A DNA stretch of 64,000 nucleotides from Phormidium tenue FACHB-886 (GTDB taxonomy: Bacteria; Cyanobacteriota; Cyanobacteriia; Elainellales; Elainellaceae): positions 1-64,000 of the forward strand of contig NZ_JACXWX010000012.1 in assembly GCF_014764505.1 (NCBI RefSeq), written 5' to 3'. Below are positions 1-64,000 of the stretch, piece by piece. How positions within the stretch are numbered: the first letter of the stretch is position 1; each line of letters begins with the position of its first letter. The notes below the pieces were generated by a model. It ran no database searches. It had not been told where the DNA came from and saw only the letters and a list, made by a program, of their open reading frames with translations. Both the position numbers and the translations under genes were made by a program.

Positions 1-168
1 TTTTTGAATTAGAGTAATCTGATTCATGAGGGTTTTGTGGATGAATGTGGTAATTCTCATGAAACCCTCTCCTACTCACTCTTTGCAAGCTTTTGTCCCG
101 TACCTAGCTCTGCTCATTGCCTATCTTAAGGGCATCAAGCCTGCGTGAAATAATATCCAGGAAGCAAC

Positions 169-327
169 ATCAAGATTCTCGATTTAAGTGAACAAGAAAA
201 AACCAGCGACAAACGCAGGTGTAACTTGGTAGAGTACCTGAAAGGTGCTGTCGATCTACCTGAGTTGAGTAACGCTGCCGCTGATTTGAATTGTTATCTT
301 GCTTTACAGCAGGGTTCACTTGAATAA
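169..327 (+). pseudogene. small unrecognised reading frame or 3' gene remnant
   Basis: An open frame of about 52 codons runs from an in-frame stop at 151 to a TAA at 325-327 and is followed almost at once by a strong hairpin (336-377). The translation contains NLVEYLKGAVDLPELSN, which looks like ordinary coding sequence, but there is no ATG or GTG near the beginning. It may be the broken 3' end of a gene that lost its 5' part. I do not recognise the family. The closeness to a terminator is the main reason for listing it. Confidence 0.25.
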
Positions 328-335
328 CCTACAAG

Positions 336-377
336 TTATTGGTTGAAAGCCGAACCGGCTCAGCTTTCAACCAATAA
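336..377. terminator. hairpin terminator
   Basis: A perfect 15-bp stem (336-350 with 363-377, arms beginning TTATTGGTTGAAAGC) encloses a 12-nt loop and is followed by T-rich sequence. It lies just after the small frame ending at 327 and upstream of the 3' end of the symporter gene at 513, so it could stop transcription from either side. Confidence 0.7.
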
Positions 378-512
378 TTTGGTTTTATCATGGTGCAAAG
401 CGCTGTAATTTTAAGGTAAAACAGAACTGCAAAGATGCTGTAGAGACCTGAGATTTGTCTCTAGGTGCTCTTGAGAATCATGCAGTGATCGAAGAAGGCA
501 ATTTCTGCAGTG

Positions 513-2054
513 TTAACGAACGCTAGGTTGTTCTACTTGTTTTGCCGCAACCATTTGTCCGGTCTGGAGGCGGGCTAGGTAATCTTCCAGTGCTTCTGCT
601 ACCTTGCCCGATAAGAGGAAGCAACCCAGCAAGTTGGGAAACGCCATTGCCAGAATCATCATATCGCCAAAGTTGAGCACAGACTGAAGATTCACCACCG
701 CCCCAATAAACACAAAGATGACGTAGAGAATTTGATAGGCTCTCAGCGATCGCTCACCAAAGAGAAATGTCCAACTCCGCTCGCCATAATAGCCCCAGGA
801 AATGATTGTGGAAAAGGCAAACAGAAAGACTGCAAACCCCAAAATCACAGGAAACCAAGGAATTGAAGTAGAAAAAGCTTCAAAGGTCATCTGAATGCCA
901 TCAGGTTCTCCTCCCGTTTGGTTGGCATAAACTCCTGTCGTGACAATCACTAGAGCAGTCATATTGCTGACCACAACGGTATCAATAAACGGTTCAAGTA
1001 GCGCAACAATACCTTCACGTACGGGTTCATCCGTACGAGCAGCAGAGTGGGCGATCGGTGCTGAACCGACTCCAGCTTCGTTGTCAAAAGCAGCGCGTCT
1101 GACGCCCTGAACTAAGACTGCAACTAGCCCGCCTGCAATCGCAGCCTGAGGTGCAAATGCTTCACGTACAATAGTCGCAGCGGCAGCTGGAATTTCGGTA
1201 AAGTTGGTTAAGAGAATCCAAAGCGCCGCTACAAAATAAATGAGACACATAGCGGGCACCAGAAATCCTGCTACTGCTCCAATTCGCCGAATTCCCCCGA
1301 TAATGACTAAGCCTACCAGCACCATGAGAATCAATCCATAGAGCCAGTTAAAACCTTCAAAGGCAGGAATAGCGGCAGTCAATCCAGCAAAAGATTGGTT
1401 GACCTGAAACATGTTGCCGCCACCAAAGGCACCACCAATACAAAATATACAAAAGATACCGGCTAAAACTTTACCGAGAGAACGAAATCCTTTCTCCGCT
1501 AAGCCGCGAGAGAGATAATGCATTGGTCCGCCAGAAATAGTACCATTGGGACGAATGATGCGATACATCACCCCTAGCGTGCATTCAGCAAACTTGCTGG
1601 ACATGCCTAACAGTCCTACGATCGTCATCCAGAATACGGCTCCAGGTCCTCCGAGCTGAATGGCGATCGCTACTCCTGCAATGTTGCCCAGCCCAACGGT
1701 GGCAGAAAGTGCGGCAGAGAGCGCCTGAAAGTGAGTTACCTCTCCAGGCTCATTTGGATTATCATAGCTACCTCTAACAACATCCAGCGCATGGCGAAAT
1801 GCCCGAATATTGACGAACTTCATACGAAAAGTGAAGAAGATTGCGCCTACCAGTAGCCATAAAACAACCAGTGGTATCCCACCAATGCTGAGAAAAATTA
1901 CTTTCTCTAAAGCTGCTACAACTGCACTAAAAACAGCGTCAATACCAGCTAAAAAACTATTTGCATCTGTTGCACTTGAAGTTTGCGCTAGCGCAGGCGT
2001 AGCTAGAACAAGCAAAACCGAAGATATTACGGCAAGGTTTTTTGCAAGCCTCAT
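513..2054 (-). CDS. AGCS-family sodium:alanine (amino acid) symporter
   Basis: A 513-residue polytopic inner-membrane protein of the alanine-or-glycine:cation symporter family, which imports small neutral amino acids with sodium. Family-typical stretches are visible: ALSATVGLGNIAGVAIAI near residue 115, GPGAVFWMTIVGLLGMSSKF, GGPMHYLSRGL and NEAGVGSAPIAH in the second half. The first 24 residues form a hydrophobic leader ending ATPALAQ that reads like a cleavable signal peptide, which some cyanobacterial members carry. About ten further membrane segments follow. The ATG at 2054 has no clear Shine-Dalgarno. The gene stands alone, with non-coding DNA on both sides. Substrate preference cannot be told from sequence alone. 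Confidence 0.9.
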   Translation of the reverse strand: MRLAKNLAVISSVLLVLATPALAQTSSATDANSFLAGIDAVFSAVVAALEKVIFLSIGGIPLVVLWLLVGAIFFTFRMKFVNIRAFRHALDVVRGSYDNPNEPGEVTHFQALSAALSATVGLGNIAGVAIAIQLGGPGAVFWMTIVGLLGMSSKFAECTLGVMYRIIRPNGTISGGPMHYLSRGLAEKGFRSLGKVLAGIFCIFCIGGAFGGGNMFQVNQSFAGLTAAIPAFEGFNWLYGLILMVLVGLVIIGGIRRIGAVAGFLVPAMCLIYFVAALWILLTNFTEIPAAAATIVREAFAPQAAIAGGLVAVLVQGVRRAAFDNEAGVGSAPIAHSAARTDEPVREGIVALLEPFIDTVVVSNMTALVIVTTGVYANQTGGEPDGIQMTFEAFSTSIPWFPVILGFAVFLFAFSTIISWGYYGERSWTFLFGERSLRAYQILYVIFVFIGAVVNLQSVLNFGDMMILAMAFPNLLGCFLLSGKVAEALEDYLARLQTGQMVAAKQVEQPSVR

Positions 2055-2509
2055 AGAATTTATTACAAAAAATAGTTAGTTTTAAAAAAATACAATTTTT
2101 TCGGGATCTTTTCGTTAAAACAAACACTTTTCTCAGGAGGAATCGCAGAATCTTGGCTCAATTGGAACCCTCAAACTCTGCTTTAGAAAAGAGTTGTAGC
2201 TTTGCTCTACTTTAAGGAATATAAGAAAAATCTGTCTAATTATGTATACATCTTGATAGGGCATCTTAGTTATTAATGAGCGCCAATTTCTATTAATAAC
2301 ATCAGCTTTCACCCCTCTTTTTGATCACTTATGGAAATGCGAATTGAACCTTACCATGCTCATCATGCTGATACAGTCCAGCACGGTTAAACAGTTGTCT
2401 GAAGTATAAGCGAACTCTTAAATCCAATACCGTATCCTAGTGTTGTACCGGTTTTCTGCACGTTCGCACCAAAGGCATGGAAACGAGATCGCGATAGTTG
2501 GGGAGGCAC
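2055..2509. other. intergenic region without a recognisable gene
   Basis: About 450 bases, AT-rich near 2080-2110 and 2220-2300, separate the divergent symporter and kinase genes and presumably hold both promoters. An AGGAGG at about 2136 is followed only by a 21-codon frame, which I do not regard as a gene. Confidence 0.5.
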
Positions 2510-3415
2510 ATGGAAATAGCGGAAAAAGTGAAGATCGGAACGCCGGCACCCGATATCAGCATAGATGCAGCTCTCGTCTCTAAATTGCTGGCAGAACAGC
2601 ACCCGGATTTAGCACATCTGCCGATTCATTACATCGATGCGGGTTTTGACAATGCGATGTTTCGGCTAGGCGATCGGTTGTCTATCAGGCTGCCACGTCG
2701 AACAATAGCCGCCAGACTCATCGAATATGAGCAAACTTGGCTGCCACAGCTCGCAAATCGACTTCTCATTCCTGTTCCAGTTCCCTACAGGTTCGGTAAA
2801 CCCGCCCAAGGTTATCCTTGGCGATGGAGCGTGTTACCGTGGCTAGATGGCATAGCCGCTGACCAAGCAGAACCTGATGCAAATCAGGCGAAACGCTTTG
2901 CTTCGTTTCTGCGATCGTTGCACCTGCCTGCACCCTGTGATGCCCCAGCCAACCCGTTACGCGGTATACCTTTAACTCAGCGGGTGGCTTCCTTGGCAGA
3001 ACGAATGCAGCGACTTGAGACGAAAACTAATCTGATAACTCAACAGATTAAGAACACTTGGAATATGGCATTGAACGCACCTGTTGATGTTCAAGCAAAA
3101 TGGCTGCATGGTGATCTACATGCCCGCAATGTCCTTGTTAAGGATGGTGTGATTGCAGGCATTATTGATTGGGGTGACATCACCTCAGGTGATATTGCCA
3201 CAGACCTTGCTGCGATATGGATGCTCTTTGCCGATCGAACTGCGCGTGAATGCGCGATTTCAGAATACGCGGATGTTTCTGACGCAACACTGCAGCGGGC
3301 TAGGGGATGGGCAATACTTTTTGGTGTCCTGCTATTAGACACAGGACTGATCGATAACCCAAGGCATGCAGCAATGGGAGAAAGAACATTACACCGTGTT
3401 TCTGAAGACGAATAG
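2510..3415 (+). CDS. aminoglycoside phosphotransferase (APH)-family kinase
   Basis: A roughly 301-residue cytoplasmic kinase-like protein of the APH/choline-kinase fold. The catalytic loop reads LHGDLHARNVLV (about residues 198-210) and the magnesium-binding motif IIDWGDITSGD lies about 20 residues later, as in the family. The N-terminal lobe contains FDNAMFRLGDRLSIRLPRR, the nucleotide-lobe lysine/arginine strand. I chose ATG 2510 because GGGGAGG (2499-2505) sits correctly in front of it. A TTG at 2498 in the same frame would put the ribosome site inside the gene. Members phosphorylate antibiotics or small metabolites. Nothing here shows the substrate, so resistance should not be assumed. 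A terminator follows directly. Confidence 0.82.
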   Translation: MEIAEKVKIGTPAPDISIDAALVSKLLAEQHPDLAHLPIHYIDAGFDNAMFRLGDRLSIRLPRRTIAARLIEYEQTWLPQLANRLLIPVPVPYRFGKPAQGYPWRWSVLPWLDGIAADQAEPDANQAKRFASFLRSLHLPAPCDAPANPLRGIPLTQRVASLAERMQRLETKTNLITQQIKNTWNMALNAPVDVQAKWLHGDLHARNVLVKDGVIAGIIDWGDITSGDIATDLAAIWMLFADRTARECAISEYADVSDATLQRARGWAILFGVLLLDTGLIDNPRHAAMGERTLHRVSEDE

Positions 3416-3455
3416 AACAGAGGCACTTGAAAATATTTTCCAAGTGCCTCTGTTT
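3416..3455. terminator. hairpin terminator after the APH-family gene
   Basis: Arms AACAGAGGCACTTG (from 3416) and CAAGTGCCTCTGTTT (to 3455) pair almost perfectly around an A/T-rich loop. The hairpin starts immediately after the kinase stop codon and lies between convergent genes. Confidence 0.8.
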
Positions 3456-3520
3456 CTCACATACTGCAGAATTATTTTATCTCTAGGCAGCGTACCTCTA
3501 GTACCTCTAATATGTTAGAG

Positions 3521-4000
3521 CTATACCTGCGATCGTTGACGTGGTGCAGTCGTCAGGCTTTCTGGCATCGGCATTCTTTCGTAGTTGCCTGACGGATCGA
3601 TCGTATTGAGGCTAGAGAGATTAAAGTCATCTGCTTCCCCAAGCTCCGGCTCTGAACCCTGTAGATGTTTCTCTAACAGCGCCAAGTTGCGAATGTTGGA
3701 CTTGAAGAAGGCATCAAACGCATCTCCAACGAGAGGAACCGATCCAACAACCGCTTCCAACCCCACGTTGAACACCATCCAGCCTAGAACATCTTTCGGC
3801 AAGCCAAAGCGAGCAGCTAAAAAGATTAAATATGCTGAAAAGCCAGTATCAATCAAATCTCCGGCAAAAGGAAGTAATCCCAAAATGGGGTCAAGCCCAA
3901 TCCGAAATGGCGTTCCGGGAATTCGAAAAGCACTATCTAGCAGCCGACTCCATTTGCGAATGCGATTTAGAGTTGCAAGGCGTTCTGCAGTGTTGTTCAT
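3521..4000 (-). CDS. DUF4112 domain-containing protein
   Basis: A 159-residue protein matching the DUF4112 pattern. After a short basic start it reads RLLDSAFRIPGTPFRIGLDPILGLLPFAGDLIDTGFSAYL, then a second amphipathic/hydrophobic stretch ending with PLVGDAFDAFFKSNIRNLALLEKHL. The glycine- and proline-rich hydrophobic segments suggest a membrane-associated protein. Function of the family is not established. The ATG at 4000 is the only good start. The C-terminal tail of about 35 residues is polar and probably disordered. Confidence 0.8.
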   Translation of the reverse strand: MNNTAERLATLNRIRKWSRLLDSAFRIPGTPFRIGLDPILGLLPFAGDLIDTGFSAYLIFLAARFGLPKDVLGWMVFNVGLEAVVGSVPLVGDAFDAFFKSNIRNLALLEKHLQGSEPELGEADDFNLSSLNTIDPSGNYERMPMPESLTTAPRQRSQV

Positions 4001-4258
4001 AAAATCATTCTTGCCCTTATGCTTCTATCTTTTCTCAACAGTAAGAAAACGTCATGCGTCTTAAGAGTTGTCTACTATAGTGCTATCTCTGTCTACAGAT
4101 GCTTGTTCAATAGAAGCGAACTACTGTATGCCGTGCTGTAGCGTTTCACTCTTGAACGAATTAGATTATCTTTGGAATACTGATGAGGTAAGATTTCTAG
4201 AAAACGATCTGGACTTTAAGCCATCAAGAACGCTGTAAAACATTGGGGACAATAATGT

Positions 4259-5185
4259 ATGGAGATCGTCTTGAAGAATGACACGATCACACTCACGGTG
4301 CGACCTGATTTGGGTGGTCGAATTGACCAATTGCGAGATTTGCAAACAGACCGTGAGTGGCTGTGGCATTCCCCCGACTATGACCCATCGCAGACTCGAT
4401 CGCTAGCTGTCGGTGATTCTTTTGATCAAAACTGGACAGGCGGCTGGGACGAGGTTTTCCCGAATGATGCAGCAGGTTCATTCCGGGGTCATTCGCTTGT
4501 CGATCATGGCGAGCTATGGTCGCAGACTTGGGACGTGGTAGAGTCTTCTGCCCTGAGTGTGCATCTGACCTATGCTTGTCAAACGGTGCCGGTGCGAGTT
4601 GAAAAAACGATCCGGCTGCATGAAACGCAACCAGAAGCCGAGATCGAGTATTTATTCCAGAACACATCTGATGAAACGCTACCGTTCTTGTTTAAGCAAC
4701 ATGCGGCGATCGCCATTGAGCAAGGCGACGAAATTCTGCTGCCAGATTGTTTAATTGAACCAGTTGATTTAGGGTTTAGCAAGATCATTGGTCGTCAAGA
4801 AAAGACCCATTTCCCAACTGCCTTTGGAGCAGATGGCAAAGTAATTCAGGTACAATATGCACCTCCCCGCTCCTCGCAGCTCCAAGAGTTTTACTACAGC
4901 TCAGAATTGGCGATTGGACAATGCGGCATCCACAACGGCAGATCGCAGTCCGCTTTGTTGATGCGGTTTGATACGGCAGACTTTCCGTTTGTCTGGATGT
5001 TTCAAAGCTATGGCGGCTGGGGCGATCGTTATGTCGTAGTAGTGGAGCCTTGCACAACCATGCCCTACGACTTAGAAATTGCCTGCCAGAACGGCACCGC
5101 CGCACAGCTCCAACCTCAGCAAACGCAACGACGACGGCTAACCGTCCGTTTGCAGCATTTCCCTAGCACTCCTGCTGAAGCTTAG
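4259..5185 (+). CDS. aldose 1-epimerase (galactose mutarotase)-like protein
   Basis: A 308-residue protein with the beta-sandwich signature of mutarotase-like sugar-binding proteins: an N-terminal strand set ending VRPDLGGRIDQLRDL (the family's GG.I..L), then a WTGGWDEVFPND segment and DHGELWSQTWDV where epimerases place their DHG/substrate loop. The later part (FLFKQHAAIAIEQGDEILLP) is compatible with the catalytic half, but I cannot assign the His/Glu catalytic pair with certainty. Start ATG 4259 follows GGGGAC at 4245-4250. It is a single gene with a terminator behind it, and its substrate is unknown. Confidence 0.72.
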   Translation: MEIVLKNDTITLTVRPDLGGRIDQLRDLQTDREWLWHSPDYDPSQTRSLAVGDSFDQNWTGGWDEVFPNDAAGSFRGHSLVDHGELWSQTWDVVESSALSVHLTYACQTVPVRVEKTIRLHETQPEAEIEYLFQNTSDETLPFLFKQHAAIAIEQGDEILLPDCLIEPVDLGFSKIIGRQEKTHFPTAFGADGKVIQVQYAPPRSSQLQEFYYSSELAIGQCGIHNGRSQSALLMRFDTADFPFVWMFQSYGGWGDRYVVVVEPCTTMPYDLEIACQNGTAAQLQPQQTQRRRLTVRLQHFPSTPAEA

Positions 5186-5236
5186 CGTTACGGGCTGCTT
5201 TGTACGCGATGCTAAGTACCTAGATTAAAATCTCTT

Positions 5237-5273
5237 TTGTATGAAAGCCCTGCTGTGTGAGGCTTTCATACAA
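5237..5273. terminator. bidirectional hairpin terminator
   Basis: A 13-bp perfect stem (TTGTATGAAAGCC at 5237-5249 with its complement at 5261-5273) lies between the convergent epimerase-like and DUF928 genes. It resembles, in position and flanking sequence, the hairpins at 15015-15055 and 59805-59849. Confidence 0.8.
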
Positions 5274-5300
5274 GCAATTATCAGTGTACCTATCCCTCTT

Positions 5301-6098
5301 CTACTCCGCCTGACAGCATTCTAAAAAAGGGGCTGTCGTAATGTCTTCTGTGCTAAAGTCGATGCCGCGATCGCGCAAGTCGATCGATAGCGCCGACAGA
5401 AGCACCGTCCAATCTGCAGCGATCGCTGGATTTTCGGCTTCGGTTTGGTAGGCAGTTCCCAGTGTTGTCAGGGCATCGTACCAAATGCCGTTCTCCGCAT
5501 AGATTGCCACCCGATCACGGGCAGAAGGCGCTGATTTTAAGGTTTTGGCAAGCGTCGAGCCAAGAGCCACCCGACGAATCGATCCTTCTACAAAGCGATT
5601 GGCGGAAGACTGGGCCGGGTTTGTGCAAGACAGGGATAGTGACCATTGATAGGAGCGATCAACGTCTAAATCTGGAAATTGTGCAGGTAAAGGGATAGAA
5701 ACGATGCCTGCCTCCTGACTGGTTGCCGTCAGCTCAACAGCGATTGGATTCTCGTCTGCCGGAGCGATCGCAAACTCTAAAACATAGCTGCCAGCCGGGA
5801 GATATGCCCAAAAAGTAGGGCGGGCTGCCACAGTCAGGGCTGCTCCAGTGCTGGGAATCAAAGCGGCTAGTACGCCGGGTTCAGCCGCAGCACCACAAGG
5901 AGCACGTGTACCCGTATCAGTCTGACGGCTAGGGCTACCGCGATCAGAGCCGGGCGGGGATGGGGGAACATATTCGAGCGTGGTGGACGCGGGCGTGCGG
6001 GGAGCAGCAAGGGCGATCGCTGGGCTAAAGAGAAGCGCGATCAGGGGGGTTAGCAGCGTGGCTAGCAGCACGGATTGGGGGCGAAAGGAGCGGCTCAT
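5301..6098 (-). CDS. DUF928 domain-containing exported protein
   Basis: About 265 residues. The N-terminus (MSRSFRPQSVLLATLLTPL and onward to ALAAP) is a classical signal peptide, so the product is exported or periplasmic. The mature part shows DUF928 features: FWAYLPAGSYVLEFAIAPAD, a central strand-rich domain, YQWSLSLSC, and a C-terminal helical part (GIWYDALTTL). Members are common in cyanobacteria next to CHAT-CHASE2 genes, and their role is unknown. I take ATG 6098, 17 bases after the upstream stop. The longer frame begins at a TTG (6134) inside the preceding gene and would bury the signal peptide. It is the last gene of the sigma/CHAT cluster, followed by the terminator at 5237. Confidence 0.82.
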   Translation of the reverse strand: MSRSFRPQSVLLATLLTPLIALLFSPAIALAAPRTPASTTLEYVPPSPPGSDRGSPSRQTDTGTRAPCGAAAEPGVLAALIPSTGAALTVAARPTFWAYLPAGSYVLEFAIAPADENPIAVELTATSQEAGIVSIPLPAQFPDLDVDRSYQWSLSLSCTNPAQSSANRFVEGSIRRVALGSTLAKTLKSAPSARDRVAIYAENGIWYDALTTLGTAYQTEAENPAIAADWTVLLSALSIDLRDRGIDFSTEDITTAPFLECCQAE

Positions 6099-6114
6099 AG
6101 ATGCGATGGGGCTA

Positions 6115-8487
6115 TCAAGTATCGGTAGTCTCAAAGACGATATAGACGATGATAGTTCCCCCTAGTGCCAGAACAGCGGGAACCAGCGGCAGCCAATAGC
6201 CCTGTAGTAACAGCAGGTAGCAGCCACCGACCAGCAGCCCGATTGCCCCAACGGTTGCTATTAGCCTGCTGCGTCTCGACCGCCACCGCCAAACAATAAT
6301 GCTGCCCCCAATCGCCCAACCGCTAATCCAAAAAATCTCGGCTGCGGCTGAGCTAGTCTGCAGCAAGGGGCGTCCATCCAGCACAGCGCTGAGAATTTGG
6401 CTAGCCATGTGCGCCTGAATCACCAAACCTGGGATTTTCTCTGAACTGATGGGCGTCAGGTGGAAGTCTTTGAAGCTGGTATCGGTATTGCCGATCATCA
6501 CAATTCGATCTTTGACCCAAGCTGGATCGATCTGCCCGTTCAAAACTTGGCTTAGCGTTACGGCTCTGGCGATGCCTGCTTTGGTGGCGCGGTAGTTGAG
6601 TAAAATTTGATGTCCGCGATCGTCAATCTGCTGATAGCCGCCCATCCCTTGTTCTAGTGGGCTAAACAGCCTGTTGCCGATCTTAATTTGCGGCTTTTCC
6701 TGATTCGTCCATTCTAGACTTACTCCTTCGTCTCGCAGGTAGCGGAGGGCAATGAGCAGCCCCAGCGAAAGATCGCTCGGACAAACCGACTGAGCGGCAG
6801 GTGTCTGCATCAAGAGCTGTCGGCGCAGCCGATCGTCTGGATCAGTGACGGTGCTGCTGAATCCAACTCGGTTGCGGATTTGGTCGTTTGGGATTTCTGG
6901 CGGTGGGGCGATGCCGAGGTTGCTCTGGGTTTTGCCGAAGCTGCACACTCCAATCAGGCGATCGTCTGTTTGCAGAAATTGGGTCAGCGCAGGGTGGTTT
7001 GGGCTGGCAGCAAAGTCCCGATACAAATCCAGCGCAATCACGCGGGGCTGATAGGATTGGAGCCGCTGAAGCAGTTTTTCTAGGTCTGCATCGGTGAGAG
7101 ATGCACCCCGCCGAGCGTTGGAAGACTGGGCGGCAACATCAGCTTCGGTGATGGTGACCAGCAGGAAGCGATCGTCTTGCCCCTGTTCTGGGCGCATCTG
7201 CATCAGCTGGTCATAGGCTTGTAGCTCCCAAGGCTGCAGTAGCCCAACCAGCCGCGCCAGCACTACCACCAGTGCAGCCAAACCGCTAAAGCCGATCGCC
7301 ACCCTGCCTGCATTGCCTGTAAACAGAGGCTGACGTACCACAGCAGTTTGACGACGAGACTGGGGTTTTTGGCAGGCTTGCCAGGTAAGCGGCTGCGCGG
7401 CTGGGCTTTGATAGATCACGGGCAACCAGCTGGCGCAGGGAAACTGATCTTCCAAACCTTGCAGCCGCTCTCTTGCCTCTCGTACTGCCAGATAAAAAGA
7501 CTTGCCGCTGGCAAACGCTGGCAAAAAATAGCGCAAAAAGTGCTGTGCCACCAGATCGGGCACAGGTTCGCGCATTACCACCAGATGGGGAATCCGCAAA
7601 TCTGCCAGCGATCGCGCCAAGCTTAGCCCATCGCAAGAGTTGAAAATGGCAAGCTGTAGCCCAGAGGCGATCGCCCGCTTCAGCCCATAGCGCAGGTTAT
7701 CGATGCTGAGGGAGTCGTGCGGATTGATGTAGATTTGCCCTGCGTCATCGTTGGAGTCGCTGTGTCCGGCGAAGAAGAGAATGTCCCAAGCCTGCTCCCA
7801 CAGGTGGTCGTTGATCTGCTGTCGCTGGGGTTCTACCAGGAAGGTGACTTCTGCATCAGGCAAACTCGCTAAAAGCTGACGATCGGCAGCGATATCGATG
7901 TTGGCACTGTTGCCCAGAATGCCGAGAATCCGGACTTTTGGCGTGGGCGGAGGAGGTTGAACGGCGATTTGCTCAAAGTCTGGGGTGCTAAAGGCGATTT
8001 CTGCCTGCGGATAGCGCTCAATAAAATCCCAGCGATGCCAGGGAAGCTGGCTGAGCCGACGATCGGGCGATCGAATTAACACCTGAATGGCTTCCTGCTT
8101 GCTCAGCTCTTCCCGCAGCCGCACATTCACTTCCTGAAATGGCTCTGCTTTCAGCCAGGTTTGCAGATGGCTTTCTAGCTCTTGTGCCGATCGCCGACAG
8201 GCATCGATGGGGCTAATGGAGCCGCCATAAGTGACACGGTGGGGTTTGATGGCGCGGCTGGGAAAGATCAGCTTGCGGTAGGTTTGCTGCCACTGATCGA
8301 GGTGGGCAATCAGGTCAGGGGCAGGTGGCAAATTGCCAATCAGTTCGGTGGAGTAAGGATAGGCTGAGGGTTGAGTAAGATCGGCTGGGGAAATTTCCAA
8401 CGTCACCCGGAAGCCGTGCTGCTCAAAGTCGCCGTCAAGTTTTAGGGTTACGCGCTTGCTCATTGCCGGAGTGGGGGCAGCATTCAA
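6115..8487 (-). CDS. CHAT-CHASE2 membrane sensor (caspase-like protease domain plus extracytoplasmic sensor)
   Basis: A 790-residue protein. Residues 1-130 form a conserved N-terminal region. A CHAT peptidase domain follows (about 170-370) with its catalytic pair visible: His242 in FFAGHS and Cys285 in FNSCDG. A membrane segment (about 395-415, IGFSGLAALVVVLARLVGLL) leads into a CHASE2 domain beginning LQPWELQAYDQLMQMRPEQ, expected outside the cytoplasmic membrane, and two or three closing membrane helices end the protein. CHASE2 domains sense unknown signals and CHAT domains are caspase-family cysteine proteases, so this looks like a signal-gated protease. It lies 28 bases after the 226-residue gene and just before the DUF928 gene. 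ATG 8463 is an alternative start. Confidence 0.88.
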   Translation of the reverse strand: MNAAPTPAMSKRVTLKLDGDFEQHGFRVTLEISPADLTQPSAYPYSTELIGNLPPAPDLIAHLDQWQQTYRKLIFPSRAIKPHRVTYGGSISPIDACRRSAQELESHLQTWLKAEPFQEVNVRLREELSKQEAIQVLIRSPDRRLSQLPWHRWDFIERYPQAEIAFSTPDFEQIAVQPPPPTPKVRILGILGNSANIDIAADRQLLASLPDAEVTFLVEPQRQQINDHLWEQAWDILFFAGHSDSNDDAGQIYINPHDSLSIDNLRYGLKRAIASGLQLAIFNSCDGLSLARSLADLRIPHLVVMREPVPDLVAQHFLRYFLPAFASGKSFYLAVREARERLQGLEDQFPCASWLPVIYQSPAAQPLTWQACQKPQSRRQTAVVRQPLFTGNAGRVAIGFSGLAALVVVLARLVGLLQPWELQAYDQLMQMRPEQGQDDRFLLVTITEADVAAQSSNARRGASLTDADLEKLLQRLQSYQPRVIALDLYRDFAASPNHPALTQFLQTDDRLIGVCSFGKTQSNLGIAPPPEIPNDQIRNRVGFSSTVTDPDDRLRRQLLMQTPAAQSVCPSDLSLGLLIALRYLRDEGVSLEWTNQEKPQIKIGNRLFSPLEQGMGGYQQIDDRGHQILLNYRATKAGIARAVTLSQVLNGQIDPAWVKDRIVMIGNTDTSFKDFHLTPISSEKIPGLVIQAHMASQILSAVLDGRPLLQTSSAAAEIFWISGWAIGGSIIVWRWRSRRSRLIATVGAIGLLVGGCYLLLLQGYWLPLVPAVLALGGTIIVYIVFETTDT

Positions 8488-8514
8488 AAGATGACGAAAA
8501 GTATCTCTGTGAAC

Positions 8515-9195
8515 CTAATTGGCGATCGGCACATTCTTAAACGCCTGCGTCTGTTCCAGCAGGAGATCTACAGTGGTCACATTTTCAGGAATTCTCATCC
8601 ACACGTATCCATCTACCGAAGAATTGGGTTGAATCGAATCGATCAAAATCGGAGAGGTCCCACGTTTGAGGGGATCAACTGCTTGATAGGTTTCACTTGT
8701 TTCAGGATTGCGAGCTACTGTCTCCCCGGCAGATAGTATATCGTTCAGTACTTTCGCATCCTCGTTTGTAACCCGCCGCAAACGAAACTGAACGTTAACC
8801 ACATCACGCTTGCCCGTTTCAGGGTCTTGGATACGTTTAACTGAAAGTAGCTCGACCTCACCAATACTGCCAAAAGCAGGCTGAACAAACTGCTTGGGCT
8901 GAATCCCTGCCGTGGCAGGAGTGGCTGTGGCAGGAGCGGCTGTGGCAGGAGCGGCTGTGGCAGGAGATACAGCGATTGGAGATGAAGCGGTATCTAGCGG
9001 TGGTTTGGTTGATTCATTGGCAGCGCCAACCGAGTTAGGAGCCTGAACCGAGCCGTTGACAACTGCTGGGGCAGGAGCGATCGTCATCTGCCGCGTAGAA
9101 AACGTTTGATAGAGGGCAAAACCGCTGACCAACAGCGCTATCGTTGACATGGTGAAGGAAAGAGTGGTTAACAGGTTAGAGCTTGAGTCTTTCAT
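8515..9195 (-). CDS. single-pass membrane-anchored protein of unknown function
   Basis: A 226-residue product with one N-terminal membrane helix (about residues 13-29, LSFTMSTIALLVSGFALYQTF), a Pro/Ala/Thr-rich linker containing repeated PATAA units (about 80-100), and a compact C-terminal domain (VELLSVKRIQDPETGKRDVVNVQFRLRR onward) that ends in a short beta-rich part. I do not recognise the family. The topology suggests a domain displayed on the outside of the cytoplasmic membrane by a flexible stalk. It sits inside the sigma/DUF1822/CHAT-CHASE2 cluster, 60 bases after DUF1822, in the same direction, so it is probably co-transcribed and may be a partner of the CHASE2 sensor. Confidence 0.65.
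   Translation of the reverse strand: MKDSSSNLLTTLSFTMSTIALLVSGFALYQTFSTRQMTIAPAPAVVNGSVQAPNSVGAANESTKPPLDTASSPIAVSPATAAPATAAPATATPATAGIQPKQFVQPAFGSIGEVELLSVKRIQDPETGKRDVVNVQFRLRRVTNEDAKVLNDILSAGETVARNPETSETYQAVDPLKRGTSPILIDSIQPNSSVDGYVWMRIPENVTTVDLLLEQTQAFKNVPIAN
8912..8966. repeat. 15-bp tandem repeat inside the 226-residue gene
   Basis: Three full copies and a partial fourth of GTGGCAGGAG(C/T)GGCT run from 8912 to about 8966. They encode the Pro-Ala-Thr-Ala linker and could vary in copy number by slippage without breaking the frame. Confidence 0.8.
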
Positions 9196-9255
9196 GTTTT
9201 AGTTCTCTTGTTGTACTTCTATCTGGTATTTCTGATGTGTCTCTAATGTTCAACT

Positions 9256-10188
9256 TCAAATCACAAAAGCATCGATCGCGCTGGTTTCGCCCAGCACGAT
9301 TTTAGTGCTGAATCGATCGCCCCACTCGCCGCTAAACTCAACGCTGATCATCTCTGTGCTTCTGGCTTGGGCTTGAATCACTGCCACCCCTGCTTCATCG
9401 AGAATCATCAGTTCTAGATCGGGCAGGAGATGCTGACGACCCTCTGTGGGGCAAACTTTGACGGAGATGCTCGCTTCCGATTCTGTTTTAGCAGACACTT
9501 CCACCACCAACGCCACCGGTTCGCGGCTCAGCTTGCCCAAGTTCAGCACCTTACCTCGGCTTGACCACTGCATTGGTGCCGCGGTGGACTGGCTGCGATA
9601 TTGCCAAGCCGGAGTCTGGAGGTTAAACAGCTCCTCGATCGTCTGCCAAGCGCCATCTACCTGGTTCTGAAGCCATTGGCTAAGCTGCACCACAGCGGCA
9701 GGCTGAGCAGCGGCTTGGAGCTGGTTTAGGTACGAAGGCAGCGTTTCGATCGGTTTAAGGGCGGCAAGCGGCAGTTGTTCGGTGGTGGCTGCCTCCACAA
9801 AGCCCAGCAGGGTAGCTTCTTGGAGCGTTTCGCTGATCTGTACTGCTACATAACCAATTCGATCGCTCCAGACTTCTGCAGGGATGTAGACCCTTTCGGC
9901 AGCGGGCAGCACCGGACGACATTCTAGAGTGCCGTAGCGATCGACTACCAGATCGGCAGCGTCTAGCAGCTGCTGCATCAGCGGGTTGGTGCTGCTGCTT
10001 GCCGCCAAATTTGTCTCGAACTCTAGGCGCTCCAGATAAGTTTGGACTGCATACACCGCCAGCGTGTTGAGATAAACCTGCTTGGCTTTGCCAGCCTTGT
10101 GATACCGACGAAATTGTTTGGCTCTGGTGTGAGCCTCAAGCGTTAACGGAATCGTGATCGTTAAGGGCGCAAGGTCAGACATAATCAT
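9256..10188 (-). CDS. DUF1822 family protein
   Basis: A 310-residue soluble protein. It has the DUF1822 outline: a short N-terminal strand and helix (LTITIPLTLEAHTRAKQF), then KQVYLNTLAVYAVQTYLERLEFET, a family hallmark, then a barrel-like middle (RVYIPAEVWSDRIGYVAVQISE) and a C-terminal part with strand pairs ending in FSTKIVLGETSAIDAFVI. The family is found almost only in cyanobacteria, typically beside a sigma-like factor and CHAT-CHASE2 gene, as here (35 bases from the sigma gene). Function is unknown. Being the direct neighbour of the sigma factor, an anti-sigma or adaptor role is a reasonable guess, no more. Confidence 0.82.
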   Translation of the reverse strand: MIMSDLAPLTITIPLTLEAHTRAKQFRRYHKAGKAKQVYLNTLAVYAVQTYLERLEFETNLAASSSTNPLMQQLLDAADLVVDRYGTLECRPVLPAAERVYIPAEVWSDRIGYVAVQISETLQEATLLGFVEAATTEQLPLAALKPIETLPSYLNQLQAAAQPAAVVQLSQWLQNQVDGAWQTIEELFNLQTPAWQYRSQSTAAPMQWSSRGKVLNLGKLSREPVALVVEVSAKTESEASISVKVCPTEGRQHLLPDLELMILDEAGVAVIQAQARSTEMISVEFSGEWGDRFSTKIVLGETSAIDAFVI

Positions 10189-10223
10189 TGGCTTTGGAAA
10201 TAAGATTTTAGGGCGATAGCGCT

Positions 10224-11153
10224 TTAGTCGGATAGGTGCTGTTCAAATAAAGGAATAAATTCTTGGCAGCGGCGTTGGAAGAAGCTGCTCAGCGTGGGGA
10301 TGGGTATACCAAACTCGGCCGAGAGGTCTGCCCAGCTTCTTTCGTGAACAAAACGGGCGAGGGCGATCGATCGAAAGTTGGCATCGGGGCGATTTTTCAC
10401 ATGGGACTGCTGTAAAACCTGATCTGGATCGCGTTCGATATAGTCGCGGAGCTGCTCGGCGGGGGAGGCTAGCGGTTCGGGCTGGGCAAAAGTTTCTAGT
10501 TCTGCAAGCGTTGGTAGCTCTTGATGGGTAACGGCGTTAAACTCACGCCGACAGTCTAAAATCGTTCGATCGAGCCGAAAATTAACCCAGGACATGAACT
10601 TCTTTTCACCACGCTCCGGGTCATAGCGATCAATACTGCGGCACACATAGGTCAGCGTCCGGTTTACCGCTTCCTCGTAAATCAGCGCATAGAACGGAGG
10701 CGAAAAGGTTGCCTGATGCGGACGGCTCAGCTTTCCTGACAAACGAATTGCCTCAACGAGCTGCCCTAACGTGTGCTGTCGCGCTTCGGTTTGGGGGCTA
10801 TGCCGCTGTGCCTCAATCGCCAACCGCTTGAGCTGGCTATCGTCCAGGATCTGGCTAAACGCCCGATCGCGCAGCCCACTTGCCCAAATCCTTGCTGAAA
10901 TCTGCTGGGCATCAAAGCGATCGATTGCCTGCTCCAACTCGATCAAGAGCTGTTGGCGAGCACGCTCATAGATCTCCTGATGAACGCCTGCCAGCAGTTG
11001 CCCTTTAGCAGACCGTCCCACCTTACGCGATCGCAGAATTTCGTCTGCTAATCGCTCCAGTGTTGTCTGCTGGGGGCTGGCGATCGCCTGCTGAATTAGC
11101 TGTTCCAGTGCCGTCATCATATTGTTATCAATTGAGTTCCCATCTAACGCCAC
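10224..11153 (-). CDS. sigma-70-like factor (atypical, cyanobacterial)
   Basis: About 309 residues. The middle carries a sigma region-2-like block (YEEAVNRTLTYVCRSIDRYDPERGEKKFMSWVNFRLDRTIL, about 160-210), with the RYDPERG...WVN pattern typical of region 2.1-2.3. The C-terminus is a region-4-like helix-turn-helix (RSWADLSAEFGIPIPTLSSFFQRRC, about 270-300). The N-terminal 150 residues are an extra, arginine-rich helical extension. It probably directs RNA polymerase to a special promoter set. It is the first gene of a five-gene minus-strand cluster and faces the PrsW group across a 480-base gap. The frame opens with GTG 11153. ATG 11120 or 11117 is also possible, and no ribosome site decides. 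Confidence 0.75.
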   Translation of the reverse strand: MALDGNSIDNNMMTALEQLIQQAIASPQQTTLERLADEILRSRKVGRSAKGQLLAGVHQEIYERARQQLLIELEQAIDRFDAQQISARIWASGLRDRAFSQILDDSQLKRLAIEAQRHSPQTEARQHTLGQLVEAIRLSGKLSRPHQATFSPPFYALIYEEAVNRTLTYVCRSIDRYDPERGEKKFMSWVNFRLDRTILDCRREFNAVTHQELPTLAELETFAQPEPLASPAEQLRDYIERDPDQVLQQSHVKNRPDANFRSIALARFVHERSWADLSAEFGIPIPTLSSFFQRRCQEFIPLFEQHLSD

Positions 11154-11632
11154 CGTCGTTGTTTGTTCTGGTTGTAACTCTGCTGGGTAAGAAGGGAATT
11201 ATGCAATTTTGCAAAATTTTTTGGATAGTTTTCTTCGGGTTTTGCAGATCCTGATCGCTCAAATCATCTCTATACCCTTACTCAAGTCTCGATCCAGTTC
11301 TTGAAAAGAACAGAAGATTCGATCAGGAGAAAAATTACAAAAATTATCGTTCAGAGTTTGCATAAAACACTGCCTTAATCCATGAGTAACGCATGATAGC
11401 ATCTTGAGGAATTTGACATGGAGCTGAGCCGATCGCCTATTTGCTATCGCGCCAACTTCTTGGCTCAGCCCCGTCAGCCGATCCAGTGTCCGCTGCAGCA
11501 CTTAATGCAATGCTAGCCGCTGTGGTTTCGCTGTTCTCAGCTTTTTGAGTGCATCGCTTGAGGGAGATTTCAATACCCCTCACCTTTACAGTTCTATTTC
11601 CTATAAATAATCAAACTTTGGGAGATCGAGTC
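11154..11632. promoter_or_regulatory. divergent intergenic region between sigma-factor cluster and PrsW group
   Basis: About 480 bases, with AT-rich DNA at 11190-11240, separate the two oppositely transcribed groups and must hold promoters for both. A minus-strand frame at 11259-11501 (80 codons from a GTG) begins like coding sequence but loses this character and lacks a good start, so I do not call it. No clear -35/-10 pair stands out. Confidence 0.4.
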
Positions 11633-11866
11633 ATGATTTTGTTGACTACTGTTTCCGCTGGCTATGCGATCGGCTATGCGCTGGGTCAGGTCTTTGGCGT
11701 ATTTCTGTTTATGCTAATCATCGGTGGCATTTATTTTTTGATTCAGCGCTTTGGAGCGAAGCGATCGAACTTCTCGTTTTCTCAGGCAATTTTTCATCCT
11801 TGGGTGGTGGGCAGCAGCGTTGGGCTGACGCTGTTAGGGATGTTGGGCAATGCCATCAACCATTAG
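11633..11866 (+). CDS. small hydrophobic membrane protein
   Basis: A 77-residue protein with two or three membrane helices (TVSAGYAIGYALGQVFGVFL, then MLIIGGIYFLIQRF, then VVGSSVGLTLLGMLGN) joined by a short basic loop (GAKRS). ATG 11633 is preceded by GGGAG at about 11620 and is the better start. The longer frame from 11549 adds 28 residues without support. I do not recognise a family. It lies 42 bases before the PrsW-type gene and is probably co-transcribed with it. Confidence 0.6.
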   Translation: MILLTTVSAGYAIGYALGQVFGVFLFMLIIGGIYFLIQRFGAKRSNFSFSQAIFHPWVVGSSVGLTLLGMLGNAINH

Positions 11867-11908
11867 CAAAAAACCAACTAAAAAATTAGTCAAACCTAGC
11901 GAGACACA

Positions 11909-13225
11909 ATGACTGATTCTAATCTTCCTTTAACTCAATCAGGCTCAACGTCGTCCAATGCCGGAACTGACTTCACGCAGCCTAACGCTGCTCCACCCGA
12001 TACAGCTCACCTTGCAAATGCGATCGCTACACAGTTCAATCAAGATCTATCGCCCAAGGGCATTACTGTGACGGTGGGCGCGGAGGCAAACAGTTTAAGA
12101 GTGCTGCTGGCGGCAGAACCACCGCCCAATCAGCTAGAGACGATCGGGTTGATCTGCGAGCGGCTGGCAAGTTTTGAGCTGGGGAGCCTGCAAATAGTGA
12201 AAGTGTTGGGTCAGCAGTTTGGCACAGGGGCGATCGCTTGGGAGCAAACGCTGGATCTATCAGCCGCTTCAGCCTCCACTGCCCCAGCCGCAGCAGAAAA
12301 ACGGCTCCGGCATCTGGAACTGCTCGCTTCTTTAAAGACTTTCAAATTTTCTTCTGTGATTCCCTACAAAGAAGCGATTCGTCCCGATCTGTACAACAGT
12401 GGTGTTGTGCGGCTGCTCCTGTTTTTTAGTCTGTTTCCTTGGGCTGTCCGGTTTTTTGCTGCCAATGTGGGGCTAGAGCAAACCGCCTGGATTTTAGGCA
12501 TTTACTATGCCTTGATCTGGGGTATTGTCTTGCGCTACTTGATCAAGCCGAGGCAATTTTCCTGGAGCAACACGCTCAAATGCGTTGGATTTACTGCCTT
12601 CGTTGGCATTCCGCTCCTGCTGCTGGTGCAAAAAGTTCCGCTGTTTGATCTACTGTACGCAGCCAGCGATCAGCGGAATTGGAGCCTGAAGCTGATCGGC
12701 TTTGTGCTGGGCGTAGGGGTGCTGGAAGAGGTGTGTAAGGCGCTGCCCGTTTATTTGCTGTTGCTGCGTCCGGGCAAGCTCAGCGATCCGCTGACGGCGG
12801 CTTTTTATGGCTCTATGTCGGGGCTGGGATTTGCGATCGCTGAAGGCGCCAGCTATTCCGTTCTGTATGCCTTTAACCTGGTTGAGGGAGAGCTTGATTT
12901 TGGTGGCTATGTGCTGCTCAACACGCTGCGGTTTATTTCAACGCCGCTGTTTCACGCGATTTGGGCGGGCATCACCGGGTATTTTATCGGCTTAGCGGCG
13001 ATCAATCCTTCGCGGCAAACGCCAATTCTCATCATTGGTGTGGCGATCGCCGCCACGCTACACGGGCTATACAACACTTTTGCGGGCGATTTCTTGGGTT
13101 TACCTGTCTTGGCTTTCTCAATTCTGCTGTTTGTCGCTTATCTGCGCCGTAGCAAACAAATGGTGGAAGAAATGGTGCAAGCAGAGCAAATGGCTAAACC
13201 CGCCGCTGACGATCAGGCTGTGTAG
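11909..13225 (+). CDS. PrsW family glutamic-type intramembrane protease
   Basis: A 438-residue membrane protein. An N-terminal cytosolic region of about 160 residues (low-complexity start, then a small alpha/beta domain) precedes eight or so membrane helices. The three PrsW motifs are present: EEVCK (Glu273/Glu274), FAIAEGA (Glu312) and HAIWAG (His349). In Bacillus subtilis PrsW cuts the anti-sigma factor RsiW at site 1 and so frees SigW. Here the gene is transcribed away from a sigma-factor cluster, so a similar role in releasing a sigma factor is suggested by context but unproven. The soluble N-terminal domain is additional to the minimal family. Confidence 0.85.
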   Translation: MTDSNLPLTQSGSTSSNAGTDFTQPNAAPPDTAHLANAIATQFNQDLSPKGITVTVGAEANSLRVLLAAEPPPNQLETIGLICERLASFELGSLQIVKVLGQQFGTGAIAWEQTLDLSAASASTAPAAAEKRLRHLELLASLKTFKFSSVIPYKEAIRPDLYNSGVVRLLLFFSLFPWAVRFFAANVGLEQTAWILGIYYALIWGIVLRYLIKPRQFSWSNTLKCVGFTAFVGIPLLLLVQKVPLFDLLYAASDQRNWSLKLIGFVLGVGVLEEVCKALPVYLLLLRPGKLSDPLTAAFYGSMSGLGFAIAEGASYSVLYAFNLVEGELDFGGYVLLNTLRFISTPLFHAIWAGITGYFIGLAAINPSRQTPILIIGVAIAATLHGLYNTFAGDFLGLPVLAFSILLFVAYLRRSKQMVEEMVQAEQMAKPAADDQAV

Positions 13226-13341
13226 CCTGTCTTGGAACCCCGAACGCCAGTTTCAACGGCTCTGATAACCCCAACGGACGACAGCAAAACCGTCGAGTTG
13301 AAGTCGTCATCAAGAACTAAACCCATCTAGAGGAACCCCTC

Positions 13342-13734
13342 ATGATTAACCCATCCATTCAAAAAGGTCAAACCTTGGTGATCGGCGTGATCGCCATCGT
13401 CATTCTTATCTCGCTCCTGAACCTGGTAGGAATGGCAGCGATCGCCCCTACTCAGAACACAGCCAAAGACGGCGTTCGCTTGGTGCTAACGATCGCAATG
13501 TGCATTTTTCTTTATCAAGGCTATGGCTGGGCGCGTTGGGTGCTGGGCGTCTTGCTGGGGCTAGGCGGACTCGTTGCTATTCCAGGAGCACTCCTAGTCC
13601 TGACAACTTCCTTTTTCGGAGCGCTGTGGATCTTGGCGATCGGCGTGCTTTATTTAGGCTGCGCCTGGGTATTGTTGCGATCTCCAGAGATCAAGGCGTT
13701 CTTGGCAGCCCAGCGAGGCAAGCGGGTTAATTAG
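13342..13734 (+). CDS. small polytopic membrane protein
   Basis: A 130-residue protein with four predicted membrane helices: VIGVIAIVILISLLNLVGM, LVLTIAMCIFLYQGYGWA, WVLGVLLGLGGLVAIPGALLVL and GALWILAIGVLYLGCAWVLL. ATG 13342 follows AGAGGAA with good spacing. The arrangement resembles small four-helix cyanobacterial membrane proteins of unknown function. It follows PrsW by 116 bases in the same direction and may belong to its operon. Confidence 0.6.
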   Translation: MINPSIQKGQTLVIGVIAIVILISLLNLVGMAAIAPTQNTAKDGVRLVLTIAMCIFLYQGYGWARWVLGVLLGLGGLVAIPGALLVLTTSFFGALWILAIGVLYLGCAWVLLRSPEIKAFLAAQRGKRVN

Positions 13735-13760
13735 ATGAGCTAGGCTGTAAGCAAACATAA

Positions 13761-13810
13761 GGAATGGGTGGTAGGTACAAGCGATTACCCAGCACCGATA
13801 ACCCATTCCC
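13761..13810 (+). terminator. inverted repeat after the PrsW group
   Basis: GGAATGGGT (13761-13769) pairs with ACCCATTCC (13801-13809) around a 31-base loop. It lies 27 bases after the stop of the preceding gene and before the metalloprotease gene. There is no T-tract, so termination is only moderately likely. Confidence 0.45.
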
Positions 13811-13852
13811 ATAACTTGCTACAAACCTTGCTAAACACCAGGAAGAGACATT

Positions 13853-14965
13853 ATGGTTGCAGACGGCGCTGGCAACAGCATCCGCAAAGCAAGACAAATT
13901 GACTTGTCTACGGGTCCCACGACTATAAATGATCGAATTGGCAGTGCTGATAGCAATGATTACTATGTACTGCAGCTAAAGAGCCGCAGTAGCTTTGCAG
14001 CAAAACTCGGTCGCCTAAAAGCCGATGCCCAGCTAGCGCTGTTCAATCAGCGGGGGCGCATCTTGCAGCAATCGACTCGAAAGGGGAAACGGGCAGAGTC
14101 AGTTCAACAAACCTTAAAGGCTGGAACCTATTATCTCCGGGTTTATTCGGGCAATCGACGGGCGAATACGCAATACAAACTGACTCTCGCTGCTTCGGCC
14201 GTTAGCAGTTTGCCTGCCCAACCCAATCCAGCCTCCTCTAGAAGCAGTTTCAACATCCAGTTTGATTACCGGTTTGATACGAGCGGCTGGTTTACGCCGG
14301 AGAAGAAGGCGGCTTTGGAAGCTGCTGCCAACGTTTGGGAACGAATTATTCTCAACGAATTTCCTGACCTGCCCGCAGGTAGCCGCGCCACGGTGGTCGA
14401 TCCTCAAACGAGGCTGCTGACCGAAGTTGTCACAGACAAAGTGGATGACCTGGTCATCTTTATGGGCGCGAGACAAAGGGGCGGATCGTTTTCAACGCTG
14501 GCGGTGACTCAGCCCGCTAGCTGGTTGGCTGAGCAATCCCGGTCTGATTTTGCCCCTTGGGTGGGCAACATCACCTTTACTAGCGAGATTGATTGGTTCT
14601 TTGATTCGACCCCTGAAACAGCCGCAGATGTTCCCAGAAATCGGATCGATTTTATCTCTGTTGCCGCGCATGAAATTGGGCATGTGTTGGGTATCAGCCG
14701 CAGTAAAGCCTTTGATGATTTGGAGGTCAACTACAGCTTTCAAGGTGCAAAGGCAAAAGCCCAAAATGGCGGCAATCCTGTGCAGCTAACCAATACCTTG
14801 CATATCGACGACGATACACAGTCAGATAACTCAGGCGATCCACTCCTGAGTCCATTTCATATCCCTGGAGAGCGAAAATTACCGACTGCGTTGGACATTG
14901 CCATCCTGGAGGATACAGGCTACACCGTTGATTACAGCACTGCTTCACGCAATCCTGTAGCGTGA
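13853..14965 (+). CDS. PPC-domain zinc metalloprotease
   Basis: A 370-residue protein. Residues 10-110 form a bacterial pre-peptidase C-terminal (PPC) domain (ends GTYYLRVYSGN..NTQYKLTL). After a linker, a protease domain contains HEIGHVLG (His273, Glu274, His277). The usual third metzincin ligand, three residues after the Gly, is Arg, so this is not a canonical matrixin. A later His317 (LHIDDD) is the likely third ligand, as in cyanobacterial matrixin-like relatives where it follows a 35-45-residue insertion. PPC proteins are usually secreted, but no signal peptide is visible here, which is odd. AGGAAGAG precedes ATG 13853. It is a separate unit after the PrsW group. Confidence 0.75.
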   Translation: MVADGAGNSIRKARQIDLSTGPTTINDRIGSADSNDYYVLQLKSRSSFAAKLGRLKADAQLALFNQRGRILQQSTRKGKRAESVQQTLKAGTYYLRVYSGNRRANTQYKLTLAASAVSSLPAQPNPASSRSSFNIQFDYRFDTSGWFTPEKKAALEAAANVWERIILNEFPDLPAGSRATVVDPQTRLLTEVVTDKVDDLVIFMGARQRGGSFSTLAVTQPASWLAEQSRSDFAPWVGNITFTSEIDWFFDSTPETAADVPRNRIDFISVAAHEIGHVLGISRSKAFDDLEVNYSFQGAKAKAQNGGNPVQLTNTLHIDDDTQSDNSGDPLLSPFHIPGERKLPTALDIAILEDTGYTVDYSTASRNPVA

Positions 14966-15014
14966 ACGTTCGTTTGATTAGGCTCTGGGCGCTCCGCACG
15001 TAGATTGATATCTG

Positions 15015-15055
15015 TTTTGTGTAGAAGCCCCGCGTAACGAGACTTCTACACAAAA
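15015..15055. terminator. bidirectional hairpin terminator
   Basis: TTTTGTGTAGAAG (15015-15027) pairs perfectly with CTTCTACACAAAA (15043-15055) around a 15-base loop, between the convergent metalloprotease and glycosyltransferase genes. The stem ends in A/T runs on both strands, so it can act in both directions. Confidence 0.8.
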
Positions 15056-15082
15056 ATTTGCCTTGATGTAGTCTAGTTTCAC

Positions 15083-16378
15083 TTACCGCAATACAGGTTG
15101 CTTTGTGGTGGCTAGCTGTTCGAGTAAGTTTGCTGCGATCGCAGGCGCGTTGTACTGCTGCATTTTGGTTTGTAGCTGCTGAGCGCAGACGCGGTAGCTA
15201 GCATCCATTAGCAATGTTTTGACTGCAGCCCGGATCTGCTGTGGCGAGGGAGTGCGTGTTCTAAGGTTAATTCCTACTTTTGCCCACTCCACTCGGGCTG
15301 CAACTTCTGGTTTCTCTTCGGTTTTTCCAGCTACGACAAGGGGAATGCCATTTGCCAGTGCCATCTGCACACCGTTATAGCCGCCGTTTGTCACCATGAT
15401 ATCTACATGAGGTAGCAGGTGAGCATGGGGAATGAATGGTTCTATTCTGGCGTTGGCGGGTAGGGTGAGATTGAGAGTATCGATCGCTGCTCCACCCGTG
15501 GTTGCCACAACTAAAACCGCTTCGTCTGCTAGGGCTTGCAAGGTAGGAACCAGCAGCTCTGCAAGATTGGTAGAAACTGTTCCTTGCGTCACATGAACGA
15601 CTGGCTTATGTTCTTTTAGTTCGTTCCACCAGACGGGGGGTGTAAATTCAGCCGGAGGCGGAGAAAGCAACGCGCCAATGAAATGAATTTGAGGCGGTAG
15701 GTAATGGCGTGGATACTCAAACTCTGGAACGCTGGGTGACAAATATAAGAAGGGAGAGATCCGCTCGAAGAAATGAACGGCACTGGGGGGCAGCCCGATC
15801 TGCGATCGCAAACCGTTGGTGTAAGTCTTTAGCTCCCGCAGCATCGTTTGCCGTGCGAACCAGTTTAGCCCTTGATTCCGCAGTCGTCTGAATAGCGTGT
15901 TGCTGGGCAATAAACCCATTCCAAAAGGAGCCGTATCTGGGCTGCTCAGGGCTAGGGCAGAGGTCCCGAATTCTGCCCAAGGGAGCCGTTTTTGTTCTGC
16001 TATCCAGGAAGCGCCCAGAAACATAGAATCAGCGATCAAGATATCGGCAGGAAACTCATACAGCAGATCTGAGAGATCTTTGGCTTGTCCTAAGCCAGGA
16101 TTGATAAAAAAGTTTTTTAGATCAAACTTTATTCTGTTAGCCCCCTGTTCTGTTTCGCGTTGCTCCATTAAGGCAGGCGGAACGTTCTTTATATCGGAGT
16201 AGTCCATCCAGCTCCGAATTGGCGCAAATCGCGCCCCGATTTTTTCAATAGTCGCTTGAAAAGCTTGTCCGGTGTACCAGCACACTTCATGTCCGCGATC
16301 GACTAGCTCCCGAACGATTGGCACGGCAGGACCGACATGCCCAATAACTGGAATTGTTGCAACTAGAAAACGAGCCAC
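15083..16378 (-). CDS. GT1/MGT-like glycosyltransferase (UDP-glucuronosyl/UDP-glucosyltransferase type)
   Basis: About 431 residues with the GT-B fold of family 1. The N-terminal half starts RFLVATIPVIGHVGPAVPIVRELVDRGHEVCWYTG, the acceptor-side Rossmann fold. The C-terminal half carries VHVTQGTVS, IEPFIPHAHLLPHVDIMVTNGGYNGVQMALANGIPLV, the nucleotide-sugar motif. It probably glycosylates a lipid, carotenoid or other hydrophobic acceptor. GTG 16378 has GAGGTG six bases upstream and gives the family-typical N-terminus. The longer frame from 16444 adds 22 residues and is less likely. The acceptor cannot be deduced. Confidence 0.8.
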   Translation of the reverse strand: MARFLVATIPVIGHVGPAVPIVRELVDRGHEVCWYTGQAFQATIEKIGARFAPIRSWMDYSDIKNVPPALMEQRETEQGANRIKFDLKNFFINPGLGQAKDLSDLLYEFPADILIADSMFLGASWIAEQKRLPWAEFGTSALALSSPDTAPFGMGLLPSNTLFRRLRNQGLNWFARQTMLRELKTYTNGLRSQIGLPPSAVHFFERISPFLYLSPSVPEFEYPRHYLPPQIHFIGALLSPPPAEFTPPVWWNELKEHKPVVHVTQGTVSTNLAELLVPTLQALADEAVLVVATTGGAAIDTLNLTLPANARIEPFIPHAHLLPHVDIMVTNGGYNGVQMALANGIPLVVAGKTEEKPEVAARVEWAKVGINLRTRTPSPQQIRAAVKTLLMDASYRVCAQQLQTKMQQYNAPAIAANLLEQLATTKQPVLR

Positions 16379-16636
16379 CCGCTTCACCTCTCTGATGAAT
16401 TGAACGTTTGATGAACTGAACGTGAGTGAACGATTCATCAGCAAAAGCTAAATGTGAGCTTGCGTCGTTCAATCACTTGTACAGGCTAAACAACTCAATT
16501 CATTAAGTCAGTCGGGAAAGGTCAGAAAAAATCGGTTTGGAAGTCAGTTGTCATTAAGAGTAAATTGTCTCTCGCAACAAAAACAAAGAATGTCAATTAG
16601 ACGAATTTGCTTTGGGCTGGCGATCGATACGGGTTG

Positions 16637-17030
16637 GTGCTACTGACAAGAGCACCTAATTAACAAATTGATAGACCAAACTCGACTGGTGAATAAACCA
16701 CTGTGGCAGAGGAACTCGTGATTATGCTGGGCAGCTCGATCAGGCTGGTAGTTGAGGTCGTCAGTACAAATTGGCAGAATAACTATGCTCGCAAGGTGGT
16801 GGATTACGCGCTCTTGGGCACTGCTGAGTATTGGATTGTAGACTATTTGGGAATTAACGGCACATACGTTGGTAAACCAAAACAGCCAACTCTGACAATC
16901 TGCGACAATCTGCAATCTAGGAGAGGATGAATACCAGAAACATCTGTTTCGGGGTGACGATCGCTTGGTGTCTACCACCTTTCCACTGAGGCTAACGATA
17001 CAAGCGATTTTCGCTGCAGTGCAATGTTGA
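16637..17030 (+). pseudogene. decayed Uma2 family (DUF820) endonuclease gene
   Basis: The frame 16703-16930 reads SIRLVVEVVSTNW, then YARKVVDYALLGTAEYWIVDYLG and KPKQPTLTIC, which is unmistakable Uma2 C-terminal sequence. A tandem duplication of GACAATCTGC (16894-16903 and 16904-16913) shifts the frame. Removing one copy restores NLGEDEYQKHLFRGDDRLVS and a natural end at 17030. Upstream, RLVNKPLWQRNS lies in a second frame, and VLLTRAPN (from 16637) in a third, so the gene has several lesions and no N-terminal half. Uma2 genes are multicopy in cyanobacteria and often associated with mobility. Confidence 0.8.
16894..16913. repeat. 10-bp tandem duplication in the Uma2 pseudogene
   Basis: GACAATCTGC is present twice back-to-back. 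It is the direct cause of one frameshift in the surrounding gene. Confidence 0.85.
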
Positions 17031-17352
17031 AGTAGAAAGGCGATCATTCGGTGTACTTCTTTGCGCATGCGCGGATCATTTTGACACAAAGATAATCCAG
17101 GCTAGCCAAGCATCGAATAGATTCTTCCCTTATTAGCTGCTTTAGGTCTATTTGGGGTAAATAGCACGGTCTAAGTAGTAGGTCTTTGCAAGCTTCCTTG
17201 AATATCAGGAGGTGCGATTCTAGTTACTCAATAGGTTTTACTACGCTCGATCGCAAGCTATTGCTTTTGCTCACTGGCGATTAAATATCTAAGACCTTTC
17301 AGAAGAACCAGTTGTAGAAGCTTCTCGCCTTAGAAAGGATATTAAAGAAGCC

Positions 17353-17540
17353 ATGAAAGTAATAGAATTTTATGAGCGCACTTATGAAAATGGTAAGGAA
17401 TATCATCTTGGTCTTAGTAAAACTAATCTGCGCGGACTGTCGCTTCCTCCTAAAGCTGATCGAAGACCAGTAGATTTTTACAATGCCAATCTTCCAGGGG
17501 CAGAGCTTCCAGAGGCTAATCGCTCCAGCACGCTCATACT
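17353..17540 (+). pseudogene. remnant of a pentapeptide-repeat protein gene
   Basis: The first 60 codons from ATG 17353 read like the N-terminus of cyanobacterial pentapeptide-repeat proteins: FYERTYENGKEYHLGLSK, then TNLRGLSLP and DFYNANLPGAELPEAN. The repeat pattern then stops and the open frame continues as low-complexity sequence overlapping the signal-peptide region of the next gene. I take it as a truncated remnant rather than an active gene. Together with the Uma2 remnant it marks a decaying stretch (16.6-17.6 kb). Confidence 0.45.
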
Positions 17541-17638
17541 TGCCCGGAGCAAAGGGAGAACGAAACAGGCGAGTAAGCTTCACTCATATTCAAGAGCGAT
17601 AATAGGAGCTGCCAACCCAATCCGCCCTCCGCTTCCGT

Positions 17639-20200
17639 ATGCGCCTAAGATTTTGCTGCCTTGTTGCCCTTGCTGCCCTCCTCACGGTTTTGCCCCTGCC
17701 AACGCTGAACAAGGTACAAGCAGTTCCCAGCCCAGCTCCCGCACCCAGCCCAACCGCTACTCCAGAGCAGGCAAATCCACGCCAAATCGAAGCAGCTCAG
17801 CTCATGCTGGAAGGCATTTTGCAGATGCAGCGCAATCAATATCAGGAGTCGTTGCAAAACCTGCAGGCATCGCTGCAGATCTATCAAGAGCTGGACGAAC
17901 CTCAGGGGCAGTTTATCCTGCTGAATAGCCTGGGGTCAGTCTATTTTTATTTGGGGCGATATCAGGAATCGATCGCAGCATCGCAGCAGTCGATCGAGCT
18001 ACTGCAGGCGTTGGGAGATGCGCCCGAAGCCGCGATCGGGCGCTCTTTTGAGATGGTAACGCTGACGAACTTGGGCTTATCGCATCAATATTTGGGGCAA
18101 TATCAGCAGGCGATCGACTTTCTGCAGCGGGCGCTGACGGCAGCTCAGCAGGCAAACCAGCCCTTAATGGAAGCAACCGCGCTAGTTCATTTAGGCGATG
18201 CTTACCGGACGATCGGCAAATATGAGCAGGCAGTCCAAGTGGGTCAGCAGGCGCTTACCGTGCTGCGATCGTCGCCTCAGGTGCCAGCCAGCCCTCCTGC
18301 CGCTGCTGCTCAAAATCCGCTAGAAGCCTTGTTTGCGCCTGCTTTGGCAACCGGAGCGCAGCAAGCAGAAGCAGGCGCATTAGCCAATTTGGGCATTGCC
18401 TATGGCTTCCTCAAAGATTATCCGCAGTCGATCGCTTTCTTGCAGCAGTCGTTGGAGTTGGCAAAAGAGATTGGCGATCGGCAAATTGAGTCGAGGGCGC
18501 TGCTCAATTTGGGCAACACCTACCTATCGGCAGAGCAGCCGCAGCAGGCAGCTGAGGCATTTCGGCAGGCAATCGCCTTAGCAAAAGAGATTGGCGATCG
18601 GCAGGGAGAAGCGATTGCGCTGGGCAACCTGGGCAACAGCTACCGCAACTTGGGCGAATTTGAGCAGGCGATCGACTCACACCAGCAGTCGCTGGCAATC
18701 AAACGAGAATTGGGCGATCGGGCTGGAGAAGCGATTAGCCTCAGCAACCTTGCCTATGCCCTGCTTAACGAAGGACAGCCACAAGACGCAGAATTGCTGC
18801 TCTGGAACTCGGTTGAAATCCTGGAGTCGCTGCGAACCGGGCTCAAAAGCGATACCGAACGAGTGGCTTTGCAGGATACCCAACGCTACGCCTATGAGAA
18901 CCTGCAAAATGCCCTCGTCATGCAAAACAAAATTGAACAAGCTTTGGAAGTGGCTGAACGCGGACGCGCCAGAGCTTTTGTAGAGCTTTTGTCTCGGCAT
19001 CAGCTCGGCTCGGCAGATTCCAGCGCAGTGCCGAGCATGGCTAGCCCCTCGATCGACGAGATCAAACGCATCGCCCGCTCCGAGAACGCTACCCTCATTG
19101 AATATTCCATCATCGATCAGAAAACGCTATTTATCTGGGTGATCCAGCCCACAGGCAAAATCACTTTCCGCCAAACCGATTTCAACGCTACCTTCCAACA
19201 GCCTCCCAGCCGCAACGCCAGCCCAACCGCTGCAGCATCAGCCAGCCCAGCCGAAGACCCATTCACCAGCCTCGTTTCCACCACCCGCAGCGCCGTAATT
19301 GCCGATCGCAGCGCTCCCGTTGCCGACCTGACCCGTACCAACCAGCTCCGCACCCTCCATCAGTTTTTAATCGAGCCGATCGCCGATCTGTTACCCACCG
19401 ATCCCAACGATCGGCTGATCTTCATTCCCCAAGGCAGTCTTTTTCTAGTGCCCTTCCCTGCCCTTCAAGATGAAGCAGGCACTTACCTGATCAAAAACCA
19501 CACTATTCTCACTGCTCCAGCCATCCAGGTACTTGGTCTCACGGGTTCAGACCAAAACAGCGATCGCCCCCCTGCTCTAATCATTGGCAATCCTGTCATG
19601 CCCAAACTACCCACCTCCCCCGGCGAACCGCCGCAACCTTTGCCCGCACTTCCGGCAGCAGGCACAGAGGCGACGCTGATTGCGCAGCTGCTCAATGTGC
19701 AGGCGCTAGAGGGTGATCAAGCAACCGAAACCGCAGTGGTGCAGCAGATGCCCGCCGCCAAAATTGTGCATTTGGCAACCCATGGGCTGCTGAACTATGG
19801 GCAACCTGATGAGTTCGGCATTCTGGATACGCCGGGAGCCATAGCCCTTGCACCTTCCAATACAGACGATGGGCTGCTTACTGCAAGCGAGATCCTAAAG
19901 CTCAACCTGCAGGCAGACTTGGTGGTGCTGAGCGCCTGCGATACGGGGCGCGGACGAATTACTGAAGATGGAGTGGTGGGGCTGTCGCGCTCCTTCATGG
20001 CAGCGGGGGCTGCTAGCGTGGTGGTGTCTCTGTGGTCTGCCTCAGATCTGGCAACTGCCGATCTCATGACTAAGTTTTATCAGCAGCTCCAGCAAAACCC
20101 AGATAAAGCACAGGCACTGCGGCAGGCGATGTTAGCAACAATGGAGCAATATCCACATCCAAGAGATTGGGCAGCATTTACATTAATGGGCAAATCCTGA
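17639..20200 (+). CDS. secreted or membrane-attached TPR-CHAT protease
   Basis: An 853-residue protein. A signal peptide (MRLRFCCLVALAALLTVLPL and onward to KVQA) is followed by a Pro-rich linker, about eight tetratricopeptide repeats (roughly 45-420; for example YQESLQNLQASLQIYQEL, FEQAIDSHQQSLAIKREL), a linker, and a C-terminal CHAT domain (about 530-853). The catalytic His715 (LATHG) and Cys767 (SACDTGRG) are intact. CHAT proteins are caspase-like proteases. TPR-CHAT members include the type III-E CRISPR partner, but no Cas gene lies nearby. An exported location is inferred from the leader. ATG 17639 is preceded by a stop 13 codons upstream, so the start is fairly certain. Confidence 0.88.
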   Translation: MRLRFCCLVALAALLTVLPLPTLNKVQAVPSPAPAPSPTATPEQANPRQIEAAQLMLEGILQMQRNQYQESLQNLQASLQIYQELDEPQGQFILLNSLGSVYFYLGRYQESIAASQQSIELLQALGDAPEAAIGRSFEMVTLTNLGLSHQYLGQYQQAIDFLQRALTAAQQANQPLMEATALVHLGDAYRTIGKYEQAVQVGQQALTVLRSSPQVPASPPAAAAQNPLEALFAPALATGAQQAEAGALANLGIAYGFLKDYPQSIAFLQQSLELAKEIGDRQIESRALLNLGNTYLSAEQPQQAAEAFRQAIALAKEIGDRQGEAIALGNLGNSYRNLGEFEQAIDSHQQSLAIKRELGDRAGEAISLSNLAYALLNEGQPQDAELLLWNSVEILESLRTGLKSDTERVALQDTQRYAYENLQNALVMQNKIEQALEVAERGRARAFVELLSRHQLGSADSSAVPSMASPSIDEIKRIARSENATLIEYSIIDQKTLFIWVIQPTGKITFRQTDFNATFQQPPSRNASPTAAASASPAEDPFTSLVSTTRSAVIADRSAPVADLTRTNQLRTLHQFLIEPIADLLPTDPNDRLIFIPQGSLFLVPFPALQDEAGTYLIKNHTILTAPAIQVLGLTGSDQNSDRPPALIIGNPVMPKLPTSPGEPPQPLPALPAAGTEATLIAQLLNVQALEGDQATETAVVQQMPAAKIVHLATHGLLNYGQPDEFGILDTPGAIALAPSNTDDGLLTASEILKLNLQADLVVLSACDTGRGRITEDGVVGLSRSFMAAGAASVVVSLWSASDLATADLMTKFYQQLQQNPDKAQALRQAMLATMEQYPHPRDWAAFTLMGKS

Positions 20201-20216
20201 GATGGGCAAATCCTGA
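20186..20216. repeat. 16-bp-period direct repeat across a stop codon
   Basis: ATGGGCAAATCCTGA occurs at 20186-20200, where it encodes the last residues and stop of the CHAT gene, and again at 20202-20216. The second copy is non-coding. It is followed by repeated TACGTAG elements (20236-20270). Confidence 0.75.
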
Positions 20217-20271
20217 CCATCAAGCTGTTACTGCTACGTAGGCTCAATGCTACGTAGACTTATACGTAGAC

Positions 20272-20655
20272 TTAATCGATTAACCACTGCCCTAGTAAAT
20301 ACCCCACAAAGCCCATCCAGAATCCTGCGAATAAGAAGAATCCCATTGTCAACCACAGCAAAATTGCCATTAGTCGGGCGATCGGGTTGGGACGAGATGC
20401 GGGAAACCTCTGCCGGAGCACTATGGCTATATTGGTTGCCAGCAGCCCTGCCAAGATAGAAGCTGTCCAGAGCCAGTGCTTTTCTTGGATCGCTTGCATC
20501 CAGGGCAACAACGAGCCGCCATTGGCACTATTCGGCTGGAAGGCGGGATCGCGCAGTGGCGAGACGGCGTAAGCAAACAGTCCAGCGGCAATCGTGAGTC
20601 CTACTAGCACTCCTAAACTAAGCCGAGCCCGATAGCGATCGGTCCGAGAACTCAT
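20272..20655 (-). CDS. small polytopic membrane protein
   Basis: A 127-residue protein with about four hydrophobic helices (LSLGVLVGLTIAAGLFAYAV; WTASILAGLLATNIAIVL; ARLMAILLWLTMGFFLFAGF; WMGFVGYLLGQWL). A non-hydrophobic loop with PLRDPAFQPNSANGGSLLPWM lies between the first two. GAGGAG sits seven bases before ATG 20655, favouring it over the GTG at 20673. Family not recognised. It is convergent with the TPR-CHAT gene. Confidence 0.6.
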   Translation of the reverse strand: MSSRTDRYRARLSLGVLVGLTIAAGLFAYAVSPLRDPAFQPNSANGGSLLPWMQAIQEKHWLWTASILAGLLATNIAIVLRQRFPASRPNPIARLMAILLWLTMGFFLFAGFWMGFVGYLLGQWLID

Positions 20656-20919
20656 ACGCTGCTCCTCTATCACTACGTGTTTATTTTGACTGCAGTTGCG
20701 GGTTGATGTTCCGTTTCATACTCCTTGCGGTCGAGTGGTGCCTGCTTCAAATGTCCTCTAGCCCTTGTCATCTTTCGCTTGATTGAGGTGGGTTCCCACC
20801 TGAGGGAGATGCAACACATTGCGCTGGCAAACATGCTTAGACTACGGGGGGACTTGTCCCTCCGTTATTAGGCGCTATTCACTCCCTGCAGTTTTAGAGG
20901 CTTCCCTTTAGGAGAGGAT

Positions 20920-23900
20920 ATGTTTGACTTTACAGATATTGCTACCAGGCTCATGGGGCAGTTCTCCATCCGAGAACCCCTGCTCTGGCTAGCGCAAATA
21001 CCTGACGCGCCCAATGCGTCAGGCGTAACACCCGAAGCCACTTCGATTGTTTTTTCAGGACCTCAGTTTTTTATCGCCCTCGTATCGGGCGTGTTGCTCG
21101 CGTTTGCCTTCCAGCTGCTGCTGACTAATTTGTCGGTGGCGGCAGGTATTTCCTATCTGGGGCGCTCCTCAGACCACTCAGACCATCACTCAGACCACCA
21201 CGACTCTGGTTCCAACCCGGTCAAAAAAATTAGTACGACAGTTGGACTCTGGACGCTGATCACTGTAACGCTGGCGCTATTTCTTGCCTGCTTCTTTGCA
21301 GTTCAGCTTAGCCTGCTGGCAACCGAGCGGCTGGGCGCGATCGTCGGCTTAGTGATCTGGGCGGCATATTTTTCAATTCTGGTCTGGATCAGCTCTACCA
21401 CGGTTGGATCGCTGATCGGGTCAGTTGTGAGTGCGGCAACCTCTGGCTTCCAGGCAATACTGGGCACAGCAACCGCTGCAATCGGCGGCAAAATGGCGCA
21501 GCGGCAGGTGGTTTCCACGGCAGAGGCAGTGGCGTCGGCGGTGAAAAACGAGCTGGGATCGGGTGTTGATCCTGAAAGTATCCGTCAGTCTATGGAGAGT
21601 TACTTCCAGCGGCTGCGGCTACCCGGCTTCGATATCCCCAAAATCCGTCAGGACTTTGAGTCCCTGCTCAATGACCCGGAGCTGGCGTCCCTATCCGAAG
21701 ACGATCGCCTCCGCAACATCGATCGGCAAACCTTTGTTGATTTGATTAGTCGGCGCACAGATTTCTCTAAAAACGAGGTGAATCGGCTGGCTGATTTGCT
21801 AGAAGGCGTATGGCGACAGACGCTTGGCAAACGGCAGCGATCGGACGATCGGCTGTCAGAGCTGGTTAGCTACCTGCAATCGACGCAGCCCGGACAGATG
21901 CAGATCGATGAGCTAAATGCCAAGCTCGATCGGGTGCTTGCTGAGCGCAGTGCAGGTCAATCGGCACAATCTGCACAATCTGCACAACCATCGGGCGGGA
22001 TACAGCAGACGATCCAGTCTGGGATGAATACGGCAATTGGCTTGCTGATGGGTCGGACTGACCTCTCTGATCTTGACCTCAATAAAATTCTCGATCGCCT
22101 AAAAACTGCCCAAAGTACCGTCACCGATCAAACCAGTAAAGTGGTGCAGCAACTGCAAGGGTCTAGCCCAGCGCCTAGCGCCCCTAGCCCAATTCGCACC
22201 GATATTGAGCATTACCTGCTCAATACCTACTCCTGGCAAATGAATCGGGAGACAATCGCCCGCGATTTCCGCAACGTGCTGTATGACACGGAAGCCGATC
22301 CTAGCGTGGTGATTCAAGAGCTTTCGGCACTCGATCGCAACTACTTTGCCAATCTGCTCAGCTCTCGCGGCGTGTTTGTGCCCAGTAGAATTGAGGAAAT
22401 TGTCAATCAGCTCGAAGAGATTCGGCTGGAAGTGATCACCGAAGCCCACGCAGCCAGAGAGCGAGAGATCGCGCTGGATCTGCGAGCGCGGATAGATATC
22501 TACCTGCTGCACACTCCGAAAGAGCAGCTTTATTCTGAAGACATTCTGCCTGCCTTCCAAGCCATCTTACGAGATGAAGAAGCTGACACGGAAATGCTGA
22601 AGCTGCGGCTTGCTCCATATGACCGGGAGAGCCTGCGGCAAATTCTCCTGAAGCGGCCAGATATCATGCTGGGCGAAGTGGAAGCGATTCTTGATCCACT
22701 GGAGCGAACCCGCGATCGCGTTTTGTTTGATTCGCAATCGCTTGATGAACAGGCAAAACAGCGCTTGGCATCTACCCAGCAAAAGCTGGAAGATTACTTG
22801 CGCAACACCGGCAAGACAGAGCTAGACCCAGACGACATCAAGCGCGATTTGCAGCTGTTGCTGTCTGACCCGCAAACAGGGCTTTCGTCTTTGCGGCATC
22901 GGGCAGCGACAATCGATCGCGATACGTTGGTGAAGCTGCTGAGTCAGCGTCAAGACTTGACAGAAGCCGATGCCAACCGGATTGTGAGCGACGTAGAAAC
23001 CAACTGGAAAACCTTCTTGAGCTCGCCGCGGATCATCACGGATACCGTTAAAGAGAAGACCGATGAAACGTTAACTTCCCTTGCAGATTACCTGCGGCGA
23101 ACCGACCTGGAAGAACTCGATCCAGATGGAATTCAGCGTGATTTGACGAAGCTGTTGGACAATCCGCGAGAGGGCGCTTTGGCGCTACGGCGGCGGCTGT
23201 CTAAGATCGACCGTGAAACGCTGGTGCGCCTGCTGAGCCAGCGCCAAGACCTGTCAGAGAGCCAAGTAAATCGGCTGATCGACCAAGTGGAGTCCGCTAT
23301 CCACAAAATTGTTCGATCGCCGCGTCGGCTAGCGCTGCGGGCACAGCGAACGGTGACAGACTTTGAAACCAGCCTTGAGGACTACCTCCGCAATACAGAC
23401 AAAGAAGAGCTAAACCCCGAAGGGATTAAGCGCGACCTGAAGCTGCTGACTCAGTCGCCCCAAGCTGGACTGCAAAACATCGGCGATCGCCTGTCTCGCT
23501 TCGATCGCAATACGGTGGTTGCGCTGCTGTCTCAGCGGAAAGACATGACCCCGGAAGAAGCCGAGCGTGTGGTTAGCCAGTTTGAAGAGACGCGCAACCA
23601 AATTGTGGATCAGGCGCGGCAGATTCAGGCACGTCTGCAGGCTGTAATCGACCGGATCTTCGGGCGCATTCGCGATTACCTCAACTCGCTCGATCGTCCT
23701 GAGCTAAACTACGATGGCATCAAGCACGATGTCCGGACGCTATTTGATGACCCGCAGGCGGGCTTCGATGCGATGCGGTCTCGGCTTGCACATTTCGATC
23801 GAGGGACGCTGGTTGCCCTGCTTAGCTCCCGGGAAGACATTTCCGAAGCCGATGCCAATCGCATCATCGACCAGGTAGAATCCGCCCGGAGCAGCGTCTT

Positions 23901-24081
23901 GCAGCAGGCAGAGCGGATTCAAAACGAAGCACAGCGTCGTGTAGAAGCGGTGAAAGCTCAAGCGCAGCGGCAGATGGAGGAAACTCGTAAAGCAGCAGAA
24001 GCGGCATCTTGGTGGCTGTTTATTACGGCGCTAGTGTCGGCAATTGCGGCAGCAGGAGCAGGAGCGCTCGCCGCAATTTAG
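20920..24081 (+). CDS. large membrane protein with seven ~97-residue repeats
   Basis: A 1053-residue protein. Three membrane helices lie near residues 50-75, 110-140 and 145-175. A His/Asp/Ser-rich loop (SDHSDHHSDHHDS) sits between the first two. One more helix ends the protein (WWLFITALVSAIAAAGAGAL). Between them are seven repeats starting near residues 226, 430, 525, 623, 723, 821 and 919. The best four share the pattern DYLRNT...ELxPxxIKRDLxxLL.DP..G...LR.R...DR.TLV.LLSQR.D..E..ANRI....E. A coiled-coil stretch (about 985-1025) precedes the last helix. GGAGAGG precedes ATG 20920. I do not recognise a named family. It could span or tether membranes. Codon use matches its neighbours, so it does not look newly acquired. 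Confidence 0.8.
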   Translation: MFDFTDIATRLMGQFSIREPLLWLAQIPDAPNASGVTPEATSIVFSGPQFFIALVSGVLLAFAFQLLLTNLSVAAGISYLGRSSDHSDHHSDHHDSGSNPVKKISTTVGLWTLITVTLALFLACFFAVQLSLLATERLGAIVGLVIWAAYFSILVWISSTTVGSLIGSVVSAATSGFQAILGTATAAIGGKMAQRQVVSTAEAVASAVKNELGSGVDPESIRQSMESYFQRLRLPGFDIPKIRQDFESLLNDPELASLSEDDRLRNIDRQTFVDLISRRTDFSKNEVNRLADLLEGVWRQTLGKRQRSDDRLSELVSYLQSTQPGQMQIDELNAKLDRVLAERSAGQSAQSAQSAQPSGGIQQTIQSGMNTAIGLLMGRTDLSDLDLNKILDRLKTAQSTVTDQTSKVVQQLQGSSPAPSAPSPIRTDIEHYLLNTYSWQMNRETIARDFRNVLYDTEADPSVVIQELSALDRNYFANLLSSRGVFVPSRIEEIVNQLEEIRLEVITEAHAAREREIALDLRARIDIYLLHTPKEQLYSEDILPAFQAILRDEEADTEMLKLRLAPYDRESLRQILLKRPDIMLGEVEAILDPLERTRDRVLFDSQSLDEQAKQRLASTQQKLEDYLRNTGKTELDPDDIKRDLQLLLSDPQTGLSSLRHRAATIDRDTLVKLLSQRQDLTEADANRIVSDVETNWKTFLSSPRIITDTVKEKTDETLTSLADYLRRTDLEELDPDGIQRDLTKLLDNPREGALALRRRLSKIDRETLVRLLSQRQDLSESQVNRLIDQVESAIHKIVRSPRRLALRAQRTVTDFETSLEDYLRNTDKEELNPEGIKRDLKLLTQSPQAGLQNIGDRLSRFDRNTVVALLSQRKDMTPEEAERVVSQFEETRNQIVDQARQIQARLQAVIDRIFGRIRDYLNSLDRPELNYDGIKHDVRTLFDDPQAGFDAMRSRLAHFDRGTLVALLSSREDISEADANRIIDQVESARSSVLQQAERIQNEAQRRVEAVKAQAQRQMEETRKAAEAASWWLFITALVSAIAAAGAGALAAI

Positions 24082-24122
24082 AGACGTCTAAACGTCTCAG
24101 ATTCTCTCCTGAAGCATTTTGT

Positions 24123-24164
24123 GGGGTGAAGCATCTCGAAGCACTGGCTTTGAGGCTTCGCCCC
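24123..24164. terminator. hairpin terminator between convergent genes
   Basis: GGGGTGAAGC (24123-24132) pairs with GCTTCGCCCC (24155-24164, one G-U pair) and is followed by TTCTTTGCTT. A second short hairpin, GAGACGT/ACGTCTC, lies at 24081-24098, right at the stop of the repeat-protein gene. Confidence 0.65.
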
Positions 24165-24188
24165 TTCTTTGCTTAAAAGCCTCAGCGC

Positions 24189-24797
24189 TTAAAGCCGCAG
24201 CCCTCGCTCAATTCGTAGATAGTCTCGCTCGATCTCTTCCCAAAGCGATCGATTCTCTGGGTCTGCCTTCATCGCCTTCTGCAAGAAAGGACGCGCCTCG
24301 TCATAGCGCCGTCGATCGAGCAGCTCGCGCGCCCAGCCGTGATAAGCCTTTGCCAGCGCTCTCCCTACTTCTGTATCGTTGGGAAACCGCCGCGCCAGAC
24401 CTTCTGCTTCTCTGGCCGCCTGCTGCCATTGCCACTGCTTTAGCAGCACAAAAATCGGCTCCAACGATCGCTGCTTTAGCCGCTCTTGTTCTGGGGTGAG
24501 AGGCGTTGAGCGAGAGGCAGCCGTACGTCGGCTTACTCGCACTTTGGCTGTGGAAGAAGCCTGGGCAGGTGGGCGAGCAGGCGGTGCAGGCATCGACTGT
24601 GCTGCCTCTAGCAGGGTTTCGTAAGCGTGGTTGATTTCAATGAAGCGATCGGCAGCTTCGCGGCTGTTGGGATTGCGATCGGGATGATATCGCTTCACCA
24701 ACTGGCGGTATGCAGATTTGATTTCATCTAGGGTTGCATGAGGAGCTAATCCAAGAATTCGGTAGCACTCGATCAGATCAGCAGAAGAACTCTCCAT
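24189..24797 (-). CDS. J-domain (DnaJ-like) co-chaperone with C-terminal TPR-like helices
   Basis: A 202-residue protein. Residues 8-65 are a J domain with the essential HPD motif in KRYHPDRNP and the usual helices (CYRILGLAPHATLDEIKSAYRQL). A proline/alanine/basic linker follows. The C-terminus holds TPR-like helices (ALAKAYHGWARELLDRRRYDEARPFLQKAMKADPENRSLWEEIERDYLRIE). It probably stimulates a DnaK-type chaperone on a particular client. It lacks the Gly/Phe and zinc regions of true DnaJ. Confidence 0.85.
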   Translation of the reverse strand: MESSSADLIECYRILGLAPHATLDEIKSAYRQLVKRYHPDRNPNSREAADRFIEINHAYETLLEAAQSMPAPPARPPAQASSTAKVRVSRRTAASRSTPLTPEQERLKQRSLEPIFVLLKQWQWQQAAREAEGLARRFPNDTEVGRALAKAYHGWARELLDRRRYDEARPFLQKAMKADPENRSLWEEIERDYLRIERGLRL

Positions 24798-24926
24798 TGC
24801 TTTGAGTAGAATAATCGCGTATCTACCAGCATAAGCGAGTAAATTGAGAAACGTATGATCTCAAGTTGTCGAGGGGTTGTATTTTCTACCGCAGGCTGTT
24901 ACGGCGCTGTGCCTCTCTGTGAAGAC

Positions 24927-24983
24927 GAGTTTTCTTCTATGTAAAAACCCCGCAATGCGGGGTTTTTACATAGAAGAAAACTC
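24927..24983. terminator. very long perfect hairpin terminator
   Basis: A stem of about 27 bp (24927-24953 with 24957-24983) encloses only three bases. Its core is AAAAACCCCGC/GCGGGGTTTTT. It starts 18 bases past the stop of the minus-strand Ycf45-like gene and probably ends that transcript. It may also protect mRNA ends. Confidence 0.85.
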
Positions 24984-25001
24984 AGCTAAGCGCAGCCGCT
25001 C

Positions 25002-26873
25002 CTAAGCCGGATAAATTCGCAGGCGTCGGTTCGGTTCATCGCCAAAGCTGGAAGACTTCAGCCGATAATGCTCGACTAGCTCATGCTGCATCTTGCGGAC
25101 TTTTGCCGAGCGGGGCAGCAATTCCACAGGTTGCCCTTTGGGAATCACAATTTGCTCCACGGCAAGGCGAGCTTCTTCCAGCGCTTCGATTTCGTCCTCA
25201 TCGGCGCTGTTGTAGAACAGGCTGAGGCTAGCAGAATCTTCTTCCTCAGTCGTTTCCTGAATATGCAGCATTCGCTGAAGCGCCCGGATGATTTGCGGCA
25301 GGCTATTCGACTTAACCGCGTGGATTGGCAGCTGGCGGTTTTTTGCTAGCACCCGCAGCTTCGAGTGGTTTTTGATGTGCGATCGCAGCGCCACCACCGC
25401 ATCGGCATCATCAATATCTTTGGTCAAGACGATCGGCAGATTCAGCGTCCGGATTACCTCCTCTAGCTGATTGCGGCTGATCGCATAGGGGTAGACGTGC
25501 AGCGGCAAATCTTCACCATTCGGACCCGAAGCAGGCGCAATATCTGCGTCTTTAATGACGATCGGTGCAGTTCCAAAGGAGGCGTTCAGCATTTGGTCAA
25601 ACTGTTGCCGTTCAGTTAGCTGCTCCATGGGCTGCGGGCTGCTGCCCAAAGTACCTGCGCTAGATCCTCCCCCTAGCTCATTCCGCTTATAGGATGGGAG
25701 CGCTGTCATTTGCCCCGCCGATCGCCAGCCGCCGCGTCCTGCTGCAGGGCTGTAGCCGTTCAGTGGGGCAGCGCCGAACGGCTTTGGGGCCACCGCCTGC
25801 TGCGCCCCAACCGGCGCTTCCTGCGCAATCACCACGTTGCCTGCCGTATCCAGGCTGCGGACCTGTAGCACGGGCTGTCTGCCGCGCAGCAGCGTATCCA
25901 CCGTTTCTGCCACCTGTTCATGCACCACCCAGCGCTGGCGCTCCAGCATTTCCACAGCGATCTCAAAAGTTGGCGGTGCTTTGCGCTCTAAGACACTTTT
26001 TTGGCTGCCGCGCCGCCGCGCTTCTTCATCGCCCAACGTCACAGACTGGATGCCACCAACCAAATCTGAGAGAGTTGGGTTTTTGATCAGGTTCTCGATG
26101 CGGTTGCCATGCGCCGTGCCTACTAGCTGAACGCCGCGCTCAGCGATCGTCCGAGCTGCCAGTGCCTCCAGCTCTGTGCCGATCTCATCGATCACAATCA
26201 CTTCCGGCATGTGGTTTTCCACAGCTTCAATCATCACCTGATGCTGCAGCTCTGGACGCGCCACCTGCATCCGGCGGGCTCGCCCGATCGCCGGATGGGG
26301 CACATCGCCATCACCCGCGATCTCATTCGATGTGTCAATGATTACTACGCGTTTGTTTAGCTCGTCTGCCAGCACCCGGGCAATTTCCCGCAGTGCGGTG
26401 GTTTTACCCACACCCGGACGACCCAGCATCAAAATCGACTTGCCCGACTCTACCAGCTCGCGGATCATGCCGATCGTCCCAAAGATGGCGCGGCCGACAC
26501 GACAGGTCAAGCCAATCACATCGCCTGTGCGGTTGCGAATAGCGCTGATCCGGTGCAGGGTGCGCTCAATTCCTGCCCGGTTATCGCCGCTAAACATACC
26601 AACTCGTTCGATGCAATAGTCCAGATCCGAGCGGGAAATATAGCGTTCAGACAGATACTCGGCTTCACCAGGAAAGCGAGCTTCCGGACGTCGCCCCAAA
26701 TCCAGGACCACTTCAACAAGTCTGTTGAGTTTAGGATGCTGCTGCAACGGCAAGCGAATCTCGGCGGGCAACATCTCCAACAGTTGGGTCAGGTCATCTG
26801 TCATCTGAAGCTCAGTCGTTTGAAGCGCGGTTTCTTGCGGGTGCAGTTGATTATCAGAGTTACTAAATGTCAT
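25002..26873 (-). CDS. Ycf45-like AAA ATPase with R3H domain (SpoIIIAA-like)
   Basis: About 623 residues. The N-terminal part holds a SpoIIIAA-type AAA ATPase: [17 protein letters not shown] is the Walker A motif (about residue 150), [13 protein letters not shown] the Walker B. The [18 protein letters not shown] stretch is typical of chloroplast Ycf45. The C-terminal third has an R3H-like end ([42 protein letters not shown]), which binds single-stranded nucleic acid. Cellular role is not well established. ATG 26873 gives the family start. A TTG at 26900 opens nine residues earlier. The terminator at 24927 closes the unit. Confidence 0.82.
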
Positions 26874-26956
26874 GAATAATCCAAACGGTACGCGGTGCAA
26901 AGAGCGGTTTGAGGGGGTGTGGCGATCGAGTCCCTAAAGACTCAAACCACCCTTCC

Positions 26957-28063
26957 TCACTTCGGGATAGTTTGTTTCAGCTTCATGGGTGCTTTCAGAG
27001 GGGCAACAAGAGAATGAGCTAGCTCAACTGCCTGCCACAAGAGCGGTGTTTCTTCTAGAACAAGGGGGCGTCCAGCCGCCGTTTGCTCTAGCTTGTCCAA
27101 CAGAGGTGAGAGCAGCACCCGGGCATAGCTGCCATAGGCAATGCCTGCAATGTGGCGCTCGTTCTGCCCCTTTAGCAAGCCGATCGCCGCTAGCTTTTCA
27201 ACGGTGTGGCTATTTGTGCCGCCCGCTAATTGAACAAATCCGGGTAGATTGGCATTCAGCACCTTTTGACCCAGCTTCACGGCTGCCCGAGTGGCACCAT
27301 CGCCAATGTCGCCGCTCATCGGTCTGCCGTCGGTTTGCCAGACCAATGCTGCCGATAGGGGTGTGAGCAAGTCGTGCAGCGCCCAGAGGTAGTCGATCAA
27401 GCCTTCCCCATCCGGGCAGCTGATAGCAACGAGCTTGAGCGCCTGGGTATAAGGAGCGATCGCCGTCCACAGGCGCTCAAATTCTGCGAAGCGCCCGACC
27501 TGGGTATGAATCTCGATTGCGTCTACCTCTGCCAGTAAGGGTGCGATCGCGGTCACAGTGGAAGAGTGCGATCGTGTAGTAATCTTGCCAAGAGGGCAGA
27601 TCGGCAGGCAGCGCCCACAGCCGTAGCAGTGGCTCGCTACAACGCCAGACTGAGGCTGGGCAGAACTGTCGGAAGTAGGAGAGCAGTCGAACACGATGGC
27701 TTGTGCCGGGCAGATTGTTTCGCAGGGGCGCGGACAGTCTGTTGGGCAAGTGCTGGGATCGAACTCAGCTTTGCGAAAATGCGGGTCTTCGCCATCGTTG
27801 AGGCTTACCATTAGCCAGGGGATGCCTGCCGCATAGCCGCGCGCATTAGCGGCTACTGCCAGATCGCCTGCTGCCTGAAGCGCATCGCGCGCGGCAAAAA
27901 CAACGGCTGGGTCGGCAGCAACATCGACACAGTCTGCACCCGCCAAGGCATAGGCTAACGTTAGGCTTCGCACGGCAGGGAGGTGTTGAAAGCTGGCTCC
28001 GCAGATGAGCTTAAACCAATTCCCCTCCCCTAAGGAGCGTAAGGGATAGTACAAATTAATCAC
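26957..28063 (-). CDS. ldpA: LdpA, circadian-clock redox-input iron-sulfur protein
   Basis: A 368-residue protein matching cyanobacterial LdpA (light-dependent period). The beginning LRSLGEGNWFKLICGASFQHLPAVRSLTLAYALAGADC is characteristic. Two iron-sulfur motifs follow: CPTDCPRPCETICPAQ (about 137-152) and CYGCGRCLPICPLGK (about 170-184), then the LdpA C-terminal domain. In Synechococcus it senses redox state and adjusts the clock period to light, and it copurifies with KaiA and CikA. The gene begins with GTG 28063. It lies 294 bases downstream of ndhN, same strand, a common cyanobacterial pairing. Confidence 0.9.
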   Translation of the reverse strand: MINLYYPLRSLGEGNWFKLICGASFQHLPAVRSLTLAYALAGADCVDVAADPAVVFAARDALQAAGDLAVAANARGYAAGIPWLMVSLNDGEDPHFRKAEFDPSTCPTDCPRPCETICPAQAIVFDCSPTSDSSAQPQSGVVASHCYGCGRCLPICPLGKITTRSHSSTVTAIAPLLAEVDAIEIHTQVGRFAEFERLWTAIAPYTQALKLVAISCPDGEGLIDYLWALHDLLTPLSAALVWQTDGRPMSGDIGDGATRAAVKLGQKVLNANLPGFVQLAGGTNSHTVEKLAAIGLLKGQNERHIAGIAYGSYARVLLSPLLDKLEQTAAGRPLVLEETPLLWQAVELAHSLVAPLKAPMKLKQTIPK

Positions 28064-28356
28064 CCTTACTAGGGTTAGTACGCTAACAATGAGGCAAGTT
28101 TAGCGAAGTAATTCACTTGATCTCGCCATATATTGGAGTCTACCGCAGAGCGGCAGAACTTGCATGTATTGCAAACTGCCGTAATCTGCTGATCCCGGTG
28201 TATTTCGCTCAGTCCCCGCTGGATTAAGCGAAACGGTAACGAGGGATACAGTTTAACAAATAGAAAAGCTATTGCCCACTACCTGCGGCACAGCTTTCTG
28301 CCCCATCGTCATGAACTTAAGAGAACTTCACCCTGCTCCTGGAGATGGCGCCGTCC

Positions 28357-28833
28357 TCAGGCTGCAACCACAAACTCTCGTAGCGGCTTCCACTGAAACG
28401 TGCGACCTCCGCCCATTTCAATCATCACTTTAATTTTGGGTTCGATCGACGGCAGCGACACCAGGTATTGCAGCTCTTGCTGCGACAAAATCGCTCCCTC
28501 CAGCAGCCAGATCACTAATCCTTTGGATTTCGCAGGCAGAGTTTCTAGCTGGTAGCCTGCAACAGGCGCAGCAAAATAGCGATAGCCAACTGCCCCTTCA
28601 CGCTCTAGGGTTTTCTTGCCCAAGTGCGGCGGACGCACTCCATGGACGTTCAACAGATAAGCATCGAGATCGCCCAGTCCCCGTGCCGAGAGGGTCAACA
28701 TGGTGTAACCATTTGCTCGAACGCGCCGCTTGTAGCGTCCCTCATACCCACCCTCCAGCGGGACATACAGCCCCAACGCGCCTGAGGCTTCCAAGTCTTT
28801 AATTAGCTGCTTACCCGTGGTGATCAATGCCAT
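28357..28833 (-). CDS. ndhN: NAD(P)H-quinone oxidoreductase subunit N
   Basis: A 158-residue protein colinear with cyanobacterial and plant NdhN: MALITTGKQLIKDLEASGALGLYVPLEGGYEGRYKRRVRANGY at the start, then RGLGDLDAYLLNVHGVRPPHLGKK and the closing GGGRTFQWKPLREFV. It is a peripheral subunit of thylakoid NDH-1, which drives cyclic electron flow and respiration. ATG 28833 is the family start. Reading order with ldpA suggests partial co-transcription. Confidence 0.93.
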   Translation of the reverse strand: MALITTGKQLIKDLEASGALGLYVPLEGGYEGRYKRRVRANGYTMLTLSARGLGDLDAYLLNVHGVRPPHLGKKTLEREGAVGYRYFAAPVAGYQLETLPAKSKGLVIWLLEGAILSQQELQYLVSLPSIEPKIKVMIEMGGGRTFQWKPLREFVVAA

Positions 28834-29104
28834 AGTCGTGTTGCTCCAGCGTTTTGCCTTTAGCCCGGCGGCGCATAACGATACAAGAATTGATTATAGA
28901 GAAGGCGGGATCGGCTATCAAGCAAAAGAAAGTCTGTTTGGTGGGGTAGAACGCGCTGGAAGGCTTGAGCTGTGCTGTTTTTGAGCAGTATCAAAAGATC
29001 CAGTAGTATGCGATTGAGTGATTAGCATAGTGCTATAAACACGGCGCTATCAATCTTGAGTTCTCAGCTGCCTTGATCGAGACTTGGACGGAGGCAGCGC
29101 TGCC

Positions 29105-30349
29105 TCATGCCGCGCCTACCGCTTCGATTGCTGCCTCTAGCGCAATTGCCACATGCGTCCAGTGGGTGCCGCCCTGACAAAAGACCACGTAGGGTTCGCG
29201 CAGCGGTCCATCTGCCGAAAACTCGGAGGTGCTGCCGTCAATAAAGGTACCGCCTGCCATCACTAGTTCGCTTTCGTATCCTGGCATCGAGGCAGGAACA
29301 GGGCTGAGATAAGAGCCGATCGGTGAATGGACTTGGATGGCTTTGCAGAAGGCAAGGATTTTTTCGGGAGAGCCAAGCTTGATCGCCTGGATCACGTCTC
29401 GTCGGGGTGCTTCCGGCAACGGATTGACCGGATAGCCCAGCTGTTGAAAGACTTTTGCCGTCAGGTGGTTGCCCTTCATCGCTTCGCCCACCATCTGCGG
29501 AGCAAGGAAGAGCCCTTGAAACAGCAGGCGATTTTGGTCGAAGGTGGCACCGCCCTCGCTGCCGATCCCCGGAGCTGTAAGGCGACAGGCTGCTAGCTCT
29601 ACCAGGTCTGCCCGCCCAGCCACATAGCCACCTGCGGGGGCGATCGTCCCACCCGGATTTTTGATCAACGAGCCTGCTATCAGGTCTGCGCCTACGGCAG
29701 TGGGTTCCCGATCGGCAACAAACTCGCCATAGCAGTTATCCACAAAACAAATTGTATTGGGATTTTGCTGTTTAACCAGGCGACAAATTTTTTCAATGTC
29801 TAAAATAGAGAGGCTGGGTCGCCAAGAGTAGCCGCATGACCGCTGGATATGCACCAGCTTTGTCTCCGGTCTAACGGCATGAGCGAGGACGCTCCAGTCA
29901 ATTTCACCCGCTTTCGTCAGCTCCAACTGGCGATAGCGAATGTCAAAGTCTTTGAGGGAACCTTGCCCGATAGAATTTTTGCTGTGGCCTCGCAGCCCAA
30001 TTACTTCTTCCAGCGTGTCGTAGGGCGCCCCTGCCACCGCCAACAGTTCGTCACCGGGGCGCAAGATACCAAACAGGGCAGTGGCGATCGCGTGAGTCCC
30101 AGAAACAAACTGTACTCGTACGATGGCTGCTTCGGCACCCATGACTTCTGCAAAAACTCGATCGAGCACCTGCCGACCCAGATCATCATGCCCATAGCCA
30201 GAGACACTGGCAAAGTGCTGAACGCCAACTTGATGCCGTCTAAAGGCATTTAGCATTCGGCGCAAATTTTTCTTGACCTGAGCGTCAATACCGGAAAAGA
30301 TTTGAAATAGTGCGTGTTCTGCCTGTTGAAGCTGCTCTAAGCTGCTCAT
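29105..30349 (-). CDS. methionine gamma-lyase family (aluminum-resistance-type) PLP protein
   Basis: A 414-residue PLP-dependent enzyme of the family annotated in many genomes as methionine gamma-lyase family or aluminium resistance protein. Visible are FSGIDAQVKKNLRRMLNAFRRHQVGVQHFASVSGYGHDD near the start, the PLP-binding SGTHAIATALFGILRPGD, the VDNCYGEF aspartate strand, and the presumed PLP lysine in ADLIAGSLIKNPGG. The real substrate is uncertain. AGGAGA precedes ATG 30349. Confidence 0.85.
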   Translation of the reverse strand: MSSLEQLQQAEHALFQIFSGIDAQVKKNLRRMLNAFRRHQVGVQHFASVSGYGHDDLGRQVLDRVFAEVMGAEAAIVRVQFVSGTHAIATALFGILRPGDELLAVAGAPYDTLEEVIGLRGHSKNSIGQGSLKDFDIRYRQLELTKAGEIDWSVLAHAVRPETKLVHIQRSCGYSWRPSLSILDIEKICRLVKQQNPNTICFVDNCYGEFVADREPTAVGADLIAGSLIKNPGGTIAPAGGYVAGRADLVELAACRLTAPGIGSEGGATFDQNRLLFQGLFLAPQMVGEAMKGNHLTAKVFQQLGYPVNPLPEAPRRDVIQAIKLGSPEKILAFCKAIQVHSPIGSYLSPVPASMPGYESELVMAGGTFIDGSTSEFSADGPLREPYVVFCQGGTHWTHVAIALEAAIEAVGAA

Positions 30350-30447
30350 TTCTCCTGTATTCCCCCTATTTGGAGATAATGATCGCGGTTGGATGATTCA
30401 CCAGAAGCGCGGATTCTATTGTCGCGCAGATTGGCACGCCGTTCGGT

Positions 30448-30508
30448 GGCGTTTTAGAGTAGGTGGTGATTTTTTGAAAGGTCTGTCTTGAGATTCTTTC
30501 AAAACGCC
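30448..30508 (+). promoter_or_regulatory. overlapping alternative hairpins upstream of desC1
   Basis: CTTTCAAAA (30496-30504) can pair with TTTTGAAAG (30472-30480), whereas AAAACGCC (30501-30508) can pair with GGCGTTTT (30448-30455). The right arms share AAAA, so the two stems exclude each other. The structure ends 44 bases before the ATG. It is seen in the sequence. A role in expression is inference. Confidence 0.4.
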
Positions 30509-30552
30509 AACTTGTTTTAGAACATTACCTTTGTTCACGTTGAGATGACTAC

Positions 30553-31380
30553 ATGACTATTGCAACCACGACCAAACTTCCCCGTGACTGGGTTGTCACC
30601 ATTTTTATGGTGTCGCTTCACATTGCCGCAGTATTTGCCTTTTTTCCAGGGCTATTTAGCTGGAAAGGCGTGATTCTGGCGCTAGTGCTGCATTGGCTCA
30701 CGGCTGGGGTCGGTGTTACCCTGGGCTGGCATCGGCTGTTGACGCACCGCAGCTTTCAGACTCCCAAATGGCTAGAGTATATTTTGACGTTTTGCGGGAC
30801 GCTCTCACTCCAAGGCGGACCGATCTGGTGGGTAGGGCTACACCGTCACCACCACTTATATTCTGACCAAGACCCCGACCACCACGATTCCAGTAAGGGC
30901 TTCTGGTGGAGCCACATGGGCTGGATGTTCTATGATGTTCCGGCTGAAACTGAAGTCCCTCGTTTTACGAAAGACATTGCAAACGATCGGTTTTATCAGT
31001 TTCTAGATAAGAACTTCTTTCTGATCCAGGTGGCATTTGCTGGCGTGCTCTATCTGTTGGGCGGCTGGTCGTTTGTCTTCTGGGGCGTATTTGTGCGCTT
31101 GGTTGCGGTCTATCATACGACTTGGCTGGTAAATAGCGCCACGCACAAATTTGGCTATCGTACCTATGACTCTGACGATCGCTCCACAAACTGCTGGTGG
31201 GTTGCTCTGCTGGCTTACGGCGAAGGCTGGCACAACAACCACCACAGCCACCAATATTCAGCACGGCATGGCTTGAAGTGGTGGGAGATCGATGCCACTT
31301 GGGGAATGATCTCGGTTCTGAAATTCTTAGGTTTGGCAACCAAGATCAAACTTGTGGAAGAAGCGCAGACCAATTCTTAG
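30553..31380 (+). CDS. desC: acyl-lipid delta-9 desaturase (first copy)
   Basis: A 275-residue membrane di-iron desaturase. The three histidine boxes are HRLLTHRSF (about 60), LHRHHHLYSDQDPDHH (about 95) and WHNNHHSHQYSARHG (about 228). They bind the two irons that oxidise the fatty-acid chain. Hydrophobic stretches before the first box and between the second and third form the membrane part. DesC-type enzymes place the first double bond in membrane-lipid acyl chains and matter for growth in the cold. The same start MTIAT.TKL is found in the next gene, 87 bases downstream. Which glycerol position it serves cannot be told. Confidence 0.9.
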   Translation: MTIATTTKLPRDWVVTIFMVSLHIAAVFAFFPGLFSWKGVILALVLHWLTAGVGVTLGWHRLLTHRSFQTPKWLEYILTFCGTLSLQGGPIWWVGLHRHHHLYSDQDPDHHDSSKGFWWSHMGWMFYDVPAETEVPRFTKDIANDRFYQFLDKNFFLIQVAFAGVLYLLGGWSFVFWGVFVRLVAVYHTTWLVNSATHKFGYRTYDSDDRSTNCWWVALLAYGEGWHNNHHSHQYSARHGLKWWEIDATWGMISVLKFLGLATKIKLVEEAQTNS

Positions 31381-31418
31381 CACCGTACTGTGCCGTAAAG
31401 ATTGGGTTGGGGCGCTCA

Positions 31419-31436
31419 GGCAAGCGCTAGCTTGCC
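31419..31436. terminator. short hairpin between the two desC copies
   Basis: GGCAAGC and GCTTGCC pair perfectly around a 4-base loop. No T-tract follows, so it could be a processing or pausing signal between tandem genes rather than a terminator. Confidence 0.4.
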
Positions 31437-31467
31437 AGTTTGGCACTGTCTACCTTGAGATGACTTC

Positions 31468-32283
31468 ATGACTATTGCAACTTCGACCAAACTTTCTCGC
31501 GACTGGATTGTGATTGTCTTTATGACAGCCATTCACATTGCGGCACTTTGCGCGTTTCTGCCAGGGTTATTTAGCTGGCAAGGCGTGATTCTGGCGCTGG
31601 TGCTGCACTGGGTCACAGGTGGTTTGGGCATTACGATGGGTTGGCACCGCCTGCTAACCCATCGCAGCTTTCAGACTCCTAAATGGCTAGAATATTTTCT
31701 GGTGTTCTGTGGAACGCTCTCAATGCAGGGCGGGCCGATTTGGTGGGTAGGCTTGCATCGTCACCATCATTTGCATTCTGATCAGGACGTCGATCACCAC
31801 GATTCCACCAAAGGATTCTGGTGGAGCCATATGGGCTGGCTGCTGTACGAAGTGCCGGCTGAGGTAGAAGTGCCTCGCTTTACCAAAGATATTGCAGACG
31901 ACCGGTTTTACCAGTTTCTGGACAAGAACTTCTTTTTGATCCAAGTAGCGTTTGCTGGCGTGCTATATCTGCTGGGCGGCTGGTCGTTTGTCTTCTGGGG
32001 TGTATTTGTGCGCTTGGTGGTGGTTTACCATTGCACCTGGCTAGTGAACAGCGCCACGCACAAATTTGGCTACCGGACCTATAACTCTGACGATCGCTCC
32101 ACAAACTGCTGGTGGGCTGCTGTGCTGGCTTATGGCGAAGGCTGGCACAATAACCATCATGCCTACCAGTATTCAGCACGGCACGGCTTGAAGTGGTGGG
32201 AGATCGATGCCACTTGGGGAATGATCTGTGTCTTAAAGTTCTTGGGGCTGGCAACCAAAGTGAAGGTTATCGAAGAAGCCTAA
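31468..32283 (+). CDS. desC: acyl-lipid delta-9 desaturase (second copy)
   Basis: A 271-residue paralogue of the preceding gene with the same length, histidine boxes (HRLLTHRSF; LHRHHHLHSDQDVDHH; WHNNHHAYQYSARHG) and start. Most positions are identical, with substitutions mainly in the N-terminal helices (for example AAIHIAALCAFLPG against SLHIAAVFAFFPG). The 5' leaders also share TTGAGATGACT just before the ATG, so a direct tandem duplication including the ribosome site is likely. Two DesC forms acting on different glycerol positions are known in some cyanobacteria. Confidence 0.9.
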   Translation: MTIATSTKLSRDWIVIVFMTAIHIAALCAFLPGLFSWQGVILALVLHWVTGGLGITMGWHRLLTHRSFQTPKWLEYFLVFCGTLSMQGGPIWWVGLHRHHHLHSDQDVDHHDSTKGFWWSHMGWLLYEVPAEVEVPRFTKDIADDRFYQFLDKNFFLIQVAFAGVLYLLGGWSFVFWGVFVRLVVVYHCTWLVNSATHKFGYRTYNSDDRSTNCWWAAVLAYGEGWHNNHHAYQYSARHGLKWWEIDATWGMICVLKFLGLATKVKVIEEA

Positions 32284-32316
32284 GGCGATCGCTCCTTATG
32301 GAAACATAAATTCCGA

Positions 32317-32345
32317 CAAAACAGCCCGCAGCGCGGGCTGTTTTG
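32317..32345. terminator. bidirectional hairpin terminator
   Basis: CAAAACAGCCCGC pairs perfectly with GCGGGCTGTTTTG around AGC. It sits between the convergent desC and mltG genes and has A- and T-rich stem ends suited to termination in both directions. Confidence 0.9.
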
Positions 32346-32354
32346 CTTACAAGA

Positions 32355-33569
32355 TTAGCCGCCTATCGGGCTGGGAGAAGGTGATTCTGCCGGAGGTGAA
32401 GCTCCCGGTGAAACGCTGGGAGAAGCTCCTGGAGAAGCGCTAGGAGCAGTGGGAAGCTGTGGCGTATTTTGTTCTGCCTCAACCCCAGATCGGATCGTTT
32501 CCTGGGCTGCTTCGTGTTCGGCTAGCGTTCTGCTGAAGACATGTGTTCCGTCGTAGCGGGCCACAAAGTAGAGATACTCTGTATCCGGTGGATTGACCGA
32601 AGCTTCCAGGCTGGCGCGTCCAGGACTGGCGATTGGGCTGGGCGGCAGCCCGGCATTTAGATAGGTGTTGTAGGGCGAGGGGGTGTTGACCTGGGCATAG
32701 GTTAAGGGCTGCTCCTTGGTTTGCCGAATCCCCAATCCATACTCCACCGTGGGGTCAGAAGCAAGGGGAATATCTTCTCGCAGGCGCTTGGCGAAAACGC
32801 TGGCAATCTGAGGGCGCTCTTGGCTCACAGCAGCTTCCTTCTCAACGACGCTGCCTAACGTTACCCACTGCAGCAGCGTGTAAGGCGTTTGCCCTTGTGC
32901 CCGCTGAAAAACAGGCAGAGCGATCTGCTCAAACTGACCCAGCATTTGGTCGATGACAAGCTGTGGGGTCAGTTCGCCTGCGAACTGATAGGTATCGGGG
33001 TAGAGGAAGCCCTCTAGCTGGGTCAGTCCTTCGGGCAGCCAGGGGAAGCGATCGCGCGGAATTTGCTGGGTAGCCGCGATGAAATCTTCGGCTGAAAAGA
33101 AGCCCTGCTCGGCAAAGTAATTTGCCATTTGCTGAATGTTCCAGCCTTCGGGAATTGTAAAGCTGCGTTCAACAACTTGCCCTTCCCAAAGTTTATCGGC
33201 GATCGCAGACATCGGCTCTGTGGGCGAGATGGCGTAGGTTCCTGCCTGGAAGCTGCCCTCCCGGTTCTGTAAGGTTTGCCACCTTGTCCAGAGATTCCAG
33301 GCGTCGAGCGATCGAATCAAACCTGCCGCTTTCAGGTCTTCACCAATTTGCTGCGCCGTTGTGCCCTCAGGAATTTTAATTTGCACGGTTTGATTGCCCG
33401 TAGGCGGATTGCCTGCCGCAGAACCGCTTGCCTGCGGAGTAGCGGCTTCAGCAACAGGCGCAGATGCCCAACTCCACCATGACCAACCCTGCCAACCACA
33501 AACCCCTAACACAGCCGGAAACACCAGCAGGTAGAAGAACCATTTGGAGATGCGAGAAACGGTTTTCAT
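32355..33569 (-). CDS. mltG: endolytic transglycosylase MltG
   Basis: A 404-residue protein. A single N-terminal membrane helix (about 10-30) is followed by a LysM-like part (VQIKIPEGTTAQQIGEDLKAAGLI) and the YceG domain with GFLYPDTYQF, VTLGSVVEKEAAVSQERPQIASVFAKRL (catalytic Glu in VVEKEA), LASDPTVEYGL and SPYNTYLNAGLPPSPIASPG. It cuts nascent peptidoglycan strands and sets their length. The last 40 residues are a Ser/Pro/Gly-rich tail not needed by the family. It lies upstream of the desC terminator and downstream of DUF3727, as in other cyanobacteria. Confidence 0.93.
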   Translation of the reverse strand: MKTVSRISKWFFYLLVFPAVLGVCGWQGWSWWSWASAPVAEAATPQASGSAAGNPPTGNQTVQIKIPEGTTAQQIGEDLKAAGLIRSLDAWNLWTRWQTLQNREGSFQAGTYAISPTEPMSAIADKLWEGQVVERSFTIPEGWNIQQMANYFAEQGFFSAEDFIAATQQIPRDRFPWLPEGLTQLEGFLYPDTYQFAGELTPQLVIDQMLGQFEQIALPVFQRAQGQTPYTLLQWVTLGSVVEKEAAVSQERPQIASVFAKRLREDIPLASDPTVEYGLGIRQTKEQPLTYAQVNTPSPYNTYLNAGLPPSPIASPGRASLEASVNPPDTEYLYFVARYDGTHVFSRTLAEHEAAQETIRSGVEAEQNTPQLPTAPSASPGASPSVSPGASPPAESPSPSPIGG

Positions 33570-33652
33570 AAGCGCAATTGGGAATTAGGGTAGAGCGCGC
33601 GGTGTAGTTTCTTCAGATGCTGGCGCAACGCTAAAAAACTACTCTGCCGACT

Positions 33653-34267
33653 CTATTCTTCGTCATCTGTCGAAGCGTCATATTCTAGCTCAGACTGAAG
33701 GGCTTTGAATTCGTCAAGCGAGAGTAAGTGCTGAAACTCCTCTGGGGAAAGTAGCTCTGGCTTGCCGCTGGTATTTAGGCGGGCAAAAAACAGCAGCGGG
33801 TCGAGCGGGGTACAAATCACGTATTCCTGGTCTTCGTGGAAGAAAGAGGCCAGCTGCTGGAACTGCTCAAAGTTGATCTGCCCTTCTTCTTCAATATCTA
33901 GGGTGATGATATCTTCCTCTGCTACCTCTGGCAGCTCGCCACTGGCAGTCAGCGTCAGAGCCGTCCGCTGTAGAATCAAATCTTCTTCAGCCAGGACAGC
34001 TCTAGCGGTTGAAAAAATCTCGTCTAGCTCTTCGTCGTCAATATCGACGAGCATTTCGTCTTCGTCGCCTTCATCTTCGTCGCCTTCCCAGGCAAATACT
34101 TCGATCGGCGAATCGATCGGCATCAGCAGCACATATTCCTTGCCTTCTAGCTGCATGGAGCGCTCCACATAGCAAACCAGCGATCGCCCGTGTTCATCAG
34201 TCAGGCTCAGCGTGGGTGCATCCCCTTCCATTGCAGCGTCGTCCATTCCAAAATTCTTTTTGGTCAT
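33653..34267 (-). CDS. DUF3727 domain-containing acidic protein
   Basis: A 204-residue, highly acidic protein (runs such as GDEDEGDEDEM and IDDEELDE around 75-95). It starts with a beta-rich part (TLSLTDEHGRSLVCYVERSMQLEGKEYVLLMPIDSPIEVFAW), which is repeated in weaker form in the second half (ASFFHEDQEYVICTPLDPLLFFARL). This two-part layout is the DUF3727 pattern found across cyanobacteria and plant chloroplasts. Function not established. It is in line with mltG, 83 bases apart. Confidence 0.85.
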   Translation of the reverse strand: MTKKNFGMDDAAMEGDAPTLSLTDEHGRSLVCYVERSMQLEGKEYVLLMPIDSPIEVFAWEGDEDEGDEDEMLVDIDDEELDEIFSTARAVLAEEDLILQRTALTLTASGELPEVAEEDIITLDIEEEGQINFEQFQQLASFFHEDQEYVICTPLDPLLFFARLNTSGKPELLSPEEFQHLLSLDEFKALQSELEYDASTDDEE

Positions 34268-34380
34268 AATCTCAATGTCATCCTAAAAGGCGGCTTTCCG
34301 TATTCAGACGCACCTCGCAATCAGTATCTCGCAATTGGGGACAAAGGGGGAGGGGAGGCGATCCATAGGCTGTGATAAGG

Positions 34381-36126
34381 CTAGCTTGCCTGGTACTGCT
34401 CCAGGGTGTGTTTTTCCCAGAGCGATTGGTATAACCCGCCCTGCTGCAGGAGCTCGGCGTGCGTACCCGATTGGGCAATTTGCCCTTGATCCATCACCAT
34501 AATCCGATTGGCGGTTGCGGCTGCGCCGAGCTGGTGCGTAATGAATACTACCGTTTTGCGGCGCATCCCTTCCGAAAGGTTGCGAAGAATTTGGGTGGCA
34601 GTCTGGTTGTCTACGCTGGAGAGCGAATCATCCAAAATCAGAATTGGCGCATCGACTAAGAGCGCCCGCGCCAACGCCGTCCGCTGCCGCTGTCCCCCAG
34701 AGAGAGTAATGCCGCGTTCGCCCACCACAGTTTTGTACTGCTGCGGAAAATTGAGAATTTCGGGATGAATTTGGGCTTGCTTAGCGGCTTGCTCGACCTC
34801 AGTTTGTTCGCTGATGGGATCGCCATAGCGAATGTTGTTCTTGATTGTAGTGCTGAACAAAAAGCTTTCTTGCGGGACGTAGGCGATCGCCGCTCGTAGA
34901 TCGCGCAGCCGAATCTGCGTGATGTCCAATCCATCCAGAAAAATTTGACCGGGCGCAACATCGAGCAGGCGTGGCAGCAAATTAGCCAAGGTTGACTTAC
35001 CAGAGCCGATCGGTCCCACAACCGCTACCGTCTGTCCGGGTTTGATTGTGAAGTTGAGGTCTTGAACTGCAGGATGGTCTGCGCCAGGGTAGGTGTAGCT
35101 GAGGTGCTGCACCGTCAGGCAACCTTTGACCTGCTCGGGTGGCAGAGCGATCGCCCCCGAGACATCCCGGATCTGCGGCTCGGCTAGAAGAATGGTTTCC
35201 AGACGATCGATACTCACTTCGCCGCGCTGATATGCCGTGATCGTAAAGCCCAGCAGCGCCGTGGGAAACACCAGCCGTTCGGCAAACAGCAGCAGTGCCA
35301 CAAAATCACCCACGCTGACAGAGCCATTGGCGATCGCACCAATTCCCAGCGCCAGCAGCGCCAGCTGGCTAATGCTTGCTAAACCACGCAGCAACGGAAA
35401 CAGCGTATTTTGCGTTTTGGCGAGCTTCAGATTTGCCCCCAAGAGCTGACGATTGAGCTGGCGAAAGGCACGGCGCTCGTTGCCTTCTTGCGCGTAGATT
35501 TTGATCAACGCCATGCCGCTCATGTCTTCCTGGATCAAGTCGCTCAGCTCAGCGTTGGCTTCCTGCACTTGGAGCTGCTGGTTTCGCAGGCGGTGACTGA
35601 AGAGCTGCACCAGAATCAGAATGCCGGGGTAGATGGCGATCGCCACCAGCGTTAGCCGCACGTTGATGCCAAACATAGCGGGCAGCGTCAGCGCATAGGC
35701 AAACACCATGTTGGCCAAACTGAGTACCGCAAAACCCAAGAGTCGTCGAACATTGTCTACATCGCTAGTGGCGCGGCTAATCAAATCTCCTGGCGTATTC
35801 ACTGCAAAATAAGCAGGCTCCATTTTCAGCAGATGGCTAAAGATGCGCTGCTTCAGGTCAAATTCTACCTGTCGACCCAAGCCAAATAGCCACACCCGCG
35901 AAGTCATCCGCACCACCCACATGGCGGAAGCAAGCCCCAAGATCAGCACTGCGTAGTAAACCACGCGATCGAACGTAAAGGTTGCCTGCAGTTCATCCAG
36001 CCCATCTCGAATCAGCAGTGGAATATAGACCCCCAGCGCATTCACTACCAGCAGCGATAAAACTCCTACGGTTGCTTTTCGCCAGTGAGGACGCAGGTAG
36101 CCGCCTAGTTTTTGCAGTCGAGACAT
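34381..36126 (-). CDS. ABC exporter, fused permease and ATPase (MdlB/MsbA type)
   Basis: About 581 residues. The N-terminal half (about 20-300) has six membrane helices typical of type I exporters. The C-terminal half holds Walker A (GPIGSGKSTLANLL), the Q-loop region (AYVPQESFLFSTTIKNNI), the signature LSGGQRQR, Walker B (ILILDDSLSSVD) and the switch His in FITHQ. It works as a half-transporter dimer that exports lipids, peptides or drugs, and the substrate is unknown. ATG 36126 gives the usual MSRLQKL start. A GTG at 36165 has a better ribosome site (GGGGGAG) and would add 13 residues, so the start is undecided. Confidence 0.9.
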   Translation of the reverse strand: MSRLQKLGGYLRPHWRKATVGVLSLLVVNALGVYIPLLIRDGLDELQATFTFDRVVYYAVLILGLASAMWVVRMTSRVWLFGLGRQVEFDLKQRIFSHLLKMEPAYFAVNTPGDLISRATSDVDNVRRLLGFAVLSLANMVFAYALTLPAMFGINVRLTLVAIAIYPGILILVQLFSHRLRNQQLQVQEANAELSDLIQEDMSGMALIKIYAQEGNERRAFRQLNRQLLGANLKLAKTQNTLFPLLRGLASISQLALLALGIGAIANGSVSVGDFVALLLFAERLVFPTALLGFTITAYQRGEVSIDRLETILLAEPQIRDVSGAIALPPEQVKGCLTVQHLSYTYPGADHPAVQDLNFTIKPGQTVAVVGPIGSGKSTLANLLPRLLDVAPGQIFLDGLDITQIRLRDLRAAIAYVPQESFLFSTTIKNNIRYGDPISEQTEVEQAAKQAQIHPEILNFPQQYKTVVGERGITLSGGQRQRTALARALLVDAPILILDDSLSSVDNQTATQILRNLSEGMRRKTVVFITHQLGAAATANRIMVMDQGQIAQSGTHAELLQQGGLYQSLWEKHTLEQYQAS

Positions 36127-36191
36127 AAAGTAATACTGATTCAGAAGAGTTGTGGGGCAAGCCACATTGTTACTCCCCCCACAACAATAAC

Positions 36192-37277
36192 TTACACTCC
36201 CAAAGGATCAGTCAACCAGCCCCGCAGGAAGTAGTAGACCGTTGCCAGATACTCATCAACCACGCGGCTAGTGATCGTCAGCGCTTCAGCACTGGGAATT
36301 AGATCCGTGAGGGCAGCAAGGCGGAGCCCAGCTTGGCTTTGAAACACGTAGAAATCTGTGGGTCGGGGAATGATGCCAAAATTGAGACGGGCAAAGGTGG
36401 AGGCAGCCCGGCGCAAGCCTAGCGCTGGAGTCACAAGGATGATTGGAATGCGAGGACCCTCAGCGGTCGTTGTTGGGATTTCTTGAAAGTTGTTGTCGCA
36501 AATCGCATACACGCGGCAGTCAAACGGGACATTGCCAGGGGTAAGGATTTGACGGACGGCGATCGCGCTGCTGCGGGGATCGATCCCCCGCTCATCTACA
36601 CGGATTTGCTCAGCCGGCACACCGCCCCGCTGCACCAAAAAGTTGACGATCGCCTGCTCAGAGGTGACGTCGGGCTGCGCCAAAATTGGCTGTGGTCCGG
36701 CGCTCACAATCACGATCGGGCTAATTCCCCGCGCTCGTTGTTCGGCATAAAGCTGGCTGGCATACAGCAGCCGCGACTGCAGCGCTACGCTCAGGCCATC
36801 TGCCACATTGCTAAGCTGCGAACGCAGGCGGTAAGCAGGGTTGCTAGGGGCAGTGCCATCCCCTAAAACGACGATAGCAGGGACATCACGATCAACCGGA
36901 CGCTGGCTTAACTCTAGTGCCGATCGCTGCTCTGTTTGGGCGGTTAGCAGGTAGGCAGTTAGCGGCAAGCTGGAGATTAACAAGATCAGCAGAGCTGCCA
37001 TAACCTGAGGACCCCGGACTTTTTTGGTGCCAGCGCTAACGGCGTAACCGAGCAGCAGTAGGGATAACCCCAGAGGGCGCAAAGGAAAAGACAAAATACC
37101 CCACAAGATGCCAACTGTACGATTGGTGGGATCGAAAAACGCCAGCACCAGCAGCAGCACTAGCACCAAACCGCCCAGCCAAGTGAGATACCGCCGGTCG
37201 ATCCAGGTTAGCAATACAAACCGTACCAGGAAATAGATCCCAACCAAGATCAGGATTTGGGTAATTAACTCAAACAT
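36192..37277 (-). CDS. YdcF/ElyC/SanA family protein (DUF218)
   Basis: A 361-residue protein. Two to four N-terminal membrane helices (first 125 residues) are followed by a DUF218 domain with AIVVLGDGTAPSNPAYRLRSQLSNVADGLSVALQSRLL, SPIVIVSAGPQPI, DERGIDPRSSAIAVRQIL and IILVTPALGLRRAASTFARLNF. DUF218 proteins in enterobacteria affect cell-envelope integrity (ElyC, SanA). A similar envelope role is likely but unproven. GGAGGG precedes ATG 37277. Confidence 0.85.
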   Translation of the reverse strand: MFELITQILILVGIYFLVRFVLLTWIDRRYLTWLGGLVLVLLLVLAFFDPTNRTVGILWGILSFPLRPLGLSLLLLGYAVSAGTKKVRGPQVMAALLILLISSLPLTAYLLTAQTEQRSALELSQRPVDRDVPAIVVLGDGTAPSNPAYRLRSQLSNVADGLSVALQSRLLYASQLYAEQRARGISPIVIVSAGPQPILAQPDVTSEQAIVNFLVQRGGVPAEQIRVDERGIDPRSSAIAVRQILTPGNVPFDCRVYAICDNNFQEIPTTTAEGPRIPIILVTPALGLRRAASTFARLNFGIIPRPTDFYVFQSQAGLRLAALTDLIPSAEALTITSRVVDEYLATVYYFLRGWLTDPLGV

Positions 37278-37591
37278 CGTCGCCCTCCCTTACACCACCC
37301 ATAACAAAGCCTGCTGAAGATAGACGCACATATAGCGTGATGGACAAACCTGTTTAACTTTACTCAAACTCTGCTCAGATCAATCACCAAAACAAAAATT
37401 TATTTAGGAAATTTATAGCGCTTCGTACTTGATGAAGAGTATTTTTTGCTGTGTGCCTCATCCCGCGGACCATACAGCAAAAAAACTGCAGGAATTGCTA
37501 TAGAAAGTGGTGTTTCTCTATCTCCTGGGATGCATCCATTGTCAGAGATGGGTGATTCATCCCTGTAGACCTACCGCACCTAAGAGCAGTT

Positions 37592-37674
37592 ATAGCTGTC
37601 GTCAGTGCATTTAGAACATTTTTGTGGGCGTGTGCTCACAAAAATGTTTCTGCTCTAACCGCTCTGGCAGCTAT
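37592..37674. mobile_element. possible MITE-like imperfect palindrome
   Basis: The ends ATAGCTG (37592-37598) and CAGCTAT (37668-37674) are inverted copies. The centre has a near-perfect 17-bp stem (AACATTTTTGTGGGC with GCTCACAAAAATGTT) around GTGT. The 83-base element has no coding capacity. Short palindromes with matched ends are typical of MITEs, but no second copy is present in this window. Confidence 0.35.
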
Positions 37675-37684
37675 TATGAAGCAC

Positions 37685-37710
37685 AAAAAAAAGGGCGAAC
37701 TCTTCACCCT
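37685..37710 (-). terminator. Rho-independent terminator of the sugar transferase gene
   Basis: Read on the minus strand, AGGGTGAA and TTCGCCCT pair around GAG and are followed by a run of seven T. It lies 49 bases past the stop of the sugar transferase gene. Confidence 0.85.
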
Positions 37711-37758
37711 GTTTGTTCACGCACAAGTTACTGAAAGCACTGCCCAACTCCAGCGCCT

Positions 37759-38439
37759 CTAGAAGGCACCTGCCCGCTTCGTTAGCAGAACCGCTAGCGT
37801 TTTACCGATGATTGCCAGATCGTAGAAAGGAGTCCACAGCAATTGGTAGCGCAGATCCAGTTTGACGACCTCTTCAAAATCTCGTACGGCAGATCGCCCA
37901 CTGATTTGCCATTCACCTGTTAGCCCTGGCTTGACGTTGAGGCGCTTCCAGTGGTGATCGTCATAGTGAATTACTTCATCGTAAGTCGGGGGGCGGGTTC
38001 CTACCAGGCTCATTTCGCTGATTAAGACGTTCCAGAACTGTGGAAATTCATCGAGGCTGGTCTTGCGAAGGAAGCGCCCTACGCGGGTGACTCTGGGATC
38101 TTTTTGATTCTTGAAAAAGAACCCTTTAACTTCATTTGGAACCGAACCCTTAAGGGCATCGGCGTTCTGCACCATCGATCGAAATTTATGAACAACGATC
38201 GGCCGACCCTGTAACCCATAGCGCACCTGGCTGTAGAAGATTGCTCCAGGGCTATCAAGCTTAATGGCAATTGCAACCGGGACAAAAATAATTGCTAGAA
38301 CCAGCAGCCCGATCACTGCGCCAACAATATCTAGCAGCCGCTTCGTCAGACAGAGCGTAGAAGGGTGTGGTGGTTCAACGCTGATGGGAAAGCGAACCTG
38401 GCTCGCTGCTACTGCTGCCGGGATTGGGAAATCATTCAT
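37759..38439 (-). CDS. sugar transferase (WcaJ/PglC-like initiating polyisoprenyl-phosphate glycosyltransferase)
   Basis: A 226-residue protein with the bacterial sugar transferase domain: one membrane or re-entrant helix ([33 protein letters not shown]), then [58 protein letters not shown] and [16 protein letters not shown]. It moves a sugar-phosphate onto undecaprenyl phosphate, the first step in exopolysaccharide or similar glycan synthesis. No other polysaccharide genes are adjacent, so the product is unknown. Two in-frame-looking ATGs overlap at 38435-38439, and 38439 fits the frame. Confidence 0.92.
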
Positions 38440-39142
38440 TGTGGTAGTGCTGCGGGAATAATAGCCGAAAAAATACTTACAGATTTCTTCTGTTAAGTTA
38501 GTGTAAAGCAGTGTTTGTACTGACTTTAAACGAATTTTTAGAGAAGTAGTTACTTCAGACGAAGAGTTTGCAGAATCTTTTTATTCCAACCGTAGAAAAA
38601 GATGAAACCAAAGTTCTGCGCAGAAGCAGCCTGACCCAGAAAGCTCATGCTACTGAGATATGCATAAGCCTTAGAGCATCTGCTGTTAATTTAACCAAGC
38701 CAATCCACCGCCTAAACTTCAGCCTAGACTGGCTCGTTAAGTCATTAAAGAAGCCGTAAATATACCAAGCTAGCTTCGACTACCCGTATATTCAGCAGCG
38801 AGCTAGAATGTTATTTTTTATACACCCTGATTGGCTTTAGTATTGAATGCTTAATCTAGAGAACTTGCTTTGCTAGATATTAAGCTTTCAACCCGCCGCG
38901 ATGACACGCTAAAGAGTTAACCATCAGCTGCAGCTTTAACGCATCTACCGAAAGTCTTTCCCTTCAACTCAATCGCGTAATTACTTTAAATAATTACTCT
39001 AAACACTAGTTAACCATCAATCTATGGAAGTTGTCCGTATTAGGCAATGCTAAATCTATTTATTCAGCTTATACAGCAGGGGCGATCGGCTAGATTCAGC
39101 TGACTTTACAAGTGTCCAAACAAGCGTCAAACAAGCGTCCAA
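38440..39142. other. intergenic region without a recognisable gene
   Basis: About 700 AT-rich bases. A plus-strand frame of 63 codons (38568-38759) has no ribosome site and no recognisable features. The region presumably contains the sugar transferase promoter at its left side. I see no RNA gene. Confidence 0.5.
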
Positions 39143-39964
39143 TTAGGACTGTCCTGTTAACAGTGGGAAAAAATGACCTACAGGACCCTGCCCTTTGCCG
39201 ATTCGCAGAGCATGCTGCAATGCGCTCGTCACATAGGCTTTGGCTTTTTTTGTAGCCGTTAGGCTATCTTGCCCGATCGCCAAATTTGCCGCAATTGCAG
39301 CTGAGAGCGTGCAGCCTGTGCCGTGGGTGTCAGTCGTCTCTACCGTTTCAGTTTGTAGAACTTCGAGCCGATCGCCGTCAAACCAGACATCTACTCCGCG
39401 CAGATCGCCGACCATGCCGCCGCCTTTAACCAACACTGCCTTTGATCCCAGCAACCAGATCGCTTGAGCAGCATCTTGCATATCCTTCAGCGTCTCAATC
39501 TGCTGACCGCTCAAAATCTGAGCTTCGTAGCGGTTGGGTGTAAGAACGGCAGCCAATGGAATCAGCCGATCGCGTAAAGTCGCAACTGCAGCATTATCAA
39601 TTAGCTGCGCACCCGTGCGAGACACCATCACCGGGTCAATTACTAGCGCAGAGAGAGCGATCGCTTCTATCTGCGCCGCCACCGCTGTCATGATCTCCTG
39701 ATTCAGCAGCATGCCTGTTTTTGCCGCCTGAATCCCAATGTCTTCTGCCACTGCAGCAATTTGGGCCGTCACTGCTTCCGGTGGCAGCGCATCGACTCGC
39801 GTCACGGTCAGTGTGTTTTGTGCCGTGACGCAGGTTAAAGCACTCGTGCCATGAATGCGGTGAAACGCGAACGTCCGTAGATCAGCCTGAATCCCTGCAC
39901 CACCGCCGCTGTCCGAGCCGGCGATCGTCATTGCAACAGGGAGCGGAGAATAAGAACCAGTCAT
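39143..39964 (-). CDS. thiD: hydroxymethylpyrimidine/phosphomethylpyrimidine kinase
   Basis: A 273-residue ribokinase-fold enzyme: AMTIAGSDSGGGAGIQADLRTFAFHRIHGTSALTCVTAQNT at the start, VIDPVMVSRTGAQL in the middle, KAVLVKGGG, then the catalytic loop TDTHGTGCTLSAAIAANLA. It makes HMP pyrophosphate for thiamine synthesis. No TPP riboswitch is visible upstream. The short leader instead has AAGGTTAGGAAC twice (40018-40029 and 40038-40049). Confidence 0.93.
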   Translation of the reverse strand: MTGSYSPLPVAMTIAGSDSGGGAGIQADLRTFAFHRIHGTSALTCVTAQNTLTVTRVDALPPEAVTAQIAAVAEDIGIQAAKTGMLLNQEIMTAVAAQIEAIALSALVIDPVMVSRTGAQLIDNAAVATLRDRLIPLAAVLTPNRYEAQILSGQQIETLKDMQDAAQAIWLLGSKAVLVKGGGMVGDLRGVDVWFDGDRLEVLQTETVETTDTHGTGCTLSAAIAANLAIGQDSLTATKKAKAYVTSALQHALRIGKGQGPVGHFFPLLTGQS

Positions 39965-40017
39965 GGGTCAATGAAGAATGAAAAACAACAGAACCGCAGG
40001 GCAAAAGCCCAAAAAAC

Positions 40018-40049
40018 AAGGTTAGGAACCCCAAAATAAGGTTAGGAAC
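40018..40049. repeat. direct repeat between thiD and the P450 gene
   Basis: AAGGTTAGGAAC occurs twice, starting 20 bases apart, in the roughly 100-base space upstream of thiD. It could be a duplicated protein-binding site or chance. Confidence 0.5.
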
Positions 40050-40067
40050 TAAGAGCGCAAACAAAGC

Positions 40068-41453
40068 TTACAGGACGGCAGCAGCCTTCGTCTCTGATTG
40101 TCTCAGCTCTTTCACCGTCAAATTGATGCCGCCTTTAGGCGCAACCGTTACCCCTCGCCGCATAGGTTTCACAGGGCGATCGTCTGCCAACGCCAGATGA
40201 TAGTTCGTCAGGATTGTTGCTAGCGCCAGCTTCATCTCAAACAAAGCGAACGCTGCCCCAATGCAGCGGCGGTTGCTGCCGCCAAACGGCAAATATTCAT
40301 AGGGGGAATATTGCCGCTCCAAAAAGCGTTCTGGCTTAAACTGCCGCGGATTGGGATAGAGGTCTTCGCGCTGGTGGATCAGATAGATACAAGGGGTGAG
40401 CATGGTTTCTGGCTCAAAGTCATAGCCCATCACCTGCACAGACGCTTTAGCAATTCGGATTTCGGTGATGAGCGCGACCGGATAAATTCGCAGCGTTTCG
40501 GCACAGACAGCACTGAGATAGGGAGCACGGGCGATCGCCAGGGGTTCTGGATCGCTGCCCAAGGCTTGCAGTTCTGCCAGCACTTTTTCCCGTACATCGG
40601 GCAATTGATGAATCCAATACAGCGCCCAGCTCAAAGCGGTTGCTGTAGTTTCGTGTCCTGCCAGCAGCAGGGTAATGAGTTCATCGCGCAGTTCTTCATC
40701 GGTCATGGACTGTCCGGTTTCATCCTGTGCAGACAGCAGTAGATTCAAAATATCCGATCGCTGTGGGTCAAAATTAGCGCGGCGTTCCTGGATCTCGGCA
40801 TACAGCAGCGTATCAATTTCCTGCTTCATGCGGTTAAACTTAGCGCCCGGCGTCCAGGGTCCTAAATCTTTTTGCAGCAGCGGAAACAGCCCCATTGCAA
40901 ACCCAAATCGAGAGGCAGTCAGCTTCAAAAAATTATCCAGCACGGATTTGAGCTGCTCATATCGATCGGTTTGGGGGTGATCGCCTTCTGCCAAGCCAAA
41001 CACTGCTTGCATGATCACCCGCAGCGAAATTTCTTGCATAGCCGGACGGACACTAAACGGTACTCCGGGCTTCCACTGCTGGGTGACGCGCTCGGTAATT
41101 TGACAAATTATTTCTCCATACGCCCGCATCCGTTCGCCGTGGAAAGGCGGCATAATTAGCTGCCGCTGTCGCTGATGCCGTTCGCCATCTAGCAGCAGCA
41201 GCGAGTTGTCTCCTAGCGTGCGTCGTAGTATCCAGTTTGCCCGTCCTGAATCAAAGCTACCGATCGGTGCTGTGAACAGTTGCTCAACCGCTTTTGGGTC
41301 ATTAAAAAATACGAATGGGTGACTTGTGCCAAAATCGAGTGCAAAACAATCGCCATAGCGATGAGCGCACTCATCTAGATACTCGATCGGTTGAATAATC
41401 CAGCGCAACAGGTTCCACAGGGCAGGGGTCTGAGAAGAGGGCGGGCGATTCAT
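40068..41453 (-). CDS. cytochrome P450 (CYP110-like)
   Basis: About 461 residues. Typical P450 landmarks are present: the I-helix oxygen-binding LLLAGHETTATALSWAL, the K-helix ETLRIYP, the PERF segment (FKPERFLERQYSPYEYLPFG) and the haem loop FGGSNRRCIGAAFALFEMK with the cysteine ligand. Overall similarity to the CYP110 group, common in cyanobacteria, is my impression. Members oxidise fatty acids or terpenes, and the substrate here is unknown. No ferredoxin or terpene cyclase is adjacent. ATG 41453 is preferred. A GTG at 41477 is also in frame. Confidence 0.9.
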   Translation of the reverse strand: MNRPPSSQTPALWNLLRWIIQPIEYLDECAHRYGDCFALDFGTSHPFVFFNDPKAVEQLFTAPIGSFDSGRANWILRRTLGDNSLLLLDGERHQRQRQLIMPPFHGERMRAYGEIICQITERVTQQWKPGVPFSVRPAMQEISLRVIMQAVFGLAEGDHPQTDRYEQLKSVLDNFLKLTASRFGFAMGLFPLLQKDLGPWTPGAKFNRMKQEIDTLLYAEIQERRANFDPQRSDILNLLLSAQDETGQSMTDEELRDELITLLLAGHETTATALSWALYWIHQLPDVREKVLAELQALGSDPEPLAIARAPYLSAVCAETLRIYPVALITEIRIAKASVQVMGYDFEPETMLTPCIYLIHQREDLYPNPRQFKPERFLERQYSPYEYLPFGGSNRRCIGAAFALFEMKLALATILTNYHLALADDRPVKPMRRGVTVAPKGGINLTVKELRQSETKAAAVL

Positions 41454-41584
41454 GATAGCTCTGCGCGATACACACACTCTTACTGTAGAAGAGGGGATTT
41501 AATTTGGGTGAGGTTCCGCAAGAGCAAATTCTTTTAGGCGCTTCCCTATATTTCTTTCCAAAGAGCCGTGTCAACAGGTATGGG

Positions 41585-41600
41585 AACCGCTACAGCGGTT
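41585..41600. terminator. short hairpin downstream of cnaT
   Basis: AACCGC and GCGGTT pair around TACA, 56 bases past the cnaT stop on the minus strand. No T-run follows, so its role as a terminator is weakly supported. Confidence 0.35.
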
Positions 41601-41655
41601 GCTATAGTTTTGGCATGAGCCAGGCTTTTGCATATTTGTTGCATGGGCAAGCCGC

Positions 41656-42738
41656 TTATCCGCTGCGATCGCCCACCAAACTCGGTGCAAACAGCTTCAC
41701 TGCTTTTCTCAGCTCGATCAAGGTTTGTAGCGCTTCACCGCTCATTAGCAGGGCTCTGGCTTTTTCAAGTCCTGCGCTCATGTCAGTGCAAACGCCGCTC
41801 TGCCATAGGAAAAAGCCACCGCTCCAGACAGCAGAGTCCATTAGCGGTGAAGCAGTTCCGTTTAGGACTGCCTGAAGGTTAGCAATATAAGCTTCGGTAG
41901 AGTCTAGAGGCACATCTGTGTCAGCCAGCCCGTAATCTCGCGGGTGCAGCAGCAGTCGTTCAAACGGTGGCTCGGTGTCGGGTCGGTGAACACCCACAAT
42001 GCAGGTACGATCGCGGGGGAGATCACAGCTTCCTTCCAACCCTTTAATTGTGATGTAACGCTGTACTCCACGCAGTGCCGCCGCTATGCTGCCCATTTCT
42101 TCGGTCGGCGGATGCACATAGCCCGATGCCACGATCGCTTCTCCCGCATAAGGACACCAAAACAGCTCGACGGTGGCAAACGGCGGACGCTTGCCCAACT
42201 GCTCCCGGTAGGGCACAATGTCTTCCGCTAAAGGAAAATGGTTGGGCAAATAGACAAATCCCAGTTTTGTTTTGGCAAAGACCTGCTGTACCTGTTCCAA
42301 CGGCAGTGTCGTCCAGTCCACTGCCAAGTACTGCCAAATTTCCACCAGCGGTAGCCCTTCTTTGGTGGGCATCCGCCGTCCGCCGTGCAGCACCACCGGA
42401 CAACCTACCGTTGCCAGCAGCAGCGCCACGATCGGCGTAACCGGAGCGGTACGCGATCGCCCATCATAGGGGCTTCCTATGACCACAGGCAGGTAAGGGG
42501 CGGCAAATGGCATCAGCTTTGGACCTAGCGCATCGTAGGCATCCAACATGCCTGCCAGCTCTTCCCCTGTCGGGCGTTTGATGCGATGGGCGATCATAAA
42601 GGCACCAATTTGGGCAGGCGTTGCTTCTTTGAGCAGCATCATTTCAGTCGCCGCTGCTGCCTCTGCGCGGGTCAAATCTTTACTGGTATGGGCACCGCTG
42701 CCCACTTTGCGGAGCAGATCTCGAAACACATTACTCAT
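41656..42738 (-). CDS. cnaT: CnaT-like protein (anthranilate phosphoribosyltransferase family)
   Basis: A 360-residue relative of anthranilate phosphoribosyltransferase, with the N-terminal helical domain (EAAAATEMMLLKEATPAQIGAFMIAHRIKRPTGEELAGMLDAYDAL) and a glycine-rich HGGRRMPTKEGLP in place of the TrpD substrate loop. In Anabaena PCC 7120 the protein CnaT, encoded next to ntcB, belongs to this group and is needed for expression of nitrate-assimilation genes. Here the gene lies downstream of the ntcB-like gene in the same direction, about 190 bases away. This context supports CnaT rather than a tryptophan enzyme. The biochemical activity is unknown. Confidence 0.8.
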   Translation of the reverse strand: MSNVFRDLLRKVGSGAHTSKDLTRAEAAAATEMMLLKEATPAQIGAFMIAHRIKRPTGEELAGMLDAYDALGPKLMPFAAPYLPVVIGSPYDGRSRTAPVTPIVALLLATVGCPVVLHGGRRMPTKEGLPLVEIWQYLAVDWTTLPLEQVQQVFAKTKLGFVYLPNHFPLAEDIVPYREQLGKRPPFATVELFWCPYAGEAIVASGYVHPPTEEMGSIAAALRGVQRYITIKGLEGSCDLPRDRTCIVGVHRPDTEPPFERLLLHPRDYGLADTDVPLDSTEAYIANLQAVLNGTASPLMDSAVWSGGFFLWQSGVCTDMSAGLEKARALLMSGEALQTLIELRKAVKLFAPSLVGDRSG

Positions 42739-42930
42739 GAGCTGTTCTGCAGGTCAGGTGAGGGAGAATACGGCAGCAGGATATCTAGTATCGATCGAAA
42801 ACACTACCGATTGAATAACGACTACCATCAGGCGGTGCTGTTTAAGGCAAGCTAGGCTACAAAATGTCGGCATCTACAGCGATCGGCAATTTTCTACAAT
42901 TAAAAGCTTAAGCGCCTAAAAACTAAGCGC

Positions 42931-43857
42931 CTAAAAGCTAAGCGCCGACGGCTGCAAGTTTAGCTGTGTCTTAACAAGCTGCTGTACTAGCGCCCGGAAA
43001 TGCTCAATCGGCGGAATATCAAGCCGATCTTGCGAAGTAACCAGTACCACCTGACGGCTCAGCACTGGATCTTCGGTGGGGCGGATCACCAAGGTTGGAT
43101 CAGTGTGGACATCGAGCAGTGCCGATCGGGGCAGCAGTGCCGTCAGCTCTCCCTGACGCACCATGCCCCGGAAGCCATCCAGCGTATTCAGCTCAATTGC
43201 GGGCTTCAGCGTTAGCGATTTGCGCTGAAACTGCTCCTGGACAAGGCGCTGCATACCATAGCCGTCTTTAAACACCACCTGCGGATAATCAGCGATCGCC
43301 TCCCAGGGGACGCGGCTATATCGCGTTAGGGGGTGGTTAGCTGCCATCAGCACCTCCACGGGCTCGTCATAGAGGACATCCACCACCATTTCAGGGCTAG
43401 CCGTCAAAAATCGGTTATTCATGACGATCGCCACATCTACTAAGCCATCTTTTAGAACTTTAAGGGCGCGATCGCTCCCCAGTGAGGTGACTCGCAGCTG
43501 CACAGCTGGATAATCTTCGCAGAACTGCTGCAGCACGGGCGGCAAAAAATGAGCCGAAACCGAGTGGATTGCCGCCACACAAAGCTCTGGCTGCTTCCCC
43601 GCCAGGAGATCGGCAAGCTCGGTCGTGGCAGTCTGCCACTCTTGGCAAATTCTGCGAGCGCGAGGCAAAAACCGTTCTCCGGCAAGCGTCAGCTTTGCCT
43701 GAGAAGTGCGGTGAAATAGCGGCAATCCCAGCTCTGCCTCTAGCCCCTGGATCTGGCGGCTAATGGTGGGCTGGGTCACTTTACAGCGCTGTGTTGCCTG
43801 CTGAAAACTTCCGGCTTCTGCCACCGCTAAAAAAGCCTGCAACTGCTCTAGGCGCAT
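42931..43857 (-). CDS. ntcB: LysR-family nitrate-assimilation regulator NtcB
   Basis: About 308 residues. The helix-turn-helix is at the N-terminus (MRLEQLQAFLAVAEAGSFQ, then RCKVTQPTISRQIQGLEAELGLPLFHR), with the LysR effector domain behind (SVSAHFLPPVLQQFCEDYPAVQLRVTSLGSDRALKVLKDGLVDVAIV). These segments match my recollection of NtcB, which activates nitrate/nitrite genes when nitrogen is limiting. ATG 43857 is chosen because homologues start MRLEQLQ and because the predicted transcript start (about 43905) lies downstream of the longer frame's start (43908). The neighbour cnaT and the upstream NtcA site agree with this identity. Confidence 0.8.
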   Translation of the reverse strand: MRLEQLQAFLAVAEAGSFQQATQRCKVTQPTISRQIQGLEAELGLPLFHRTSQAKLTLAGERFLPRARRICQEWQTATTELADLLAGKQPELCVAAIHSVSAHFLPPVLQQFCEDYPAVQLRVTSLGSDRALKVLKDGLVDVAIVMNNRFLTASPEMVVDVLYDEPVEVLMAANHPLTRYSRVPWEAIADYPQVVFKDGYGMQRLVQEQFQRKSLTLKPAIELNTLDGFRGMVRQGELTALLPRSALLDVHTDPTLVIRPTEDPVLSRQVVLVTSQDRLDIPPIEHFRALVQQLVKTQLNLQPSALSF

Positions 43858-43911
43858 AAGATCGTCAGTAATTGGGATGCGGAGTGCCACTAAAGTGCAA
43901 TCTCCCACTGT

Positions 43912-43953
43912 AAATTACGAGAATTATGAGGTCAGCTTGGTATAGCGGATTAC
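43912..43953 (-). promoter_or_regulatory. NtcA-activated class II promoter of ntcB
   Basis: On the minus strand GTA-ATCCGCTA-TAC (43953-43940) is a perfect GTAN8TAC NtcA box. Exactly 22 bases further, TAATTT (43917-43912) fits the TAN3T -10 element. This is the standard spacing of NtcA-activated cyanobacterial promoters. Transcription would start near 43905, giving an untranslated leader of about 50 bases. The intergenic region is shared with the divergent glycerate kinase gene. Confidence 0.85.
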
Positions 43954-44184
43954 CATCGCTCATCCATCGCCTCAATCTTACGTTAAATTGTTGCTACTTA
44001 AAGATTAATTAAGTTTTTGATGCTGCTTAAGTTAAAGGATAAATTTTGAATGCTCAAGCAGTGGCATATTTTTATATAGTGCTAGGCGCAGATTTAGGAA
44101 GAACATTCTGATGAAAGCTCGAGCAGCTGAGCTTTTCCCTAAAAACAATTCAGGCGCATAGCGTCACAAAAGCAGGTATAGCCG

Positions 44185-45282
44185 TTGACCCATTTTGCTG
44201 ATCCGGGTGATTTTGAGCGTGATCCTCAGCTCCATGCAGCGCTATCTGAGCTGGCAGCCGGACGATCGCTGCCGATTGACTTTCTCACCGCTCATTGGTG
44301 TGCCCATCTGCAGCCTGCTTGGATGGCTGCAGCACAGGTGGAGACTGCAGAAGATGCCAGAACTACCGTGGAAGCACACGCCAGCCGATTTCGGGCTGTC
44401 TATCCCACCCTTGAAACCTTCTGTCGGCAAACATTAGGCTGGGAAACCTGTCCCATGGAGCTACTTTGGCAACTGTGGTTGCCGCTGGCGACGCAGCTTG
44501 TGAGCTGGCATCAGCAGATTAATCAATCTGGAGTGGAGCAGCGTCCTTTAGTACAAGGCATTTTGGGCGGGCAGGGAACTGGCAAAACAACGCTAGCTGC
44601 GATTTTGAGGCAAGTCTTGCAACACTGGGATCTCCAGCTCTGTCAGATCTCAATCGACGATTTGTATAAATCCTATGCGGATCGCCTCTACCTACAGCAG
44701 CAAGATCCACGCTTTCGCTGGCGCGGACCGCCGGGAACGCACGATGTACAGCTAGGGCTGTCTGTGCTGCAGCAGCTACGAAACAGGCAGTTTCCGGTTA
44801 CGGTGCCCCGCTTTGATAAGTCGGCCTGGCAGGGCATGGGCGATCGCACAACCCCAGAAACGATTCTCTATGCAGATATTGTGCTGTTTGAAGGGTGGTT
44901 TGTCGGCGTGCAGCCGATCGAGCCGGCAGCGTTTGAAACCGCTCCGCCCCCGATCAATACGGCTGCCGATCGCGATTTTGCCCGCAAGGTTAATGCTAAC
45001 TTAGCTGCCTATCTGCCGCTCTGGGCATTGCTCGATCGTTTACTGATCCTGAAGCCTACAGACTACCGTTTTAGCCAGCAGTGGCGCAAGCAGGCAGAGC
45101 AGCGCCTCACTGCATCAGGGCGATCGGCTATGTTGGATGCAAAAATTGAGCAGTTTGTTGAATATTTTTGGCGATCGCTGCATCCAGAGCTATTCATTTC
45201 CCCGCTGCTGCCCGAGGCGGATTTGGTAATTGAAATCGATGTAGATCATCAGCCAATAGCCGTTTATCATCCGCTGTCGTGA
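44185..45282 (+). CDS. D-glycerate 3-kinase (plant/cyanobacterial type)
   Basis: A 365-residue kinase. The P-loop is ILGGQGTGKTTLA (about 130-142), followed by ISIDDLYKSYADRLYLQQQDPRFRWRGPPGTHDVQL, the family's substrate region, and VPRFDKSAWQGMGDRT and VLFEGWFVGVQP (Walker B-like). It turns glycerate into 3-phosphoglycerate, the last step of photorespiration. It starts with TTG 44185: an in-frame stop lies two codons upstream and CAGG is eight bases ahead. It shares its upstream region with ntcB and is convergent with the glycosyltransferase. Confidence 0.88.
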   Translation: MTHFADPGDFERDPQLHAALSELAAGRSLPIDFLTAHWCAHLQPAWMAAAQVETAEDARTTVEAHASRFRAVYPTLETFCRQTLGWETCPMELLWQLWLPLATQLVSWHQQINQSGVEQRPLVQGILGGQGTGKTTLAAILRQVLQHWDLQLCQISIDDLYKSYADRLYLQQQDPRFRWRGPPGTHDVQLGLSVLQQLRNRQFPVTVPRFDKSAWQGMGDRTTPETILYADIVLFEGWFVGVQPIEPAAFETAPPPINTAADRDFARKVNANLAAYLPLWALLDRLLILKPTDYRFSQQWRKQAEQRLTASGRSAMLDAKIEQFVEYFWRSLHPELFISPLLPEADLVIEIDVDHQPIAVYHPLS

Positions 45283-45298
45283 AGCTGTTCAAGGCGCT

Positions 45299-46576
45299 TC
45301 AAGTTCCTGTGGCTTGGCAATAGCGCTTGCGGTAGAACCGCAGTTCTTCATTGGCAAGCTCGATCGGCACCATCGCCCAACGCTGCCTCAGCCGACTATT
45401 CAACTGCTGCTCTAGTCGATCGAACAACTGCCCAAAGTTTCTTGCTTGATATGCTTCCTGTATCAGCCAGGATATAGTAACGTCTAGCAGATTTGCTAGA
45501 AACTTTATATCTTCGTTAGCGTCGTTGAGAATCATCAAATGACCCTGTTGAATACGCTGCCAGAGCAGCCGTAAACGCCGACGTGCCTGCATTCGAGTCA
45601 AGACAGCTACGGCTGGCTCAACCAGAAAAGGCTGCCGCTGCTGCCCCATCTTTTGCCACGCTTGTAGTTGCTTTGCCAGGCCTACTTCTGCCCGCCCAAT
45701 CTGTCTGGCTGAAGTGGTAACACGCACCAAGGGGCTATGCCGAAATCGTGCATCTGCTCGCATCAGTGCTCGGTAGAAGGCAACATCTTCAGGCGTCCGG
45801 ACGGCTGGCATCCCGCCCGATTTGATATACATTTCAGCCGTTACCGCTAAACTCGCTCCATAATGTTGAAAATGACGCGGAAAGGGATCATGTAGTTCTG
45901 GGTCAAGATAAGATTCTAGTTCTGCAATCAAATAGCGATAGCCCACTTCGCGCAAAAAGCAGGCTCTCGCATAGGCATCAAGCTGAGCACGATCGCGTTT
46001 GTGCGTCACAATTCGTCCCCCAACTGCATCTGCACCATTCTCAATTTCGTGCATCGTTGCCGCAATCCAGGTTGGGCTAACCTGGGTATCGCCATCGGTA
46101 GAGGCAATGATTCCACGAGGATTCCCTATTTCGGTAAATCGGCGATAAGCCTCATCCATTAAAAGCTGCCGGACTCGCCCAATATACGCCTCTTTGGCAG
46201 ATAATGTGCGTTCCACAATATGCTGTACAAATGCGGGCTGCTGTTGCGCGAACTGACGGGCGATCGCTGCAGATTCATCGGTGCAGTTGTTAGCAAACAC
46301 AATCACTTCATAGCAGTTGGGATCGATTCTTCGCCCGTTTAGATCTACTTGATTCGCTAAAGCCTGCAGTGTGGATTCCAAATTTTCTGCTTCGTTACGA
46401 ACAGGCACAATCACACAAACTTTGCATTGCTGCAGCGGCAAGGCTTCCACCAGCGGCAACGATTCGATTGCAGGTTGAACCGCTGGCGCATCACGAAAGC
46501 GTTGAAGAGGGGTCGATTGCTTAAAAACAGGCTTGGCGACGGGACTAAGAGGCAAAGAATGAAGAGGTATATTCAT
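45299..46576 (-). CDS. family 2 glycosyltransferase
   Basis: About 425 residues. Residues 50-290 form a GT-A glycosyltransferase: KVCVIVPVRNEAENLESTLQAL at the start of the fold, IIASTDGDTQVSPTWIAATMHEIENGADAVGG with the metal-binding DGD, and a later acceptor region (KSGGMPAVRTPEDVAFYRAL). The C-terminal 130 residues are a helical domain with no match known to me. It is transcribed divergently from the acyl-CoA dehydrogenase/PIG-L/methyltransferase operon, a gene set found together in other bacteria too. ATG 46576 is preferred over a TTG at 46639. Confidence 0.83.
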   Translation of the reverse strand: MNIPLHSLPLSPVAKPVFKQSTPLQRFRDAPAVQPAIESLPLVEALPLQQCKVCVIVPVRNEAENLESTLQALANQVDLNGRRIDPNCYEVIVFANNCTDESAAIARQFAQQQPAFVQHIVERTLSAKEAYIGRVRQLLMDEAYRRFTEIGNPRGIIASTDGDTQVSPTWIAATMHEIENGADAVGGRIVTHKRDRAQLDAYARACFLREVGYRYLIAELESYLDPELHDPFPRHFQHYGASLAVTAEMYIKSGGMPAVRTPEDVAFYRALMRADARFRHSPLVRVTTSARQIGRAEVGLAKQLQAWQKMGQQRQPFLVEPAVAVLTRMQARRRLRLLWQRIQQGHLMILNDANEDIKFLANLLDVTISWLIQEAYQARNFGQLFDRLEQQLNSRLRQRWAMVPIELANEELRFYRKRYCQATGT

Positions 46577-46639
46577 GGGTGAGCCATGCGGATAACCCGC
46601 TGACAAAAGCCGTATATTCCTTGCAAACAGCGCTAGCAA

Positions 46640-47008
46640 GGCATTACAGGCTCTTAATTACACCTCTATTTATGAGTTTTATTAAGCGTTAACAAATCTA
46701 TCCATAGACGCATCTCAGTATTTCAGTATGAATATTTTACTTACTGCAGAGGAATACGGAGCTTCGCTAGCCCATCGATCGGCAGAGTAAAAGTCAAATT
46801 GTAATATTTCAGCTCATTGCCTCATCTACTTACTTTGGCAGCTGCAACCGCCGCTACTAACCCTAGATTAGAAAGCTCAATCCATCACATCTTTCAAAAT
46901 CTATGCTCTCTCAGCCTTTGTAAGTATCTAAATATAACTTAGGACAGAGGATAAACCTTTTTAATTTTTGCAACTTTTAATTAGATATGCAAAATAAGGC
47001 GGTAGTGA
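46640..47008. promoter_or_regulatory. divergent intergenic region of the GT/dehydrogenase cluster
   Basis: About 370 AT-rich bases separate the glycosyltransferase from the plus-strand operon and should contain promoters for both. No operator-like palindrome stands out. Confidence 0.4.
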
Positions 47009-48232
47009 ATGGTTGCGCTTCCTCGGCGTTCTGTGTTGAATAACACGCCATTGGTTCAAGCATTTAAGCAGAATGCAATAGCTGGTATATTAAAGTACAT
47101 AACAGAAGTTAAAGAGTTTTGCGCAGCTAATGCAGCAAACGTTGATTTTCCAAATGCGTTTCCAGAAGAAGAGTTTAAGCTAATTGCTGAGTTGGGTTTT
47201 TTGGCTGCACCCTTGCGTCGAGACCTGGGCGGTTTGGGGCTAGGCATTGAGTCAGCTTGCACAGGCGATCTGTTAATGCTGTTGAAGCAAATTGGCAGCG
47301 GCAATCTTTCAGTTGGACGCATCTACGAAGGACACGTAAATGCACTACAGCTCATTCAAACTTTTGGCACTTCTGAGCAAATTGCTCGCTATGCTGCCGA
47401 TGCCCAGGATCGCCACAAAATCTTCGGCGTTTGGAATGCAGAAGCGGCAGATGGCGTAAAGCTCGTTCCCATCGCCAATGGACGCTACCGCCTAGAAGGT
47501 AGTAAAACTTTCTGTTCTGGCTGTGGCTATGTCGATCGCCCGTTTGTTAACGGGGTCTTGCCCGACGGAAGCTGGCAGATGTGCATCGTGCCAATGGAAG
47601 CAGTGGCAACGGTGATCGATTCAAACTGGTGGCAGCCGTCTGGAATGAAAGCGACCGCTAGCTACAAAGTAGATTTTACGGGTGTGGAACTGGGGGAAGA
47701 GTCAATCATCGGTCAACCCGGCGACTACTTCCGACAACCATGGCTGAGTGCAGGCGTTGTCCGGTTTGCCGCTGTACAGCTTGGGGGCGCGGAAGTTTTG
47801 TTTAACGAGGCGCGGAATTTTTTGCAGAGTCTCGATCGCATCCAAGACCCGTATCAAGCCGAGCGCTTTAGCAAAATGGCGATCGCCCTCGAAACTGCCA
47901 ACCTGTGGCTGAAGAATGCGGCTGCTTTCCTTACAGCTTATGACTCAACTTTCGCAGGTTCTCCAGATGTTCCACACTCGCAGGCGAAGCAGCTTGTGGT
48001 CTATGCCAACATGACAAGAACGGTTGTGGAACAAGCCTGCATGGATGTAATTCAGCTTTGCGAACGGTCAGTGGGTACAAGAGGGTTACTGCCGCCCAAC
48101 CCAATGGAACGAATCATTCGGGACCTAACGCTTTACCTAAGGCAGCCTGCGTATGATATAGCATTCACCAGCGCAGGGCAATATGTCTTGTCTCATGCTG
48201 AGTCGGCTTCTTCTCTCTGGGACTATGAGTAG
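47009..48232 (+). CDS. acyl-CoA dehydrogenase family flavoprotein
   Basis: A 407-residue protein of the acyl-CoA dehydrogenase superfamily: helical N-terminal domain (FPEEEFKLIAELGFLAAPLRRDLGGLGLG), middle barrel (FGVWNAEAADGVKLV; YRLEGSKTFCSGCGYVDRPFVNG) and helical C-terminal domain. The usual C-terminal catalytic-glutamate motif (YEG/IxEGTSEI) is absent; the equivalent place reads RQPAYDIAFTSAGQYVL, as in DszC/flavin-monooxygenase-like relatives. The real reaction is therefore unclear. The next gene overlaps its stop codon. Confidence 0.83.
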   Translation: MVALPRRSVLNNTPLVQAFKQNAIAGILKYITEVKEFCAANAANVDFPNAFPEEEFKLIAELGFLAAPLRRDLGGLGLGIESACTGDLLMLLKQIGSGNLSVGRIYEGHVNALQLIQTFGTSEQIARYAADAQDRHKIFGVWNAEAADGVKLVPIANGRYRLEGSKTFCSGCGYVDRPFVNGVLPDGSWQMCIVPMEAVATVIDSNWWQPSGMKATASYKVDFTGVELGEESIIGQPGDYFRQPWLSAGVVRFAAVQLGGAEVLFNEARNFLQSLDRIQDPYQAERFSKMAIALETANLWLKNAAAFLTAYDSTFAGSPDVPHSQAKQLVVYANMTRTVVEQACMDVIQLCERSVGTRGLLPPNPMERIIRDLTLYLRQPAYDIAFTSAGQYVLSHAESASSLWDYE

Positions 48233-48998
48233 TTTGTCTGCAGCTGAGATGCTGACCAATCCATGCGCCTTGCCTATGCGGTCGATCCAGACTTTGGCTA
48301 AACGCTCTATTTTAGTTGTCGCACCGCATCCGGACGATGAAACGCTGGGCTGTGGCGGAACGATCGCCCTGTTGCGATTGCTAGGGTGTCAGGTATACAT
48401 CCTGGTGATGAGCGATGGAACAATGTCGCACCCAAGATCGCGCAAGTATCCAGCACCAAAGCTGAAGGCATTACGAGAACAAGAAACGATTGCAGCAGTT
48501 TCTATTCTGGGAATCGACCGGCGGTCAATCACATTTCTACAGCTAAAAGATGGCGCAATTCCTATGGTGGATGAGGCGGGATTTGAAGCTGCGGTCGATC
48601 GCTGCCAAGTTCACCTGAGCCGTCTTTCACCAGAACTAATGCTGCTGCCGTGGCGAGCTGATCCGCATCCAGACCACCGTGCCGCTTGGCAGCTGATCCA
48701 AAGCGCCTTGACCAATTTGGCAATTGCTCCACGCTTGATTGAATATCCGATTTGGGATTGGGACGTGCAGCAGCGCGGCAAAATGGCATCGCCCGGCAAA
48801 ATGGCATCTGAGCGGCAGGCGGGCTGGCGTATCGAAATTAGTGCAGTGTTAGCAGAAAAGCGCCGGGCAATCGCACAATACCGATCGCAGGTTACAAACC
48901 TGATCGACGACGATCCGCAAGGCTTTCAGCTCACACCAGACATGCTTGAAAATTTTACCCGCCCTTGGGAAGTATTTTTTGAGGATACAAGAGGATAG
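48225..48998 (+). CDS. PIG-L family deacetylase
   Basis: About 257 residues with LVVAPHPDDETLGCGGTIALL (zinc motif AHPDDE, here PHPDDE), a second region LMLLPWRADPHPDHRAAWQLI carrying the third zinc histidine, and the family's general fold. Such enzymes remove acetyl from N-acetylglucosamine-type sugars (mycothiol, bacillithiol, GPI intermediates). ATG 48225 overlaps the dehydrogenase stop codon and suggests translational coupling. The frame from 48183 is longer but begins inside the dehydrogenase gene. A short KMAS repeat in the second half gives a small direct duplication (48780-48808). Confidence 0.87.
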   Translation: MSSLSAAEMLTNPCALPMRSIQTLAKRSILVVAPHPDDETLGCGGTIALLRLLGCQVYILVMSDGTMSHPRSRKYPAPKLKALREQETIAAVSILGIDRRSITFLQLKDGAIPMVDEAGFEAAVDRCQVHLSRLSPELMLLPWRADPHPDHRAAWQLIQSALTNLAIAPRLIEYPIWDWDVQQRGKMASPGKMASERQAGWRIEISAVLAEKRRAIAQYRSQVTNLIDDDPQGFQLTPDMLENFTRPWEVFFEDTRG

Positions 48999-49001
48999 CC
49001 A

Positions 49002-49583
49002 ATGACTTCTTCTCAGTCACTGCCGCCCAGTTTTTTTGAGGCGCTTTATCAAACCGACCCTGATCCTTGGCAGTTTGCCACCAGCGAATACGAAGCGAAT
49101 AAATATGCTGCAACGATCGCTGCTTTACCTAAAGCGCACTACCAATCTGCCTTTGAAATTGGCGGAGCGATTGGTGTTTTAACCCAGCAGCTTGCACAGC
49201 GATGTGAAGCATTGCTATCGGTAGATGTTTGTGAGATTGCTCAAGTGCAAGCCATTCAGCGCTGTCAGCATTTGCCACAGGTGCAGTTTGAGTTGATGTG
49301 TGTACCCCAGCAGTTTCCAGAGCAAGAGTTTGATTTAATTTTGGTATCGGAAGTGGGCTACTACTGGTGCTGGGAAGATTTGCGCGCAGCGCAGCAGAAA
49401 ATCTTGGCGCACTTGCAGCCCGGAGGGCATTTGCTGCTGGTGCATTGGACGGTGGATGCTGAAAAGCTGCCTCTCACTGGCAATCAGGTACATGAGGCAT
49501 TTCTAGATCTAGGGCGATCGCTTCGACATCTCCAGGGGCAGCGAACGGAACACTATCGCTTAGATTTATTTGAACGAATTTAA
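49002..49583 (+). CDS. class I SAM-dependent methyltransferase (NodS-like)
   Basis: A 193-residue methyltransferase. The SAM-binding motif I is FEIGGAIGVLTQQLAQRCEALLSVDVCE. The later LILVSEVGYYWCWEDLRAAQQKILAHLQPGGHLLLVHWTVDAEKLPLTG resembles NodS-type N-methyltransferases, including the YY/GG segments. It follows the deacetylase by 3 bases, so the two are cotranscribed. A deacetylated amino sugar methylated on nitrogen is an obvious hypothesis for the pair. Confidence 0.87.
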   Translation: MTSSQSLPPSFFEALYQTDPDPWQFATSEYEANKYAATIAALPKAHYQSAFEIGGAIGVLTQQLAQRCEALLSVDVCEIAQVQAIQRCQHLPQVQFELMCVPQQFPEQEFDLILVSEVGYYWCWEDLRAAQQKILAHLQPGGHLLLVHWTVDAEKLPLTGNQVHEAFLDLGRSLRHLQGQRTEHYRLDLFERI

Positions 49584-49835
49584 GCGAGTTTGAACGGCAG
49601 TGCGTCATGGTGCATAATATGCCGCATACAAAAAACAATCCTTTCTTTGCGAAGCGCTCTAAACTTGCAAAGCGCTCTAAACAACAACTGGGTCTTGCAG
49701 CTACTCCTGTGATTTGAGGCGATCGCCCCTCAGCAAAAGCAGGTACAAAACCCAGTAATTTGTGTGGCGGGCTGAATAATTTAATCCAGCGCCTACCTAA
49801 TTTGTGCCCGCTTGGGCTGACTAGCTTGTGCTAAC

Positions 49836-50597
49836 TTAGCGTCTGCCGCGATAGGGAACCTTGTTGAGGTAATCCAAATCGTGAGCCGATGTCCCTTGAG
49901 CATAGTTGACTTTGGGAGCGATCGACGCCGCCAGTTCGCGGAATTTGCGGGGGTCTCCTTCTGCCAGCTGACGATCCTGGAATTTGCGAGTGTAGTATTT
50001 CTCCACCACAAACCGCCAGTCGTTCTTGACGGTGCCCACTCTCTCCTGGAATTCCTCGCCGTAGCGCGGAGTCACCAGGTTAAACGGACGACCTTCCATG
50101 CGCTTGCGCTGGTAGGGCACTGTGAAATCGCCAAACGCCTGCGTGTACTCTTCACTGTCGAGCAGCGCATCGACAAAGCCGTAGTAGCCCAGCGTCGCCA
50201 CTTTGATCGACCAGGCGATCTTTTCGTCTTGGTTGTAAGCCGCACGACCCAACAGCCGTCTCAGGAGAATATCGACTAAGCGGTAGTTATCATTTACTTC
50301 TACCACCTGGCTGTAGAAGCGCTCGGACTTCGCCAAGCCCCGGATAAAATCGCGCACGGTCACTGCTCGGTTCTTGAGCTGAGACTCTAGCGCCGAGTTG
50401 CGATTGAACTTGAGGATCTGGTGCTCGCTAAAGACTTGGCGATACGCAGCCCAAATCACCTGCTGCATTTCATCGGGAGAAGCAGCGTCTTCAATCCGGT
50501 AGATATACGGAGTTTCTTCATCTTCGTCTGCAGTTCCAAAGCTACGGACTCGCTGGTTTTGGGTAGTGGGTTTATAGTTGAGCAACGGCAATGCCAT
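49836..50597 (-). CDS. cpcG: phycobilisome rod-core linker CpcG (copy at the operon end)
   Basis: A 253-residue linker. The N-terminal start [20 protein letters not shown] and the linker domain ([65 protein letters not shown]) identify CpcG. It joins phycocyanin rods to the allophycocyanin core. The C-terminus ([17 protein letters not shown]) has no membrane helix, so it is not the CpcL type tied to photosystem I. GGGAG precedes ATG 50597. It is the last of three tandem cpcG genes. Confidence 0.93.
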
Positions 50598-50735
50598 GCA
50601 GGTTATCTCCCTTTATCAAATGAGCGATGTGCAAAATCAATAAACCGATTCGGCTGAAAATGCCTCCTCCATTATCCCGGATTATGGTTTTAGGAGGATA
50701 CATTTGAAAGCACCTGCCTCTGAGAAAGGCGATCG

Positions 50736-51476
50736 TTAGCGGAACGGGAAACTCGCAACTGGGTTAACTGAGACGGGAGTCGTTTCGGTTGACTTGCGAG
50801 TGCTATCGGGAATCTGGATGTTTGCCGTGTTCACAGCCACAACTTGGTTCGGCGTGATTTTGATCGATCGCGCCATCTCCATAAAGTTGCTTACCTTGCC
50901 AGGCTTGTAGCTCTCGGCTTCTATGCGATCGCGCCAGTAGTCACCATAGCGGGGTGTGACCAGATTGAACGGACGACCCTTATAGCGACGGCGCTGATAG
51001 GGCACCGTGTAATCGCCAAAGCTGGTCGTGTATTCTTCGCTGTCCACCAGCAGATCCACAAAACCGCCAAAGCCCTCAGTCGCGATCTTGATCGACCAGG
51101 AAATTTCCTCGTCTTTGCTATAGGCAGAGCGACCCAGCAGCCGCTTCAGCGTCAGGTCTACGATGCGGTAGTTCGAGTTCGTCTCTACTACCAGCTTGCG
51201 ATAGGTTTCTGACTTCGCCAAACCGCGCACAAAATCGCGGACGGTAATCGATCGGTTCTTGAGCTGCGACTCTAGCTCAGCTTGGCGACTGCTCTTGAGG
51301 ATCACATGCTCGCTGAACACCTGCCGATAGGCCGCCCAGATCAGTTCTTCGAGATCGCTGTAATCAGTGCAGTCTTCCAGGCGATAGATATAAGGTGTAT
51401 CTTCGCCGGGTACTTCATATCCAGAAACCCGGTGGTTTTGGGAGGTGGGGCTGTATTCAAGAAGAGGAATAGACAT
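50736..51476 (-). CDS. cpcG: phycobilisome rod-core linker CpcG (middle copy)
   Basis: A 246-residue paralogue ([67 protein letters not shown]). The linker domain is well kept. The tail ([21 protein letters not shown]) differs from the flanking copies and has no hydrophobic anchor. It is about 40% different from its neighbours by eye, so the duplications are old. It probably attaches a different rod position. Confidence 0.93.
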
Positions 51477-51570
51477 CTTCGCAGAAATAAAGGATGAGGG
51501 GTGAAATAGAACAGACTGTCAGCGTTTTGTTTTAGTCTGAAAGAATCAGAATGGAACCAGCGACAGCACG

Positions 51571-52416
51571 TTATTTGGTTTTGGGATTAGATGGCAGATA
51601 GCGGTAGGGCAGTGCCACGCTGACAGGTTTGACTGTGGGCTTCGTGGTGTTGCCTACATCGCGAGTCATGTCAGGGATCTTGATGGCGCTGGAGGTTGCC
51701 CGTGCCACGTCGCGCTGGTAGTTGAGCTGCGGGGTGATCAGGCTTTGCGCCATATTGAGGAAATTGGACGGAATCGCCTGCCGAACAACCTGCTTGTCCA
51801 ATGCGCCTGCTTGATATTGCCGGACTTGATAGTAGCTGCGACTGCCAATTTCTAGCTCAAGCCGACGATTGCGCCAGTATTCGTTGAAGCTGGGGCTAAC
51901 TAAATTAAAAGGGCGACCTTCCATACGGCGGCGCTGGTAAGGCACAATGTCATCGCCAAAGGCGCGATCGTATTCATCGCTGTCTACCACGCTGTCAATG
52001 AAGCCATGCAACCCCTTGGTTGCAATCACAATCGACTGCGCGATCTGCTCGTCTTTACCGTAGCTGGCACGTCCCAAAAAGCGCTTGAAGACTAGATCGA
52101 CAATCCGATAGTTTGAGTTTAGCTCGGCAATTTGCTCCCAAAAGGTTGCAGTCTTGCCTAAACCTCGCACAAACTCACGCACGGAAATCGCCCGGTTGCG
52201 GAGCTGCGACTCTAAAAACGGCTGGCGGTTGCTCTCTAGAATCAGGTGTTCGCTGAAGATCTGGCGGTAGAGCGCCCAGATGATTTGCGTAACATCCGTG
52301 TCAGAGATGGCATCCCGCAGGCGATAAACACGAGGATCATCTTCATCAGGGACATCGTAGCCCGGAACCCGTTGGTTCTGAGTTTTAGGAGAAACAGGAA
52401 GAAGAGGAATTGACAT
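51571..52416 (-). CDS. cpcG: phycobilisome rod-core linker CpcG (first copy)
   Basis: A 281-residue paralogue ([69 protein letters not shown]). It has a longer C-terminal region with basic and polar residues (for example YRNRRLELEIGSRSYYQVRQYQAG) and no membrane helix. AAGGAAA precedes ATG 52416. It is the one nearest cpcF, 49 bases away. Confidence 0.93.
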   Translation of the reverse strand: MSIPLLPVSPKTQNQRVPGYDVPDEDDPRVYRLRDAISDTDVTQIIWALYRQIFSEHLILESNRQPFLESQLRNRAISVREFVRGLGKTATFWEQIAELNSNYRIVDLVFKRFLGRASYGKDEQIAQSIVIATKGLHGFIDSVVDSDEYDRAFGDDIVPYQRRRMEGRPFNLVSPSFNEYWRNRRLELEIGSRSYYQVRQYQAGALDKQVVRQAIPSNFLNMAQSLITPQLNYQRDVARATSSAIKIPDMTRDVGNTTKPTVKPVSVALPYRYLPSNPKTK

Positions 52417-52464
52417 CTTGGTTTCCTTGAGGGTTTCTGAGATTTCCTTGGCAGGAAGAGAGCA

Positions 52465-53103
52465 TTAGCGGGGCAGAACGGCGATCGCATAACGCGCCCG
52501 TCCCAACACTGCTAAATCTGGATCTGCCTCAGCCAAAGCCTGTAGCCGAGCCTGCGCTTGGCTAAATAGCTCTGGCGGCAAAGCGGCAGCAAGCGCCTGT
52601 AGCCCAACGATCGCCGCATAGCGAATTGACCAGTCGGCATCTTCGGTAATCTGCAGCAGCGCTGTCAAGGCGCGAGTTTGTGCTGCCACTCTTTGATTCT
52701 CCAGCAAAAGCTGCCACTGGATCGCTCCCACACCCTTAGAAGCTGCCCGCCGAACGCTAGGCGCAAAATCTGCCAGCGCTGCCTCCAGCAGTACATCTAA
52801 AGCACGCGGATCAGCGATCGCCACCAGCGCCCGAATCGCCCAAGCTCTTGCGCCATAGTTGTAGTCATCCAGCAGATTTAACAGCGGCTGCACGGCAACT
52901 GCCCCGATCTGCACCAACCCTTCCACGGCGATTGCCGCCGCCGCCGGGTTGTTATATCCCAAAACTTGAATCAGTATTGGAATAGCATCGGGTGATTGTG
53001 CAGATGCTAGCTGCTTCACAGCAGCCAACAGCCGCGCCGGTGAATCTGCCTGCTCAACAGCATGAATTAGAGATTGAACGGAAGGAGAATCAAGCACGGG
53101 CAT
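52465..53103 (-). CDS. cpcF: phycocyanobilin lyase subunit CpcF
   Basis: About 212 residues of HEAT-like repeats (IPILIQVLGYNNPAAAAIAVEGLVQIGAVAVQPLLNLLDDYNYGARAWAIRALVAIADPRALDVL). With CpcE it forms the lyase that attaches phycocyanobilin to Cys84 of the phycocyanin alpha subunit. I take ATG 53103. A TTG at 53127 would add eight residues. Position right after cpcE matches cpc operons elsewhere. Confidence 0.9.
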   Translation of the reverse strand: MPVLDSPSVQSLIHAVEQADSPARLLAAVKQLASAQSPDAIPILIQVLGYNNPAAAAIAVEGLVQIGAVAVQPLLNLLDDYNYGARAWAIRALVAIADPRALDVLLEAALADFAPSVRRAASKGVGAIQWQLLLENQRVAAQTRALTALLQITEDADWSIRYAAIVGLQALAAALPPELFSQAQARLQALAEADPDLAVLGRARYAIAVLPR

Positions 53104-53215
53104 CAGGTCAGACAAAGGTTTGGTCAATGAGCAGAAACAGAAAATAACAGCGTCAGCAACCGTGTAAGCAATATAGGAAGGATTCCGTAGTGCAGCTTAA
53201 GCCAGCTGATAGCCA

Positions 53216-54082
53216 TCATAGTAAGGCATCCATCAGCTTCATCAACCCGATCGCCGCCTCAGAAAGCTGCGGCTCTTGAGCCTGAATCTGACGTTCTAGC
53301 AGCCCTTTTAAAGAAAAAAGCTTGAAGCTATTTTCAGCCGCCGCCGTGGCGATCGCCTCAGCCGCAGGCAAATATCCAACGGCTCCCAAATCTGCTAGCG
53401 CCACCCGCCGCAGATTAATGTCTGCACTGGAAAGCGCTGCAACCAACCGATCGCCATAGGTCGCTTCACTCGTTAGCTGATACATGGCTCGATTGGCGGC
53501 GTACTGCACCCGACCGAGTGAATGAGTCAGGAAAGGAGAGACGCGATCGATCGCTGCCTGTTGCCATTGGGTAGCCGGAGCTAACGCGCCCAGCGCTTCC
53601 ATCACCGCTTCGCAAGGCTGCACTAAGTGAGGGCGACCCGGAACTCGCTCGGCGGCAGCAGTTCCATCCTGCAGCAGCACCAGCAGCTGCGGAATGCAGG
53701 CAGGTTCGCCCAGCATCCCCAACGACTGCGCGGCAGCTTCCCGCACATAAAAGTCTTCGGAGGCGAGGCATTCTGTTAAAGCGGGAACAGCCTGCCGATC
53801 GTCTAGCTTGCCAAGCGCTCTGGCTGCATTGCGCCGCAGCGGATAGCCACCTAACTCTGTGCGATCGGACTCGTCTGCCAGTGCTGTAATCAGCGCCTCA
53901 ACCGCCTCCCGCACCCGAAACTTGCCCAACCACCAAGCTGCGTAATAGCGCAGGCTGAGATCGGGGTGGGTGAGGTTGGCGATCGCCTGCTCCACCGTCA
54001 GAGATTCTGCCTCAGACTGGGGTTGCTCAGACTGGGGTTGCTCAGGCTGTATCCCAGCATGCGATTCCGGAGGGGATGTCAT
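53216..54082 (-). CDS. cpcE: phycocyanobilin lyase subunit CpcE
   Basis: A 288-residue HEAT-repeat protein (ANLTHPDLSLRYYAAWWLGKFRVREAVEALITALADES; YPLRRNAARALGKLDDRQAVPALTECLASEDFYVREAAAQSLG). Partner of CpcF in attaching the bilin to CpcA. The N-terminus has a small duplicated QPQSE segment encoded by a direct DNA repeat (about 54010-54050). A hairpin lies between it and cpcD. Confidence 0.92.
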   Translation of the reverse strand: MTSPPESHAGIQPEQPQSEQPQSEAESLTVEQAIANLTHPDLSLRYYAAWWLGKFRVREAVEALITALADESDRTELGGYPLRRNAARALGKLDDRQAVPALTECLASEDFYVREAAAQSLGMLGEPACIPQLLVLLQDGTAAAERVPGRPHLVQPCEAVMEALGALAPATQWQQAAIDRVSPFLTHSLGRVQYAANRAMYQLTSEATYGDRLVAALSSADINLRRVALADLGAVGYLPAAEAIATAAAENSFKLFSLKGLLERQIQAQEPQLSEAAIGLMKLMDALL

Positions 54083-54118
54083 GGATCAAGAGCAATAGAA
54101 CGAACATGATAAAGACAA

Positions 54119-54180
54119 CTGGGGCGAAGCATCTGAACGGATTCTCAAGCGGGAACCACTGTCCAGATGTTCCGCCCCAG
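54119..54180 (-). terminator. hairpin between cpcD and cpcE
   Basis: CTGGGGCG (54119-54126) and CGCCCCAG (54173-54180) pair, extended by CATCTG/CAGATG. It follows cpcD by about 20 bases on the minus strand and may reduce readthrough into the lyase genes or stabilise the upstream mRNA. Confidence 0.55.
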
Positions 54181-54201
54181 CGGGTAAGAGAATCGAGTGC
54201 C

Positions 54202-54483
54202 TTACTCAGCCGATGCTGCAGCGCCTTCACGCGATGTTGCAGGAGCATCTTCGCTGCCTAGCGGCTCAATGTTAACGATCTTGCCACCCATCCGCAAAAT
54301 TCGCTGCATCTCTTCGTTCATCCGGTTGTAAGGCACCGTAATAAACACGCTGCCGCTCCGCCGGATATCATAATTGTTGCGATCGTTGTCTGTGTTTTGA
54401 CGCAGACCGACCACCTCATACCGGAACATCCGGCTTCCCGAAGGGGTATTTGCAGCACTACCGACCGCAGTTTGACCAAACAT
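54202..54483 (-). CDS. cpcD: phycobilisome rod-capping linker CpcD
   Basis: About 93 residues (MFGQTAVGSAANTPSGSRMFRYEVVGLRQN; IRRSGSVFITVPYNRMNEEMQRILRMGGKIVNIEPL). This is the small CpcD linker that caps the outer end of phycocyanin rods. ATG 54483 has AGGAG about 11 bases ahead. The longer frame from 54564 adds unrelated residues. Confidence 0.92.
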   Translation of the reverse strand: MFGQTAVGSAANTPSGSRMFRYEVVGLRQNTDNDRNNYDIRRSGSVFITVPYNRMNEEMQRILRMGGKIVNIEPLGSEDAPATSREGAAASAE

Positions 54484-54569
54484 GGGGTGTAAGCTCCTGT
54501 GTATAGTTACAAACTCTTTTTGTGAATAAATCTTGTACAAATCAGACCTGTACAAGATTCTCACAAGAC

Positions 54570-55439
54570 TTATGCAGGCGTAACGCTGACAACTCTACCA
54601 CCCTGCCGCTGGACTTGCTGCAGCTTGTAAGACAGCTGGTTGTATGGAACCAGATATGCCACGCTGCTACGGCGGACGTTAGGATAGCCAGCCGCCTTGA
54701 TGCCTGCCACTTCAATGCGGTAAACGCGATCGCTCTCTCCAGCTACTGAGCCGCCCAAACATTTCGTCGGGGCGATGTCATTGGTAGCACGGAAATGCGA
54801 CCAGCCGCCCGTTCCAGAAGGACTGGCAATGCTAGATGCCTTGTTCTGAGCTAGATCGCGCGCTAGCCGAGAGTTGCTGCGCTCGGTTTGGGCCCGATCG
54901 CTGTTGGCATAGCCCCGATAGAGTTGGAACATGCGGCTGAAGCCAACGGTGCGCGCTCCATTATAGAACTGGAAGGCGCGGTAGTAGGGAACCACGTTCT
55001 CGCCGAAGTTTTCCTGATATTCTGCAGAGTCAATGTAGGAGTCGATCTCAGCATCAAACCCTTGGGTTTCGTAAATATCCAGGTGCTTGATGACTTCAGA
55101 TTCCTCATACGGCGGACGACCCAGCAGATGTTTGAAGTTGAGTTCAATCACGCGAGTCTGGAAGTTGCCATAAAGGAACTTCTCTTTGTATAGCTCGGAC
55201 TTGGCAACGCAGCGAACGAATTCCCGCACAGAGATTTTGCCGTCACGCAGCAAAGATTCTGCGCTGGTCAACCGCTCTGCTTTCATCAGGTAGTCATTGC
55301 CTAACACCTGACGATACACTGCCCGTACCACATTCTCAACGTCTTCTTTTGTCCAGTTTGGACGCAGTTCAATCCGAGGTGCATCCACAGAACTATATGC
55401 CGACGTTCCTAGCCGAGAGGCCGCTGCTGTAATAGGCAC
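54570..55439 (-). CDS. cpcC: phycobilisome rod linker CpcC (second copy)
   Basis: 289 residues. A short start [28 protein letters not shown] is followed by the linker domain ([45 protein letters not shown]) and a CpcD-like C-terminal domain ([45 protein letters not shown]). It joins phycocyanin hexamers within a rod. I chose GTG 55439 because GGAGA lies nine bases before it and homologues begin with a MxITxAASRLG-like sequence. The frame opens 25 codons earlier without support. Confidence 0.9.
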
Positions 55440-55523
55440 GAAGGTTATCTCCAATCGACACAACGAGGAATTAAATTTGGCTTTCAAAGCGCACATTGCA
55501 CCCTTTGAAAACACTCTTTACCG

Positions 55524-56360
55524 CTAAGCGGCAGCGATACTGACAACCTTGCCGCCCAACCGATTAATTTTTTGTAGAGTTGCAGACAATTGCTCATACG
55601 ACACCAGATACTCGGTGTTGCTTTGACGCAGCGGCGAGCTACCCATTGCCACCCGCTGCACTGCCCGCACCCGAAACAGCTTGTCCCGATCGCCCCCGCT
55701 AGCTCCCGTTAAGGCTAAACCTACTCCATTAGCGACAACGCCGACTGGAAACTGGATGGGCATCGCTACATTACGAGCCACTTCCTGAGTCAGACGAGCG
55801 CGGTTACTGCCGAATTGGGCGCGATCGCTGTTAGCATAGCCCCGGTACAACCGGAACATTCGGTTAAAGCCGACTGTTTTTTGCCCAGCTTGGGTGGCAA
55901 AACCTCGGTAGTGGGGCACGATCCAGTCGCCAAAGCTTTCTCGATATTCTGGTGAATCAATATACGAGTTGATCTCGGCTTCGTATCCCTGAGTGTTGTA
56001 GAGATCGACATGGGCTGCGATCTCTGACTCATCGTAAGGAGCACGACCGAGTAAATGTTTATAGTTCAACTCAATGAAGCGAATTTGAGAGCTGCTGTGA
56101 AAAAACTTTGCGCGGTAGAGATCGGAAAGCGCGATCGTTCGGACAAAATCGCGGAGAGTGATCTGCCCCTGTCGCAACAGCGACTCAGCGCTGACCAATC
56201 GCTCCGATGACATCAAGTGATCGTTGCCCAACACCTGACGATAGGTTGCCCAAATCGCTGCCTGCAAATCGTCTTCCGTAAAGTTAGGACGCAGCTCAAC
56301 GGGTTCCGCTTCAGCAAATGCCTCAATTCCTAAACGGCTTGATGTTGCTAAACCTGCCAT
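55524..56360 (-). CDS. cpcC: phycobilisome rod linker CpcC (first copy)
   Basis: 278 residues: [27 protein letters not shown], the linker domain with [45 protein letters not shown], and a CpcD-like end ([45 protein letters not shown]). GGGGGAA precedes ATG 56360. Two CpcC paralogues imply at least three-hexamer rods (CpcG-proximal, middle, distal). Confidence 0.92.
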
Positions 56361-56549
56361 CTTAAATTCCCCCTACATGAATTACTAAACTGATTTAAGA
56401 AGATGCTTAGCTGTCAGTTATCAGCGATCAGCTCATTCTCTGGTACTGCTTGCAGCAATCGCAAAACAGAACCTTAATTTCAGTCTTTTAATCACTCATG
56501 CAAAGCTGATGGCTGGTTACTGAGAACTAAAGGCTTTTTAGATAAAACA

Positions 56550-56609
56550 TGCCCGGAAAAGTAAACAACCGCCAGAAAACCATCCAGCAACCGCATACCT
56601 TTCCGGGCA
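56550..56609 (-). terminator. hairpin after cpcA
   Basis: TGCCCGGAAA (56550-56559) and TTTCCGGGCA (56600-56609) pair perfectly around a 40-base loop. It follows the cpcA stop by about 11 bases. It probably makes cpcBA transcripts more abundant than those of the linkers. Confidence 0.7.
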
Positions 56610-56619
56610 ACTCGATCAA

Positions 56620-57108
56620 TTAGCTCAGGGCGTTGATCGCGTAGTCGATGTAGGTGTTGGCTTCGTTAGCCGCTTGACCAGAGAGACCATGGCTAGCCTT
56701 GATGTTCTTCAGGGCTTCAACGTACCAGCTAGGAGACAGATCAAACGTGCGGTTGATCTCATCCAGACCTGCAATCAGGTACTCATCCATGGGGCCTGTT
56801 CCACCTGCAACCAAGCAGTAGGTGACCATGCGGAGGTAGTAGCCGATGTCACGAGCGCACTTGGACTTACCGCGAGAGTCCGAAGCAAAGTTAGCGCCTT
56901 GGGTTTGCGTGGTGTAAGGGAACTTCTGGTATACAGCGTTTGCAGCACCATCGATCAGCTTCTGAGCGTTGTTGGTCAGCGCACGAGCAGCTTCCATGCT
57001 GGCAGCAGCACGCTCAAACCGACCATTAACAGCTTGCAGCTCGGTGTTGCTGAGAAAACGACCTTGGGTATCAGCAGCAGCGATCGCTTCGGTAATGGGG
57101 GTCTTCAT
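56620..57108 (-). CDS. cpcA: phycocyanin alpha subunit
   Basis: 162 residues with the CpcA sequence ([75 protein letters not shown]). Cys84, the phycocyanobilin attachment site served by CpcE/F, is present. GGGAGA precedes ATG 57108. It follows cpcB by 87 bases. Confidence 0.97.
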
Positions 57109-57195
57109 GTTATGTTATCTCCCTAATGTTTGTCGAAAGTTTGCGAAAAGAGAGTTGATGTGTCATTCATCTAATGACGAGTGACAAAAGACAAA

Positions 57196-57714
57196 TTAAG
57201 CAACAGCAGCAGCAGCGCGATCGAAGTAGCTAGCTACTTCAGAAACCAACGCTGAGCAATCGCCTTTGGTGATACCGCTGGGGTCGTTCACGATACCAAT
57301 CGCAGCATCTTTCATCTTGGCAACGCCAGCAGCCACAGAACCACCAGGAACGCCGAGAGCTTGATAGGTTTCACGTAGACCATTGAGACAACGATCGTCG
57401 AGAACGCTGGAGTCGCCTGCCAGAGTTGCATAGGTCACATAGCGCAAAATGATTTCCATGTCGCGCAAGCAAGCAGCCATGCGGCGGTTGGTGTAAGCAT
57501 TGCCACCAGGAGAGATGAGCTGGGGCTGCTCTTCAAACAGAGCGCGAGCGGCGTTTGCAACGATCGTGGAAGCATTGCTGGTGATCCGGTTCACGGTGTC
57601 CAGACGCTTGCTGCCCTCTTTCACCACATTGCTGAGAGCATCGAGTTGAGCATTGCTCAGGAACTCGCCCTTTGCATCGGCTTGAGAAACAACTTTGGCG
57701 AATGCATCTAGCAT
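57196..57714 (-). CDS. cpcB: phycocyanin beta subunit
   Basis: 172 residues ([81 protein letters not shown]). Both bilin cysteines are present at positions 82 and 153, and Asn72, the methylation site, is present. AGGAG precedes ATG 57714. First gene of the operon. Confidence 0.97.
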
Positions 57715-58436
57715 GGATCAATCTCCTAATTGTTTTGGTTAAGTGCGGTTTTGATCAAACCTTAAGATTCAGCAAACTAGTTCAAGCTGCTCAAGCAGTT
57801 TTGGCTGAGCGCAACCTGAAGGAGCGAGCAAACTCACCAAACTTCGATTTGACCATACCGTCCCATACAAACTGGGTTCATAAAGGGGTTTTGGCTATGA
57901 ACTTGAGAAATCTGAGAAAATTTCACATTTGTATGAGAAAGCAGAAAGGCTTGATAAATCGGTTGTTTAGTATCTTTTGTTTGTCGTTTTTGCCCTCCAG
58001 GTATTCTTATACAATGCTGCGCGAGCATTATGTTGTTACAAGTTATTAATTTGTCGTAGTGAATACAGGAATTTCGCTGAAACCCTTGCAAAGGGAGGCT
58101 TTCGACAAGGAATTGCCATATATTTCGCAATGTTTTGTTAGAAAATATAGCGAATTTTGTAAAGATATTTAAACTAAATATTTTTTTAATAATCTCTAAA
58201 ACACAGAATTAATGCATTATTTAACTTCTCGAACCTATAAAATCCCCTGATGACTTTTATTAACTTAAGTTAACTGGACTTAAATAAAAGTTTTTAAGTT
58301 TTGTAAATAGATTGAGGAAAGCCTGTCTACGCCTGTTCTGCAATGAGTAGAAATGCTGATAAACCCTGGTTAATTGAAAGTTGATAGGAAAGTTGATAGC
58401 TGAGTGATGCTTCTATCACTTCCAGTACCGCCCCTA

Positions 58437-58479
58437 GTATTACCTCCCGTATTACCTAGGTATTACCCCCGGTATTCCC
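58437..58479. repeat. phased GTATTACC boxes
   Basis: GTATTACC occurs at 58437-58444, 58449-58456 and 58460-58467 and as GTATTCCC at 58472-58479. Spacing is 11-12 bases, about one helical turn. The middle pair form the palindrome TACCTAGGTA. Confidence 0.75.
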
Positions 58480-58542
58480 CTTAGTCTTGTTGCTTCGTCT
58501 TCACTGGAATCGTTAGCATGATTTAAGAGGCACGGGAACAAT

Positions 58543-58590
58543 TAAGCATTGCCGAATAAGCATTGCCGAAGCTGTACTGAATAAGCATTG
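58543..58590. repeat. 14-bp tandem repeat with a partial third copy
   Basis: TAAGCATTGCCGAA is present at 58543-58556 and 58557-58570 without a gap. A partial third copy (TAAGCATTG) is at 58582-58590. Confidence 0.85.
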
Positions 58591-58728
58591 ACAGCAACTT
58601 TGCCGAAGCAGTGGTTAAATCCTGCTAAGAACCGCCTAAATCAGTCGAGATGCCGTAGTACAGTATCGAAAGCGAGATTAATCAACGCAGTTAACGCGCC
58701 CTTGGGTTAGGGCTGAGGAACAACACAT

Positions 58729-59688
58729 ATGAGAATTGCCAACGATATTACAGAGCTGATTGGACACACACCGTTGGTGCAGCTCAATAAAATCCCCCAG
58801 GCAGAAGGCTGTTTGGCGCGAATTGTGGTGAAGCTAGAAAGCATGAACCCAGCCGCATCCGTTAAAGATCGGATTGGGGTAAGCATGATTCGTGAAGCAG
58901 AAGCGCAAGGTTTAATTCATCCTGATAAAACAGTCCTGGTAGAACCCACTTCCGGAAATACAGGCATTGCGCTAGCAATGGCAGCCGCCGCTAAAGGCTA
59001 TCGCCTCATTTTGACGATGCCCGAAACAATGAGCTTGGAGCGTCGATCGATGCTGCGTGGCTATGGGGCACACCTAGAGCTAACGGCAGGTTCAGAAGGC
59101 ATGCGCGGTGCGATTCAACGGGCTGAAGAACTTGTAGCCAAAACGCCCAATGCGTTCATGCTGCAGCAGTTTAGCAATCCTGCAAACCCAAAAATTCATC
59201 GGGAAACCACCGCTGAAGAAATTTGGGCAGACACCGATGGGCAGGTAGATTTCCTGGTTGCAGGGGTTGGCACAGGCGGCACAATTACAGGTGTTGCCGA
59301 AGTCCTGAAGCCGCGCAAACCTTCTTTCAAAGCGATCGCCGTTGAACCTGTTAACAGCGCGATTCTGTCGGGTGGGCTGCCTGGTTCCCACAAGATTCAG
59401 GGGATTGGGGCAGGCTTTGTACCCAAGGTGCTGCAAACCAAACTAATTGATGAAGTAATTCCGATCTCGGATGAAGATTCAATTTCCTACAGTCGGCGTA
59501 TGGCGCGGGAAGAAGGCTTGCTGTCTGGTATTTCATCAGGGGCAGCGCTAGCAGCCGCGATTCAGGTAGGCAAGCGCCCGGAGAACACAGGCAAGCTAAT
59601 TGTAGTAATTCAGCCCAGTTTTGGCGAACGCTACCTCAGTACGGTTCTATTCAAAGATTTAGAGCTGTCAGAGCCTAGCCTTGTTTGA
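58729..59688 (+). CDS. cysK: cysteine synthase A (O-acetylserine sulfhydrylase)
   Basis: A 319-residue PLP enzyme. The PLP lysine is in [12 protein letters not shown] (about 43), the substrate loop is [22 protein letters not shown] and the phosphate-binding loop is [10 protein letters not shown] (about 177-186). The C-terminal part includes GISSGAA. It makes cysteine from O-acetylserine and sulfide in the cytoplasm. ATG 58729 follows GAGGAA. It is convergent with the DUF3352 gene across a hairpin. Confidence 0.93.
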
Positions 59689-59804
59689 TTGAGCTTAAAG
59701 CATGAGGAGTCCGGGTAATGCCGAAACTCCTTCCCATTGCTTTGATTGGCGCATTATGCAGATAGCTGTTGGTTTATAGCGCTACGCGCTTACGTTAAGA
59801 CACT

Positions 59805-59849
59805 GTTTTTATGTAAAAGCTTTGGGAAGCAGGGCTTTTACATAAAAAC
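59805..59849. terminator. bidirectional hairpin terminator
   Basis: GTTTTTATGTAAAAGC (59805-59820) pairs perfectly with its complement (59834-59849) around 13 bases. It separates the convergent cysK and DUF3352 genes and has A/T-rich ends. Confidence 0.85.
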
Positions 59850-59881
59850 AATTTTGATTTAGGCACATAGTGCCATATCTG

Positions 59882-61693
59882 TTAGTTTTTAGGGGCTGTG
59901 TTTGGCGCTGCTGTAGGGGCTGCTTGCGGTGTGGCATTAGGGGATGGAGCCGCAGGGGAATCGCTTACTCTCCGCAACAGCATCCGCACATCGTATCGGG
60001 TTGTCCGCGAGTCTTGAATTGCAGAAGTGACATTGAGCGATCGGATCGCGTTAAGATACGCCTGATTTTCGGGTGGCAGCTCTGGGAGGGGCAAAGAAAG
60101 ATTGCGATTGGCAAGCCGCTCCAGTTCCAGATAGAAATGTCCATTGTTGGGCGTCAGCGTTTTGGAGCTAGAGTTTTGGAATAGCGGGTTCTGAGCAAGT
60201 GATTTAACTGGCATTGGGGCAATTGTGCTGCCTACCCCAGAACCAACTGCCAAAAACGCTACGTTGCCATCTAGCCAGCCCCGCGTTACCGTCAACGATG
60301 AGAAAGGAGAAATCCAGTTTACAACTGGCTGATTGCCCAGTTTCGCCGCTTCCACGCGGAAACGATAGCGCTCTTGCATTAAAGCATCCAGTTTTTTGAA
60401 GGATTCGTCTGCCGCTTTGCGATCGCCCGCCTGCGCTAGCAGCAGTAAGCCTGCTTTGGTAGGGGTACCCGCCGCTGGATTTGCCGCATTGACCACGGCT
60501 GGCTCGGAAACTAATGCCAGCGCAAATTCGCCCTCCATCCACTCGGCGAGGTCTTTGTCTAGGTTAAGCCCAGTAAGGTTGCTGAAACCCTGCCGCAGAA
60601 AGTTGGGATTGAGAACGCCACCTGTGGTGCTGTCGTTGCCTATTAGCTGGGTATGGTTTTGCCAAAATTGCCGGAAGTTGCCGCCTGAGGTCATCAGCAG
60701 CGTGGAAGCAGGCAGTAAATTGGGCATTCGTTCAGCCGTATTTGACACCTGATAGCGGACTTTGCTGTCGCCCGGTAGCCACGAAATTGCCTCAACTTCA
60801 ACTCCCTGTGGCGCTAGCTCCATGGAAGCTGCCAAACCTTGGTTTCCCTGCAGCAGCGCCAAACCCTGTGGCGGAATGGGCTGTGTCGCATTATTTGCTG
60901 CTACCTGGCTGGCAGTAGATATATTCACGTATAGCCGCAGCAGCGGCGAAGAGTCTGTTTTGAGCTGTGTAAATGCCTGCCCATAACCGGGTGTCCGCGC
61001 GATCGCCGCCTCTCCCCTAAATGTATCCACCACTCGGTCGATTGCCTGGCTATTGGGTGAGATTACTACATAACGGTTGCCCAACACCGCTGCTGCATAG
61101 GCGTGCTCTGTCTTGCCATGCACTTCACGGATTTTGATGCCTCTGTAATCTCGATCGACCCACTCCTGCCCTTCTGCGACTTTTGGCTTGCTCAACAGCT
61201 CCTGCGCTTTAGCAGGATTGGCGATCGGCAGCACCAGTACGGGCGGCGTATCTCCCTTCAGTGGATCGGGCGAGTAGGGCTGCACTTGCTGTAGATCTGG
61301 CGAGTCACTTAGCGCATCAGGCGTGAGAAAGGCAACCGTCATCTCGCTGCCAACCCACGGTTTGATATCTCGCTCAAAGTCAAACCCGTTAGCGCTGAGC
61401 AGGCGATCGTAAAACTGCGACCAATTTTTGTTTAGGGCAGCGGCAGTTTCTGTGGTGCCAAATTGTTGGAGCTGCCGCCACTGCCCTGTATTGGTTGAGA
61501 CAGAGACAGTCAGCGCTGTTTCTTGTGGAATAATATCTGCGCCTGCTGGCAGTTCTTCGATCACGGGCTGCTGCAATGACCACCAAGCAATTGCCCCACC
61601 CACCGCTAATCCAGCGGTGGATCCGATTGCAATCAGCACGGCAGGCTTTTGCTTTTTAATTTTAAATAGCTTTTCAAACAGTTGGTTTGCCAC
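59882..61693 (-). CDS. DUF3352 domain-containing protein
   Basis: A 603-residue protein. One N-terminal membrane helix (about 15-37, KPAVLIAIGSTAGLAVGGAIAWW) follows a short basic cytosolic segment, and a large extracytoplasmic domain comes after it with DUF3352 segments (AADIIPQETALTVSVSTNTGQWRQLQQFGT; WVGSEMTVAFL; DRDYRGIKIREV; NRYVVISPNSQAIDRVVDTFRG). The C-terminus is Pro/Ala-rich. The family is widespread in cyanobacteria and of unknown function. It begins with GTG 61693. Confidence 0.85.
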   Translation of the reverse strand: MANQLFEKLFKIKKQKPAVLIAIGSTAGLAVGGAIAWWSLQQPVIEELPAGADIIPQETALTVSVSTNTGQWRQLQQFGTTETAAALNKNWSQFYDRLLSANGFDFERDIKPWVGSEMTVAFLTPDALSDSPDLQQVQPYSPDPLKGDTPPVLVLPIANPAKAQELLSKPKVAEGQEWVDRDYRGIKIREVHGKTEHAYAAAVLGNRYVVISPNSQAIDRVVDTFRGEAAIARTPGYGQAFTQLKTDSSPLLRLYVNISTASQVAANNATQPIPPQGLALLQGNQGLAASMELAPQGVEVEAISWLPGDSKVRYQVSNTAERMPNLLPASTLLMTSGGNFRQFWQNHTQLIGNDSTTGGVLNPNFLRQGFSNLTGLNLDKDLAEWMEGEFALALVSEPAVVNAANPAAGTPTKAGLLLLAQAGDRKAADESFKKLDALMQERYRFRVEAAKLGNQPVVNWISPFSSLTVTRGWLDGNVAFLAVGSGVGSTIAPMPVKSLAQNPLFQNSSSKTLTPNNGHFYLELERLANRNLSLPLPELPPENQAYLNAIRSLNVTSAIQDSRTTRYDVRMLLRRVSDSPAAPSPNATPQAAPTAAPNTAPKN

Positions 61694-61893
61694 GGCTCCC
61701 AGCCCCCAGGTTGCATCACTTGCTGCATGACGCTTTGCGCTCTAGTGAAACACGGCTTACTGTTAAAACCTCTACTCTGTAAGGCTTTCAGGCAATAGTC
61801 TGCGTTCTATTCAGGCGCGAGGCGTGATGTCACATTGACTATAGACGATCGATTGGGATTTGGGTTCACCTGCAGCCCAAATTAGCAGCACGA

Positions 61894-61926
61894 AAAAAGG
61901 GAGGTAGCCATTTGCACCCCTCCCTC
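61894..61926 (-). terminator. Rho-independent terminator of the 155-residue gene
   Basis: On the minus strand GAGGGAGG and CCTCCC pair and are followed directly by TTTTTT. It lies 47 bases past the gene's stop. Confidence 0.85.
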
Positions 61927-61972
61927 AAAAATTCAACCCTGTAGAGCAAGCTCAGAACCCAGCACTGTTGCT

Positions 61973-62440
61973 TTATTTCCGAGGTGAAACCTGCTTAGCC
62001 ATGTCTTTGTACATATCTAAGCTAGGACCCGGTCGCCGTCGTGGAGTGTTGCTAGGCAGCAGATAATCTGTTGCAAAGTTTGTGGCTTCAGGCGTAGAGA
62101 CGGTAGTAGGGGTTGCGGTTGGAACTGCTGCTTCAGGAGCAGCATCAGACGAAGATTTAGTTTTCTTAACTTTTTTCTGTTTAGCAGTTGCCGCAGGGGT
62201 CGGAGCTGCGCCATTTGTGGTTCCTTCAACAGCCAGAGCCGCTTCAACTGCCTTCAGGTCGATCGTCGGCTGAGCTGCCTGAGCGGGTGCTTCCTGATGG
62301 GTTGCCTGAGCAGTTGTCTGCTTTGGCTCAGGTTTAGCTTCTTTAGCTTCTTTCGCCTCTTTTGCTTCGCTGGGGGAAGCTGGCTCTGCTTCTAGGAAAT
62401 ATTCGGATTTTTTACCAATGCCCAAACGTTTGAGAATCAT
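61973..62440 (-). CDS. alanine/lysine-rich protein of unknown function
   Basis: About 155 residues of low complexity. It starts MILKRLGIGKKSEYFLEAEP, then has an EAKEAKEAK tract, a long Ala/Thr/Pro stretch and a KKVKKTKSS patch, and ends NFATDYLLPSNTPRRRPGPSLDMYKDMAKQV. The conserved-looking ends with a disordered middle suggest a small adaptor protein, but I do not recognise it. ATG 62440 is the natural start. A TTG at 62458 adds six residues. It is single, between DUF3352 and ffh. Confidence 0.6.
   Translation of the reverse strand: MILKRLGIGKKSEYFLEAEPASPSEAKEAKEAKEAKPEPKQTTAQATHQEAPAQAAQPTIDLKAVEAALAVEGTTNGAAPTPAATAKQKKVKKTKSSSDAAPEAAVPTATPTTVSTPEATNFATDYLLPSNTPRRRPGPSLDMYKDMAKQVSPRK
62336..62370. 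repeat. 9-bp coding repeat (Glu-Ala-Lys tract)
   Basis: Four imperfect copies of a 9-base unit encode EAK repeats in the preceding gene. Copy number could vary without frameshift. Confidence 0.6.
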
Positions 62441-62563
62441 TATGTCGATCGCTCCCAACCGGAGACTTTAGCGAGTGTGACTTATACAGCAATGCGGGGA
62501 TTGACCCTATTGTTATGAGCCTATCATGAGACGAGGACTGGAACAGTCATGAGTTTTAGAATG

Positions 62564-62620
62564 CCAGCACAAGTCATGGGTTGAAGAAAAGCCCTTCTCT
62601 CAACCCATAACTTGTGCTGG
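62564..62620 (-). terminator. hairpin terminator of ffh
   Basis: Arms CCAGCACAAGT.ATGGGTTGA and its complement pair over 21 positions with one mismatch (62564-62584 with 62600-62620). It starts 11 bases past the ffh stop on the minus strand. Confidence 0.8.
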
Positions 62621-62631
62621 TTTAGCAGATT

Positions 62632-64000
62632 CTACAGCGAGCCAAATCCTTTCTTTTTCTTGTCTTTCTTTTTCTTCTTCCCAGGCGCTGGGGACTGATA
62701 GCCACGCCAGCCCGGCGGCGGCATCTGCCCACGTCCACCCATTGCTGGCGCACCGCCCCCAAACATACCGCCCATGCCAGGCATCCCTCCCATTCCCGGG
62801 AAATTGCCCTGTCCCATTTGCTGCATCATCGATCGCATCTTTTGGAAGTCGTTGACCAGCTTACTAACATCATTAAGCGAGTAGCCTGCCCCTTTGGCGA
62901 TGCGCTGGCGGCGGCTGGGAGAGCCTGCTAGCAGATCGGGGTTGCGCCGCTCTTCAATGGTCATGGAGCTGATCATGGCTTCAGCGCGTTTGAGCTGGGC
63001 TTCCCCTTGCTGGAGCTGCTCGTCGGAGATTTTGCCGCCCATACCCGGAATTAGCTTAACGATTCCTGCCAGCGACCCCATGTTTTTCATCATGCGGGTT
63101 TGCTTTAGGAAGTCGGTGAAGTCAAACTTGGCGGTAAGAATTTTTTCTTGGAGCTGCTCGGCATCGGCAAGATCTACTTCTTCTTGAGCTCTTTCAACCA
63201 GCGTCAGGACGTCGCCCATGCCCAAGATGCGAGATGCCATGCGGTCGGGGTAGAAAGGCTGGAGCGCCTCCACTTTTTCACCCACGCCGATGAACTTGAT
63301 CGGCTGCCCAGAGATTCGCCGCACCGAAAGAGCAGCCCCACCGCGAGTATCGCCGTCCATTTTGGTGAGAATTGCACCCGTGACGCCGATCTGCTCATGG
63401 AAGGTGCGCGTCAGGTTGGCAGCTTCTTGCCCTGTCATGGCATCCACGACCAGCAGCACTTCATGCGGCTGTACGGCTGCTTTGATCTGCGCTAGCTCTG
63501 CCATCATCGACTGGTCGATTTGCAGGCGACCTGCCGTATCAATAATTACCGTATCGATACCGTCGGCTTTGGCTTTCTCAATACCTTGACGGGCAATTTC
63601 GACTGGGTTGGCATCTGAACCCATCTCAAAGACAGGCACACCGATCTGCTTCCCTAGCGTCACGAGCTGATCGATCGCCGCCGGACGATAGACGTCTGTG
63701 GCAACTAGGAGCGTTGATCTCTCTAGCTTCCGTAAGTGCAATGCCAGTTTGGCGGTGGCGGTGGTTTTACCCGTCCCCTGCAGACCTGCCATCAACACGA
63801 TGGTGGGAGCGGTATCTGCCTTAACGAGGGGTACGTCTGTCTCGCCCATCACGGCAACTAGCTCATCGTAGATAATTTTGATGAACTGCTGCCCTGGATT
63901 AACGCCAGAAATTACCTCTGCGCCCAGCGCTTTCTCTTGGATCTCTGAAATAAAATCTTTAACCACCTGGAGGTTAACATCTGCCTCCAGCAATGCCCGA
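62632..64000 (-). CDS. ffh: signal recognition particle protein Ffh (5' end outside window)
   Basis: 456 codons of the gene are visible. The frame is open to the window edge, so the N-terminal four-helix domain is cut (homologues start about 40 residues earlier). The NG GTPase domain shows GLQGTGKTTATAKLA (G1), DTAGRLQID, TKMDGDTRGGAA and FIGVGEKVEAL. The M domain is methionine-rich (MMKNMGSLAGIVKLIPGM; MRSMMQQMGQGNFPGMGGM). The C-terminus is Gly/Met-rich with KKKKKDKKKKGFG. It binds 4.5S RNA and targets membrane proteins to the translocon. Confidence 0.96.
   Translation of the reverse strand, partial: RALLEADVNLQVVKDFISEIQEKALGAEVISGVNPGQQFIKIIYDELVAVMGETDVPLVKADTAPTIVLMAGLQGTGKTTATAKLALHLRKLERSTLLVATDVYRPAAIDQLVTLGKQIGVPVFEMGSDANPVEIARQGIEKAKADGIDTVIIDTAGRLQIDQSMMAELAQIKAAVQPHEVLLVVDAMTGQEAANLTRTFHEQIGVTGAILTKMDGDTRGGAALSVRRISGQPIKFIGVGEKVEALQPFYPDRMASRILGMGDVLTLVERAQEEVDLADAEQLQEKILTAKFDFTDFLKQTRMMKNMGSLAGIVKLIPGMGGKISDEQLQQGEAQLKRAEAMISSMTIEERRNPDLLAGSPSRRQRIAKGAGYSLNDVSKLVNDFQKMRSMMQQMGQGNFPGMGGMPGMGGMFGGGAPAMGGRGQMPPPGWRGYQSPAPGKKKKKDKKKKGFGSL

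Follow-up and report, generated by a model that had tools for sequence, protein, structure and literature searches.

The window considered here, a stretch of 64,000 nucleotides from contig NZ_JACXWX010000012.1 of Phormidium tenue FACHB-886, holds a divergent gene cluster in which a minus-strand run headed by a sigma-like gene faces a PrsW operon. All of the open reading frames named in a first-pass annotation of this DNA are present, and the minus-strand run and the facing PrsW genes agree with its description in both reading frames and Pfam families. The features of the locus are the following:

5301..6134, minus strand: DUF928 protein, predicted to be exported (PF06051, 162.7 bits; one N-terminal hydrophobic stretch, residues 19–45, by hydropathy)
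6115..8487, minus strand: CHAT-CHASE2 membrane protein, both domains in one protein (PF12770 CHAT, 49.5 bits; PF05226 CHASE2, 199.9 bits), with an EACC2-like N-terminal region (residues ~8–120), CHAT with His242/Cys285, a CHASE2 sensor and membrane segments
8515..9195, minus strand: 226-residue protein with a single transmembrane segment and a Pro/Thr/Ala-rich stalk (hydropathy; no Pfam family)
9256..10188, minus strand: DUF1822 protein, proposed sigma inhibitor/adaptor (PF08852, 196.5 bits; AF2 pLDDT 89.7; co-divergence)
10224..11153, minus strand: sigma-like factor that starts at GTG and carries a pair of sigma-2-like domains plus a sigma-4-like one (AF2, structure comparison)
10842..11096, minus strand: N-terminal sigma-2-like copy, residues ~20–104 (self-alignment score 65 vs. 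24.9 ± 4.1 for shuffles)
10521..10835, minus strand: second sigma-2 copy, residues ~107–211, matching solved sigma factors (VIA Z 9.4)
10227..10463, minus strand: sigma-4-like HTH region, residues ~231–309 (Foldseek match to SigR region 4, 5fgm)
11175..11205, minus strand: predicted promoter of the sigma operon, TGCATAATT-N16-GAGTTA (strict match, 21 nt upstream of the GTG)
11357..11389, plus strand: predicted promoter of the P105-PrsW operon, TTTGCATAAAA-N16-GAGTAA (strict match)
11549..11866, plus strand: P105, small membrane protein (hydropathy; in-frame ATG at 11633)
11909..13225, plus strand: PrsW-type protease, a divergent paralogue with an N-terminal domain at residues 37–125 (PF13367, 103.9 bits; motifs; tree)
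13342..13734, plus strand: P130, multi-transmembrane protein without a Pfam family (hydropathy; kept in Microcoleus sp. FACHB-1515)
17639..20200, plus strand: TPR-CHAT protein, part of the block conserved in FACHB-1515

The sigma-2 duplication, both promoters and the TPR-CHAT gene had been overlooked in the first pass. Against an anti-phage library, the minus-block proteins, PrsW and P130 gave no match, and the TPR-CHAT protein and a NACHT fusion gave generic matches only.

The CHAT dyad, His242/Cys285, is kept in 87 of the 87 aligned rows covering those columns (row 88 is gapped there; the 88 rows include the window itself and count one locus twice, as L047 and L078), as the first-pass annotation had expected of an intact protease, and corresponds to the caspase-like dyad of the EACC2 systems. 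Ahead of CHAT, a conserved N-terminal region, a putative EACC2 domain, is found in six of six aligned proteins; against solved chains, the CHAT-CHASE2 protein has no sequence match up to E 1. The minus block had been described as a five-gene unit of cyanobacteria: it does recur, but as four genes, the 226-residue protein being present in one of the 78 loci surveyed (L047/L078). The FACHB-1515 partner of this protein shows a sub-threshold match to DUF4352 (E 0.13).

The sigma-like protein scores 21.5 bits against Sigma70_r2, below the 24-bit cut-off, and its identity is therefore unproven from sequence alone. The sigma fold is supported by AF2 modelling, Foldseek, VIA and profile comparison. 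In the AF2 model (pLDDT 90.6), residues 106–211 superpose on region 2 of sigmaE from E. coli (4lup_A; VIA Z 9.4, rmsd 2.5, 89 aligned), and the best 50 VIA rows are sigma factors or transcription complexes, as judged by title. Foldseek gave a best E of only 0.21, and matched the sigma-4 HTH to 5fgm (prob 0.89, TMt 0.66, E 3.6). The profile aligned EEALQ...TW with EETTQ...AW of SigK at region 2.2/2.3, a weak match (E 0.48) in a search whose top match is an unrelated hydrolase. Across 28 family members, this region keeps D/E in 26, Q/N in 26 and Trp in all 28, which presumably are RNA-polymerase contact positions; the loss of such residues, which the first-pass annotation had named as evidence against a switch, is not apparent, region 2.2 and the Trp being kept. 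The two tandem sigma-2-like domains, an unusual arrangement, look new. A literature phrase search returned no paper on a duplicated-sigma-2 protein, which is weak evidence of absence.

DUF1822 is modelled with an alpha/beta N-terminal half and an Ig-like C-terminal half (residues 209–310). It has no hydrophobic stretch by hydropathy, and is therefore not membrane-held by itself, contrary to one of the inhibitor roles first suggested for it. The same suggestion for the 226-residue protein fares no better, since only ~7 residues precede its sole hydrophobic stretch (8–26, by hydropathy), too few to make up an anti-sigma domain in the cytoplasm should the N-terminus lie inside. A hydropathy scan of nine proteins of the region found no single-pass anti-sigma factor with a cytoplasmic sigma-binding domain.

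Co-divergence links the parts of the module in a chain that runs from DUF928 through CHASE2, CHAT, EACC2, the C-terminal half of DUF1822 and its N-terminal half to the sigma factor, a result that also looks new. Over 25 loci, partial correlations reach 0.56 [0.38, 0.72] between sigma and the DUF1822 N-half, 0.45 [0.24, 0.62] between the DUF1822 C-half and EACC2, and 0.71 [0.53, 0.81] between CHASE2 and DUF928. Counting against the chain, the DUF1822 N-half also follows EACC2 (0.58) in a set of 25 loci that lack this sigma factor. Its correlation with DUF928, too, reaches 0.31 with DUF928 untrimmed and 0.28 without the double-sigma-2 loci. The chain parallels gene order, and segmental recombination could therefore mimic it. 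By analogy, it suits a role of DUF1822 as an inhibitor-adaptor, as Csx30 is in Craspase; the two proteins are likened by role alone, DUF1822 having no sequence match to solved chains up to E 5 and, among the structural matches listed, no Csx30-like fold, all of them being Ig-like and similar domains.

The clade of this sigma factor has in common a two-box, ECF-like predicted promoter, TGCATAAWW-N16-GAGTNA, which looks new. The genome of P. tenue FACHB-886 (8.93 Mb) holds exactly two strict matches (control, 0), both in the sigma/PrsW intergenic region and pointing in opposite directions, one at the sigma operon and the other at the PrsW operon. Across 14 genomes of the clade (~96.5 Mb), several of them from shared genera, there are 27 strict matches vs. 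four for the reversed pattern, with the final pattern fixed after the loci had been inspected; 22 of the 27 lie within ~14 kb of the sigma gene of the clade. The first open reading frame after 25 sites with N15 or N16 spacers encodes an RTX protein in 11 cases, the sigma factor in seven, a small exported-looking protein in three, the PrsW operon in one and others in three. Spacers of 18–23 gave 18 matches vs. 10 for the reversed control, none of them in these intergenic regions, and the facing site of FACHB-1515 ends in GAGTAC, failing the strict pattern.

Specificity is confined to the two-box form. The bare 11-mer TTTTATGCAAA, tried as the signature of a genome-wide regulon, is unspecific, with 11 matches vs. 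four for the control in the P. tenue FACHB-886 genome; four of the 11 make two hairpins, and the remaining ones have no evident common gene type. An inverted-repeat form, TTATGCA-N-TGCATAAT, was rejected with one match across two genomes. No shared promoter emerged from the RTX-facing loci with a single-sigma-2 factor, the inverted repeats shown there varying between loci.

Some other regulator might bind the two-box element, or a different sigma factor read it, with the sigma-like protein acting elsewhere. The boxes were found through conservation alone, and Pfam sigma models, even with the threshold relaxed to E 0.1, pick up few of the 28 family members (Sigma70_r4_2 seven, the protein of the window not among them, and Sigma70_r2 four). 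In addition, the other 75 of the 78 surveyed loci, 1.37 Mb in all, contain the pattern once, in L115, which holds a single-sigma-2 factor, and the pattern is therefore not strictly confined to the clade. However, the element remains nearly restricted to double-sigma-2 loci, consists of two short boxes separated by an N16 spacing, and lies upstream of the sigma gene itself. Six loci with the same kind of sigma factor (L229–L234) hold no strict match, a point against a tie between motif and sigma factor: the element is absent from three and changed in the other three (L231, L232 and L234) to TTTGTATAAAA...GATT. In these last three, however, the sigma factor matches that of the window up to ~residue 199 only, which favours such a tie. 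Another reader is hence considered somewhat unlikely, and the sigma-like factor is the predicted reader of the motif.

The PrsW-type protease of the facing operon holds the three active-site motifs first ascribed to it: across 24 aligned rows, conservation is 92% or higher at each of E273, E274, E312, H349 and H385. It scores 36.9 bits against the stricter NCBIfam equivalog PrsW, whose cut-off is 225, and is therefore not called a PrsW equivalog; in the tree, it is a specialised paralogue that forms a two-member clade (support 100/100). This PrsW lies beside the cassette in two genomes, P. tenue FACHB-886 and Microcoleus sp. FACHB-1515, narrowly more than the single genome that the first-pass annotation had named as evidence against its idea. 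A nine-gene block is kept in the latter although the surrounding genes differ; P105 has a partner there that aligns from residue 21, and the TPR-CHAT gene follows P130 by 40 nt, while M10 and glycosyltransferase genes lie between them here. The neighbourhood survey excludes PrsW as a general cassette partner, its ortholog adjoining the cassette in one of the 78 loci and in none of 18 further loci with this kind of sigma factor. In many relatives, the gene facing the cassette encodes an RTX-repeat exoprotein (a secreted calcium-binding protein), and the same promoter precedes these RTX genes.

PrsW and its small partners might be neighbours by descent, functionally unlinked to the cassette, as the adjacency in two genomes only and the 22 of 24 PrsW-family loci without a cassette (several of them ending early at contig ends) would allow. 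Nevertheless, the flanks of the block differ between the two genomes and the shared promoter is aimed at the PrsW operon, so that mere descent is regarded as unlikely.

PrsW, RsiW and SigW form the sigma-release system of Bacillus. Following this system, in which RsiW is cut by PrsW (in passages of PMC3482391), PrsW had been proposed to free the sigma factor here through a first cut in a membrane-held inhibitor. Both loci pair a PrsW family member with a sigma factor, the active site is intact, the paralogue and its block are kept in two genera despite lost flanking synteny, and the 226-residue protein is found only alongside this PrsW. Against such a role, the other cassette loci surveyed manage without PrsW, hydropathy reveals neither an RsiW-like protein nor any single-pass protein with a cytoplasmic domain of anti-sigma size, and the PrsW operon itself bears the predicted sigma promoter, which makes a Bacillus-like release quite improbable. 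Since the PrsW and sigma operons carry the same predicted promoter, PrsW is probably a target of the sigma factor, not its releaser, and feedback of PrsW onto the switch may be compatible with this output role. Of the proteolytic switch first envisaged, the recurring module of CHAT, DUF1822 and sigma is supported, but PrsW as the sigma-freeing protease is not. PrsW is also tied to exported proteins in PrsW-dependent polymorphic toxin export, according to passages of Zhang et al. 2012 (PMC3482391); unlike in those systems, the PrsW described here has no Pfam toxin domain, and its N-terminal domain recurs in other proteins of cyanobacteria.

The central notion of a caspase-like protease acting with DUF1822 and an ECF sigma factor has already been published as a prediction: the main text of Kaur et al. 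2021 (PMC8195603) predicts a protease-triggered sigma output for this module. As described there, the EACC2 systems share with the present locus a caspase-like domain, neighbouring sigma and DUF1822 genes, CHASE2 among the variable C-termini and the order of proteolysis before transcription; their alpha + beta N-terminal domain has a putative counterpart here. DUF1822 is a TPR protein in that text, whereas the model obtained here combines an alpha/beta portion with an Ig-like sandwich. The words DUF928, PrsW, RTX, two-partner, hemagglutinin and promoter are absent from it.

A second parallel is Craspase (Csx29, Csx30 and CASP-sigma) of type III-E CRISPR, in which, according to passages of its account (PMC10028731), the CHAT protease Csx29 cleaves Csx30, the inhibitor of CASP-sigma. 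Both systems co-encode a CHAT protease, a sigma inhibitor (a proposed role here) and an ECF-like sigma factor with predicted sites inside its own locus, and proteolysis, which relieves the sigma factor in Craspase, is proposed to do so here by analogy. However, Craspase is RNA-guided (PMC10028731), while a membrane CHASE2 sensor would take that place here, and Cas7-11 is absent among the ten proteins of the region read with Pfam and NCBIfam.

Taken together, the locus is best read as a protease-gated sigma switch with the PrsW operon as its output, to which a probability of about 0.55 is given. Periplasmic DUF928 and the CHASE2 domain would jointly sense a signal that activates CHAT, which lies in the same membrane protein as CHASE2. 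CHAT would then act on DUF1822 through the EACC2 region, presumably by cleavage, DUF1822 being the putative bridge between protease and sigma factor that keeps the latter inactive. Once freed, the sigma factor would read TGCATAAWW-N16-GAGTNA and raise its own operon together with the facing one, namely the RTX exoprotein in many relatives and P105-PrsW-P130 here and in FACHB-1515, with TPR-CHAT in the conserved block. As an output, PrsW may process membrane or exported proteins.

More tentatively, the system could represent a membrane-sensing equivalent of the CHAT-sigma switch known from CRISPR loci, one in which CHASE2-CHAT cuts DUF1822, the double-sigma-2 factor uses a private two-box promoter, and an RTX programme of multicellular cyanobacteria follows, its slot being refilled here by the PrsW/TPR-CHAT operon. 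CHAT-sigma modules had been predicted earlier; the promoter, target and partner order of the CHASE2 kind are not found in the available passages of the published accounts. Given a concrete predicted promoter and a proposed inhibitor, together with a predicted regulon made up of the sigma operon, the RTX genes and the PrsW operon, a role of caspase-like proteases in multicellular bacteria becomes testable.

The divergent gene arrangement described in the first-pass annotation is present, and Pfam supports it, with DUF928, CHASE2, CHAT, DUF1822 and PrsW all above their cut-offs. Its genes are organized as follows:

Minus strand: sigma-like, DUF1822, 226-residue single-TM protein, CHAT-CHASE2 and DUF928 genes, in one run
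Plus strand: P105, PrsW and P130 (P105 and P130 being small membrane proteins), facing that run

Nine window ORFs, from DUF928 to a TPR-CHAT gene, have collinear partners on an 89,685-base contig of Microcoleus sp. FACHB-1515 (55 window ORFs compared), while three more have scattered matches there and the remaining ones have none. This block has stayed together as its surroundings changed. Between P130 and TPR-CHAT (13853-16444), the window has two further genes, one for an M10-type metalloprotease with a PPC-like portion and one resembling a glycosyltransferase; neither lies at this place in FACHB-1515. The window's genome (8.93 Mb, 255 contigs) has cyanobacteria as its relatives.

The frequency of the cassette (sigma-like, DUF1822, CHAT-CHASE2 and DUF928 genes) was assessed by scanning a CHAT-CHASE2 alignment against genome contigs, where the best 78 loci of a longer list, many of them stopping at contig ends, are a sample of the closest relatives. 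DUF1822 immediately precedes CHAT-CHASE2 in 54 of these 78 loci (by profile), 24 of which have a sigma gene before DUF1822; DUF928 lies downstream on the same strand in 69; and a second CHAT protein is found in 29, versus one of 22 PrsW control loci. Among 16 other upstream proteins scanned, six are also DUF1822, two match HlyD and two match two-partner (TPS) exoproteins. The window's own genome holds nine DUF1822 loci, four of which, the window aside, carry CHAT-CHASE2 and DUF928. One CHAT-CHASE2 cassette in Calothrix is preceded by a C39-ABC exporter gene (L097:4362-6638).

The proposed tie between PrsW and this cassette is not general across these neighbourhoods. A PrsW ortholog adjoins sigma in one of the best 78 loci, that of FACHB-1515, and in none of 18 further loci fetched for the window's sigma kind (four with a differing sigma C-terminus, several short, and the Adonisia one already among the best 78). 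Loci L134 and L135 show a weak PrsW match (62 bits) approximately 3 kb beyond DUF928. Conversely, among 24 loci of the PrsW family, the cassette is found only in the window and FACHB-1515, several of the others being truncated by contig ends. The two block PrsWs form one clade with a long stem (1.35) and 100/100 support, apart from a family-typical copy also carried by the window's genome. Residues 37-125 of the window's PrsW (11909-13225), to which Pfam assigns no name, form a domain shared with many other cyanobacterial proteins, some of more than 1000 residues, and also N-terminal in L041, L042 and L046.

The identification of a sigma-70-like gene is borne out by structure-model rows and by region 2.2/2.3 residues, although its Pfam score is below the cut-off (21.5 versus 24 bits). 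An AF2 model built from a 28-sequence alignment (mean pLDDT 90.6) returned sigma-related titles in 13 of the first 14 Foldseek rows (best E 0.21). In VIA, it matched region 2 of E. coli sigmaE over 89 residues with a Z of 9.4, a value that helical models may attain by chance, so that the assignment leans on the agreement among the 50 displayed rows, all sigma factors or transcription complexes by title. In a profile search, region 2.2/2.3 aligns weakly with SigE (E 0.18) and SigK (E 0.48), both ranking below an unrelated hydrolase (E 0.0061). Within the family, position 161 is D/E and position 164 Q/N in 26 of 28 members each, and Trp189 is present in all 28. The first ~100 residues repeat the sigma-2 part in the four members that reach 290 residues or more; self-alignment Z values are 9.8 (window), 7.8 (L047) and 17.8 (L090), but L144 reaches just 3.5, with some shuffles exceeding its score. 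Matches to the window's sigma at E <= 1e-20 occur in 69 of 388 genomes of the class (up to five candidates scored per genome), and 15 genomes, its own included, match almost full length.

Other forms occupy the same place. A sigma-like domain fused to a NACHT-HEAT protein precedes DUF1822 and CHAT-CHASE2 in L107:130-2703 (read by Pfam) and L116:6415-8991 (assigned by equal length and place). Longer sigma-like proteins (398-547 residues) lie upstream of DUF1822 in L089, L093, L122, L127, L139, L145, L146 and L150-L153, paired with a longer DUF1822 (376-419 versus 302-367 residues); eight of 15 scanned, including four from the window's genome, match Sigma70_r4.

The regions around the sigma genes of the window's sigma clade share a candidate promoter. 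The 11-mer TTTTATGCAAA is common to all four intergenic regions first compared, whereas the longest word shared in 2000 block shuffles was an 8-mer. Allowing up to one mismatch, there are 20 occurrences in the 18.2 kb surrounding these genes (hand-chosen regions, partly coding DNA) versus five in 352.5 kb of control loci. Read outwards as TTTGCATAAAA, the 20 sites are followed 15-16 nt on by GAGT in 15 cases, by GATT in three and by neither in two. The resulting pattern, TGCATAAWW-N15..17-GAGTNA, matches 27 times in 14 genomes (22 with N16, two with N15, three with N17) versus four for its reverse, and 22 of the 27 lie within ~14 kb of this clade's sigma gene. The window's genome holds exactly two strict matches, and none to the reversed pattern:

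11175-11205, minus strand: predicted two-box promoter
11359-11389, plus strand: predicted two-box promoter

The first ORF of at least 90 residues behind the 25 N15/N16 sites in the loci read encodes sigma in seven cases, RTX proteins in 11 (one short, with two repeats by signature), small exported-looking proteins in three, P105-PrsW in one and others in three; the three N17 sites have no convincing gene downstream. Spacers of 18-23 gave 18 matches (10 for the reversed pattern), not one of which falls between sigma and the gene that faces it. Without the double-sigma-2 loci, the best 78 (75 loci, 1.37 Mb) hold one match. Against the promoter count the FACHB-1515 facing site, which ends in GAGTAC and fails the strict pattern, the lack of a strict match in L229-L234, and the fixing of the pattern only after the loci had been inspected. 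L231, L232 and L234 hold a changed element, TTTGTATAAAA-N16-GATT, and their sigma matches the window's only to about residue 199. In L115 (minus strand, 8040), a strict match lies ~120 nt before a secreted subtilase-DUF4114 gene facing a single-sigma-2 gene, and in L224, L226 and L228 exported-looking proteins of ~125 residues directly follow the predicted promoter. The perfect hairpins containing TTTTATGCAAA in L177 (~4807-4841) and L181 (~4414-4454) are probably terminators or small repeats, separate from the promoter.

The slot divergent from sigma, filled by the PrsW operon in the window, is frequently occupied by RTX genes. After removal of cassette-family ORFs including PrsW, 18 sigma loci (of 30 sigma rows) retained a divergent ORF of at least 120 residues within 2 kb, encoding an RTX protein in six, versus eight of 649 other ORFs (Fisher 4e-7); Pfam confirmed HemolysinCabind in all six. 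Of the 18 later-fetched loci, 10 have an RTX gene no more than ~2.3 kb upstream of sigma, and seven have a TPS gene somewhere in the stretch. RTX genes are not strongly enriched over whole loci (9.8 per Mb in the best 78 versus 5.7 in 22 PrsW control loci); the enrichment sits in the slot. TPS genes number 22 in 1.43 Mb of the best 78 loci and zero in 0.35 Mb of control loci. Against a background of 289 in 226.7 Mb (40 genomes), the excess has a p of 9e-17 by mean density and 1e-7 by the highest single-genome density, with two different detectors compared (signature for loci, PF05860 for genomes). In the window's genome, among the matches listed (15 of 19 TPS places), a TPS gene lies within 9.3 kb of four of nine DUF1822 loci (0.5 expected, p 0.002). 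These signatures detect no RTX or TPS gene in the window.

Partial correlations of protein distances over 25 loci are high for sigma/DUF1822 N-half, DUF1822 C-half/EACC2 (the N-terminal region before CHAT), EACC2/CHAT (0.55 [0.24, 0.72]) and CHASE2/DUF928. CHAT/CHASE2 reaches 0.27 [0.05, 0.49], DUF1822 N-half/DUF928 is less consistent (0.31 when DUF928 is left untrimmed, 0.28 without double-sigma-2 loci), and the remaining pairs lie between -0.21 and 0.13. Since the chain order is the gene order, linkage could contribute; the two DUF1822 halves, however, track each other less (0.21 [-0.08, 0.44]) than their neighbours, which speaks against linkage as the sole cause. Among 25 loci that lack the window's sigma kind, DUF1822 C-half/EACC2 (0.58) and CHASE2/DUF928 (0.45) recur, but the DUF1822 N-half also pairs with EACC2 (0.58).

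Kaur et al. 2021 (PMC8195603) had already predicted the core of the cassette; beside it, the PrsW variant, double sigma-2, promoter and RTX/TPS link, none of them found in the open-licence literature searched, appear to be new. In type III-E CRISPR, a CHAT protease has been shown to cleave a sigma inhibitor (PMC10028731). As the parts of the cassette are alike in kind, except that a membrane sensor replaces the RNA-guided effector, the likeliest mechanism by analogy is that CHAT would free sigma by cleaving its inhibitor, a position that DUF1822 may occupy as the CHAT substrate. PrsW had been proposed to release the sigma factor; the predicted promoters facing both operons place it downstream instead, so that PrsW, which may in turn trim the 226-residue protein, the M10 protein or the sensor, would be an output of the sigma switch.
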